This document shows positions 1-64,000 of a DNA stretch of 64,000 bases, piece by piece. Origin of the DNA: Rhizophagus irregularis. Its lineage: Eukaryota > Glomeromycota > Glomeromycetes > Glomerales > Glomeraceae. How positions within the stretch are numbered: position 1 is the stretch's first letter; each line of letters starts with the position of its first letter. The stretch is taken from positions 5,208,001 to 5,272,000 of the forward strand of contig NC_089429.1 in NCBI RefSeq assembly GCF_026210795.1, read 5' to 3'. The notes beneath the pieces were generated by a model. It worked only from the letters and a program-made list of their open reading frames with translations. It did no database searches and was not told the origin of the DNA. A program made the translations under genes and the position numbers.

Positions 1-990
1 CAAATTTTTTTTAATGGGCATGTCGATGATGAAAAGATTAAAGCTGATATCGAAGAGGTAAATTTCAACATCACCATCATTTCTTTTTAAAAATTACTTA
101 TTATTACTCAAAATTAGGAATGGTTTAAAAGATGAAGCCATTCATTATTTGAATATAACGAATTTAATGACATTGAAGAAATCGGTAAAGGAAATGTGAT
201 ATTGTAAATAGGGCGGTAATCAATAATAGAATTCAATTTGCGTTTAAAAGACTTATCGATAAGAGAACTTTAAAGATCGAAGAGGATGATAAAAAAAAGA
301 TTGTAAATGAGGTAAGAAATTTATTTAAATAAATTTTAGCGTAAGGAGTGACATTATATTAAATTACAATTTTAATCTATTATAACCATTATTCTTTACT
401 TAGTTAAATCTTGTTCGTATGGTTGTTTTCATCAAAATGTCAATAGTTTTCTTGAATCTCCATTTTTCATTCATCAATAATCTTTTAAATTACCTTCGTT
501 GACATATTCTAATACTTTAGTATAATTCTTAATATCATCTATTCATTTAAATATAATTGATTTAATAAGGTATTAATTATAAAAAATTTCAACACAAATA
601 AAAGGATAAGATTTGTAAACCAATAATTTATTTTTATAATACGCTGTTTAAAGTATTGTTTCTTTTTAATTGCAAACTTTGGATATATATCAGATATCTG
701 AGTATATATTTACCATAATGTTATAATAAAATAAATCTGATATTTATAGTTTAGATGTTTTACTTTGGAAATTACAAGCGGACGTCACCAAAGTACCTTT
801 GCATTATGTCATCACGTTGGTGATGGCCATAGAGAAAAACCTATTGAAGGGTATCAACAACTTTTATTAATAATGTTTCGTCCGAGCCAAGATCTGACAT
901 TAATCAAGTTTTATGATGAAATTATAAGTTTAATCAACGAACAAAGGTTTCTTATACAAGTGACTGTACAGACTAAAACAATTAAGTTTT
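1..990 (+). pseudogene. Decayed MLKL-NTD-like/TKL kinase gene
   Basis: Blocks line up in order with the exons of the intact genes at 36.2-41.3 and 42.5-44.8 kb. Bases 25-57 match the end of the helical-domain exon (AAAGCTGATATCGAAGAG before a GT donor). Bases 118-312 match the kinase N-lobe exon (FEYNEFNDIEEIGKG...). About 403-462 matches the small exon with NINSFLGI, about 748-800 matches LLWEITSGRPP, and 835-965 matches the EYQQLY...QVYNEI segment. Frameshifts, a stop after the glycine loop and missing stretches (no HRD or DFG exon) show it is dead. The 5' part lies outside the window. Seen: the ordered matches. Inferred: a former tandem member of the 36-45 kb cluster. Confidence 0.8.
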
Positions 991-1559
991 AAATAAGTTG
1001 GTCATATTAATAATTTATATATATTTACTAAATTTTTTTAAATTTTTAAATATTCAAATATTACTATTAGCGAGAGTTTGATGTATCATAAATTGACTAC
1101 ATTAATTAGTAGAAAATTTTACGGTGGGTATAGTTTATTGATTTCAAAAGTAATATTGTGATTTTGATGTATAAAAGTTCATAAAGTTTTTATCTATAAA
1201 TAAATTACACACATTTTTTTTATATTTATTATTTTCTTAATTGAATCCAATAATACCATAACGGCATAACCTGTATTTTCTTCAAAATATACTTTGTTTT
1301 GGATGATGAAGCAACATGAAACCGGTTTAATTGCTTGGAATGGAATTCTCTTTGTTGCATTTTGTTTCTTCAATCCATCTAATTAATTTTCTGTATATTT
1401 CTTATATTTATCAAACGTATTTTATATACTTTTTTAATCGGAACCGACGGTTAAGTATGAAGCTATTTATCATATACTGTTGCTATTTGGTAGAAAAAAA
1501 ATCAAACCTTGATAAATATAGATAAGATTTTAAATTTGTAAAATACTAGAAAATTACTA
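991..1559. other. A+T-rich intergenic stretch
   Basis: Low-complexity A+T-rich DNA. A short open frame at 1331-1525 starts at a non-ATG codon and has hydrophobic, biased composition with no family resemblance. Nothing else is supported here. Confidence 0.5.
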
Positions 1560-1756
1560 CAGTGACACCTCTCTAAGTGCACCCTCCTTGGGACCATAGT
1601 AAAAAAATAGTAGAATGTGCACTTAGAGAGGGTGTGCATTTATAGAGAGTAAAATATTAAGAGCTCTTATAAGTTGGGACCAGGCCCACCGTGCACTTAA
1701 AGAGAATTTATATAGTGCGTGCACTTATAGAGGGTGCACTTATAGAGGTGTCACTG
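1560..1756. mobile_element. Pogo/Tigger-type MITE with TA target duplication
   Basis: A 197-bp element bounded by TA on both sides. The ends are inverted repeats: left CAGTGACACCTCTCTAAGTG, right (reverse complement) CAGTGACACCTCTATAAGTG. The motif AAGTGCAC recurs several times inside in both orientations, as subterminal repeats. It has no coding capacity. The TA duplication and CAGT start fit the Tc1-mariner/pogo superfamily. The ends resemble those of element B at 18.5-30.7 kb (CAGTCAGCCCCCTCTA), so a Tigger-like transposase could have moved both; that is inference. Confidence 0.8.
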
Positions 1757-2634
1757 TACTAGTTTATATTGTAAATAATTTCTTCGTAACTTTATAGTCA
1801 ACTATTACCAAAACAATTGATTTGTTCGATTTGGTCATCTAATAAAATAACATTTAATTTTAGATAAAATTACTCACAGATCACACTAATGTTACTTTTT
1901 GGCGAACAAAATTTTTTTTATTCAGTTAACGTTAATCACGTTTTTTTCATTATAATACTGTTCGATCGTACCATTGTTAAAAATTTTTCTTAATAAAGAT
2001 AAAGTAATTCTCATTCTCAATTACAACACAATAATAAATATACCATAATGTTAATTTTAGTTGTTACAATTGTTAAAAGCTATAATAAAGTTTAAATGTT
2101 AGTTTGTTAAAACTTTATTTTAAAGTTAAAATTTTGTATACAATACGTATCCGATAACAATACATTCCAAAATTGGTTTCATTATATATAATAAGAAATT
2201 TTTAAAATGAAAAGTCCATTTCAACATTGTTTTAATTATAATTCTGTTAAAATCCATTAGTAAAAAATTTTATAGTTGGGATTAATTTTAAAGCAAAACA
2301 TTATTTTACTCATATTATTGCGGTTACAAGAAAAAATGGAATACTAAAAGTTACAATTTACAGTACTGCTTTTATTGATCAGTATAAATTTTATTTATAT
2401 AAATTAAGAATTTATCAGATACATATATAAAATAAAAATAAACGACGTAATTCAATCTTCTTCAGCGTTTGAATTTGGTCTGCAAAAAAGATTTAATATC
2501 AGACATAATTCTAGTAGTAACTTACTGTGTTAAATCGATTTTTACTGAAATAACTGAATTAACTGAATCATATCCTTTTTCGTCAAAAGTTTTTAATCAG
2601 AGACTACAAAATAGTTTAAATTTTATTAATCTTT
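1757..2634. other. A+T-rich intergenic stretch
   Basis: No credible gene. It lies downstream of the minus-strand kinase gene that ends at 2635 and probably holds that gene's 3' untranslated region. Bases 2450-2600 could contain a further 3' exon but none can be proven. Confidence 0.4.
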
Positions 2635-5600
2635 TTAATTAAAAACAAAAAAATAACCAAATAAGCAAATATATAAATAAATGTAAACAAACTCTGTAAA
2701 ATCAATAATTTCTGCTGTTCCTACTGATGATGATGAAGAAATACTTATATTATCATCATCATATTTTGGAAGAGCGTTCATTTCAAGATTTGCTTTTCTG
2801 TATTCTTCTGCTTCTTTAAATTGCTTTTTAATTTCTTCACTTTCTTCTAATTTAAATGTGCAAATCAATTCTTCTATCTCAATAGCACTTGGTCTTTTAT
2901 CTGGATCTGGATCCCAACACACCTTCATTAAGTCAATATAACATTTTGGTGCTATTTTCTCGTTAACTTCAGGTCTAATCCCATTACATATATTTAATGC
3001 TAGAACCGAATCGTGAGCATAATTGGCAAAAGGTTCTCTTCCTGACGCTATAACATACATAATCATACCAAAACTATATATATCTGCTGCTTGTTTATAA
3101 GGTTTACCTCTTAATACCTCAGGAGCTACATAAGGCATAAGTCCATAAATTTTAGTTTTGTCTATATTACTAACTTCTCCACATAATTCCATACTTGAAA
3201 TATATACATTGAAATTCCGTACATTATTTGTTGAAATTAATAAATTTCCTGTATGAAGATCACGGTGAACCATCTGCTTTTGATGAATTTCTTTAAGGCC
3301 TTGAATAACATCGAGTAATGCTTTTAATTTAAGTGACCAACTGAATTCCTTATAATTATCATTAAGCCAACCATAAAGACTTCCACCTTCTGCATAGTAA
3401 AAAATCAATATATAATTTCCTGTATTTAGATCTTGAGATATTCCATATATATCGATAATAAATCTAGTATTTAATTTTAAATATGCTTTAACCTATAAAA
3501 ACATAAAAACGTAAAAATATTAGATAAATTAAAAAATTAAAAAAGGTGTAAATTCTAAAATTCATCATGAAATTACATACCTCATTCAGAAACTCATTGG
3601 TGATGTTCTGAGAGTTATGCAAACATTTTAGGGCAACTTTTTTATTGGGATTTCTTATCCATTCCTTTTTATCGTAAAGGTAGTATAATGGACCATCCTT
3701 CCATATTGCCGAATATACTGTAGAAAAACCACCTTTTCCTATTTCTTTAATTTCATTAAATTGATTATATGGTATCCATTCAAATACTATACCATTTGGA
3801 TTATCAATTTTTAATTGAGTTTCTTGAATTAAACCATCAATTTTTTCATTTCCACTGGTCCACTTTGTAAAATTTTCTTTTAAATAATTTATTTGACATC
3901 GTTTACACCATTCATATTTCGCATTTAAATCATCTATATATTGTCTATCACATTTTTCACAATGTTCACTTGGAAAAACCATAATGTAATCATTTGTATA
4001 AGGATTTTGAGATATTCCATATATTTTAAGGATGTTATTTAAATAATTAATTGAATATTTTTTAACCTATGAAAACGTAAAAACTAATATTAGATACAGC
4101 TAAAAAGTAATTATACTAGCTAATTCATAAAATATTTACCTCATCAACAAATTCGTTAGTAATAGTTTTTGAGTTATAATACGGTTTTAAAGCGACTTTT
4201 TTATCTGATACTCTTGTTAATTCTTTTTTAACATAACTGTAACTTAATGGACCATCTTTCCATATTGCTGAATAAATCGTGAAATAATCACTTCTTATTT
4301 CTTTAACATCATTAAATTGATTATATGGTATCCATTCGAATACTATATTACTTAAATTGTTAATTTTTAATTGCATCTCTTGAATAAAATTATCAATCTT
4401 TTCGTCTTTACTGGTCCAATTTGTGAAATTATTTCTTAAATCATTTATTTGACATAGATTACACCATTTATATAATGTATCTATATATTTTATACCACAT
4501 TTTACACACTTTTCACAATATTCGTTTTGGAGAACCATAATATAATCGCTTGTATTAGGATTTTGAGATATCCCATATATTTTAAAATTATTATCATAAT
4601 AATCAATTGAATATGGTTTAACCTATTAGTAAGTAAATAAAAAATTATTATGAAGCTAAGAAAAGGTACATAGAATAAATTATAGATAATTCATACCTCA
4701 TTTAGAAATTCATTAGTCGAATCATGTAGATTCTCAAAACGTTTTAAAATAACTTTTTTATTTGGTTCTCTCGCCCAACCAGTCATATATTCATAATACA
4801 ATGGACCATCCTTCCATATTGCTAAATAGATTGTAGCGAAACCACCTTTGCTTATCTCATTAATTTCGTCAAATTGATCGTATGGTATCCATTCAAACAC
4901 AATAGTACATGGATTATTAATTTTTAATTGCATTTCTTGAATATAACTATCAATTTCTTCATTTTCACTGATACGGGTTGTAAAATTTTCTTTTAAATAA
5001 TCCACATGACATGAATTACACCATTTATATTCTGTACTAGAATATAATTTACCACATTTTTTACAACATTTTTCAAAATATTCATCATGAAGAACCATAA
5101 TATAATCTTTCGTATCAGGAGTTTGGGATATTCCGTATATTTTAAGGGCATTATTCAAATAATTGATTGAATATGTTCTAACCTATCGAAATTTAAAAAC
5201 AACTATTATTAAATAAGATTAAAAAAAACTAATTAAATAATCGTAAAAAAAAAAAATTTACATGCCTCATTTAAAAATACGTTAATGATATTTTGAGAGT
5301 TGTTATGTAAACATTTTAAAATAACTTTTTTATTCGATACTTTCGTTAATTCTTTTTTAAAATAACTATAATGAGATGGGCCATCCTTCCATATTGCTGA
5401 ATATACTGTAGTAAAATCATTTGTTCCTACTTCTTCAACATCATCAAACTGATTGTATGGAATCCATCCAAATAATATATCATTCGGATCATTGATTTTT
5501 GATTGAATTTCTTGAATTAATACATCAATTTTTTCGTTTCCACTTGTAAAGTTTTCTAAATATTTTACTTGACATATTTTGCACCATTCATACTCTGCGT

Positions 5601-5664
5601 TTAAATCATTTGTGTATTGTTCATCACATTCTTTGCACTTTCTGTCATAGTTTTTGGAGGACAT
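2635..5664 (-). CDS. TKL-type kinase with four tandem N-lobe modules and one C-lobe
   Basis: Exons: 5664-5266, 5182-4697, 4622-4140, 4066-3581, 3492-2635; 903 residues, every intron in phase 0. Each of the first four exons encodes a cysteine pair (CxxC...WCxxC), a linker (F..WTSGNEKID.FIQE), WIPYNQF, then beta1-beta3 of a kinase N-lobe (YSAIWKDGP; K of V[IA]LK). Exons 2-5 open with beta4-beta5 (KIYGISQ...DYI). Only exon 5 carries a C-lobe: HRDLHTGN (Asp about 696), APE (YVAPEVL) and CWDPDPDKRP. The DFG position reads SME (718-720), so the Mg-binding Asp is lost and this is probably a pseudokinase. Only the fourth N-lobe has a fully canonical glycine loop (GKGGFSTV); the second is close (SKGGFATI). 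Intron 1 appears to use a GC donor (GAG/GCATGT). The phase-0 exons would allow skipping without a frame change, so isoforms with one to four N-lobes are possible. The alternative is a chain of alternative first exons, since most repeats hold an in-frame ATG at DYIMVL. Confidence 0.8.
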
Positions 5665-5737
5665 TATGATTTGAAGTTTCTCAATTACGAATTCCGTTAT
5701 ATTTATTTATAAGAAAATAAATTGTAAAACTCACACT

Positions 5738-5766
5738 GCAGATCGGAAAAATTATGGCCCGAAAAA
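5738..5766. promoter_or_regulatory. Upstream motif shared with two other kinase loci
   Basis: CGGAAAAATTATGGCCCG lies about 75 bp upstream of the start at 5664. Near-copies lie upstream of the Sel1 kinase (11515, CGGAAAAACAATAGCCCG) and in the 35.9/36.2-kb divergent promoter (36112, CGGAAAAAACAATGACCCG), each preceded by GATC. Seen: the conservation. Inferred: a promoter element or a small ancestral duplication of the 5' region. Confidence 0.5.
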
Positions 5767-5848
5767 AAAAATATGGCGCGTCAGGTTTGTTACACGAATA
5801 ATATTAGAAGTTCCACAAAATTTAAAATTAGAAATTTAAAATACATAA

Positions 5849-6442
5849 CCGCCGATCTGCAGAATGCATGTGATAATTTTTGGGTCTCAGTCATGCAGTC
5901 CAGTGATTCGCTTAGTAGTCCGATTGTTGATCTAACACGAATTTTGTTTTTTTTGTTATTTGCTTTATAATAAGAGTTATTAAAAAAAAAAATTTAATTT
6001 AATGAGATAATGGTTGTAGTAGAATTTGTAATAAGCTAATGCAAAATGTATTCATAGATATAGTATACATCACTAGGAACCTCTTACTACAATAAATTAA
6101 GATGCAAGCATTCCATTAAAAATACTACTTACATGAGCTGCTTATAAAATTCTTCGTTTTATTGTATAAAAATATTTATTTAAGTTTACAACTAATTTTA
6201 ATTTGTTAATTGTAAAGTTTTAATAAATATTTAAATATAAGAAAAAAAATAAAATGTAGATCAGTCACGTAAATTTTGTTCACAGTTAACTCAGTCCGAT
6301 GGTATCGAAGTCCAATTCGGTCTGCATGACTGTTCTAAAAATTATTACCGGACTCAAAAGATCATCAGACCGGACACCGTAGGGTATAACTTGGGTTTTT
6401 ATATATTATCAGTTATGCATTCTACAGATCGGCGATCGGCGG
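5849..6442. repeat. Long inverted repeat (fold-back element)
   Basis: The left arm starts CCGCCGATCTGCAGAATGCA and the right arm, reverse-complemented, starts CCGCCGATCGCCGATCTGTA then GAATGCAT. Both continue with similar text (ATAATTTTTGGGT-like, CAGTCATGCAG, then a GTCC-rich stretch). No open frame spans it. A target duplication is not clear. Probably a non-autonomous DNA element or fold-back. Confidence 0.55.
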
Positions 6443-6468
6443 ATATGATTTTTTTTTTCTTAACGTTA

Positions 6469-6655
6469 CAGCTGTTTTCATAAGACCTGGGACAAAATAA
6501 ATTTTTGAACCCGACCGCCGACCCACCGATCCGGTTCAGTTGTTATTTATTTTACAAATCAAACTATCAAATCAGGATCGCGTGCCCAGCTAAAAATACC
6601 GGATCGGCGGATCGGCGGATCGGGTTCAAAAATTCAGGTCTTATGAAAACAGCTG
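6469..6655. mobile_element. Pogo/Tigger-type MITE with long terminal inverted repeats
   Basis: A 187-bp element flanked by TA. Each arm is about 60 bp: CAGCTGTTTTCATAAGACCT at the left and its exact reverse complement at the right, followed in both arms by a TTTTTGAACCCGA-like stretch and CCGATCCG repeats (GGATCGGCGGATCGGCGG on the right). No coding capacity. TA duplication and a CAG start indicate Tc1-mariner/pogo mobilisation in trans. Confidence 0.8.
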
Positions 6656-6689
6656 TAAATAAAAAAAAAAATAATAATTTACATTCGTA

Positions 6690-7290
6690 ACTAATTACGA
6701 TTATCGATGAAATAAATATGTCAATTCTTGCAGCAATTTCTCAATTATTAAAAGGTTCCTGTATAAGCATAACATTTTTTTTTTTTGCTTATTTACGTCA
6801 ATACGTGACAATGATAAGGAAATAATTTCAACAATTTTTTCTAGGAATGGATCAAGTGAAATAGAAGACGAAAGACATTAATTATTTTGAATATAACGAA
6901 TTTTAGCGAATTTAAAAAAAAATTGGAGAATTTAGTGTTGTCAATAAAGCAGAAACTAATGATAAAAATAAGTTCTCATCAAAAAGAAGGTAAGAATTGG
7001 AATTAAATTCTTTATAGTTTATTGTGTGTATGAAATAAAAAATTAATGTAATCCTTTCTTTCATTAAAATTTTCGAAGGATAGTTTTCACTATAATATTA
7101 TTAGTTTTCTTGGAATATCAAAAAGGTTGCGTTAAGATTGTAAAAAAATAGAATAAATAAATTTCTATCTAGAATGCATAGATAAGGAATTTAGTAGCTT
7201 ATTCGAAGAAAAGTTGAAAAAATTTAAGAAAGAAAAATTCATTAGAGAAAGAATAAGTTCAAATGAGATTGAATGTGAGTTAGTTATTTA
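6690..7290 (+). pseudogene. Relic of MLKL-NTD-like/TKL kinase gene
   Basis: Bases 6698-6760 match the end of the helical domain (ATTACGATTATCGATGAAAT, then GCAATTTCTCAATT). Bases 6843-6990 match the N-lobe exon (GAATGGATCAA..., TTTGAATATAACGAATTT, GGAGAATTTAGTGTTGTCAA). Bases 7085-7130 match the INSFLGIS exon. Stops and gaps run through all parts. The relic at 16.0-16.8 kb shares the same damaged insertion (GAATTTTAGYGAATTT), so the two were copied from each other after decay began. Confidence 0.7.
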
Positions 7291-8699
7291 AAAAACATAA
7301 TCATAGACTTCATAAAATCAGCAAATTTATTTGATATATATTTTGATTAAATTCTCCGCTATCTTATAAATAAGGATGCTAAATTACATCCAAAAAGAAC
7401 GTCAACGCCAGGACGCATACGAAAAATTTTGAGAGAACATCACCAACTAAATGATCAACTGAAAAAAAATAGTCAACCCGTTAAACATATCAACTACTAT
7501 CCAAAATATTTCAAAAATAAACGTTATAGAAAGTCCTTACAAAACGCCACTTCAATTCAATAAACGTCAGTGCATTCGTCTCAAATGAATAAACGCAGTA
7601 ATCATTCACATTCCATACAACATACATCAAATCAAGAAAATAATAAAAATATTTCTAATTCAACTTCTCCACCGGTTACCTAGAATAAACAAAGTCCTTC
7701 CCGTCTGGCTGGAACTCTTACATTAATATACCAGTAGGTGTTTTTAACAAAGATTTCTTACCCTTATATATGGTATCCACCCAGACATAGACAGTCGGTG
7801 GTGGCATTGATAGAAATGAATTATCGAGCTTTCCACGCAAAAAGTAACCCTGATAGCAAGATCAACAAGAAATGACGTAAAATCCACATGGAAATCCACA
7901 TCAATATAGTGAAATTATGTGGAAATCTGAATAGTTCCCAATATTTTCCAAATCCAAATACCCTGTGACGAAACACATGGTATTTTCCACAAAATTTTAC
8001 GTGGATCCACGTAGGATATATGGGAATGTATGGAATACCACATATTTCTGAACTAATCCATATGGAATTACGTGAACCGATCTACCTAAAAATTTCATCG
8101 AACAATTTTCACAAAAAAGTTAACTGTAATAGCTGAAATGATTATGGAATGAATGTAGTTGAGGAATTAGTCAAATGCAATAAAAATTTCTCAATTAGAC
8201 AGTCTCATGTAGTGAAAGATAAAAAAGTTTATTGAAAATAAAATTTTGGTAGCTAAAATATCAATATAATACAAAAAACAACGACTAGTCGACTGCTATA
8301 ATGAAAATACAAGTTTCGTAATTGTCGGGATAAAAAAAATTTACTTTTTTATTTATAGGTAACTTTTTTTCGGAATTTTCATTCATGTCATTATTACTCT
8401 TGGGTTCTTGAAATAAAACTACTGTAAAGAGTTTCTGCTAATATAATTATTAGTTAATATGTTTAGTTTATTTATGATAACTCATTTTTTCTCGTTGTCT
8501 TTTCAAACTTGAAACCCTAGCTAATAATATATAAATTTTAAGTAATTTATTATTCTAAGAATTTATACGAATAATTATTATTAAACTTGCTTGTTTTAGT
8601 TGTTTTAATCTTATTTAAAGTATATAGTCTGATTGTAGTAGATACTGCTAAATTGGTATGGCTAGTATTATTAGGATTAAATTGATCGAATCCACAGAC
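7291..8699. other. Intergenic region, no gene; CCACAT-rich patch
   Basis: Bases 7370-7700 have more balanced composition than the surroundings and may be an old coding or transposon relic, but no frame is open and no family is recognised. Bases 7880-8090 hold many copies of ATCCACAT/ATGTGGA-type words in both orientations, suggesting a small decayed fold-back repeat. Confidence 0.4.
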
Positions 8700-8704
8700 T
8701 TGAT

Positions 8705-8765
8705 TAATATAACATTTTGATAAAGCTGTTGATACTCTAAAGGTGTACCTTCATGTATTAAGCGC
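8705..8765 (-). pseudogene. Short kinase C-lobe fragment
   Basis: On the minus strand GGTACACCTTTAGAGTATCA followed by ACAGCTTTATCAAAA reads GTPLEYQQLYQ, the alphaH/alphaI junction conserved in the kinases at 38.6, 39.7, 40.9 and 44.6 kb. Nothing either side stays in frame. A second minus-strand fragment of the same segment lies near 18220. Confidence 0.6.
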
Positions 8766-9504
8766 ACGATCCAGAGAAGATAAAATCATCTGTACGTTTC
8801 GGTAGAGTTAGTGTTGAGGGCGTTGATGTAAATAGCGAAAGTTATTTGTACAATTTGGTAAGGCTGTCCAAATGTAACATTCGGTTAGGATACTTCTTAA
8901 ATGATGTGCCACCTTTTGGCGTAGTAATTTTGCTTTTTTCTTGTTTCCGTGGAAAAAATTTCCTGATGTTTCAACTAAGAAATAGCTATTTTTAATTAAT
9001 TCGTGGAAAGTGACTTCTATTTTTACTCCTTCACCTAATTGAGCAATATCTAACAGTTTAGGTGTTTTACTTAGTAATAGTTACGGATGTAATATTGTAT
9101 GAAATATCCAGGTAGTTACTGATCAAAACAGACTTCGGTAACATGGGATATAGCCGATATACGAAGTGTTTAGGGGAGTTCATTTATACTGTTTTTTTTT
9201 TTTGCTTTCTTACATTGTTTTTATTTTTCAATTTTATTTGTATAAATAAAGTATAACGCTGTTTATGTTAAAAAGTGAAATAATTGAGAAGGATAAATCA
9301 TGAAGAGTAATGAATAGAATGTAAATGATGATAAGAGTAGAATGAAAAGAAAATGGACTCAGCTGTACAAAAAACAAAAAATGGGCTGAAACATTCATGA
9401 ATTAAAAAAAGTTTGCTGTTATGTAAAGAGTCATTAGTGTTTAAATATACGAAAATATTTTGCCTATTTATTTGTTCGCCAAGCATATTGTAAATAGTGA
9501 TTGT
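8766..9504. other. Intergenic region, no gene
   Basis: The minus-strand open frame at 9298-9486 has no family resemblance and biased composition. Some text at 8770-9180 is less A+T-rich than average and could be decayed coding sequence, but nothing is recognisable. Confidence 0.35.
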
Positions 9505-9905
9505 ATCCGGTAAGTATTCGGATAAAAAAATCCGTCACCGTTATATCCGGATATCTGTTTTAAATAACCGGATAGCATCCGGATAAATCCGTTAATTTCG
9601 CGGATTGCTAAAGGATTTTTTTAATGGATATCTGAAAATGATCCGTCAATATCATGTATCAATTGTATAAATTTTAAAGCCAAGTAATTTAATTAGTATT
9701 AATTGTTTAGTAAGAGTTAAATAAAATAAAAAAGAAATCAGTCACGGACTTAAACACGAGTTTGAGTATAAGTAAGAATTAAGTCACAAACTAATATAAT
9801 CCAAAAAATTTAATTGGTAAACGGGTGTATCCGGGTCACGCGATACTCATCCGGATACCCGTCAACTAAAAAAAAAACCTATCCGGATATCTATTTTCCT
9901 TTAGC
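9505..9905. repeat. Repeat region rich in ATCCGGATA words
   Basis: At least eight copies of (T)ATCCGGATA-like palindromes and the words ATCCGTCA/ATCCGTTA occur in 400 bp, clustered at both ends (9510-9620 and 9820-9890), with plain A+T-rich DNA between. The distribution looks like the subterminal regions of a small non-autonomous transposon. Exact ends and target duplication were not resolved. Confidence 0.5.
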
Positions 9906-11099
9906 TTAACTGGATATGCTGAATCCGTTGTTCTGTTGGTGTAGTGATTTGGGTTATATTTACTTTTTATTGGAATGAACATAATGAAGTATTAAAAGTA
10001 GATTACGTTATAAATTTTTACAAGTTTCGAGCTATTTATAATAAAAAATGATTAACTAGTTATCATGTGATGTTTTATATCCATTCGATTAAATACTTTA
10101 AGATTTTAATTATTTTGCAACAATTTATATTCAAAATCTCAATAAACATTATTATTTCAATACAATAACCTCACAAAAATTACTAAGCGCTCAATACACC
10201 CAATGGCACCAAAAAAAAATTAACTCATCCACACAATCACTAGATCAACTTACTTAAACAAAGCTTTATTGCTAATTAATTACTTTCATTTTTCTCCTTT
10301 TCCCTCTCGCTCAATATAGATACATAAATAGAAGAGGGCAGCACAGCACTTCAATACGATATATCATCAAATTTTACTTGTGGGTTTAACTCACATCACC
10401 TGACGATTCATACTTAAATTGAATTCGTAAAAATGGGTTAAAAAAAAATAATATTTATAAAAAAATTTATTCATTACATTACTACAGGTAATAAAATTTG
10501 TATAATAAAATTTATTTATTATGGCAGTTACCTAATTGGAAACAATGTTTTGAGAAAAACACATAGTATAATTAAATTGGTTATAAAAAGTCCCAAAAAA
10601 TGTTTATAAAAAATAAAACGCTGGTTTATTTTTTCTAATTAGCTAATATTTATCTATATAAAAAAATTTTATTGTTACCGACGAAAAGAAAATAACTTTT
10701 TAAAATTTTTTTTTTTTATTTATTTGTAAATAAGAAAAAGTAATTTTACCAGTTTTTTAGGTAACAACTTATTATACGATCATATAACTAGAAAATTCAA
10801 AGCGAAATGTTTACAACTATATTAGTATAATGGTTTTGTACGCCCATATACAGTATTAAACTATATTTGTAAAAATTTTCAATTTATACTCATTTGTCTA
10901 CCAATTTTGTTGGAATAAAAATGCTGATAAAGTTGCTTCTTCATAATCTTAAAACTTTGCAAAAAATTAATTTTGTTTAATTTTCTACATTATAATTTTT
11001 TATATAGAAAAAGTGAACATTTTAATTAAAGGTTGTGTGTAATACGATGGAAAATTTTATGTTTATATAAAATAATACCTAATTGGGTTTTGATTCGTA
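9906..11099. other. A+T-rich intergenic stretch
   Basis: Low-complexity A+T-rich DNA with poly-A and poly-T runs. I see no gene, RNA or clear repeat. Confidence 0.4.
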
Positions 11100-11307
11100 A
11101 ATTCATCCCTATAAAAAATTTTTATCCGAATATTTCCATTATTTCTCCGTGTCTTCCGTAAAAATTCCGTGAAAATGATACATTCACGGATATCCGTGTT
11201 AGCGAGATGAAAATTTCCATGATTTAAGGCTATAAATTCCATGAAAATGATACATTTACGGAAAAAACATGGAAAGATAAAACACGGATCAGATTTTTTA
11301 CAGGGCA
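11100..11307 (-). repeat. Dispersed repeat, copy 1
   Basis: Shares about 200 bp, in opposite orientation, with 18027-18215. Shared words include TTCCATGAAAATGATACATT, AAATTTCCATGATTTAAGGC and ATAAAAATTTTTAT-like ends. The open frame at 11063-11308 is incidental to it. Probably a short non-autonomous element; class not determined. Confidence 0.65.
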
Positions 11308-11500
11308 TACAAAGACTTTTTATAAAGTTTTTTAGATAATTAAAATTTTTAAAGTTTAAGGATATTATTATTATATAGGCTCTTGGCTATCTAACCATAT
11401 AAAATATATCCTACCCTATAATTTACGTATAAAATTTTACTTTGTACTGAAAACTAGCATTATGCTTATCATAGTAAATTATGACATCATGCATTCTACC

Positions 11501-11534
11501 TAGATCGGGTACATCGGAAAAACAATAGCCCGAA
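11501..11534 (+). promoter_or_regulatory. Upstream motif of the Sel1-kinase gene
   Basis: TAGATCGGGTACATCGGAAA followed by AACAATAGCCCG lies about 155 bp upstream of the start at 11689. It is the copy of the motif also seen at 5738 and 36096. Confidence 0.5.
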
Positions 11535-11688
11535 AAAAATTTATTTGTTTTGTAACATCCCACTTTTGGTTAAAACATTCCTTTTTAGTAATTCATTCAT
11601 AATAAATTGAAATAAAAAAAAATTGTCTAAAAAAAACCCGTCTATAAAATAAAATTTTTTTCTAGTAAATAAATTTCTAAAATTATCA

Positions 11689-14600
11689 ATGGAAACTGAA
11701 TTTAGTAAATCAAATATCTCTGATAAAGATATTAATACAGTAAAAACCAAAAAATGCTCATATTGTAATAAACCTTTTATTGAAGAATTATGGTGTGAAG
11801 AATGTATTAATTCTTTTAAAAAATTAGAAAAATTAGTAAAAAATGGTGATAAAAAAGCAATGTTTGATTTAGCTAATAGTTATAAAAATGGAAAAGGAAC
11901 AGAAAAGAATTTGGAAAAAACCTTTTACTGGTATCAAAAAGCAGCAGAAAATGGTTATATTTATGCAATACTTAATTTAGCCATGTGTTATAAAAATGGA
12001 AAAGGAACAGAAAAGAATTTAGAAAAAGCCTTTTATTGGTATCAAAATGCAGCAGAATATGGTGATGAAAGAGCAATGCTTAATTTAGCCATATGTTATA
12101 AAAATGGAGAAGGAGAAGAAAAGAATTTAGAAAAAGCCTTTTATTGGTATCAAATTGCAGCGGAAAAGGGTGATGAGGCAGCAATGTTTAATTTAGCTAA
12201 TAGTTATAAAAATGGAGAAGGATCAGATAAAAATTTAGAAAAAGCCTTTTATTGGTATCAAAAATCAGTAGATAATGGTTATGCTTATGCAATATTTAAT
12301 TTAGCCATATGTTATAGGAATGGAGAAGGAACAGAAAAGAATTTAGAAAAAGCCTTTAATTGGTATCAAAAAGCAGCAGAAAATGGTGATGAAAGAGCAA
12401 TGTTTAATTTAGCTATCTGTTACAGAAATGGAGAAGGAGCAGAAAAAAATTTAGAAAAAGCTTTTTATTGGTATCAAATAGCAGCAGGAAATGGTGTTAA
12501 AGAAGCAATGTTTAACTTAGCCATATATTATAAAAATGGAAAAAGTACAGAAAAAAATTTAGAAAAAGCATTTTATTGGTATAAACAAGCTGCAGAAAAT
12601 GGTATTAAAGAAGCAATGTTTAGTTTAGCCTTATGTTATAAAAATGGAGAAGGAACAGAAAATAATTTAGAAAAAGCATTTTATTGGTATCAAAAAGCAG
12701 CAGAAAATGATTATACTTATGCAATATTTAATTTAGCCATATGTTATAGGAATGGAGAAGGAACAGGAAAGAATTTAGAAAAAGCCTTTCATTTGTATCA
12801 AAAAGCAGCAGAAAATGGTAATGAAAAAGCAATGTTTAATTTAGCTACTTGTTACAGGCATGAAGAAGGAACAGAAAAAGATTTAAAAAAAGCCTTTTAT
12901 TGGTATCAAAAAGCAGCAGAAAAAGATTATATTAAAGCAATATTTAATTTAGCTTTATGTTATAGAAATGGTGAAGGAACAGAAGAAAGTTTAGAAAAAG
13001 CTTTTTATTTATATCAAAAAGCAGCAGGAAATAATGATAAAGAAGCAATGTTTAATTTAGCTTTATATTATGATGATGGAAAAGAAACAGAAAAAAATTT
13101 AGAAAAAGACTTTTATTGGTATCAAAAAGCAGCAGAAAATGGTAATAAAATAGCAATGTTTAATTTAGCCAATAGTTATAAAAATGGAAAAGGAACAGAA
13201 AAGAATTTAGAAAAAGCCTTTTATTGGTATCAAAATGCAGCAGAAAATGGTTATATATTTGCAATATTTAATTTAGCCATTTGTTATAAAAATGGAGAAG
13301 GAACAGAAAAAAATTTAAAAAAAGCCTTTTATTGGTATCAAAAAGCAGCAGAACAAGGTAATATCAATGCAATGTTTAATTTAGCTATATGTTATGAAAA
13401 TGGAGAAGGAACAGAAAAGAATTTTGAAGAAGCCTTTTATTGGTATCAAAAAGCAGCAGAAAAAGATAATATCAATGCAATGTTTAATTTAGCCATATGT
13501 TATGAAAATGGAGAAGGAACAGAAGAAAATTTAAAAAAAGCTTTTTATTGGTATTTAAAAGCAGCAGAAAATGGTAATAAAGAAGTAATGTTTGATTTAG
13601 CTATATGTTATAAAAATGGAGAAGGGACAGAAAAAAATTTAAATAAAGTCTTCTATTGGTATCAAAAAGCAGTAGAAAATGGTGATGAAAGAGCAATATT
13701 TGATTTAGCCATATGTTATAAAAATGGAGAAGGAACAGAAGAAAATTTAGAAAAAGCCTTCTATTGGTATCAAAAAGCAGCAGAAAATGGTGATGAAAGA
13801 GCAATGTTTGATTTAGCTATATGTTATAAAAATGGAGAAGGGACAGAAAAAAATTTAAATAAAGTCTTCTATTGGTATCAAAAAGCAGCAGAAAATGGTG
13901 ATGAAAGAGCAATGTTTGATTTAGCTATATGTTATAAAAATGGAGAAGGGACAGAAAAAAATTTAAATAAAGTCTTCTATTGGTATCAAAAAGCAGCAGA
14001 AAATGGTGATGAAAGAGCAATGTTTGATTTAGCTATATGTTATAAAAATGGAGAAGGAACAGAAGAAAATTTAGAAAAAGCCTTTTATTGGTATCAAAAA
14101 GCAGCAGAAAGTGGTGATGAAAAAGCAATGTTTAATTTAGCTGCTTGTTACAGACATGAAGAAGGAACAGAAAAAAATTTAGACGAAGCCTTTTATTGGT
14201 ATCAAAATGTAGCAGAGAGTAATAAAGTAGGTTTTAAAAATGAAGTTGAAATATGTAAGGAATGCAATCAACCATATATTGATTACAAATGGTGCCAACA
14301 ATGTAATATTAAACGATTTCAGCAAGATTTTTCAAAATGGACTAGTAAAAATAACTTTATTGATAAATTTATTCAAGAAGCACAACTAAATGCTAGAAAT
14401 AGTTATGAAATTTTGGAGTGGATACCTTATAATAAATTCTCAAATATTAATTATTATGATAAAGGAGGATTCAGTGAAATTTATAAAGCTATCTGGTCAA
14501 ATGGACCTATTTATAGTTGGAATTTTGATAAACAACAATGGAATAGACAATTAGGTTATGAGGTCATTCTTAAAACACTTAATAATTCATCAAGTTTAAA

Positions 14601-15578
14601 TAGCAAATTTCTTGATGAGGTATATATAGTACTTATATTTAATAGTATATTTTACTTTCTTTTGCAAAAATTTAATAATTTTTTATTTATTTATAGTGGA
14701 AATATCATTATAGTTGTCAGAAAAAATCATTTTCAAAATTTATTCGATTATTTGGAATTACTCAAGATCCAAATAATTTAAATTATATAATGGTAATGAG
14801 CTATGCAGAAAAAGGAAGTTTGAGAAAATACTTATCTGATATAATTAAATTTAAGTGGCAAGATAAGTTACAATTATTGAAAAAAATAATATTAGGGCTT
14901 AAAGTAATTCATGAATCAAATTTAATTCATTGTGATTTTAATGATACTAATATTTTAATATCAGATAATTATAAAGAGTTATTTATTAGTGATTTTGGAT
15001 TATGTCAACCTATAAATGATTTACAAGATTCTGACAATAGAATTGGAGTTTTACCTTATATGGCACCTGAAATATTAAGAAAAAAGCACTATACTCCAGC
15101 AAGTGATATTTATAGTTTTTCAATAATAATGTGGGAATTTACATCAGGCATTCCTCCATTTAATTGTGTAGCACATGATCATCACCTTATTTTGAGTGTC
15201 TGTAAAGGGGAACGTCCTGAAATTATGAAAAATACTCCAAAATGTTATATAGATTTGATGAAAAAGTGCTGGGATTCAGATCCTTCCAAAAGACCAAATA
15301 TAGTAATTATTGAAAATACTATTTCTGAATGGATTAGATGTATTAATGAATATTGTAAAATAAACAGGAATAGAAAATATATCTATAGAGTACCTAATAT
15401 TAATAATCAATTAAAAAATGATATGAAAGAATTTGTAGAGGCAGACAAAGCTTTATTACCAGAACAAGCGAATATTTCTATTATGCAAGCTCATACACTA
15501 GCATATTTTACAAGTCGCAATCTTACTGAAATTTTAGATCCAAATACTGATTGTCTTGATTGTATTGTTGCTATATAA
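11689..15578 (+). CDS. Sel1-repeat / TKL kinase fusion protein
   Basis: Two exons, 11689-14619 and 14697-15578 (donor GAG/GTATAT, acceptor TTATAG/TGG); 1270 residues. Order: a cysteine module (CSYCNKPFIEELWCEEC, residues 24-40); about 22 Sel1-like repeats of 36 residues (consensus AMFNLAICYKNGEGTEKN + LEKAFYWYQKAAENGDER, residues about 58-855); a second cysteine module (CKECNQPYIDYKWCQQC); the linker and WIPYNKF; then a kinase domain. The kinase has a glycine loop YDKGGFSEIYKA, Lys in VILK, HCDFNDTN in place of HRD (Arg lost, Asp kept), DFG, APE (YMAPEIL) and CWDSDPSKRP, so it may still be active. Sel1 repeats are helical protein-binding solenoids. Repeats 17-20 are nearly identical at the DNA level, showing recent 108-bp unit duplication. 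Fusions of this kind are typical of glomeromycete genomes. Confidence 0.9.
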
Positions 15579-16009
15579 AGTAAATGAAATATAATTAGAA
15601 ATGGTGTAACTATTAACCTGTATAAGTAATTTTAAATTGTGTGACATATAATTCATCTGCATCTGATCTATTCCATGTTTTTGTGGTTTGAAGTTAGATC
15701 ATAATATATATAACCCTCCTGTACAAATAAACTGAATTGTGATATACAGGATTATATACACATTCCGGAATGATACAATCAATAAAATGTTTAAAAAATT
15801 TCTTTTTTGAGTTTTTTTTTAACTGAAAATTTTCTTTTCTGATTATTAATTTTTCCCCTTTATAATTGGTTTTTTTTTTGTTTTTTTTATCATTTTGGAT
15901 TTTTTTTTAAACTGAATTTTTTTTAAGATTTTTTTTAACCCAGTTCCAGTTAATGAAATTTTAATAATATTTTTTTTTACTAATTGATGAAAAATTTAAT
16001 TTATTTATT
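15579..16009. other. 3' flank and poly-T-rich spacer
   Basis: Downstream of the Sel1 kinase; it contains an AATAAA-like site at 15780 and long poly-T runs. No gene is seen. Confidence 0.4.
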
Positions 16010-16790
16010 GTATTCGTAATTAATTACGATTATCGATGAAATACGTGCAGCAACTTCTCAATTAAAAGGTTCATATAGAGGTGTAATTAAATGTTCTAAA
16101 TTACCATTCAATCTTTTTTAAATTATTTTACGTATAGTAAGTGACAAAGATAAGGAAATAGATTTCAAACAATTTTTTTTAGGAATGGGCCAAAATGAAA
16201 TGGAAGATAAAGATATTAATTGAATATAGCGAATTTTAGTGAATTTAAAAAAATTAGAGAATTTTGGTGTTGAGAAACTAATGAAAAAAGTAAGTTGCAG
16301 TAAACGTTCTCATCGAAATTTTGTGGAGATAAGAATTAAATTAATTATAATGTATCGTGTCGTGGATGTGAAATTTACTGTAAAATCTTCGAATGTTATT
16401 TCTATAACATTATTAGTTTCTTGGAATATCAAAGTTTATTAAGATTTAAATGTTTAAATAAGTTTCTAATCATGGAGTAAGAAATTTAGGAGATTATTCG
16501 ATAAAATAAAGTTGGAAAAGATTTAAGAAGGATAAATTTATTAAAATGGAAAGATAAATTTCAAATGGCAATCGGATATTACATGTGGGTTAAATTATTT
16601 ATACTTAAAAAGCATATTTTTTTATCTTAATGATAATTATTTTAATTTTAATACGTCAATAGCACTTAAAAATATATTATTGTGAATTATTAACTGCAGC
16701 GGATAATAGAACCGAAACTATTGAGTATGATACTACGATGACTTATATAAATTATAAAAGAGGAAAAAGTCCAACATTTATATTTACTAT
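16010..16790 (+). pseudogene. Relic of MLKL-NTD-like/TKL kinase gene
   Basis: Ordered remains: 16018-16070 (helical-domain end), 16180-16300 (N-lobe exon, GAATGGGCCAAAATGAAATG and AGAATTTTGGTGTTGAG), 16395-16440 (ATTAGTTTCTTGGAATATCA), 16560-16600 (GGATATTACATGTGGGTTAA, the alphaE exon) and 16665-16780 (TTATTAACTGCAG..., then AAATTATAAAAGAGGAAAAA). Multiple stops and frameshifts. The open frame at 16239-16442 is only part of this relic. Confidence 0.75.
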
Positions 16791-17399
16791 GATAAATAAC
16801 AAGTTGATATCCTTCTTTCATGGCATCTTATAAGTAGGTTGCACTTTCACATTGTTAATAGGAGTTTTAGAGAAACAATTAGAGTACACCTTTAAGGCTT
16901 TAAAGCAGTCAATGATCCAAAGAATTTTAGATCAATACGATTCGGTAATGTCTTGTATTGTCAAATGAATATTTTTTATTATTTATTAGTTTATACGACA
17001 GATACAAAACATACAAAACAGAAATATAAAATGTTACACATAAAGGAAGTTTTTATTTCATATGAGTTTAGATTTTAAAAAGCTATTCGACATTTTTCTT
17101 GATAATATACAGTATATAATAATATGCTTAAGTAAAAAAATATATGCAGTACTTAAGAAATTTCGTTACGTTCATTAATTGACTTATGTTATAATGGGTG
17201 TTTATGATACTGCTTCTTAATTTTTTTTTTATTTTTGATAACTGGATTTATGCAAATTAAAAAGTTTATCATTTGTAGTCGCGAATAAAATTTACTGTAT
17301 ATGATAAAATATCAGAAGTGTATTTAAGGACTCAGGGAAAAAACAAAAATTCAATTGAAAATATATATTATTTATAAAGTATACTGGGCATATTGGTTA
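16791..17399. other. Intergenic region, no gene
   Basis: A+T-rich. Bases 16860-16950 (ACACCTTTAAGGCTTTAAAG..., ATCAATACGATTCGGTAATG) may be the last scraps of the adjacent kinase relic. Nothing else is recognised. Confidence 0.35.
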
Positions 17400-17947
17400 T
17401 AAAGATGGTCATCGGTCCTAAAAGACTACGGTCTCGCGGTCCTACACCTTAAAAAGACGGACCAGTCCGTCTTGATGTAGGACCACGGTCTTTCGGTCTT
17501 GTAACACGTACAATAAAACCGACGGTCTTTTTAAGGACTCAGTCTTTTTAAGACCGATCAGTCTTTTTTCTTTTTTCTGTAAATAAAAAATTTTCTATTA
17601 CTTTACTAGGAACAGTCTTCCTTTATAAATGAACACAAATTGTATAAATTTATAGGAACCATTCCAGACGTATATTATAAGCAAATAACATGTATAAAGA
17701 CGGATTTACTATACTTTATTAACGTTAATTTTCTTTTTTTCCTTGGAGACAGGGAGACAGTCTTTTCTAGAAGTTTCAATATGCATGTAATAACTTTTAT
17801 ATAAAGACCGATACAAAGACCAGGTCAGTCTCAGGACCGGTCCTACTGCGCCAAGAAAAAATGAAAGACCGCGGTCCAGTCCTACAAGTCCTGGGACTGA
17901 CCGGTCCAGGACCGAGTAGGACCTGTAGGACCGATGACCATCTTTAA
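17400..17947. mobile_element. hAT-like MITE with 8-bp target-site duplication
   Basis: A 548-bp element with terminal inverted repeats TAAAGATGGTCATCGGTCCT, perfect at both ends. It is flanked on each side by ATTGGTTA (17392-17399 and 17948-17955), an exact 8-bp target duplication diagnostic of the hAT superfamily. The ends are rich in GGTCC/GGACC words typical of fungal hAT subterminal regions. It has no transposase, so it is non-autonomous. Confidence 0.88.
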
Positions 17948-18026
17948 TTGGTTACTATCATTAGTAAAATACGAAATTTATTATGAATTTTTTTTATGAG
18001 CCAAATTTAGATGAGATAATATCTGT

Positions 18027-18215
18027 TCCTGTAAAAAATGTTGATCCATGTTTTATATTTCCATGTTTTTTCTGCGAATGTATCATTTTCATGGAATTTA
18101 TAGCCTTAAATCATGGAAATTTTCATCTCTGACGTGAATGTATCATTTTCACACGAAAATTATGGAGAAATAATTGAAATATTCAGATAAAAATTTTTAT
18201 AGGACGTCATGATCT
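18027..18215 (+). repeat. Dispersed repeat, copy 2
   Basis: Inverted relative to the copy at 11100-11307, with shared words TGTATCATTTTCATGGAATT and TAGCCTTAAATCATGGAAAT. Confidence 0.65.
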
Positions 18216-18270
18216 CTACATTTTTGATAAAGTCATTGATATTCTAAAGGCGTACCTTCAATTGGTCCTT
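18216..18270 (-). pseudogene. Short kinase C-lobe fragment
   Basis: On the minus strand it reads GTACGCCTTTAGAATATCAA, the TPLEYQ segment of the kinase family, as at 8705-8765. There is no further open reading. Confidence 0.5.
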
Positions 18271-20765
18271 CTCTTTGATCACTAATAATATGATAACATA
18301 GTGTAAAGATACTGTACCGCACTGCACAAGATACCCCGGGTATAATATAAAACTCCCGATTTAAAAATTATAAAATACCGGGTACTTTGTGAGACAACGG
18401 GTATTATAAATGGTAGGATATTATGAAGCGGGGGGGTATAATAGGGAATACAAATCATCATCCCAATTTAGTAACATATCATATTGGTACATGTGTGCGA
18501 CACAAATTTATTATACAGTCAGCCCCCTCTACAATCACACCCCTCGGGACCATTCAATGATGTGATTATAATGAGGTGTGCCTATTGGTGAGGGTTTAAT
18601 TATATAATCACATATATATAAATTTTTAAATAAATGTGATTATATAAAAAAAAATCATCAAAAAAAAATTTTGTAAAAAAGTTTATATGTAAAATATACT
18701 TAAAATCGGCTAATTATTAAAGATATTATGCTAATTTTTTACAAATTTTTTGAAAAATAAAAAACTAATTTATCCCACCCACCCATACGATCTTTAGTTC
18801 TTTATATAGTTTTTTACTTTACACGAACGCGTATACAAATGCGACGCAAAAACTTAAAAAAAAATCGCGTCTTATGCACCCCTTAAAATTGCAATTACAC
18901 AACGAATTTAAATTTTGAACTTTATTATTATCTATTATTATATTAAACTATTAGTTTAAAAATGTATCAAGTATAGTTTGATTTTTAGAATTAAATGCTT
19001 TAAATCTCGTTACGCGCAAATACTTTTTAAAGATTTGTAAATCATTAAAATCAAAATCATCATCATTTTGTTGTTCAAAATATTTGATATACGTCTCTAA
19101 TAAATCAACGGCTTTTTTTGCTGATATTAAAGGTACTATTACATCATCATCGTCATCATCATCATCATCATTATTATTATCATCTTTCTCATTTTCATCG
19201 CGTTGTATAAAATTAATAATTTGTTCATCGGTAAGAACTTCTTCAGTTGGAATCTCTTTATCAAGCATTTGAAAATATTCCAATAGACCATCAGAATCTT
19301 CTGGTAATTCACTAAGAAGACTTTCAAGTTCGTTTAAATCCAAATCAATATCGATATCATTATTGTTATTTACATCATCAATATCATTAAGATTATCAGA
19401 TGGAAGAATACCCGTCTTAATCCAACAATTTTTAATAGTTGTTTGGGTAACATTATTCCAAGCATCGGCAATATAATCAATTGCCTCTTTAATATTCAAC
19501 TTATTCCTATGTAAACAATAATATTAGTTAAATATTATTTATTAAAATTAATTAAACAATATTTATAACTTACTTCCTATAATCTATTCCAAAATCAAAT
19601 TGTTGAATTAAATGTTTGCAAAACTCTTGTTTGTATTTAGATTTAAAACTATTAATAATTCCAGCATCCATAGGTTGAAGATGTGCTGTTGTATTTGGTG
19701 GAAGATAAGCCAATTCAATATTAGTAAGATTAGGTATATTTTTTTTTTGTTGTGTTTTATTTTTTTGCTTTTTTTTGTTAGATCCTTGCTCACTATTTTC
19801 TTCATTTGACATCTCATCATTACTAATATCATTATCATTTTTCTCAAACCTTTTTGGATTAAAATGAGAACCAGCATTATCAATAATCAATAATATTTTT
19901 TGATTTAATGTACGAAAATAATAATCAAGATGATTAAGCCATTCAACAAAAATATCTGAACGCATCCAAGCTTTGGAATTAGCTCGATATGTTACAGGAA
20001 GAGCTGATTTGTTAAAATTTTTAAAACATCGAGCATCAGCAAGTTTGAAAAGTGTTGATTCACACCAGTATACGCGTTGATCAACACCAGCTAGTTGTTC
20101 AACACATTTTACAATATTAATCAACACCCGTATACTGAAGTATACCAACGCATAATGTTAATATACGCGTCATTCAACTCTAATGTGTAGTTCAATGCAC
20201 TGTATATTAAGTATTAACACAACTAAATAAATTATATTAATTTATTTATTTTTACTCACCTTAGGAACCGAACCGGTTACCTCAATTACACTATTAATAT
20301 ATCAATCTCACGATCTAACCATTGTACTATTATAAGTATTTATTAAAATTAATATTAAGCATTACGTATTTTATGTAATGATATATCACGTGTGTCACGT
20401 GATACTGGATTAATAATTACCACTGCGCCACTGTGGTATAGCAAAAATTTTTTTAGCAAAGCTTAATTTTTTTGTTTTCCTTCGTTTTTCCCATTACCTT
20501 TCATTATCCCCTTCCCATTCGTTTTCCCATAACCCTTTCATTCTCCCCTTCATCCTATAAAAAGTTTTATCCGTTATTTATGTAAAAACTCTGTAAATTC
20601 CATAATATAAGGTTATTAATTCCTGAGATATGAGCCTTATACGGAAAAAAGTTGGAAGGTATCAAACTTCTGGTAAGTTTCGCAACGAAACATTGCGAAA
20701 CTACTTTTTCATTTTTTAACGAAACATTTTTTAGTAACGCTTCGAAATATTATTCTTATTTTTAA

Positions 20766-21870
20766 TTTCTTTAATCGGAACGTTGGCTAACGTTCCGATT
20801 TATTATTTTTTTAAATTTTTAAATCGGAACGTTTTTAACGTTCCAAAATATTCTTTTTTTTTTAATTTTTAATCGGAACGTTGGCTAACGTTCCGATTTA
20901 TTATTTTTTTTTAATTTTTAATCGGAACGTTGAAAAACGTTCGAAATATTGTTTTTTTTAAAAAATTTTTTAATCGGAACGTTGGCTAACGTTCCGATTA
21001 ATTTTTTTATTTCATTTTTTAATCGGAACGTTGAAAAACGTTCCGAAATATTGTTTTTTTTTGATTTCTTTAATCGGAACGTTAGCTAACGTTCTGATTA
21101 ATTTTTTTATTTCATTTTTTAATCGGAACGTTGGCTAACGTTCTGATTTACATTTTTTGTTCTTTTTTAACGAAACGTTTTTAACGTTTCGTTATTAACT
21201 TTTTTCATTCCTTTTAATCGAACGCTGAAAAACGCTCCCGATTTACATTTTTTTCTTTTTTAACGAAACGCTTTTAACGCTTCGTAATAACTTTTTTCTT
21301 TTTTAATCAGAACGTTGGCTAACGCTCCGATTTTTTTATTTTTTATTTTTTTTAATCTTTTAAGCGTTTTTAACGTTTCGTTAATAACTTTTTTTTTCTC
21401 ATTTTTTTTAATCGGAACGTTACCTAACGTTCCGATTTACATTTTTTTTCTTTTTTTAACGAAACGTTTTTAACGTTTCGTTATTAACTTTTTCTTTTTT
21501 TTTTAATCGGAATGTTGGCTAACGTTCTGATTTTTTTATTTTTTTATTTATTTTTTTAACGAAACGTTTTTAACGTTTCGTAATATTTTTTTTTAATTTT
21601 TTTTTTAATCGGAACGTTTTTTAACGTTCCAAAATAATTTTTTTTTGATTTTTTTAATCGGAACGTTGGCTAACGTTCCGATTTTTTCATTTTTTAACGA
21701 AACGTTAAAAAACGTTTCAAAAATTTTTTTTTAAATTTTTTGTTTTTAACGAAACGTATCTAACGTTTCGTTTTTTTATTTTTATATCCGCTTCCTGGAT
21801 GATTCAGGTAAAAATTATTTTTTTTAATTTTAATTTATTTTAACGAAACGTGACTAACGTTTTGTTTTTC
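20766..21870. repeat. Array of about 22 short palindromes at ~50-bp period
   Basis: Each unit is a 25-28 bp imperfect palindrome with an AACGTT-type core, separated by 20-30 bp of T-rich spacer. Two kinds are mixed: AATCGGAACGTT + 3-5 nt loop + its complement, and AACGAAACGTT + loop + its complement. Start positions are roughly 20766, 20822, 20873, 20922, 20973, 21021, 21072, 21121, 21169, 21217, 21260, 21306, 21355, 21410, 21458, 21506, 21558, 21607, 21655, 21697, 21750 and 21841. Several have compensating changes in both arms (GGAACGCT-like with AGCGTT-like), suggesting that pairing itself is kept. Confidence 0.88.
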
Positions 21871-23220
21871 TTCTTTTTAGGTCCGCGGATTTCTGGACGT
21901 TTTCTGAACAAGATTTTGAAGGTAAAACTTCAAAGTCTTTTCTTTATTTTTTGTTTTTAAAGAAACGATATTAACGTTTCTTTTTTCTTCTTTTTGTAGG
22001 TATCGAACTTTTGGATAGTACGATGGTGAGTTTCGCAACATTTGTTGCGAAGCTTTGATTTTTTAAAGAAACGATGCTAATGTTTCTTTTTTTTTTTCTT
22101 TTCTTTTGTAGATATCGGACTTTGGGTAGGCAAAATGTGAGTTTCGCAACGTTTCATTTCGTTGCGAAACTTTATTTTTAATTTTTTTTTAAGAAACGTT
22201 CTAACTGAACGTTTCTCTTTTTTTTTGTAGGTTCGATTTCCGTGAATTTTGAAATTTGTAAAATGGTAAGTTTCGTACGTTTCGTTACGAAACTGCCGTT
22301 TTTTTATTTTTTTCTTTAAGAAATGTTCTAACTGAACGTTTCTCTTTTTTGTTAGGTTTGATTTCTGGGAATTCGAAATTCGGAAAATGGTAAGTTTCGT
22401 AACGTTTTGTTATGAAACTTCCGTTGTTTTTTTTTATTTTTTTTAGGAAATATTTACTAATATTTCCTTTTTCTTTATTTAGGTTTCGGTTTGTCTTTGA
22501 TTAAAAACTTAAAATGGTAAGTTTCGTAACGTTTCATTTCGTTACGAAACTTAATAATAATTTTTTTATTTAATTAGGAAACTCTTACTAACGTTTCCTT
22601 TGATCTTTTTTTAGGTTTCAGAAATTTAAGAAAATCAAAAAAAACGGTAAGTTTCATACGAAACTTTCTTTTTTTTTTTGATTTATTCTTTATGAAACGT
22701 TCTAACTGAACTTTTCTCTTTTTTTTGTAGGTTCGATTTCTGGAAATTTTGAAATTTGGAAAACGGTAAGTTTCGTACGTTTCGTTACGAAACTTCCGTT
22801 TTTTTTTTGTTTTTTTTTAATTAGGAAATGTTTACTGACATTTCCTTTTTTTCTTGTAGGTTCCAGGAGTTTTGAGTTGGCCGGGAACTTGAGGTAAGTT
22901 TTGTTCATTATGAAACTTTCCTCATTTTTATTTTTTTAGGAAGCGTTTATTAACGTTTTCCTTCTTTTATTTTATAGGATCCATTCGGTGTTTTACTTTG
23001 GAAAAATGGTAAGTTTCGCAATCTTTGCGAAACTTAAATTTATTGACTTTTTTAGGAAACGTTTGTTAACGATTCCTTTTTTTTGTAGGCTTCGGTCAGG
23101 TTATTGGAATATGGATCAGATCGCAGAAGGTGATTACTTTTGTTGTGGAATATTATTAATGGACTTAGAGAAATTCATCAAAAACGAATGGTTGTGTAAA
23201 TTTCGTTAACGAAACTTTTG
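21780..23220 (+). repeat. Micro-exon-like array: 12 short exon-like segments between hairpin introns
   Basis: The unit is about 110-130 bp. It has a 30-50 bp segment such as GTTCGATTTCTGGAAATTTT + GAAATTTGGAAAACG, then a perfect donor-like GTAAGT, at once a hairpin (GTTTCGTAACG...CGTTACGAAAC), a poly-T run, a second hairpin (GGAAACGTTTACTAACGTTTCC type), T-rich tract and TTTTTGTAG or TTTTTTAG. About twelve units follow one another. The segments vary in sequence and length (34, 34 and 35 bp for three of them), so they do not share one reading phase. I cannot assign a protein. A 73-codon open frame at 22988-23209 covers the last two segments. Confidence 0.75.
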
Positions 23221-24579
23221 TGTTTTTTTTATTTGAAAACCCACCTTGTTATGGTTGTGTCACCAGGGGCGCTTTGTCAACGGAAATTTAGTACGTTGAT
23301 CGCTTAAAAATCCGCGGCAATCCAATTATAACAAGAGGTTAATTTCTTTAAATAATGTATTTGTATTATTTGTATTGTACTGTATTTTATAAATAAATTT
23401 ACAATATTTTACAATTAAATTTTATATGTTAATAATATACAATAATATGATATATGTTAATAAATTACTAATACTACAATTAAAGTTAACTATCGTACGA
23501 TGACTAAAAAATACTGTTGCTATACGCGTTTTTAATATCAATATACGCATTTTTATACATTGTATACGCGGTTTTAAACTATTGTTGTTTTACTACGTGT
23601 AGCTTTACATTTAAATCGGTGTTGTTTTACGCATTTTTAAACGTTTTTAAGTAGCGTTGATTGACAAAGGGTTCGTTTTCCTACATTTTTTGGCGTTGAG
23701 CAACACATGGCGTTTTTCAACACTTTATACGCCTGTTTAAAACTTGCTGATGAGGATTAAATGATTTTCCAATCACAAGAGGACGAAATTTGTGATTTCC
23801 CGTAGCATTAGTGCAAAAAAGAATAGAAATCCGATTTTTATCCTATAAAAAAAATAAAAAAATATTAAGATCATTTAATTTATTTAATAAAACAAATTCT
23901 AAAATAAACTTACTATTTTATAACCTGATGTTGGACTGGTACCTAATGTTTGATTTGGTTCCATTCTAAAAAAAAGGCATGTTTCGTCTGCATTATAAAT
24001 GTCTTCCTTATCATACTTAGCTAAAAGTGCACGTGAACGTGCACGTTCTTCTGGAAGACTTTCAATAGGCGCACTGTTAGCTTCTCCTGACAACTTAATT
24101 TTATGGATTCCATTTCGTTTTTTAAACCTATACACCCAACCATTAGCACACTTTAATTTATCATCCATATTAAACATCTTTGCAAATTCCAGCCCTTTTT
24201 GTTGTAATATCATATCACTTAATGGAAGTCCAGCAGCTATTGCTTGTGATGTCCAAATTTGCATAGCTTTATCAACTTCAGGAAATTGAACAGAACGTTG
24301 ATGAAATGTATGTGAAAATTGTGAAGTAGAAAGAACTGAAAGCCATTTTTGCTTGTTTTTCCATATTTTATTAATAGTTGTTCTTTGAATATTTAATCCT
24401 ATATATTTTTCATTAAAAAATGAAGCAACATCACTTTGTTTTATGTTAGGATTTGCTACCATAAATTCACAAATCTCTTTTTTTATTAGTCCGGAGCGAA
24501 GCGAAAGACTATATACTATTCGTTTCGGTTTCACAAATGTCCCGATGTCCGCCTGCTCACTGTTTGAGTCGATATCCAT

Positions 24580-25001
24580 ACATTCGTATTGGTTCTATCG
24601 GTTATTTCGGTTAACGTCACTCTTTGTTTATTCATGTGACAAAAATAAAAATAAAAATAGAACAAAGATTTGCTTGTTTGATTACGTTATACCGTTTATT
24701 TTTATACCGTTTATTTTTTAATTAATAATTAATCAAAATTAAAATAGAATAAAATCATAAAATCATAATTTTTTTTTTATTCAATTTTCTATTTATTTAA
24801 TGTAACGAAAAAAAAAATAATATTGTTTAAACTGAACTTTATAATGACGAAACCACTTTGATTTTTTTTCGATATATCTTCTTTTTATCTGAAACAATAA
24901 AAAGTAAATAATTAAGCGCGCGTCTTGCAAATATATAATACATCCCGCGTCTTTCTAAAATAATAAAAATAAGAAAATACCCCAACTTGTCCTCTATCGA
25001 G
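24580..25001. other. Spacer between the B transposase start and the Helitron relic
   Basis: A+T-rich. One boundary of the Helitron should lie here or just inside, but I could not find a convincing CTRR end with its hairpin. Confidence 0.4.
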
Positions 25002-28000
25002 CTATCCTGGAGGTAAGCCTTTTTCCTCCGCCTTCCTTTCCTGTAACCTGCTGCTATTTTTAATACGTTGAAGTCTGTCAAACGTAAATTGTCTGAAATA
25101 AATGTCGCTAAGAGAACGAATGCGTGACGCCACTACGAATGTCAATCCTGCAGCGAACTCTTTACTTCCAATATCTATTTTAGCCTTTGACAACGTCAGA
25201 CCCTGACTTTTGTGCACGGTTATTGCCCACGCTAGGCAGAGAGGAACTTGTTGTCTGGAACATATCGTCCCAGACTTACCTTCCCAACTTCTTTTAATGG
25301 GTACTATTGGAACAACATGGTCTCCTTCTGTCGATGTTATGGTGGGTCCTTCATACGCGTCGAACTTGACGAAAACTGCTGCTGGAAGTGATGGTAGACC
25401 TTGATTTTTGAACAGTATGTCATGAACGGTTCCGATCAATCCGTTCACTAATCCTCCTTTGGTCCACAGGTTTGCTGTGAGCATTACTCGAGCTCCTTTT
25501 GCCAATAATAACTGAGGTTCAAGTCCCTTTGCCACATCCGAACTGGCTTTTTTGGCTTCGTTTCCGCCGGTATGAACTGCCATAATCTTGGCCACAGGTC
25601 GCTTCAAAGATCTGAGCTTCTCTATATTGATTTTGTCAACATCGTTCCACGTTGTTAATAAGAATACAGCATCTGAAAATCTTTCACATTCCTGCTGATT
25701 TAGATTCTCTTCGAACCGTGTACTGAGTATCTTCCAATCGTCAAGGCTGCTTTCCCCATCACGCATCCTTAGAAGTATGTCACGGAATTCTTTTTGTTCG
25801 TTTGAATTACCTGTTTGCCTTAGAATTACGTTGAGCTTGAATACTTCTCTTATATGTTTATATGCAGCTATACCTTTATTAGAATTTCCGTCTACACTTG
25901 TGTTCTTGAAGAACATAGGAACGTCAAGTACTGGCGGTAATTGACCAAAATCGCCAAGTAATATGATGGATCTTCCTCCGAAGGGCTCTTTGGAATTTTT
26001 GGGAAAAGCCTGTCTTAATCTCATGTCTATTACCGCGAGCATTCGACGTCCGACCATGCTTTTCTCGTCAATTATTAGATAAATTACTTTTTTTAACCTT
26101 TCTTGTAATTGTTTCAGTCGCCTGCTATCAAGTTCGAGGTTTTTTGGGTTGCGTATTGGTATGGAAAGCGTTGAGTGTATCATTGATCCATTTATATTAA
26201 AGGCTGCTATACCCGTAGGTGCGATAACCAGAACCGGAGAATCAGTATTGGTTCCTGCCATTTCGTGAAGTTTCTGCCATATCATCTTGATAAGATACGA
26301 CTTTCCCGTACCAGCGGTTCCCATTATCATAATCCTTAACGCTTTGACCTTCTTCCCGTTGAGAATATTATTGTAATGTGATTCTATTTGTGTGAAGATT
26401 TTTTTTTGATTTTCGTTTAACTTCCAGTAATCTATTGAATCAATATCAACTTCTCTTCCGTCTAATATCCCAGAATTCAAGGCGTTCTTAATGAATTCGT
26501 CAACATTAGCAATATCGTTATTGGAGTAGTTTTGTTGTGCGTCAGTTATCCAATCGTGATTCTAATCCATATCACGAGAACCAAGGTCGGATGCGCAATG
26601 TATGATCACTTTGGGTCCCATCTTTGCGAGCCGCATCCAGTCGTATCTATATTGTTCCTCATCCTCATCTTTGTCCTCTTCGAACGGTAGTTCGTCTTCA
26701 CTATCTTCATCATAAACCTCTTCTTCGTCAACGGGTTGTCTGAGCAAGTCCTGTGGTGCATCGTTTATCGTATCTATATGTTGATCGTATAAGGTAGACA
26801 AATTGATATTGCCGTTTTCTGTAAGTACTTGCGTTTTGCGATGTCGGACGTGGAGTAGAACTTTACTCTGCAATAAGCCTCCCATTGATCTCCGTTATGA
26901 TAAGATGATGGACGAGGCCAGACGCGAACTATGTTTTCTTTCTTACACTTTTTCCATTGACCCCTGGAAAACCTATGCGTAAGGTATAATTCAAATAACG
27001 AATAATCTTCTAATTCTTCTGGTCGTTCCCAATATCTTTTTAAAGCTGATTGAGTTGTACGTCCAGTGTCTTCTACATTATCTCCACTACCTGTTCTTTG
27101 GATCCACCTTAATCCTTCCTCGTTAACATTTAAAGATACAAAGGAATGACTTGAATGATATAGTGCAGTTCCATTAAGGAGGTGACAGGTTTCCTGAGCT
27201 GATATGTCGCGTTCCGACACGCTGTTGAGTAGGAGTTTCTGAATTGGAGAAAGTGAAGAATCGTCAGGATTGCTGTTGTCAAGAATTTGCTTGAAGATCT
27301 CAGAGAATGCCAGTGAACTTGGTTCCGCTTTACTGGCATATTTTGATATATATTGGAGCGCTGCGTGAATGCTAAGAATAGGCTTTAAATCCACATTTGC
27401 TCTCCATCCCTGTAGCTGTATTCTGTTATGTGGATTAATGTAAGGATTGTTTCTTGCCATAAGTAATTCTGGCTGCCCGTTTTTATCATCACGTATTAAT
27501 GTGCTTCTGATGTGTTCCTTAGGGTACCCAAATCTACATGTTTGCACTCCTTCACGATTTGTGCGTATGCAGTACGATGGGCTGCATCTCGTGTGATGCT
27601 GAAGTTTGTTGATTAATTCGATATAATCTTGTAAGCCATCATCGATTTCACTGCTATCTTTTTGGCATGGGTGCTTCTCAGGTACGGGTGCATGTATTGC
27701 TGGATTTATTGTGGTGATTATAGAATCAATGTAATCAATTACGTTCTTCATCTCTTCTTCGTTGTTTTTTAAATTCTTCCATTCAATAGTGGGTGCGTTG
27801 CATTTCTTTCCAATACCGTGCACGTGGACGCTCCCTCTGTGCTGCCATTCATACCGAAACCACCAGTCCTCGAGGTCTCATTTTTCCTTAAGCACATTAT
27901 TAAAAAAACTTTCGAATCTTTTGGTAAAGAACCAAGCCGCGATATGAGGGTTATTAATGACTTTTGATTGAGCGTCTCCATCATCTGGCATGAGTCGATG

Positions 28001-29622
28001 AAGGTTAGGCCAGTGAAAGTCTGCTGTGCGGAATGTATAAAATATTAGACCTTTGTGTCCTATTTGCTTTATCATGTCTGTAAGTTCACCACGTTTTGCT
28101 ATCCAAAATTGCCTTGTCCCTCTTAGCCCTTCCCCGTATCTCATTATTCTGTCTGCTAATTGTTGATCTCCATTGGATATCATCTCTAGAATGTCGGACA
28201 CGTCAAGCTGTTTTTCGCTTAAATTCCGTCGGACATATACCTTTCCTTCTTGCAAATCTCTCCATCGCATCGTAGAATTTAATGCGAAGTACCTTCATCT
28301 CGAGTGACGTCCAAATCGTCCATCTTTGAACCAGAGTAAGTGTTTAAAATACTCTGCTGGCTTGATATCTAGTGGACGATTAGATCTGAGATCACCTTTT
28401 CCATATGGATATAGAGTCGGAAACGCCCTCGCAATATACCCTGGTGTTTGGAATTCGTTTATTGGACTTCCGTCAATCTCAGGCCACAATACTGGTTGCT
28501 CGTTGCTTTGTATGCGATCAAGTGTATCGTTAATAATGGCATTTTCTCTTTGCGTTGAAGGTAAGGCAGGCACAAACGAACGAGTTATTGCGTCGCTCTT
28601 GTCGTGTCCATTTTCATTTTTGTTTTCGTTTGAAATATCATCCATCTCATCAATTATTTGGTCAGATCTTATCTGATGTATCTGATTAATGATAGAACCG
28701 TTTTGAGGTAATGATTTAAGTATTTCATCGTCAATGATTATATCTTCGTAATAAGGGTTATTTGCTTTTAACCAATATAGCGCTTTTGCTATTTTTTCGT
28801 GGCGTACGGTGAAATCTCTAAATCCTGATGTGTCGTTTGCTGATTCTCGTCGCACTACTAGAATGTCTAATGATGAAGGATTTTGTGAAAGGCGCCTTGT
28901 GAACTCCCGAACGTCTTGCGGAAATTAATCACATTGTCTTTGTAGCCGTTTTGTCCACCTTGTAATCGATATACTGACATCACCATAAAAACCTGCGCAA
29001 TGAGCATCTCTTCGATGTTGGTAAGTCCCTGAAGTTCATCAGGAACCTCGCCTGGGTCCATGTTATTATCCGCAGAAAATTTTTTTGGTGTCTTTTTGTC
29101 GTTGTGGTAATGACGACACTCGCCCATGATGAGAGTCATATCGGGAATCCGTTCGTTACATTCGGGGCAAGTATTATACTGTATGTTATCCATTTTGTTA
29201 CAAAATTTCTGCAATACTTTGTGATCGTCCTCGCTAATATTAGTAGACGATGTTGACCTGACATGCATGTTTCTATTATCAGGCTCTCTTTGAATATGTT
29301 CATTATCATTTGGTTCGTTTATTTGCTGATCTTGCAGTTGATTCTTATTACGAGCTCTCAACACGCGTTTACGATTACTTTTATGTGCTAAGCGAATAAC
29401 ACGTTCATCGTCCCTCTCCATTTCTTTTTTATTATTTCTTCTTTTGCGAAGGCTTTCTAGACGTTCATTACGTTTATTTTCACTTTCTTTCGCTCACTTT
29501 TGACGTTTTCTTTCACTTTCTCGATTTAGTCGAGCTTGCCTTTGTTCCGGCGTCTCCTGTGCTTTAGCTTTTCGCTTTCGAATCATTTCGGGATTAACAT
29601 TTTCGTATGTATTGTCAGACAT
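25002..29622 (-). pseudogene. Helitron Rep/helicase gene, broken
   Basis: One gene of about 1540 codons read from an ATG at 29622. Order: basic arginine-rich N-terminus; a cysteine domain (CPECNERIP...GECRHYHN) usual at the start of fungal Helitron proteins; a Helitron-like N-terminal domain (ADFHWPNLHRLM); the Rep HUH motif (HRGSVHVHG near 27825); then a Pif1-type helicase with Walker A GTAGTGKSYLI, IIDEKSMVG, LLGDFGQLPPV and WAITVHKSQGLTL. Breaks: in-frame stops at about 29494, 28295, 27878 and 26562, plus frameshifts near 28925 (one base lost before PQDVREF) and near 26860. It is dead but fairly young. Codon composition is less A+T-rich than the neighbours. Ends of the element were not resolved. 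Confidence 0.92.
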
Positions 29623-29722
29623 TTCTCAAAATATTTGATCTTTATAATCAAAACTACCATTTCTTAAAAAAAAAATCCGATCTTTATATTTTTGTAGAAT
29701 TTTACTTTATAAGCTCTGCAAT

Positions 29723-29802
29723 CTGTCAAGAACAATCCATCCATGCGCCATTGAGAAAATGACTGTCAAGAACAATCCATCCGTGCGGCATTGAGAAAAT
29801 GA
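29723..29802. repeat. 40-bp tandem duplication near the Helitron 5' end
   Basis: Two adjacent 40-bp copies (29723-29762 and 29763-29802), beginning CTGTCAAGAACAATCCATCC, differ at two bases. On the minus strand each copy begins TCATTTTCTCAATG, so it might be a doubled Helitron 5' end (which starts with TC); not proven. Confidence 0.75.
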
Positions 29803-30676
29803 TCAATGTTATAGCTAAATCGAGAATAATTAGTTTAAATGATGTACACACTTTATTGTTATTCTTTATTGTTATTCTTTACATTGTTATTCTTTACATT
29901 GTTATTAGGTAATTTATTACATATAAAAAAACATTTACATTGAAGACATTTTGATCTTATATTTTTCGCTTTATTTGATAGTGATTTGAATTGAATTAAT
30001 ATTACAAACGTTAAATTTTAATTATTATGACTTTTTTTTCGAATACTTATAACCGTTAAATAAATTTTTGATTTTGTAAATTTCATGGCTTATCACCATA
30101 TTACATTTGTACGAAATATGGTTATTCATGGCTTATAATATGAACCTCGTGGCTAATTTATTAACGTATTACATAAATAATAAATTTGACTAGCTATTGT
30201 GTTACGTTCGTTAACTACCTTTCTCCCGTGATTGCTTCAATCAAATTTATCTGTGTTTAGTTAAATTTACTCATGTTTAATTAAGTCGCTTTTCGCTCTG
30301 GACTCCCAACGGTTCCCGTTCCCTAGTATTAATACTAATTGCAGTACGAGTTTGTTGTGTTAGATTTATTTTTTGTGAACGAATAGGTGGCATGATAAAA
30401 TAACAAAAATAACAGAATTTATTGAATAAAACGCGCAAACTGCATAACGCGTACCTTATCAGTTATTTTATAAATCACGTGATTTGTGTGCTTATGCAGG
30501 GGGGATTTTACATATATTTACTATAATATGGGTCCAACGTTTGGTGTGATTGTACTTATAACTAATAAAGTGATTATAAAAGGGGTATTTTATATATATA
30601 TAAATTCGGACTAAAAAATGTGTGCCTTAAGAAGGGGAGTTCTTATATAGGAGGTGCCTATAAAGGGGGTCGACTG
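29803..30676. other. Right-hand non-coding part of element B
   Basis: A+T-rich DNA with a few TTATTGTTATTCTTTACA repeats at 29850-29905, ending in the B terminal repeat. No gene is seen. Confidence 0.45.
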
Positions 30677-31226
30677 TATATCCAGTATTTAGTGTGTTAA
30701 AAACTTTAACAACTCTTGTAATGTGTCTTTATTAAAGTTATGCCGTAATATTTTTTGATTTTATTTATTACGAAAAATTCCAAGATAATTGTTTCTTTAC
30801 TATTGTATTATTATTAAAAGCAATGCCCCCTGAATATCATCTCTAATAATAGTATATTATCGAGTGCATCTTTTAATTCATTAGGAAATTGGAAATTGTA
30901 ATATTACATCATATTTGCAATTAAACGGTATATTTGATAAGCAAATTACTGGGAAAGTGTCCTTTATTAACAAATAGCACATTCATTGATTACCAATCTG
31001 GCAACTGGTGAAATTAGAAAGCTTTTATAGGATTTATTCACCAATTTATATTACATAACATGCTTGGGAAATCATGAGAGAAATAAAATGAGACCGTTTA
31101 TTTTTCGCGTTTTGCAATTGTTTCATATCACATTTTAAAAAACTTTCAAGGTACTGATAAATTTTTCTTTTTTATGTATTTAATGATTATATTATTTTAA
31201 AAGGTATTTTTTTTATTTTTTAGAAT

Positions 31227-32713
31227 ATGGTTCGTGGAAATTTTCAAGTTCGTCGTGCTAGAGTTTCACAGAAAAAAAACGTCAATGGTCAGCAAGAGAA
31301 AAGTTAATGATAATCGCAAATTATGAGCAAGGTCATAGCAAGCGGTCAAAGCAGATAAATTCGAAATTGAACCAAAACAACTTTGTGAATGGTTAAGGAA
31401 TAAAGATCAACTTATGAAAGTAGCTCCTTATGTTCAAAAACTTGTCCGAGGTGCACGCCCAAAATACCAACAGCTTGAAGTTGAGTTAATGGAATGGTTT
31501 AAAGACTCACGAAGACAGTTAAAAACTGTTTCATGTTACATGATTCAAGCAAAGGCGCGCTCCCTAGCCAAAAAACCAGTATATTTAAGGGTATATCCAG
31601 ATATAAAAGAGGCGAAATTTTCACAAAAATGGGTTGATGGGTTTATGTCCCGTCATAATTTAGTTAACAGGAGAAAGACAACAATTGCTCAACGGCTTGA
31701 TGATTATGTTAAGCAACAAAATCAATTTTTATCTTATGTTCTTTTTCGTAGAAGAGAACATAACTACCCATTATCTTTAATTGCAAATATGGATGAAACG
31801 CCTATGGCGTTTAATTTGACAAGTAACACAACAGTTGAACATCGTGGTACTAAATCCGTTTCTATTTTATCTACTGGGCATGAACGCTCAAATTTTACTG
31901 TTGTTTTAGCTTGTATGGCCAATGGTGAAAAATTACCACCAGTAATTATTTTCAAACTTGTAAATGTTCCGCGAGAAGATTTTCCTGATGGAGTAATTGT
32001 TCGTGCTAATCCCAATGGTTGGATGAATGAAGAAGAGATGTCTTGGTGGTTAGAAAATATCTGGACAAGACGCGCAAGACAAGGCACAAACCCAAGATCT
32101 CTTTTAGTGTTAGATTCTTTTTCTGCACATAAAACTGATGCTATCAAACGTCGATTTCGTAGAAAAAATACCGATTTGGCTGTTATTCCAGGTGGATTAA
32201 CTTCTCGCTTACAACCACTTGATGTATCATTGAATAAACCTTTTAAAGCTAAGGTAATTTTATTCATCAAAATTTTTTCATTATTTTAAACATAAAATTG
32301 ATATTATTTTTGAATAAATTAGATGCGACATCTTTACAATCACTGGATGAATGAAACCGTTAAAGATTATACTCCATCAGGAAAAATTAAGAGGCCATCT
32401 TACTCACTTGTGGCGAATTGGGTAAAAGCAAGTTGGGATGCAATTGATCCCAATATGATTATGCGTTCATTCAAATGTTGTGGTGTTTCAAATGCAATGG
32501 ATGGGTCGGAAGATGGTTTGATATCCAATTTTAATAAAGTACAAAATGTAAATAATACAGGGAGAGGAATCGAAGAAGAAGATGAAAGTTATGAAGGAAG
32601 TAGTGATAGTGATTATGAAACAGATGATAATAGTGAATATAGTTCGGATGGTAGTAATAGCGAATGCTCAGATTGTGATTATTATGAAAGAAATGAAGAG
32701 CGTAATGTGCTTT
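31227..32713 (+). pseudogene. Pogo-like DDE transposase of element A, frameshifted at the 5' end
   Basis: The main part (about 31354-32252, intron 32253-32322, then 32323-32713) reads a CENP-B-type DNA-binding domain (LMEWFKDSRRQLKTVSCYMI, WVDGFMSRHNL). The DDE core follows: NMDETPM, LLVLDSFSAHKTDAI, SRLQPLDVSLNKPFK. An intron and C-terminal NHWMNET...VANWVKASWDAID and an acidic tail (YEGSSDSDYETDDNSEYSSD) complete it. The start at 31227 (MVRGNFQVRRARV) runs out of frame at a run of eight A (31272-31279). The next block (QWSAREKLMIIANYEQGHSKR) shifts again near 31347 before ADKFEIEPKQLCEWLRNKD. The two slips, one in a homopolymer, mean it is dead or affected by sequencing error. Confidence 0.85.
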
Positions 32714-33102
32714 AAGACTGGAATTAATAGTGTTAATATATCAGAATCATCAAAATCGCATTTGTAATAGTTTTTTTTGTTACAAAATATATAAATTTGT
32801 TGTATTCAAAGTTTTATTATAATAAATACTGTATGATACAAAAATTTTAAAAATTTTAAAATAATAAATACATATTAGATTATACTATAATAAACAAAGT
32901 TCATGGAGAAGTTTAAAAATAATAAAATGCTACTTTTACCGAAAGTTATATTATACCCGGGTCTTATATAAAATAACCATGAAAAAAATTAGATTATACT
33001 CGGGTCTAAACCTAGGAAATTTATTTTATATCTAATATTATACCCGGATCTTTTGCCGTGGGGGTATTCTCAAAAGAGGATATCTTGTGCAGTGCGGTAC
33101 GG

Positions 33103-33563
33103 TACTTTGGCCCGCTCGTAATTTTAAATAATCCAAATTATAAGCTGTCATTACGTTATACAAGAAAAATCACTTTAAATAAAATAATAATTTACTGAAT
33201 TACTATGGTACACCTATACATTTAAATAAAATAAAATAACTTTATATGTATTATATAATAAGTGTTTAAATGGTATTCCTAATATTTGCAATAACTCTAA
33301 AACTGATTTTCCTTTGATATATATTGCTTACTTTAACCTTAAAATTTATTTTTATTCTTCTCATTGCTTCATATTATTCCTTTCAATTTATACAATCTAT
33401 AAAATAATTTAAAAATTATTAAAACTTCTTAATTAAAAACAAACAAACAAATAAATAAATGAATGAAACAAACTCCAAGGAATCGACAATTCCTCCAATT
33501 TCTCTTGAAATAAATTCCGAAAGTAGACGAGATGTATAAATAGCTTGTGTACAAATTGATTGA
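33103..33563. other. Spacer between element A and the minus-strand kinase gene
   Basis: A+T-rich DNA holding the probable 3' untranslated region of the kinase ending at 33564. No gene. Confidence 0.4.
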
Positions 33564-35896
33564 TTATTTTTTAAAAGATAAAAAATTTTCCTTTCTGTAT
33601 ACTTCTGTTACTTTAAATCGCTCTTCAATATCATAGTGTCGTTGTTCCTTTTCCTTAAAATTTTGATCTAATGAATGGTAAAATAAATAAATTGATTCTT
33701 TTATTTCAAAAGTATTTGGTCTATTATCCGGATTTGGATCCCAACACTTCTTCATTAAGTCAATATAACATTTTGGTGTTATTTTATCATTAACTTCAGG
33801 TCTAATTCTATTACATATATCTAATGCTAGATGACTATCATGAGCACGATTACCAAAAGGTTGTTTTCCTGTCGCTACAAAATACATAATCATGCCAAAG
33901 CTATATATATCTGCTGACTGAGTATAAAGTTTACCTTTTAATACCTCAGGAGCTACATAAGGCATAACTCCATAAATTTTAGTTTCATCTATATTACAAA
34001 CTTCTCCACATAATCCCATATCTGAAATATACACATTGAAATCCTGTACGTTATCTGTTGAAAATAATATATTTCCTGTATGAAAATCACGATGAACCAT
34101 CTGTTTTTGATGAATTTTATCAAGACCCTCAATAATATTAGTTAATATTTTTAATCCATTAAACCAATCAAAATTTTCCAGATTTTTATTTATATAATTA
34201 TTTAAACTTCCACCTTTTGCATAATCAAGGACCATAATATAATCCTTTGTATCTGGATTTTGAGATATTCCATATATATTGATAATAAATTCAGAATTTA
34301 ATATTAAATGTGCTTTAACCTATAGAAACATAAAAATGTAAAATATTGTTAAATAAACAAAAAAGGTAAATTCTAAAATTTATCATGACATTTCATACCT
34401 CATTTAGAATTTCATTAGTAGTATTTTGAGAGTTATACAAAATTTTTAGAGCAACTTCTTTATTGGATTTTCTTATCCATTCCTTTTTATCATCAAAGTA
34501 ATATATTGGACCATCTTTCCATATTGCTGAATGTACTGTAGAAAACCCACCTTTTCCTATTTCTTTAACATTACTAAAATGATTGTATGGTATCAAATTA
34601 AAATTAATATTCTTTGATCCATTGCTTGTTCGCATTTCCTGAATGAAACTATCAATTTTTTCATTTCTAAAATGGCTATACCATTCATACTGCATATGAT
34701 GACATGGGTTATACCATTCATACCGCATATCTATATATGTTTTTTCACATTTTACACATTTTTCATGATATTTATCTTGAATAATCATAACATAAACTTT
34801 TGTACGAGGATTTTGGGATATTCCATATATAATATTATCATCATAATAATTGATCGAATATGTTTTAACCTATTAAAGTATGAAAAAAAAATCAGACAAA
34901 AAAAAAATATTAAATCAATAGAAAATTTCGTACCTCATTTAAAAAAAATTCATTAGTTGCATTCTGTAAACATTTCAAAGCAACTTTTTTATTTGGTTCT
35001 CTCGTCCATCCAGTCGTATATTCATAATGTAATGGGCCATCCTTCCATATTGCTGAATATACCACACAAATATTATCTTCGCCTATTTTATTAATATTAT
35101 CAAACCGATCATATGGTATCCATTCAAATACTATAGTACATGAATTACTAACACTTAATTGCATTTCTTGAATGTAATTATCGACTTCTTTATTTCCACT
35201 GTTACCATTTATAAAATTTTTTCTTATAAGATTAATATGACATGAGTTACACCATTTATGTTCTATTTTTGTGCTACAACAAATTTTACAATATTTTTTA
35301 AAATATTCATTATGGAGAACCATAATATAATCTTTAGTATCTGGATTTTGAGAGATTCCATATATTTTAAGGATATTATTTGAACAATCAACTGAATATG
35401 TTTTAACCTATTATAAAGAATTTTATTGTCAAATTTTTTTTTTTAAAAAAAATTAAATTAAATTAAATAATATAATTTTCACCTCATTTATAATTTCATC
35501 GATGTTATATTGTAAATTAAACACACATTTTAAAGCAACTTTTTTACCAGACACTCTTGTTAATTTTCTTTTTAAATAACTGTAACTTAATGGACCGTCC
35601 TTCCATATTGCTGAATATACCTTAGAAGAATTACCTTTCACATCTTCTCTAATGTTATCAAACTGATTGTATGGTATCCATTCAAACACTATGTCACTCG
35701 GACCATCAATTTTTGATCGCATTTCTTGAATTAAACCATCAATATTTTCATTTCCACTGGTCCAATTTGCAAAATTTTCTTTTAAATATTTTGCTTGACA
35801 TGGTTTACACCATTCAGACTCCGCATTTAAATCATCTCCATAATGTTCACCACACTTATCACATTGTCCCCAATGAATTTGAGATGTCGATGACAT
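33564..35896 (-). CDS. TKL kinase with three tandem N-lobe modules and one C-lobe
   Basis: Exons 35896-35483, 35407-34934, 34869-34399 and 34319-33564; 704 residues, all introns phase 0. It is a paralogue of the gene at 2.6-5.7 kb. Exons 1-3 each carry a cysteine module (CDKCGEHYGD...WCKPC in exon 1), the IQEM linker, I PYN/D-F box and a kinase N-lobe; exons 2-4 begin with the beta4-beta5 segment (IYGISQNPDTKDYIMVL). Only the third N-lobe has an intact glycine loop (GKGGFSTV); the first two read DVKGNSSKV and GEDNICVV. Exon 3 has lost some zinc-ligand cysteines (WYNPCHH...WYSHF). The C-lobe keeps HRDFHTGN, a DMG in place of DFG (Asp kept), YVAPEVL and CWDPNPDNRP, so this paralogue could be catalytic. 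It lies head to head with the gene starting at 36230. Confidence 0.82.
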
Positions 35897-36095
35897 TATG
35901 CCTTGAAGTCTTTGAAGTCGTAAAGCGTTAAAACAATGGATATCAAACTTTATTAATAGTATAATCGTTAAAAGCTACAATTTTCAAAATATATGCTGGA
36001 TATATACAACAATATACGGGTACTAAAAATTTTTTACTAGAATTTTGAAGAATAAATATTTTTTTTTTTTCAAAGAAAATGAACGAACGCCATGC

Positions 36096-36131
36096 TGCAG
36101 ATCAAATGCGCCGGAAAAAACAATGACCCGG
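36096..36131. promoter_or_regulatory. Conserved motif in a divergent promoter
   Basis: GCAGATCAAATGCGCCGGAA then AAAACAATGACCCGG sits in the 333-bp gap between two divergent kinase genes (starts 35896 minus and 36230 plus). The core CGGAAAAAACAATGACCCG matches the upstream motifs at 5744 and 11515. It may serve both genes. Confidence 0.55.
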
Positions 36132-36229
36132 ATACCGATGTTGATCCACAATTGTGCTACTTGATTATTGTGTTACATATATGCAGGTGACAAAATTTTT
36201 TATTCTTTTTATTTTTTTTTTTGATAATT

Positions 36230-39200
36230 ATGGATGAAAATACGGCTAATGGTGGGCAATCTGATGAAGAAGAAATCGTATCAATAGAAATAGAAGGAGA
36301 ATCAAAATTTTTGCCATTTTTTTTATCGCTTATAGAAAAATTGAGCAATATATATGATGAAATGATAGAAATATGTCAAACAGCGAAACATAATAAAGAG
36401 TCTTGTGAGTTAATATTAAATAGAGTAGGAAAAGCTGACATGTCTTTAAGTAATCTGAAAACTTACAGAAAAGGAAATTTAGAATATTTTTCAGAAGAAA
36501 ATTATAATAACTTGCATAAATTAGTTACTATTATAGGTAAAATGCGTGAATTTCTTACAAATCATTATAAAAAAAATCCTGAAGATTTAAGTAATGAATT
36601 CGATTTTACGGTTCAACTTCTGGATTTGAATTTAGAAACCCCATTTTCAAATTTTTTACCATGTGATAAAAATTTGAAATTCTTGCCGCTTATAAGAGAA
36701 GTGACCAAAATATATGACGAGATATCAGAAATACATCAATCAGCTCAATATAATAAAAAAACATGTTTGTTAATGTTAAAAAAAGTAGAAATAGCTGTTA
36801 CGGCTTTGAATAATTTAAGAATTCATAGTAAGGAAAATTTTAGATATCTTTCAAGAGAAAATTATATTAATTTATGTAGTTTAATTACGATTATTGGTAA
36901 AATATGTAAATTACTGACAGAAATTTCTCGGTTCGAAAGTTACCAGAAGTTTATTCAAATTGAAAAAAATATTGAAATTTTTAGAGGTTTAAATAATGAT
37001 TTTAATTCTACTGTTCGACTTCTGGATTTTTCTTTAATCATTTCACCTACCGATTCACTAGTTTGTACCGGAACAGAATCCGCATCTAAAATAGAAGTAC
37101 CATTTGCAAGTTTTTTATCACTTATAGAAGAAATGAACAAATTATATAATGATATAGTTGAAATACATGAGAATGCGCAATATAATAAAAATACATGCGA
37201 GACAATGTTAGAAAGAGTACGAATAGCTATCACAGCTATAGGAAATTTAAAAATTCGAAATTTAGAATTTTTTTCGAAAAAAAATTTTAATAATTTTCAT
37301 AATTTAGTAGCTGTTATTAGTGAGATGCGCCATTTTCTTGCAGATATTTCTCAAGGTTCTAAAAAATATGTTCAGGCTAAAGATATTAATGAAAAATTTA
37401 TTAATTTGATTGACGAATTTGAAACTGCCATTCGACTTCTGCAATTTCATTTAATTATTTATTTTGCTGCACGTGATAATGATGATGAGAATGAAAGGAT
37501 TAGAGCTGATATCGAAGAGGTAAATACCAATCAATCCTTTCAACCGTTTTAAATTTTTTTTTTTACTCAATGTATATTTATCTAAAATTAGGAATGGATC
37601 AAAAAGAAAATAGAGGATGCAGATATTCTTTATTTTGAATATAGCGAATTTATTGGAATTGAAGAGATTGGCAAAGGAGGATTCGGTATTGTGAATAAGG
37701 CGGAAACTAGTGATAAAAAACTAGTTGCATTAAAAGGCCTTATCGAAAAGAAAAATTCAAAATTTGAAGAAAATATTATTAAAAGTTTTGTAGAAGAGGT
37801 AAGAACTATATTTATATTATACACTGGGCGTACAATAGAAAATATTAATGTTACCTTTTTTTAGTTAAAACTCCTTCGTACTATTAGTTATCACGATAAT
37901 ATCAATAGTTTTCTTGGGATAACAAAAGGTGTGTACTGTTTTTTAAATAATTTAAATAATTTTCAAATATATCTAATGGTTTAATAAATAGATTACGCTG
38001 AGAATTATATTATGGTATTGGAATACGCCAATAATGGAAATCTAAGAGATTATCTAAAAGGAAAATTTGATTCATTGCGATGGGAAAATAAGATTCAAAT
38101 GGCGTTGGATATCACATGTGGGTTAAAATGTTTACACTCTAAGAATATAATCCATAGAGACTTGGTAAATTAGTAATTTATTTTTGTAATATTTTGCTTA
38201 AATGATAATTCTTAATAATATTAACAATTATCTTTATAGCATTCAAAGAATATATTAGTGAGTGATGGTAAATTGTTAATTGCCGACTTTGGATTATCTA
38301 AACAAATAACAGAAGCTACGTCTAATTCAAAAGCTAATAGCATTGGAATTATTGAATATGTTGAACCACAATGTTTAAAGAGTGTACGTAATGCACACTC
38401 CTTTTATAAAAAGGATCAAAGGTCTGATATCTATAGTTTAGGTGTTTTATTATGGGAAATTACAAGTGGACGTCCTCCTTTTCACAACACAGAAGAACGA
38501 GATTGGTTAGGTTATCACATTTATCATTCGGATCTTAGAGAAAATCCAATTGAAGATACGCCTTTAGAGTATAGTCGACTTTATCAAAAATGTTGGGATG
38601 GTGATCCAGAGAAAAGACCGGATATTGATCAAGTATATGACGATATATTTAGTCAATTTAATGAGGTAATAATATTATTAAAATTTTTTTTTTTAAGAAA
38701 TTACTCATGATACATTATCGCACTTTAAATTAGGAATTTATCAAAAGGAGAATGAAAGAGGAAAAAATTCGTTATTTTGAATATAGTGAATTCAATAATA
38801 TTAAAATAATTGGTGACGGTGTTGTGAATAAAGCAGAAGCATATGATAAAAATCAGGTTGCACTAAAATGTTTCATCCAAAAGAAAAGTCCGGCATTTAA
38901 AGAAAAATTTATTGAAAACCTTGTAAAGCAGGTGAGAATTATCTTTAAATCCATCATCATAGACATATAGCATGTTATATAACATTGGAGTCATATTTCG
39001 TTTTTAGTTGAAACTCCTTTACACGGTTAGCCGTCACGAGTACATCAATAGTTTTTTCGGAATATCGAACGGTTTGTGCAGTTCTGCTAATATCTTTAAA
39101 TAGTTATATGATAAATTTTATTAATTTTAATTAAATTTTAATGAACAGATAATATTAGTTATTTCATGGTGTTTGAATACGCAAATGATGGAAATTTAAG

Positions 39201-41271
39201 AGATTATTTGAAAGAAAAACTTAATATATTACAATGGGAAAATAAGATTCGAATGGCGTTGGATATCACATGTGGATTAAAACATTTACACTCTATGAAT
39301 ATAATTCATAGAAACTTGGTAAATAAGTTATCTATTTTTATAAGATTTTTTTAAACGATAATAATCCTAATAACAATAATAATTATCTTTATAGCACTCA
39401 AAAAATATATTAGTAAACAATGGTAGATTATTAATTGCAGACACAGAAGCTATACCTAAATTTGGAATACCTAAAATAAAAGATGAAAAAAAACATAAAC
39501 TAACGGATAATAGAATTGAAATTATTGGATATATTGACCCACAATGTCTTAAGGATATAAATTATAAAAGAGATAAAAAGTCCGATATCTATAGTTTAAG
39601 TGTTTTATTATGGGAAATTACAAGCGGACGTCCCCCCTTTTCTAACATCTCACAAAAAGAAGGTAGTTTACGTGATGACATTGGTCATAAGAATCTTAGA
39701 GAAAAACCAGTTGATGGTACACCTTTAGAGTATCAACAACTTTATGAAAAATGTTGGGATATTGATCCAGGGAAAAGACCCGATGTTGATCAAGTTTACA
39801 ATGAAATTTTAAGTCAGTTTAATGAGGTAATATTATTTATTTCAAAAAAAAAATTAGATTCTATCCTTTTTAAAAATTATTCATTACGCATTGCTGCATT
39901 AAAAACTAGGAATTGATCGAAAGGAAAATGAAAAAAGAAGACGTTCGTTACTTTGAATATAGTGAGTTTAACAAAGTTGAAAAAATTGAAGGAGGACACG
40001 GTGTTGTGAATAAAGCGGAAACTAATAAAAAACAAGTTGCACTAAAATATCTCGTGGGAACTAAAATTTCAAAATTTGAAGAAAAGGCTATTGAAAACTT
40101 GGCAAAGCAGGTGATAACTATATTTAAATTTGTCGTATTATAAAGTGTACATATAGCGTATAATAAAAAGATTGATATGTTTCTTTTTTAGTTAAAATAC
40201 TTTTGCACAGTTAGCTGTCACTATAACATCAATAATTTTCTTGGAATTTCAAAAGGTTTGTGTCAATATTTCTGAATAGTTATATTTATAAAATTCGTTC
40301 TAACTTATGTTGAGTAGATGATATTGCTTATGTCGTGGTACTGGAATACACCAATAATGGAAATTTAAGAGATTTTTTAAAAGAAAATTTTGGTTCATTA
40401 CAATGGGAAAATAAGATTCGAATGGCGTTGGATATTACACGAGGATTAAAATATTTACATTCCAAGAACATAATCCATAAAAACTTGGTAAATAAGTTAT
40501 TTATTTTTATAGTATTTCCTTAAATGATATCAAGTTTTAATAACGCCAAAATTATCTTTATAGCACTCAAATAATATATTAGTGGATGATGATAAATTAT
40601 TAATTGCGGACTTTGGATTACTTAGACCAGCTACATCTAATTCAAAGGGTAATATAATTGGAAACATTGGGTATATTGACTCGCAATGTTGTAAGGATAT
40701 ATGTCATAAAAGTGATAAAAAGTCCGATATCTATAGTTTAGGTGTTTTATTATGGGAAATTACAAGCGGACATCCTCCCTTTTATAACATCTCACAAAAA
40801 GGAGATAGTTTATATGATGACATTGGTCATAAGAATCTTAGAGAAAAACCAATTGATGGTACACCTTTAGAATATCAACAACTTTATGAAAAATGCTGGG
40901 ATGGTGATCCAGGGAAAAGACCTAATGCTAATCAAGTTTACAATGAAATTTTAAGTCAAGCTAATACCGAGGATACCCACGAAAAACATGAAGATTCCTT
41001 GGTGACTTCTAATAGTAATAATTTTAATGATTTAGAATATCAACAACTTTTTGAAAAATGTTGGGATGATGTTCCGGGAAAAAGACCCGATGATATTCAC
41101 GAAAAACATGAAGATTCCTTAGTGATTTCTAATAGAAATAATTTTAATGATTTACATAAACAATCAGGCCAACCAGATCTATGCATAGAAAACAAGGAGA
41201 CTAGCAACTCTCTATGCATAGAAAGCGATTTTATGTTATCTAAAAATCAAAATCAAATAATGTTTAATTAA
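36230..41271 (+). CDS. Triple tandem TKL kinase with three MLKL-NTD-like helical domains
   Basis: Thirteen exons, 1388 residues, frame kept throughout: 36230-37519, 37592-37798, 37865-37928, 37992-38164, 38240-38665, 38734-38931, 39008-39071, 39149-39318, 39395-39826, 39910-40110, 40192-40255, 40318-40487, 40564-41271. Exon 1 (1-430) has three copies of a four-helix-like domain at about 27, 145 and 290 (L.LI.E..K.Y.EI.EI...A..NK..C). It resembles the MLKL N-terminal domain found in many glomeromycete TKL kinases (recognised by pattern, not searched). Kinase 1 (about 445-715) is complete: GKGGFG, Lys478, HRD (Asp577), DFG (594-596), CWDGDPEKRP. Kinase 2 (about 721-1008) has a shortened loop, HRN (Asn863) and DTE for DFG. 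Kinase 3 (about 1009-1260) has HKN (Asn1152) but DFG. All three share the same intron positions, so the exon set was triplicated. The first ATG was chosen as start. Confidence 0.85.
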
Positions 41272-42159
41272 GTTGGTTTTGCTAATAAATTTTTTTAAAT
41301 GACATTATCAGGGATAAAATGAAAAGGAAAGACTCACCATAAATGCAGAAAAAGAAACCAATAAATTACACTATAAATATGATTCATTCTGGAAAACAAA
41401 AATTATTAGTACAGTATAATGACCCAATCCGAAATTTTAATTGATTTCGATAAAAAAAAATTTTGCTTTCTATGTATAAATAATGAACGATAAAGAGAAT
41501 TTTCTATCTTTGTTTCATGTAAATATTGTTTTGGCAAAATTCAGATGACTATTTCATAAAAATACACTCTCAATATGATTACAAATTTATAATGTTTATT
41601 TTTTTTTGAATTTTCATTTTATATAGTATACGCGATTCTAATAAATAAATTCTTTTATTTCCAACTTAATAATATAAAACTCGGAAAATCTCATGAAAGA
41701 AGTTTGGTATTGACGAATACCTTATGAAATTATTTATTTATGGCAGAAAATTATTTATATTAACCATGAATATACAGTATTATATGGCAAATTTTTTAAT
41801 TTCGGTAAATTAACAATTGTAAACTTAATCGATAAATGAAATGCCGAGGGTCATTTTGAAGATGGATGAAATCATGAAAATTTTTTTTTTTATTTTGTCC
41901 GAAATATGATTGGTTGTTGTGTATTAATCTGAGGGGGATTACGACTTAACTTTTATGAATGTTCTTTCAAGGCTTACGATGGCTTGAAATAAAACTTTTT
42001 TATTTTCCTTAATAATTCCAGACAAATTAAGGGGAGCTTTTAATAATATGACAATAGATATAATATCAAGTTGTAACGATTTAAATAGAGTACAAACATA
42101 GTTGGCATGTCCATGTCCATCGATAATAAGTTTCTTCAAAAGAAAATTATATCAATTTT
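41272..42159. other. Intergenic region, no gene
   Basis: A+T-rich. The minus-strand open frame at 41939-42139 has no recognisable relatives. Confidence 0.35.
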
Positions 42160-42330
42160 AGTAAGTAACTTGATTGCTGTTATTAGCAATTAATGAAGTT
42201 TCTGAATCGAAAGGTTTCTAAAGATATTAAAGAAAAGTGTTGGTGATTTAAATGACGAATTTGAATCTATTATCTCTGCGATTGTTTTGAATTATTTACC
42301 GTATTTTAATTAATATCGAAACGAATAGGA
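42160..42330 (+). pseudogene. Relic of an MLKL-NTD-like domain
   Basis: Decayed text such as TTGATTGCTGTTATTAGCAA and GGTGATTTAAATGACGAATT then TGAATCTATTATCTCTGCGA matches the helix 3-5 stretch LVAVISEMR...LI.EFE.AIRLL of the genes on either side. Stops interrupt it. It suggests an extra tandem copy once stood here. Confidence 0.55.
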
Positions 42331-42528
42331 AAAGCATTTCGTTGATAATTTATCAATTTGAATAATAATATGTCGACTTATTCGTGAACTAAAGGATGAT
42401 GATAATGCTGATCTTAAAAAAAGTTATATAGGAAGGTGATACGGCGTTTGTGATACTTATTTTCTAGTATATATATCAATGATTTTTTTTTTCTTTCCAT
42501 AATTATTAAAAAAATTTTCTTTTTAATT

Positions 42529-44798
42529 ATGAATGAAAATAATAAAAATTTAGTTGATAATAATCAAGCACCAACATCCGATAATGCTGTAGATATCGTA
42601 GCAAAAGGTTTAATGAGTTCAGATTCGAATTTTTTACAATTAATAGAAGAAGTGACCAAAATATATAATGAAATAGTAGAAATATATCAAACAGCAGAAC
42701 GAAATAAAAAAATATGTGAAGATATATTAAATAGGGTACAAGTAGCTGAAGCATCTGTAAGAAATTTAAAAGATCGTAAGGAATTTTTTACAGAAGAGAA
42801 TTATATTAAATTATATAGATTAGTTAATATTATACGTAAAATGCGACAATTTCTTGTAGAAATTACTCAATTAAAAGGTCTTAAAAAATATATTCATAGT
42901 AAAGCTATTCAAGAAATTTTTAATAATTTAGTTAATGAATTTGAAGCTACCATACGAATTTTACAAGTTTCTATATCCTTAGAATCATCAACTAGCGCGG
43001 AAGAATTAACGCTCAGTACAGTTTGTGCTGGTAGAGAAGCTGCATCTAAAGTAGAAATACCATTCGCAGATTTTTTACAACTTATAGATGAAGTGACCAA
43101 ATTATATAATGAAATAGTAGAAATATATCAAAAAGCTGAACATAATAAAAGAATATGTGAAGCAATGTTAAATAGAGTAAAGATAGCTGATACGGCTTTA
43201 AAAAATTTAAGAATTAGAAATTTGGATTTTTTTTCAAAAAAAAATTATGATAACTTTCGTAATTTGGTTATTATCATTAAAGAAATACGTCAATTTCTTA
43301 TAGAAATTACTAAATCAAGTGGATTTGAAAAACTTACAGGGACTTCATCAATTAACGAAAATTTCAGTAATTTAATTGATAAATTTGAATCTGCTATTAA
43401 ACCCTTGCAATTTTCCTTAATTATTTATTTTAATGCTGATGATTATAAAAAGGTTAAAACTGATGTCAAAGATTTAACTGCTGAGGTAAATTATTATTAG
43501 ATAATTTATTATATTCTTTTTTTTATTAAAAAAATTACTCACGATAAATTACTATACTCAAAAACTAGGAATGGATTAAAAAGAAAATGAAAGAAGAAGA
43601 TATCAAATATTTTGAGTATAGTGAATTTAACAAAATTAAAAAAATTGGCGAAGGAGGATTTGGTGTTGTGAATAGAGCGGAAACTAATGATAAAGTACAA
43701 GTTGCACTAAAAGGTCTTATCGAAAAGAAAAGTTCAAAAATTGAAGAAAATGTTATTGAAAACTTTGTAAAGGAGGTGAGAATTACTGTGTATTTTAGAT
43801 TCCCCGTATTATATAGCGAGGCGTTTAATTAACGTGATCCTTTCCTTAGCTAAAGAATCTTCGTAAGGTTGCTCATCATGTTAATATCATTAGTTTTCTT
43901 GGAATATCAAAGGGTTTGCATTAAGATTTTTTAAGTAGTTTATTTAATTCATCCTTTATCAGCTAATATTAATCTTTTCATTACCGGTTTTAATTATATT
44001 AAATTTAAATGTATAGATGATATTGGTTATGTCATGGTATTGGAATACGCCAATGAAGGAAATTTAAGGGATTATTTTAAAAGAAAATTTGATTCATTGC
44101 AGTGGGAAAATAAGATTCGAATGGCGTTGGATATTACGTGTGGATTAAAATGTTTACACTCTGACGGCATAATCCATAGAGACTTGGTAAATCATTAATT
44201 TATTTATTATAATATTTTTATTATAATATTACGTTAATTAATATTGTAATTATCTTTAAAGCACTCAAAAAATATATTAGTAAATAATGGTAGACTATTA
44301 ATTGCAGATTTTGGATTGTCTAAGCGATTAACGGAAGTTACATCTAGTTCAAAATCTAATAATATTGGAATTATTGAATATGTCGAACCACAATGTTTAA
44401 GGAGTGTAAATTATGTAAAAGATAAAAGGTCTGATGTATACAGTTTAGGTGTTTTATTATGGGAAATTACAAGTGGGCATCCTCCCTTTCATACGGTAGA
44501 ACGAGATATGTTAGGTTATCATATTAGTCATGAGAATCTTAGAGAAGAACCAATTGATGGTACACCTTCAGAGTACAGACAACTTTATCAAAAATGTTGG
44601 GATGGCGATCCAGAGAAAAGACCTAATATTAATGATGTATACAATGAAATTTTACGACAATATGCCAATGATGCTAACGAACAACAAGAAGATCCATTAG
44701 CTGCATCTATTAGTGATAATCTTAATAGTTTATATAAACAATCAGGCCAATTAGGTCTATGCATAGAAACCTGCTCGATTGACTGTAATCGTCAATAA
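42529..44798 (+). CDS. TKL kinase with two MLKL-NTD-like helical domains
   Basis: Exons 42529-43485, 43569-43775, 43850-43913, 44017-44186 and 44262-44798; 644 residues. Exon 1 holds two helical domains (about 33-150 and 172-300; LIEEVTKIYNEIVEIYQTAE and LIDEVTKLYNEIVEIYQKAE). The kinase (about 333-600) is complete: GEGGFGVV, VALK, HRDL then HSKNIL, ADFGLSK, CWDGDPEKRP; VEP stands where APE is usual. Intron positions and phases are identical to each kinase unit of the upstream gene. The C-terminal tail (SLYKQSGQLGLCIE) is shared with the end of that gene. Close tandem paralogue; probably the ancestral one-kinase form. Likely cytosolic Ser/Thr or Tyr kinase; substrate unknown. Confidence 0.88.
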
Positions 44799-45839
44799 CG
44801 TATAGTTATTTATTTGAATTTGTTACAATATTTTCAATATTAGTAAGAGGGTTGAACTGTTAGGATGAAACGTGATCGTGATGTGATAATGTATTATGAA
44901 TACAAAAAAGAAAGTATATAATAAATATTATTTATGAGAAATAGCAATTGGGTAGAATATAAAGATATTTTAAATTATGTTCATTGTATTGGCTTTAAAG
45001 CTGGACCGAGAAATCAACATGTCTCTATCCCCCACTAGCAGGTATTAACTCTCACTCTGGAGGATCTGTAGACCTAGCTATCCGTCATAAATATATACGC
45101 CAAATATATTTGCAAATTTACTTTATTTTTTATACATTATTATTTAACGTGAATTTTTAAATCCTTTTAATTCTAACTATCGTAAAAGCACGAAATCAGG
45201 GATCTCATCGAAAGGATTTGAGATATTGGCAAAGAATAGCGAAATTTTTGTAATTAAAAAACAATTTATGCCAGAATGCGCAAAATTACACATAAATCAA
45301 TAATCAATTGGCATATTATAGTGCCAAAAGTGTAAAATAATTAAATAACGTAAATTTTTTTTTGCATCAACCGATGTTTCAATGCATCGATTTATGCAAG
45401 TTTTGATCAAAATAATTTTTTTTTTCTTGAAATCCTTCCATTACTAATAAATGATGAATGACAAGTTGATAACACATGTTTACAGTAGTTTGGATAAGAT
45501 GTAATCGTTTTATAATGATCGTTGATGCGTCAGCATTAGGTAATACTGGAGACGTATAGAGGTAGAATTAAAACAGAAAACAGAATTATTATAAGCCAAT
45601 CAAAAATTTTATTACTTACAGGAAAAGAAAACAAAAGTTAATCATTGTAAAAATGTATAAATTATATTGGACACCAATAAAATAGAACGTGATATAACCA
45701 ATTTTAAATAGGGTACGCTCGTAATTAACTTGAAGTTTTAATTTTTTTTTCTCGGAAATTTTCTTAACTTGATTGCTTAATGTTAAATTTCTTGACGAAA
45801 CTCTTTCTATATAATGATGTTAAAAAAGTACTTCGATCT
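44799..45839. other. Intergenic region, no gene
   Basis: A patch at 45000-45080 is less A+T-rich than its surroundings (CCCCCACTAGCAGGTATTAA) but shows no RNA fold or frame that I can name. The rest is low complexity. Confidence 0.35.
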
Positions 45840-46610
45840 GCTATTCTTCTGCGATTATCTTTTATTTCAATTGATGTAGACGCGATTCTTCTTATATTCA
45901 AATTTCAAAAAAAAAAAAATACTTGAAAGCGGAATAGTTAAAGAAAAATAAAGATGATGACGTTAATTATTTGAATATAGAGAATTTGGCAACATTAAAC
46001 GAAATTTGTAAAGAAGATCCCGTATTGCGTATAGAGCGACAAATCAAAAGATCACAAGATCACATCGGAAGAAAAAGTCCAAAAGTTGAAGAAAATGATA
46101 AAATTATTTTTAAATCCGATGATGTAATATAATGTAAAGAAAAAAATCTAATTTTTATTTTATTTTTTACTATTCCACCAAAACTTTGTATGATTCACGC
46201 TCATTAAAATATAATTCGTTGGAAATCATGTCATGCTTTCTGCGATCTTTATAAATATTTATTTCTGAAGTATTTCTGACCAAATTTTATTAAGAAAAAT
46301 ATATTGCAATTTATAATTTAATAAAAATATGAAAATTATATTTAGAACCAAAATAACCAAAATCAAAATTATTCAGCATATTTTTGATTGGTCAGTAAAA
46401 ATTAAGTACAATCAAAATATCGCGTAATTTAGGTAATTTATCAATTATCCTTACAATCTGTTGATTTAATTATATTAATATCTGATATGAACAATCTTAT
46501 TGGTTATGAAGAATATGTTAATGAAGGAAATTAAATAAATTGTGTACAATAGAGAAATTTCATTAGAACGAGAAGATTCAAATGATAATGAATATTATTT
46601 GTATATTGAA
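45840..46610 (+). pseudogene. Relic of TKL kinase gene
   Basis: Remains in order: 45928-46110 (GAATAGTTAAAGAAAAATAA, ATTTGAATATAGAGAATTTG, GTCCAAAAGTTGAAGAAAAT; the N-lobe exon) and 46480-46585 (GATATGAACAATCTTATTGG, GAATATGTTAATGAAGGAAA, then GAGAAGATTCAAATG; the beta5-alphaE exon). Many frameshifts. Third decayed copy of the 36-45 kb family. Confidence 0.65.
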
Positions 46611-47601
46611 AAATAAACATTTACACTAAAAACGTAATCTAGAACTTCATCGAACTTTTTTATACCTACAAACAGCATTTGCAGAAAAAAATTCACGTAT
46701 AAATTTACCAATAAGAGTTCGACAATTGCAACGAGATTATAACGTAGTAATCCATCGTGATGAGGAAATTTCATGACGTAATAACGTGTAATATTTAGAT
46801 CACTTTATGCATTAAGAATGATCTTAATTGAAATTGGATTAGATTTCTCAATCGTAGGTAATATGCATTCCACATAAAAACGTGTTTTATATTTATTTTC
46901 CGTAAATGTAAAATGTAGTCGCATTATCGCATATTCATTCATTGGAAGCTTGCTTACCGATCACGTGACAAATTCATGATTTTTAAAGAAATATAGAGAT
47001 AAAATGAGCAAAATTTTTTTATGAGATATATTAATCGAGCCGGCGTCGAACGAGCAATATTTTATAGACTTTACTGAATATTTTATAAATACATACTGCA
47101 TGGGTAGCGTTTTAGTAACTCGAAAAGGATTAAATAGAGGAAAAAAGGTTATATATTCCAAAGAAGAAAGCGTTATTGATGAACGAAATAATCTTTTAAA
47201 TTTCCGTCTTAATTTGGTACAAAAATCAATTTGCATGGCAATGAAATGAAGTTAATTAGTTTAAAGTTGATTCGCATGAAAATTTGAAAAATATATAAAA
47301 AAAAGGAATAGCTAGCAGATGATAAAGATGTAGTAGAGTACACAATATTTAAAAGAACCGCTCATAATAACAAAATCCCGAGTTTAATTACACTGAACCA
47401 ACCAGACCTTTATTATTATATAATGCTAATAAAGAGGAGGAAAAAAAACTGTATAAGCGCACTGCGTACTTGATTTATTTTTTTCTTTGAAATTGATACC
47501 AGTATTACTAACAACATAGGAAATATAAAGTTTTTCAAGAAATTATTTAAAAACATTTATCCTTATAAAAAATCAATTATTATAAATATATGTGGTTGCT
47601 G
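46611..47601. other. Intergenic region, no gene
   Basis: The minus-strand open frame at 46961-47236 shows no family resemblance and has no splice or promoter support. It includes the 3' flank of the gene ending at 47602. Confidence 0.35.
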
Positions 47602-49577
47602 TTAGATGAAAAAATTTCCATGTTGATCATCCACCACATTTTTAATTTGTATTTTCTCATTCGTATCATTAATCTGTATTCCTACAAACTTTCCATTTCT
47701 CACCAAATTATCCATAGTAGGTCCAATAAGTTTTCTAATAAAATCAACAGCAACTTCCCTTCCACCATCCATAATTATAGCTGCCAATAATGACGTCAAA
47801 ACATTAGCTATTTCTTTTTCACTCAAAAATGATTTTCTAGCATAAACTAGATCTTGTAATTTCAACATCTTGGCAAATTTACAAAGTCTATAATTACTAC
47901 ATAAATAATTGTGAATTTGTTCAAGTAAATCCGGTGTTAATTGATCTTTAAATTTTTCATACGCCATTTGTGAAATTGTTGTACTTAAAATACAATCACC
48001 AAAAATTTCAAGTCTCACATAATCAAAACAATTTTGATGATCAGGGAGAACTGATCTGTGAGTGAGAGCTAACTCCAAATACTTTGGATTTTTAAAGACA
48101 GGTATTTGAACTATAGACGACCCAATATGATCATTTTGATCATTCGAAAAGGCTTGATAAAAAATATTATTAAAAAAGTTATAAATAAATAAATTAATAA
48201 ATTAAAACAAAAAATATTATATTATTTTTCATTACCGTATGAATTTCGAAAACTTGATGAGGAACGTTCGCTACCTTTAACACGTTTTTTGGAATTTTGA
48301 CCATCATTATCGAGCTCTTCTAATCGATGTTTAGCAGTATTCAACATAAATTTTTTGAAATCATCCCGATCGAACCAATTTATCATTAAATTATCTTGAG
48401 TTTGAACAGATTTCAATCTAGAATTTAAAGAAATTCTTTCGTTCATTACATTATTTTCATCATCACTTAATATAGGCGATTTTACTCGTGGTCTAACATT
48501 ATCATCGTTATCTAAATCAATGGGAAATTCTGGAGTTCCGAATTGTGATCTTGCCTGTTTACCCTTCTTTTTGTTCTTTTTGTTCTTTATAAAAGAAGTT
48601 TTATCAGTATTGGCAATATTTGTTACGACGGCCAACTCTCCTTGCGTTATTGAAATTTTCTGATCTTCTTTGCATGTATTTAAACGATTTTCTTGAGATG
48701 ATTGAACTTGAGCTTGAGATGATTGAACCACTGGTGATGAAGAATCCTGTTCAAAACAAAATTTATCAATTAAAGTGATCATAGACCTTCGCGCATCTTC
48801 AACAGCTTTATGAAAAGGTTCTATCGAATCCTGATTCGACTTTTGTTGCGATTTTATATCAGGAATAAAATTATCATCTGAATTTGAAGAATCTGTTATA
48901 GTGTTATCATGTATATCACAATCTTCTGGTAAAGTAGAAAATTCTGCAGCATCAATTTCAAAACATTCTTTTTCATTAAATTCTTTATTATCAACTTTAT
49001 CGGAAATTTGAAAATTTTTTTCAGCAGGTTTTGTTGAAACTGAATCTAATTCTGTATCAGTATCCATTTCAATAAATTCATCAGATGAATAACCGGATTG
49101 AATAGGATTCTTCATAATAGCCGCTTTATAAGCTTTATATCTTTTACGATAACTTTCACTAACAATATCTGAAGGAATTTTTAATTTAAATATAGGAACT
49201 TTCTTTTGTGAAGGTTTTTTTGATCTTATAAATGTTTCTGGATTATCAAATTTTTCAGTTTCATTTTCTAAATTTTCTAATGATGGTTTCTTTCGAATTT
49301 TTTCATCTTTTTCATTTTTTGATAAATATTTATCATCAGATTTTGTCAATAAATCTCTTGTAGTAGTAGTTGTAGTTGTAGTAGTATTTGTTGTATTTGT
49401 TGTATTTGTTGTTGTTGTAGTTGTTGTTGTAGTAGTATTTTCTATAATATTATTATTATCTTTTTCAGATTCTTCTTCATTTATAGTAGCCTGAGGATTA
49501 CTACAATCTTTATAACAACATAAACTATGAATAATACCCTTTTTATCAGTTACCATGTAATGACTGTGAAACACCAT
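47602..49577 (-). CDS. RNase III-fold protein with long disordered N-terminus
   Basis: Exons 49577-48236 and 48152-47602 (donor GTAATG, acceptor TATCAAG); 630 residues. Residues 1-447 are low complexity: a short Cys-containing start (HSLCCYKDCSNPQ), a Thr/Asn tract, acidic/Ser stretches and a Lys-rich patch (KNKKNKKKGKQARSQFG). The RNase III fold spans about 470-600: ELALTHRS, YVRLEIFGDCIL (Glu496, Asp500), LTPDLL, NYRLCKFAK, EKEIANVLTSLLAAIIMDGG. Compared with E. coli RNase III, the E41 and D45 equivalents remain, but D114 is Asn564 and E117 is Thr567, so cleavage is probably lost. No double-stranded RNA-binding domain follows. It may be an RNA-binding or structural protein, as in mitochondrial ribosomal RNase III-like proteins, though the long acidic N-terminus is unlike those. 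The start at 49577 is the first ATG in frame. Confidence 0.8.
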
Positions 49578-50579
49578 TTTTTGTTTTGAAAGGGTTTGAA
49601 AGTAAAGTTATATTTGTCACATGTAGGGATTATTGTGGTATTTATATGTTTTGAAATGATCGACATATGTTGTACTGCACCATAAGCCGCATATTGAAGG
49701 AAACAATGATGAGTTACGTAATATTTTGAAGGGATGAAAAAAATATTTCTATATATAGAGATATCATATGACGTGTGGCACTCCATTTAATAGTTAATCA
49801 CGTGTGAAGTTCCAATTTTCTAACCAATACCAGTAATACACATAATTTTACACCCAATGAGCGATGAATGGACGGATTTCAAAAAATCAAAAAACAAACC
49901 ATTTCAAAAAATATTAGCCAAAAGCACATAATTTTGAATGAATAAAAAATATTATTATCTTTAAATTACCGAAATTACCGGATAAAATAAGGTTAATAAT
50001 AATAAGACTTGCATCATTACATACTTAATTTGATCGGAGTTAATTTATTTACGTGATTTACGCTCCGACCTCCGAGAATTTTATAGTTTTTGTAATACTT
50101 GATGACGTAGTAAAATATTTTTAAATCTAAACATTTGAAATTTTTTTTTTTTTTTTTTGACGATTAAAATTTTTTAACAAATAAATAAAATAAATTTCAC
50201 CATAAAACTGTTATAATAAAGCAGAAAATTTTATCATTTATGGAAAAAAAAGGTTTACTAAAAAAAACGAGTACTTAAGTCGAGATGACTTAAAATGTAA
50301 ATATTTCTTTTTTAGTTCAATACTTGGTAGGATACTTGGTAGGATAATTGAATCGGACGCCATATGATCAGTGAAATGCGTGATTTATTTGATATTAATT
50401 ATAGAAAATATGCGAGAACGTAAATTTGTATTAATTTTTAGTTGCGTTAATTAATGATATTGATAAAAATATACGTGTAAAAACTAAAAACTAATTTATA
50501 AATGATTAACCTGATAAAACATGAGAATATTTGATAAATTTACATTTAAAAGAATTTTTTGTAAATTTTTTTTATTGAC
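49578..50579. other. Intergenic region, no gene
   Basis: Upstream of the RNase III-like gene; probably holds its promoter. A poly-T run of about 18 lies at 50139-50158. The open frame 49550-49786 overlaps the gene start in another frame and is not supported. Confidence 0.4.
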
Positions 50580-50960
50580 GATGTTTGAAATTAGCGAAAC
50601 TTTCACCCCTTATTAAGATATATTGAAAAGATGGTGAATATTATGTAGTTATTTTAAATGTAACAAATTTGGAAACATAAAAGAAATAAATAAAGATTCA
50701 TCGACAACATATGATAAATCGTGAATTTAGTGAGTAAAATTATTAAAATAATTTAAATAATTTGAAACAGAAGTTAGTGAAATGAAAATTACGATATAAT
50801 AAATATAATAAGAATATAAGGTTCGATACCAAGTAATTACAAGCGGAAATACTTTTTTTTGTGACTTCCTGATGTGATGTGGTAGAACGAGATACTATGG
50901 ATTACGTGACCAAGATACACTTAATAAATAATTTTAAAAGTGGCGATCCGAAATACGGAA
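50580..50960 (+). pseudogene. Faint relic of TKL kinase gene
   Basis: AAATTTGGAAACATAAAAGA (N-lobe exon) and GTAATTACAAGCGGAAATAC...GTGGTAGAACGAGATACTAT (C-lobe exon, EITSG...VERD), then AAGTGGCGATCCG (DGDP). The order is kept but most sequence is lost. Confidence 0.5.
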
Positions 50961-51220
50961 TATTAAATCTTTAATTCTAATAACGAACGAACGAACGAGG
51001 CTCATATTTTAATTATTTTAAACCCATTAGTTTGTCCTTTGACTTTTTTTGACTTAAATATTCGGACACTGCAAGTTTATTTAATAAAAAATCTTAAATC
51101 ACGTGATGTATATATATATATTTTTTCCTTACATAAACTTACTAATCTTAAAAATTTTAACCATATAAAATAATACATAATTTCTTAATTTCATATTATA
51201 TTCATATAACTTAAAACGAA

Positions 51221-52657
51221 TCATTTACCATCTTCAATATTAATATTAAAATTATTGGTAACTTGTAAATTTGTTGTTTCAGCTTCAATTTCATATTTAC
51301 GAGAATACCAACCTTCATTACAAATATAAATTATAGCGTTACCAATACCACCAAATGTTACAAGAGCACCTAAAATATAAGTCCAAGTTTCACGAATCTA
51401 TAAAAAAAAAATCGTAAAAATAGTGTATCTGTACGACGACGACTCATAAAGACACATACCGTAGTCCATCTAGTAGCAATATTAATTTGTACAGGAAGCC
51501 ATTGAAGAATAAATAATAATATATAACTAATAATTTTCCAAGCAGCTTTTTTTTCAATTTCAGAAATTCTTAATCTATTCATAATTTTAATTTCTTCATT
51601 TTTACTATCAAAATTATGATTATTATTAATTATATTATTTATAGAATTAGAATTTTGTAATTTAATTGTATATAAAGTCATAAAATAACAATAACATATA
51701 ATTATCAAAATTGATGTTATTATTACGAATAATAATGTAAAAGATACTCTTTGCCCTGATCTTCCGTTACACCTATATTAGGAACAATTTAATTTTTTTA
51801 ATCTAATAAATATTTAAATATTTTAACTAGAATAAGTGAATTATTACATACCAATATTTACGTGGACCATGATTATTAATATTAATTAATTGAAATATTA
51901 TAGCTGCGGTAATTATTATTACCCAAATTTTATAATCATATTTTCCACGATAAAAATATTTTTCGTGACAAATACGTAAATATGTCGTTACTCTATTAAT
52001 GAACATCAAAATTAACAGGATTAAATCAAATTAACAGAATTAAATCAAATTAACAGAATTAACATCGAATTAACATCGAATTATCATTGAACTTACGCTA
52101 TAACACCGTATAATGATAAATTAATTAATAAAAATAGCCAATGAAGAATACAGATTATGTTACACATCGGTTGACCCCAAACTTCAGCGTAAATTGCTGT
52201 ATGAATCTAAATCATTGTAAAAAAAAAAAAATCATTTGAGTAATCTTTTCGATACATCGATATAAATTTTTAATATACTTACAACATTTACAAAAAAATT
52301 TGTATCGATCAAGAAATCTAGATTAAAAAAAAACAAAATTAATAACTATAACTATTAACTAATCATTATAAAAGTCATTTTATTCTTACCACTACATGCG
52401 GTGTAAAATGGAAGCCTATGAATCATTTTCAATTTTTTATCGTTCAATCTCCATTGCTCATAAGTTCTATAAAATACATAAATACATCCACACCATCCCA
52501 ATATAGACATTGTAATCGAAAAATATACTACAGTATAAAATTGATCTATATTGTCCGGATTATCTAATCGGACTTTTGATGGTTTACTTTGAGCCAAAAC
52601 ATTAAGGACATTAGAGAAAAATATCTGAAATACCGATATTATAATAAAGGACTTCAT
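51221..52657 (-). CDS. Seven-helix receptor-like membrane protein, copy 1
   Basis: Exons 52657-52390, 52317-52283, 52206-52097, 51992-51852, 51772-51460 and 51397-51221; 347 residues, frame kept. A signal-peptide-like start (MKSFIIISVFQIFFSNVLNV) is followed by hydrophobic segments YFSITMSILGWCGCIYVFY, NIICILHWLFLLINLSLYGV, WVIIITAAIIFQLI, FTLLFVIITSILIIICYCYF, IISYILLFILQWLPVQI and WTYILGALVTFGGIGNAIIY. That gives about seven with the short exon 2 helix. A basic/Asn-rich loop lies between helices 5 and 6, as in G-protein-coupled receptors, and a Cys pair at C(S/I)...GQPMCN could form the extracellular disulphide. It resembles the fungal cAMP-receptor-like/Git3-like GPCR group by pattern; ligand unknown. 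Confidence 0.8.
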
Positions 52658-55078
52658 ATTAATATTGAGGAGATTAAAAAGAACAAAAAATCAATTAAAA
52701 GGAATGACTAATAATATGGTAATTAAATATAACTCAGTAATTTGACTCAAATTTATTTATTTACGGTATCGGATAATTGAAATAAATCTTTGAATACCAG
52801 AAAAGAGGAACCGGTATTGTGATACAAATATTAAATATGTTTCATACATCATTGTATAAATGGAATCATTGTGATTATAATTAACTTGATTTGGAAATAT
52901 AATTTGAAATCGATTACGATTCTTAAAAAAAAAATCCCATATTATAAGTGGTATTTTACTAAAATTGGTAATCTTAAAATTTTTTTTTAATTGTAAAAGT
53001 TTAATTTGGTTAGACATTTTTTTAAGCACGTAACAGGTAATTATGTGGATATTTAAACAATTTGATCATAAACAATCAGCAGAAAATCTAAAATCTACAT
53101 TTGGTTATAAAGCGCAAACAAATAAAATGCTGGTGACGTCCAAAAAAGCTAAAATTCTGAAACCTTTCAATGAGGAAATGTAAATCAAAGTGTAACACAA
53201 CCGAACATTGTTTTTTTTCACCCCTTAACTTTAATAGTAAGAATAATAATAAGTAATAACAATAAAATAAATAAAATAAAATCACATAAAAGGTATGAAA
53301 AAATGAGTTAAAAAGAAATCTAATTTTAAAATCACTTAAAAAAAATTCGAATTGAAAAATAACGCGTGAAAATCAAAAAAGAAGTATATATTTAAGGAAA
53401 TTATTATTATTATTATTATTTTGGACTTTTCGGGATGTTAATACACAATCTCCGTAATTGATGCATTGATACAATTGGTATTTTTTTTTTCGTCCACACC
53501 ACATATTTTTTCAATACACATATAACTTTTTTGTGTTAAAAAAACATTTCCATATGGAATCATGTATTACTATGACATGTATGATAAGGGATTTTTTCTA
53601 ATTTAAAAAAATTAGCTTCCAAAAAGTTCTCCTTTTGCATATTGCGAAATTTTGATTTGAAAAGAATTTTTTTAAAGTTTTTGATTAGATAATAAAATTT
53701 ATATCAGAATATGCAATATTTCAATTTTTCTTTCGTAATATTTGTAAAAACAATTTTACAAAAGGGTAGAGCACAAAATAACTTTTATGCAGGTTACACT
53801 CCATGTGATGATTAAATGTTATCTTTATTTGTTACAACATTTATTTGTTTGCACACAATCATTTTTCCCCTTGGTCTCGACTAAAAACAGGATAAAAAAA
53901 ACGGGTTCTTTTTTTGGGTTCTTTTTTTTTTAGGGAAACGAACAAATTTTAAAGTCCGTTCAATTTAGCGACTTGTGGTTAGTCCTTTTTTTTTTTTGAT
54001 CTGCTTGCATTTTAGTGTATCCAAACTTTAGACTCCATATTATTTTTAATGGATCCAATTAGTAAAGGTATACGAAAAAAAAATAGTTGGACCCTTTGTC
54101 TCTGGCAATGACTTAAATGGCAAACAATAATAAGTTTCTATAATAAGTTTTGCAATTACTGTATAAATATTTTTTTTATTTCCTATGATAAGATACAGAT
54201 AAGATACAGTATTATTTGTTTTTTTTGGATGTAATCGAATTATCCAATAAAAATTTTCCTATAACCAATCAAAATTTAACCGTAAATCAAAAGTATACAG
54301 AAAATTCTTTGACTTGTTTGTAATTTTTTTTTTCACAATTTTTGTTTTTTTTTTCACAAAAAATGTCTAATTTTATTTTGTCACAATTTTGTTTTTTCAC
54401 AAAAATGTCTAATTTTTTTTTTAAAAAAAATTCCTTGGAGATTGATATCTTGATCTCGTGAATATTAAATTGTATAATTGATTTAAAAATCAATATTTTT
54501 ACTGATTGGTGCTTGAATTACAATTTACAAGGTACAAACAATAAAAACAATATTCTAGAATACTATCATGAGTGATCATAACATTATGAGTCCGTTCTTC
54601 TTGTTGAACAGATTTATAAAATTAAAGCGTCTATTAAATATAAATGATCTTAAATTGTTTTAGTTATAGCAAAAATACTATATAATATTATTTAACCAGA
54701 AATTTTAAAATTCATAGCATACTTATTAATTCTTTTTATACAAATTTTATTAAATTATAAAAAATTGTTTGGTATATAAATTAAACGTACGTTCGTACTC
54801 CGTAATTAATATTATAGAATCTTAAAAACTTATTATTCAAAGTTCTTTGTATAATTGTATATCATAAATATCAAAATCATATATATATATCATATATATA
54901 CAGTATGATATTTCTACCATTTTACTGTTTCTTATGAAAAATTATTTATTAATATAAAACTTATTGACTAATTAAATTATTAAATTAATAATATATATAT
55001 ATATATATATATTTTTTTTTTGCTTAAAAAATAATAAAAAAATTTATTTACAATAATAAATAATTTTTTTTTCTTTTT
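52658..55078. other. Intergenic region between the two receptor genes
   Basis: A+T-rich. Open frames at 52757-53029, 53088-53285 and 54287-54493 (minus) are biased in composition with no family signal. A (TTA)n run lies at about 53400-53423 and TA-rich tracts at 54880-55011. Confidence 0.45.
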
Positions 55079-56743
55079 TTATCCTTGATATCCTTGATTG
55101 CTACCTTCAATATTTATTATAGGTCCCGTAATTCCTGTATTTTCCGTATTGTTATTATTTTTGTTGTTGTTGTTGTTGTTGTTGTTTAATTCAAGTAATT
55201 TATAATTATCGTTATTTAAAGATGTTGATTTGTTATCTGTTTCTTGAGATCTCGTAGTATCATATTCAGTAGATTCTCTTGTAACCCAACCCTCATTTAA
55301 TACATATTGAATTGCATTACCAATTCCACCAAATGACCTCCCTAAAAAAAAAAAGAAAAGAAAAAAATTTTTAAAAATTATATACCATATATATATATAC
55401 GAATAACTCGCTTGCTTACCTATACTCGTCACAAGATAAACCCAAGTATTATCATTCTACAAATGAAACGACGATATGAGTATTTATAAATATATATATA
55501 TATATATATATATTATTTTTTATGTCAAATTTTACTCACCGAAAAAAACCTAGCCGCAGCAGAAATTTGAACAGGTACCCATTGCATAATAAAAATAAGT
55601 ACGTAACTCAAAATTTTTTTAGCAGCTCTTCTTTCAATTTCAGCACGTTGTTCCAAAACATCATTTCCAATACCATTTTCATTAGCACTATCTTTTGATA
55701 ATGCTGATATAGAAGGGTTTTGTATATTTATGATTCTTATTAATATATTCATGTAACAAAAACATACTATTAATAATGATGATGTTATCATTACAAATAA
55801 TATCATTGGTGAACGAACTTGTCCTGATTTTCCTGCACACCTAACAAATCGAATTTATTTTAATAAATTGACGACTAAAAATATTTACAAACTCAAATAA
55901 TAATTAAACAATTTTTATTCTACTTTACCAATATTTACGTCCGCCATGATTTGGTATATTTATTAATTGAAGTATCATACTTATTATAAATACAATTAAC
56001 CAAAGTTTACAGTCATATCTACCACAATCAAAATACTTTTCATGACAAATTCGAAGGTAAGTTGTTATCCTAAATGTAAAAAAAAAAGAAGAAGTAATCA
56101 AACATATATATATATATCTTGACATACTATCAATTAATTTCCCTATTGACATACGGTAATACTTACGCTATTACACAATAGAAACATAGGTTTACTGATA
56201 TAAATGCCCAATTAAGTACACTCATTAATTGACATACAGGGTCATCCCATACCCGCCCTCTTATAGCCGTATGCATCTAAAAAAATTCAAATAATTTAAA
56301 TAAATTTGTAATATAGATAATAATAATATATAATATATGAATACTTACAATATTTACGAGAAAGTTAGCATTTAATAATATATCTAATTTATTTTTTTTA
56401 AAAGAAATAAAATAAAATTTTTAGACAATATATGACATAATCTGCTTATTAATAAGTTCTTACCTATACATGCAGTATAATAAGGTAGTTTATGTATCAT
56501 CACTAGACTTTTTTTATTCATTATCCACTGTTTATAAATTCTATAGAAAACATAAAAACACCCAATAAAGCCTAGTGCTAGCATTGTCAAGGAAAGATCG
56601 ACTACACTACGAAAATTAACCTTGTTCGAAGGAGTATTTAAATATTCACGATCTGCTATAACGTCTCTGACATTAAATAGTAATGTTATTATCGGTATAT
56701 AAGGATATTTTATAAAAAATTTATTATTTGAACGATTAATCAT
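55079..56743 (-). CDS. Seven-helix receptor-like membrane protein, copy 2
   Basis: Exons 56743-56464, 56383-56349, 56276-56167, 56069-55929, 55840-55540, 55456-55420 and 55341-55079; 388 residues, frame kept. It is a paralogue of the gene at 51221-52657: the first four introns have the same position and phase, and exons 2-4 the same lengths (35, 110 and 141 nt). Shared text includes TTYLRICHEKYF, NHGGRKYWC, ILSYVLIF and GGIGNAIQYVLNEGW. The last part has one extra intron (55419-55342). The tail has an Asn run (N8-K-N4) and TGPIINIEGS. The start at 56743 is the first ATG. Same likely class as copy 1; sensing role inferred only from the fold. Confidence 0.82.
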
Positions 56744-59521
56744 GTTTTTAAAAAATTAAAGGGTAGCGAAAATAAAGTTGACGGTATTAGAGTAAAAGGA
56801 ATGTAATATATTATGCTTTTACGTAAAAAAAGACGAGAAAGAAAATATTGAACTTTGCGTAAATAATTTCTGTATTTATATCGTAAATAAAAAAAAATTA
56901 TTTATAATTGGTTACAATTGAGTAAATGTATACAAACAAAGCAAAATAGAGTTCGTTGTTGTGTCACACACCGTATCACCACCACGCATATGTCACATTG
57001 AAATTAAAATGTATTTATTTAAAGAAACTGTTCACTCATTATTAAATATTAACCAAAAATATTAATGATCAATGAAATCTTTGTTCCATATATAATTTTA
57101 ACCGTTAAAATTATCAATCTAGTATCTTGCTATCTACTCCAATTTGGGTAAAACAATAAAAATGTTTACCAAATATTTTATTTACGTTTTTATAAACCTT
57201 AATATTTAAAATGTTTGTTATTGAAACGTAAATTTTAATTGAATTTTTTCATACAGGGTTTGTCATTTTTAAGGTTGTAAATAATATTTTTTTGTTTTTG
57301 AGAAACCTCAAAATTTGTTTATGATCAAAAAATAAATTCTTTAAAGAATTCAACAACAGAACATTAATTGCATAAATGTAATAAATATATTGTGTAAAAC
57401 AAGTTTATAAAATAATTGCCAAGTAATTTACCAAGTAATTTGCTTAAAATAATTTCCTATCCAATATTTTCGCTAAAATTATGATCCCATTATCGGAGTT
57501 TTCGGAATTTCCGGATTTTAATGAGATACACGACATATGATTATCATTTCAGCCTAAAAAACAACTTTTCTACTTTAAAAGTCATGTTTTAGTCAAGTTT
57601 TTACGCCTATTTACAGTATATTTTTTCCCTTGAATAATGATTTTTTATTTAAACGAATGTTAAATGCTTAATAAATTTGTAACACGTATTCCCAATCAAA
57701 TATAGATTGAATATTTCTGTTGTGTTACAAATCATGAGAAAATGTACTGTAGTCTCTGTAGTATCGGGAATTTTTTTGGAGACTGCATAAATTGGATTAA
57801 TGCTGTATCACAATATTAATAGTATTATTTATCGATTTTATATAACTATTTGTTCCCTGTTATTACCTAAAAAAGTCTTTTGTATCACGTTATGCAAAAA
57901 ATACTTTATCATGTCAGTTAAAAAAAAGTTAACACTTTTTTTTTGAAGTTTATTTCTTAGAATACAAAATTGGAAAGAAATATATATTTATACAAATTTG
58001 AAATAATTTTATGTAAGGGGTTACCTCGTACATTATTTAACTAATAAAAACAATGAAATCATGTGTTTTATTTTAATTCTGCAATTGGGCCCATGTTTCC
58101 TATATAACATCGTAAATATGTGATGGCAATGAACGGCAATAATGGTTAAAATGTGATATATATACATATATATATATATATATATTATTTTTTTTTTATG
58201 GTTCCGAATATACTGTAATCACTGTAATTATTAATTAGTATATCATTCCTATATGGATAATAGTATGAATATTAATCCATCCATTCGTATGTTAAGGCGG
58301 AGAAACAAAAGTAGATCGAAAATCATCCTTGGAGATAATCATTTGGCTTATTTGAACAATTTCTTTGTCAAAAATAAGAAAAATATTATTAATTTTATAT
58401 AAATATATTGTACATCAATTACGAATATATAATACAATTGATACACATATACGGTATTTATGGAATTTATGGTATTTATGGTATTTATGAGAAATTTTAT
58501 AAATATACAAATATATTAAATATATTAATATATATTATTTCCTGTACTTATGATAATTTTTATATTTTTATTTTTTTATTTTCTTAAAAAAAAACTGAAA
58601 AAAAAATGAGACAAAATATGCAAGTAAGAGAGAGGAAATGATGATATAATTAAGATAAAACTTCATTGTACATACATACATATGTTGTACTGTATAACAT
58701 ATCATATATACACGTCGTATTAAAATTAATACGTACTTGTACATATCACGTACTTATATATATCACGTACTTATATTTTATTAGAATTTCATAAACCTTG
58801 TAATAAATTATTTTAATAAATAAATTCTCCGATAAAATTGTTTTTTTTTTTAAAATAAGGATTTCTCGCTTTTTTATTTTTTATTTTTTTAAGTAATATT
58901 TGAAATTTTATTCGTCAATTTTGTCAATGCATATTAATGCATACACACTGTTTTTTTTAATTTCTTTGTGATTAAAACAATAAAAAAAAAATTTGTTATA
59001 TTAAATAATTTAAAATTATAATAACTAATTAAAATATTAAATATTAAATAAAATATTTAATAATTAATTAATTAAAATTAAATTAAATTTTATAAATTTA
59101 AAATTAAATTTAAAATTAAAATTAAATTAATTGTAAAAAAAAAACATCGTTTATGAATTCAAAAAAAAAATTATTTATTTTCATTTTTTTTTTATATATA
59201 TTTTTTTAATTTTTAATTTTTTTCATTTTTTTAAATTTTTTTTTTAATTTACTATATCGGTCAAAGTACATCCATCCATAGCAAAAAAAAAATGACACCT
59301 ATTTGTACGCTCCCATGAATAATCATTATTAGGGGTAAACATGTCAAGGAGTCAAGGAGTGTAAAAAAAAATCATTCTTGCATTATTACCTAATTATTAC
59401 ACAGGTTAATCCGTCAATTTTACTAATTAGTGCGACACTGCGACCACGTGTTTATTCATGCGCCTACACGGCTACACCCGTGATACTTTTGAAAAAAAAA
59501 AAAAAAATTCAAAAAATATTG
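56744..59521. other. Long intergenic region, no gene
   Basis: Almost pure A+T-rich spacer. TA microsatellite at about 58157-58186; ATTAAATTAAAATT-type simple repeats at 59030-59130. No open frame or RNA is supported. Confidence 0.45.
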
Positions 59522-59605
59522 CTCTCGGTCGGGGAATTGAACCCCGGTCTCCCGCGTGCTGGATATCCTGACAGGCGGGGATACTAACCACTATACTAAC
59601 CGAGA
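59522..59605 (-). tRNA. tRNA-Asp (anticodon GTC) with 12-nt intron
   Basis: Minus strand, 84 nt including the discriminator G. The acceptor stem TCTCGGT/ACCGAGA pairs fully. The D arm is TTAGTATAGTGGTTAGTA (A box). The anticodon stem CCCGC/GCGGG has loop CTGTCA. The T arm is CGGGG TTCAATT CCCCG (B box). A 12-nt insertion (GGATATCCAGCA, plus-strand 59557-59568) follows the base after the anticodon, the usual place for nuclear tRNA introns. A poly-A/T-rich flank lies downstream at 59490-59510. Confidence 0.95.
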
Positions 59606-60145
59606 TCTGATCGTTAGATGATCAATAAATATTTGGCATTTGTATTAATTTTTTCTTTAATAAAAAAAAATAAAAAAAAAATTCTCGGAATTGTAAAGAT
59701 GAAAAGAAATGATGAAACTTTTCATACTTTTCATACTTTTCATATTTTTCATATTTTTCATACTTTTCATAACTTTTTCATACTTTTTCATAAAAATAAA
59801 ATAATAAAAATTTTTTTAAATTTTTTTTTTTTTTGTTGCATCTTTCTTTTGAACAAACAATCCTTCTCAAGCACGCACATGAAGCGCAATGCAATCTAAA
59901 TAATTGTAGATGTTGATCAAATTCAAATATTTTTCAAAACTTTAATGATATTTAATTTCTTTACTATCCTTGGAAATTTGAACAGGTAAATCCTTTCCAC
60001 ATGTTGACACTTTCATAAGCGGAAAACTATCGGAGTTCTAATGTTTTACAAACATTTTTATAGTAATTCGTTTAAAAAAATTTTATTGAGCCACCAAAAA
60101 ACTTTTTACTTTTTGTCTCATTGTCATTGTTTTGGTTTTACAAAA

Positions 60146-60176
<31 letters not shown>

Positions 60177-60953
60177 ATACATTGCATTACATAGCGAAAA
60201 TACTTCTCATTTTTTCTTTTGTTCTCTGACCAAATTTGATGCAACAAAAAAACAAACCTACTTTGAATTTTGATTGTCAAAGGCGTACCTCTTTTAACTT
60301 TTATTGGCTTACCCGGGTCACGCTCATAGTTCCCAATTCGTGGGGGATTACCGGATTACACACACTTGAAACATTCCGTCATTGTAAGTAAAAAAAAATA
60401 TGCAGTTAATCTATTACCATTTTAAAATTGCAGATTATTACTTTTACCTCCTGACCTAAAAAAAAAAAAATTTTTTTTTTTCATATTATCATCCGTTTCT
60501 TCTTTCTTCTTTCTTTTCTTCTTTGGCCTACTTTGTAAAAAAATTGGTTTATTATTCACTTCTTTTGGATCTTTACCTTTAACTTTTAAATAGAAGTTTT
60601 TTTACTTTCAATAGTAGTGCCGACTAAAAAAAAAATTCGTCAAAAATATAATTATTATTTTTTTTTTGGCAAATTTTTTTTTTTTTCTTTCTATTATATT
60701 TTCATTTATAGCTGCAAGCGGCTAAAAAAGAATAGAGGTTTGTTTATTTTAAATATTCTCACGTAAACATAACGTATATATATAATAGACAAATTATTTT
60801 GTTATCATTATTTTCATTCTTTAAAACTCCCCATCCAAATTTTTTTTAAGTCAAAAGTTTAACGTAGTAACTCAATTTAAAACACTCTCCCTTTTTGGAT
60901 CTACAAGTAAATTTTGTTTTAAAAGAAGGAAGAAAGAAGAAACAACAAATACA
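59606..60953. other. Intergenic region with simple repeats; promoter of the RING gene
   Basis: Poly-T and poly-A runs (60150-60176, 60460-60480). Open frames at 59618-59899, 60041-60229 and 60083-60280 are low complexity. The 5' region of the RING-H2 gene is within about 60720-60953. Confidence 0.45.
59716..59795. repeat. Minisatellite of 10-11 bp units
   Basis: About seven tandem units of (A)CTTTTCATA with small variation (ATTTTTCATA). Confidence 0.8.
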
Positions 60954-63797
60954 ATGGAGACAGAAAGAGTGACATTTGTTAGAGAGATTGAAGGTTATTT
61001 AAATAATAAACGTTGTTTATATGAAGCTGAAGGTAGAAGAGAATATCTCCCTTTAGTAGATCAAGCTCTTATATTAATAAAAAATATGAAAAATGTTACA
61101 ACGACTGAGACAACTATACAACAAACTCAACAAAGGTGAGTTTTAAGAGTAGTTTTGAAGTTTGGGTTTTTTGGATTAAGGCGTTTACCACGTTAAAAAT
61201 ATAAAGTTTTCAAGTTTCCTTATTTGTAAATATTGTAAAAATGAATGGTAACACGCAATTGGATATATAATTTATATAATTTATATAATTTGGAAGGGAA
61301 TTAAGTGTTATTATTCATATTTTAATGTGAATTTTTTTAAATTTTAGTGCTTGCAATCGGCCTACATTTGATAGACCATCAGAAAAAATGTATCATTATG
61401 CTGAGGGTGAAGCGATTGACTGTGCCATATGTATTGAACAAGTAGAGAATAATCATGCTCAAGTTAGATTATCATGTGGACATATTTATCATTTGAACTG
61501 TTTAGGGTAATTAATATTTATCCTTTTAAAAGTTTATAATTTGTATATTAAATTATTAAATATTGGTTTTTTTATATCAAATATAGGTCACACTTTAATC
61601 ATTCAGGTAAAATTTTTGTTTTTCACGTTAAAAAAAAAAATATATAATATATATATTTTGATTGTTACAATTTTCAAGGTTGTCTAACGTCACGAAAATT
61701 ATTATTATAGGTGATTATAAATGTCCTTATTGTCGGATAGAAGTAGACAAATATGCAAAACAACCAAGAATTTGGGAGCACCCTGTAAATGGACCACCAC
61801 AGACGCAGAATCAAATTGATGCGGCTGATATGCCACATCCTGGTGAATTGGATTTCGCAAATTTTCAACGTGGTACGTATTCGTTAATAATGACGTTACG
61901 ATACATATAACGTGGTTTTAAAATAATAATAATTACTTACAGTATAACGTGGGTTTATATTATTATATTTATAGGTGTGTTACAGGTAGTGAATTCATTA
62001 TTTGGTGGTAGATTAAACCTTGGACATCCCTTCCGCAATGATAATGGTACCGAAGAAGATTATTATGATAATGACGAGTAGGTTTGTTATTAATATGTTG
62101 TTAAAATTTAAACAATTTTATTTAACCGAAATTTGCTTTTTTTTTAGTGATTCACCATCCGAAAATGACGACCCAATATATGATCCGCGTTATGTTGGAA
62201 GTAATGACTCTGAAAGTTCCGATGATTCAGATGAATCCGATGATGACCACGAGTATGATCATGATTCTAACATTGGCTTCCGTTCACAACGTAATTCATA
62301 TTATAGCAGCTCAAATGAAGCACTATCGTCATCGGCAAGACGAACAAATCCAAGACTCTCAATGGGTAATTATCGTGTTGATATAAAACGTTTCATTATA
62401 GAAACCTGATATTCCCAATTTTTGATATTCATAATAATTTTCGATATTTTTTTGATATTCACATATTCACATATTCACACATTCACATATTCACAATAAT
62501 TTTTCTTTATATCCATTTCACAAGATTCTACAATAAGGACACGATCAATATCACGCAATCGGCCTCGTCCTGATTCAATGAGGTGTGTTTTTTTTTTCTT
62601 CTTCAAATATTTAAAATATTTATCAACTTTTAACTCGTTAAATAGTTGATATGATAATAAATAGTAATAATCTTGGTCTATAATTTCATTATATTCCATT
62701 ATTATAGTAGTTCAGCATTTCGAAGGTTCGATAATGGAAATGAAATTCTTTCGTCATTTATCTCAAACTTTATAAACTTTATATGAACGAAATCCTAATT
62801 ATTTTGAACATTCTCAATTTGTACTTAGTCGTCCTAGTCGTCCTTCAAGTTTCGTTCCAGATACTACGCCAAGATCTGAAGTTAACGAAATGTCTAGGTA
62901 TCGAAATGATGATTATTATCCACAAAGACCTGATTTCATTAATATGCCAAGATTTCGTGGTCAAGATATCTATAGAAATGATATCTCAAATAATGAGCGT
63001 ATAGTGTATCATGGGCAATTAAATAATTCACCAACTAATAATCAAAGCAACGAACAAACATATAATAATGCGAATAATGGTCATTTTTTTAATACGCTTC
63101 CGCAAACTATAATTAATGCATCACAACAGTCAACAATGTCATCAAATTATCATAACTCAAGTCTTTATAGAACCCCAACAGATTCTGAATTCGAATTTTC
63201 AAATGCCTTATACAGACACGCTTCGACATCATCCCGATTAAGAAATATGTACCAAGATGGTTCCACAACAGACGATTTGATGGACGGCGAATCTGATTCA
63301 AGCAATTCATCTTCAGAGGATTCAGATGATGATGACGAAGTGATGTTCACCGGTTCGTTCAATTGGGGTGAGAAAATCTGTGTGATTTTATTATTTTATA
63401 GATATTATAGTAATTAAAGAAATTTTTCTTTTTCTTTTTATTTATTTTTTCTTTATTGATAATTATAAAAGATGCAAGTAATGATATGGATACTTCTGAT
63501 GATGATGATGATTCTGAAAGCGAAAATGAAAGCTACCGTAGAAATTTCTCACATCGTTCTTCCTTATCTTCTATTTCTCCCGTATCCTCGGATGATGAAG
63601 AAGAAAATGAGAATGATAACGAATCAATTGTTACCACATCAACGAACAATTCTAGGCCTGATCAACAATGGTATAAACCATGGTCTTGGTACAATAATGA
63701 TACATCAACCTTGAACCAAACTACTACTAGAACCTCAAATATATCAGCATCTGATACTGATGCTACAATTAGCAGTGGCGATGATGATTTTGAGTAA
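60954..63797 (+). CDS. RING-H2 E3 ubiquitin ligase-like protein
   Basis: Ten exons, 594 residues: 60954-61135, 61348-61506, 61587-61606, 61711-61872, 61975-62077, 62148-62365, 62525-62582, 62708-62725, 62829-63367 and 63472-63797. Very small exons (20 and 18 nt) were placed by frame. The RING has C86-C89-C104-H106-H109-C112-C125-C128 (C3-H2-C3): CAIC, CGHIYHLNC, CPYC. This binds two zinc ions and recruits an E2 enzyme in related proteins. The N-terminal 60 residues are probably helical. The remaining 450 residues are disordered: acidic Ser/Asp clusters (SESSDDSDESDDD, SSSEDSDDDDE, TSDDDDDSESENE), Arg/Ser stretches and Asn/Gln-rich segments. No membrane helix. The start is the first ATG after a purine-rich leader. 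Confidence 0.88.
62455..62495. repeat. 10-bp minisatellite inside an intron of the RING gene
   Basis: Four to five copies of ATATTCACAT in the intron between 62365 and 62525. Confidence 0.75.
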
Positions 63798-64000
63798 ATT
63801 TTTCGCAAGATGGTAAGTGATGGGAGGTCGTGTTGTAATTAATATGATGATATATACTATGAAAGATGCTTTTGATTTATAATCAAAAATATTCAAAATC
63901 CGCTATAAAGCATTTGATATTCGCTATAAATAATTTCTTTTTCTAGTTAGATTATATACCTAAAATAATGGACTATTAAAGAAGAAAGAAAGAAAAAGTG

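Follow-up and report, generated by a model that had tools for sequence, protein, structure and literature searches.

A Rhizophagus irregularis gene with three MLKL-type helical bundles, a kinase and two pseudokinases, and the large bundle-kinase family around it

Animal MLKL carries an N-terminal four-helix bundle and then a kinase-like domain. As outlined in a 2025 review, phosphorylation of the pseudokinase releases the bundle, and oligomerisation and membrane damage follow (PMC12881547). The same review places some fungal HELL domains within kinase/pseudokinase proteins. HeLo, HELL and Goodbye proteins (HET-S, HELLP, the N-termini of NLRs) are fungal members of the same four-helix superfamily and are linked to incompatibility death (PMC9815663, PMC12881547). 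Among the fungi covered by a 2022 survey, MLKL-family homologues (TCDB 1.A.105) occurred only in Glomeromycotina; the survey links them with Sel1 repeats and tabulates programmed cell death as their putative role (PMC8778642). In plants, the proven wheat resistance gene Pm13 (AelMLKL) encodes an MLKL_NTD and a kinase with all key residues in a single protein, and tandem kinase proteins such as WTK3/Pm24 and WTK4 hold a kinase and one or more pseudokinases in one chain (PMC10951266).

The gene described here lies at 36230-41271 on the forward strand of the window, a 64-kb stretch of R. irregularis DNA (C1:5208001-5272000). Its bundles find their best match in the PDB in MLKL, and the C-lobe of its first kinase leans the same way. 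Unlike MLKL, it has three bundles rather than one, an intact kinase adjoining them, and two extra pseudokinases. Because this first kinase (K1) keeps GxGxxG, Lys, HRD and DFG, we did not file the gene as MLKL proper. Pm13 shares the pairing of bundle and complete kinase, but has one bundle and one kinase, of the plant LRR_8B Ser/Thr type (PMC10951266). In contrast to the HeLo, HELL and Goodbye proteins, exon 1 matches the MLKL_N profile and not that of HeLo, and it is followed by kinases instead of an NLR. The Glomeromycotina homologues come from the same fungal group and probably overlap with the genes treated below, but the survey's account of them appears to give no domain anatomy other than Sel1 repeats, and neither pseudokinase motifs nor tandem forms (PMC8778642). 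For proteins that join several bundles with kinase and pseudokinases in this way, we found no description in the open-access literature. The first-pass annotation had put the gene forward as a strong candidate for an undescribed fungal recognition or cell-death system; the MLKL-like family in these fungi is already partly known (PMC8778642, PMC12881547). Of greater note than the focal gene itself is the family to which it belongs; what the gene does is a well-founded guess.

On genomic DNA, 13 exons with GT-AG borders throughout join in a single frame into a protein of 1388 residues, as first annotated, with the stop codon at 41269-41271. Behind exon 1, which encodes 430 residues, lie three kinase domains, each spread over its own unit of four exons (Table 1). 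The 12 introns measure 62-83 nt, and intron places and phases match across the three kinase units. The focal locus is one intact gene.

Table 1. Features of the focal gene and its neighbour, in window coordinates. Exon borders of the neighbouring paralogue were set by hand.
Feature	Position	Strand	Evidence
Exon 1: three MLKL-type helical bundles, 430 residues	36230..37519	+	Uninterrupted frame with a GT donor at 37520; 34.7 bits to Pfam MLKL_N, in two stretches
Bundle H1, shortest and weakest match	36284..36655	+	MLKL_N E 0.08; identity 49% to H2, 42% to H3
Bundle H2	36656..37096	+	MLKL_N E 0.0016; pairs with L033 H2, support 96
Bundle H3 and trailing helices	37097..37519	+	AlphaFold2 pLDDT 83.9, pTM 0.80; top structural matches are MLKL executioner domain
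Kinase 1 (K1), catalytic motifs intact	37592..38665; exons 37592-37798, 37865-37928, 37992-38164, 38240-38665	+	Motifs; Pfam; PDB match of C-lobe exon
Intron between kinase 1 and pseudokinase 2; likely copy of bundle-kinase intron	38666..38733	+	Spanned by repeat family D10
Pseudokinase 2 (K2): short glycine loop, HRN, DFG destroyed	38734..39826; exons 38734-38931, 39008-39071, 39149-39318, 39395-39826	+	Motifs; K3 is sister, support 100
Pseudokinase 3 (K3): HKN, DFG kept	39910..40959; exons 39910-40110, 40192-40255, 40318-40487 and start of 40564-41271	+	Motifs; tree
C-terminal tail with internal duplication 120 nt apart, and stop codon	40960..41271	+	Repeat family D14
Neighbouring paralogue: two bundles and one active-type kinase	42529..44798; exons 42529-43482, 43569-43775, 43850-43913, 44017-44186, 44262-44798	+	Repeats shared with focal gene; MLKL_N 30.0 bits; intact kinase motifs

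The whole protein matches Pfam MLKL_N (PF22215) at 29.1 bits, above the cut-off of 27, and exon 1 alone scores higher (Table 1). Taken singly, H1, H2 and H3 reach 12.9, 18.4 and 20.7 bits (E 0.0003 for H3), all below the cut-off, so the assignment to the MLKL family rests on the bundle set and its relatives; H1 is read as an MLKL-type bundle mainly because it resembles H2 and H3. A profile built from 30 family bundles placed MLKL at ranks 1-7 of 11 hits in the PDB. In a structural search, the predicted fold of H3 found the MLKL executioner domain as its best match, and two short helices behind the bundle, candidates for the brace helices by which MLKL connects bundle and kinase, align in the model to MLKL up to residue 147, at a pLDDT of about 59-75. 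The HeLo profile (PF14479) gave no match in focal exon 1 at E<=1 and matched one of the 30 family bundles (best E 0.0011). A lack of any MLKL/HeLo-type likeness in exon 1, which would have spoken against the first-pass annotation, was not observed.

Pfam places three kinase stretches in the protein (PF07714, E 1.1e-134). K1 retains GxGxxG, VALK, HRD and DFG. Both K2 and K3 show a change from HxD to HxN, and K2 additionally has D-T-E in place of DFG. At the alpha-C position, K1 has Glu, and K2 and K3 both have Gln. On the strength of HxN and Gln, both are counted as pseudokinases. K1 is intact and K2 and K3 are without the catalytic Asp; a chain that joins a kinase to pseudokinases in this way counts as a tandem kinase protein. 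Pfam and motif reading agree with the earlier description of three helical domains, an active-looking kinase, a pseudokinase and a degenerate kinase. The MLKL-style pairing of bundle and pseudokinase proposed along with it survives in part: MLKL-type bundles do occur with a kinase-pseudokinase tandem, but it is the active-type kinase that adjoins them, and the pseudokinases come last.

Which solved structures come closest to the kinase-like part depends on the piece compared. For the C-lobe at locus L038, the nine best PDB hits were MLKL (best E 1.1e-16), as were the nine best for a 16-member C-lobe profile (best E 3.7e-20), with an EGFR construct next. The C-lobe exon of K1 had the MLKL pseudokinase as its sole hit at E<=1e-12 (4.5e-13), with no single stretch passing alone. 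Whole K1 preferred EGFR, JAK, Roco4 and CTR1; RIPK1 stood further down among the matches listed, and MLKL was absent from the best 60 of 320. The L045 pseudokinase preferred CTR1, and MLKL was likewise absent from its best 60 matches. For L041, whose bundle and pseudokinase were modelled by AlphaFold2 at a pLDDT of only 53.7, a double EGFR construct ranked above MLKL. Given these mixed matches, we describe the kinase-like part as a TKL-like kinase whose C-lobe leans towards MLKL.

The genome searched comprises 146,748,485 bases on 32 contigs, and the counts are lower bounds (150 of 2,931 first-look candidates were scored in one search, 132 of 3,209 in another). With H3 as query there were at least 127 matches at E<=0.001, a few with stops, in at least 117 clusters. 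In at least 87 of the 117, a kinase-like match follows on the same strand no more than 2.5 kb downstream, a match to the pseudokinase query alone not being proof of a pseudokinase. Among the matches listed, upstream kinase-like matches accompany 18 of the 117 clusters, and downstream matches on the opposite strand none of the 117, a control that applies within the match lists and not to kinases at large. A further 36 rows add nothing to these counts. Twenty loci were fetched around bundles, two of them holding the window's own genes; a kinase-like frame lies downstream in 19 and upstream in the other, L031.

The DFG region was readable in 27 of 37 loci scanned, using a pattern that did not demand loss of Asp but was shaped on the pseudokinase motif and blind to intron-split motifs. 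All 27 lack the DFG Asp. The motif begins with Asn-Phe in 24, Asn-Ile in two (L024, L026) and Gly-Phe in one (L050), and an MLKL from the PDB has Gly-Phe at the aligned place. These 27 relatives are likely to be catalytically silent; most of them keep HxD. The ten unread loci include the active-type L033, L034 (the focal gene), L035 and L037, with the motif split by an intron. Pattern matches on the opposite strand at L042 and L049 were set aside as not kinases. The focal gene is a variant that differs from these 27 in its active-type kinase. The combination of its parts is not unique to it: bundle-plus-kinase genes make up a large family in the genome, whose readable members mostly carry a DFG-less, MLKL-like kinase domain.

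In the kinase tree, K2 and K3 are sisters on a shared stem (Table 1). Together with their shared loss of the HRD aspartate, this is most simply read as a kinase copy that first lost catalysis and was doubled afterwards. Kinase units 1 and 2 end in AATGAG directly followed by the donor GTAA, where K3 and the neighbour continue into their tails, and the next kinase unit opens behind an intron that stands where the bundle-kinase intron does; repeat D10 spans the one between kinase 1 and pseudokinase 2. This fits a tandem duplication of the block from the bundle-kinase intron to the kinase end. The junction introns are barely more alike than shuffled ones (0.56-0.67 versus a mean of 0.54 and a maximum of 0.64), so the breakpoint rests on splice structure and D10. 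In the bundle tree, focal H2 groups with L033 H2, and focal H3 with L033 H3 (79) and then with the neighbour's second bundle (88), so the three-bundle form is older than the split of the focal gene from L033, which lies about 51 kb away and has a single kinase. Among the loci fetched, only the focal gene combines bundles with three kinases. The suggestion that it incorporates plant-type tandem kinase parts was not upheld: by the tree, K1-K3 are duplicates within a fungal gene family, and unlike the plant proteins they come with bundles.

Two readings would reduce the gene to something simpler. Separate genes might have been wrongly joined, a bundle-kinase gene being followed by two kinase genes or pseudogenes. 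Genomic DNA is all that lies behind the 13-exon model, and the neighbouring paralogue and L033 each have a single kinase. Nevertheless, the units are connected by introns of 68 and 83 nt with proper borders and the phase of the bundle-kinase intron, no stop falls between them, and units 1 and 2 end at a splice donor without the tail of K3 and the neighbour. We consider a wrong join very improbable, and three separate genes, named at the outset as the alternative, are rejected on the continuous frame and the introns. It is less far-fetched, though still unlikely, that K2 and K3 are useless tandem copies being lost and that the working protein consists of three bundles and K1. Their catalytic motifs are gone, and a three-bundle-plus-kinase copy about 148 kb off (L051) has decayed into bundle and kinase pieces in broken frames. 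Values of dN/dS are 0.48-0.66 in the 13 pairs that include K2 or K3 (K2-K3 0.66, 0.43-1.05; K1-K2 0.59; K1-K3 0.56) versus 0.26-0.41 in 14 of 15 active-type pairs (K1-neighbour 0.34, neighbour-L032 0.26; the remaining pair, L037-L032, 0.54), and K2-K3 reaches 1 in 3.5% of bootstraps. Against this, dN/dS stays below 1 in 99.75% of bootstraps for K1-K2 and 99.8% for K1-K3. Neither K2 nor K3 has a stop or frameshift, while a neutral simulation at the K2-K3 distance (substitutions only, indels left out) gave about 8 stops per copy, the probability of none in both being of the order of 1e-6. The two shared losses, moreover, are most simply older than the K2/K3 split, in which case a dead unit would itself have been duplicated. 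Simple pseudogene decay was rejected on the missing stops. Judging from the dN/dS values and the absence of the expected stops, K2 and K3 are under relaxed constraint, yet not free of coding constraint.

For the working of the protein, we give about even odds to an MLKL-like device, in which bundle release, oligomerisation and membrane damage are taken over by analogy with MLKL. The kinase block would hold the bundles shut. A trigger would switch on K1, probably in a multimer, and K1 would phosphorylate itself and, in cis or in trans, the activation segments of K2 and K3, which would then act as phospho-switches. The block would open, and the freed bundles would come together on a membrane and rupture it, so that a hyphal compartment dies or is sealed off; three bundles per chain could conceivably cut the number of chains needed per pore. 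Less probable, to our minds, is a signalling kinase that kills nothing, part of a huge kinase repertoire, in which the bundles would do no more than multimerise or dock the protein, in the manner of coiled-coil domains, K1 signals onward, and K2 and K3 serve allosterically or for docking. In its favour, K1 adjoins the bundles and is intact, in contrast to all 27 kinase domains read in relatives; 2,533 kinase genes are given for R. irregularis (PMC10234402), and a part in sensing the environment has been proposed for the high-copy genes of this fungus, among them kinases (PMC8647823). There also seem to be tandem pseudokinase-kinase chains that lack a bundle match, L052 being an example, and the bundles are not consistently basic. 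However, bundle and kinase-like C-lobe each point separately to MLKL, and wheat Pm13 needs both its MLKL bundle and its intact kinase for resistance and acts with cell death, the bundle's own role being left open in that paper (PMC10951266).

If the MLKL-like reading is right, it may bear on hyphal fusion. In arbuscular mycorrhizal fungi, retraction and septation have been seen after fusion, and death of the sealed-off region has only been proposed, by analogy with Neurospora (PMC12712441). We tentatively raise the possibility, without expecting it to prove correct, that a self-contained necroptosis-like device, with bundles, activating kinase and pseudokinase switch in one chain, is a complex member of a repertoire of about ninety or more MLKL-like genes for responding to non-self or damage, and that it supplies the basis so far missing for post-fusion incompatibility in arbuscular mycorrhizal fungi. 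The large family, its dozens of members all in a single genome, offers definite genes with which to ask how arbuscular mycorrhizal individuals stay apart after fusion, and opens a possible cell-death machinery in these fungi to experiment. That a bundle and a DFG-less kinase domain occur together in a fungus from an early branch also suggests, from occurrence rather than from a tree, that executioner and pseudokinase were paired before there were vertebrates, or that the pairing came about a second time.

Two relatives also join parts of all three kinds. The single bundle of L032 goes with an MLKL-like pseudokinase (HCD, ANF) and with a kinase of the active type, parts that, read by eye, join in phase 0 via a small exon. 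L036 has four bundle matches to the family profile, three of which Pfam MLKL_N finds at E<=0.01, one above its cut-off; a single exon holds both the C-lobe of its pseudokinase (HQN, TNF) and the N-lobe of a kinase that has HRD and DFG. On their predicted exons, both carry executioner, pseudokinase and kinase in one chain, and the focal gene does so in a different order and with pseudokinases of its own making. One chain would then cover what is divided in animals between RIPK3 and MLKL. Between the focal gene and L033, dN/dS of the bundle exon is 0.55 (0.43-0.73); between bundles within one gene it is 0.71-0.87, with intervals that include 1. G+C along the window is 22-40%.

Beyond the window, the genes that pair MLKL-type four-helix (executioner) domains, here called bundles, with kinase-like domains combine these parts in several ways (coordinates in the table). 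At locus L036, the C-lobe of the pseudokinase and the N-lobe of the active-type kinase (HRD and DFG kept) have one exon in common, and the gene apparently carries activator, pseudokinase and executioner in cis. The parts of the L032 gene, read by eye, share a frame. By-eye comparison of five active-type members, whose ends are otherwise divergent, found a short C-terminal motif, S-x-Q-x-[DG]-L-[CF]-I; the C-terminal tail of the focal gene has two LCIE copies.

Table. Features in the window and at other loci of the R. irregularis genome.
Feature	Position	Strand	Content
L036 gene	C1:394451-404124, locus positions 4432-8246	minus	Four bundle-type domains, pseudokinase (HQN, TNF), active-type kinase
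L032 gene	C1:2346290-2354706, locus positions 1387-4397	plus	One bundle, MLKL-like pseudokinase, active-type kinase last
C-terminal motif	window 40900-41271 (focal gene), 44700-44798 (neighbouring paralogue); tails of L032, L033, L037
L051 decayed copy	C1:5089000-5098900, locus positions 6736-8815		Three bundles and kinase, frames broken
L052 chain	C10:2817000-2823600, locus positions 1021-5218	minus	Cysteine-rich start, then four units in a chain, three pseudokinase-like and one an active-type kinase
N-lobe-repeat genes	window 33564-35974, 2635-5706	minus	Repeated kinase N-lobe-like units, then single C-lobe
Sel1 and kinase frames	window 11656-15575	plus	21 Sel1 repeat stretches, then kinase-domain frame (Pfam)
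Large-frame block and transposase pieces	window 25005-29493, 19573-20157, 31339-32286	minus (frames of block)
Ribonuclease III domain	window 47605-48201	minus	Pfam Ribonucleas_3_3, E 1e-15

The region C1:5.09-5.31 Mb is a cluster of this family undergoing birth and death. Next to the decayed copy at L051 is a kinase that has both HRD and DFG; the match covers only the later two thirds of this kinase.

Kinase units are also repeated. The L052 chain was read by eye from unspliced sequence, and close kinase matches occur on the same contig in arrays of two or three at at least five other places. Every N-lobe-like unit of the N-lobe-repeat genes starts with C-x2-C and contains an IWKDGP stretch.

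Within the window, a PIF1-type helicase (25005-26561) lies inside the block of large minus-strand frames, which we take to be Helitron-like. DDE_1 transposase pieces are found close to the kinase genes, and a long low-complexity frame (48222-49607) adjoins the Ribonuclease III domain.
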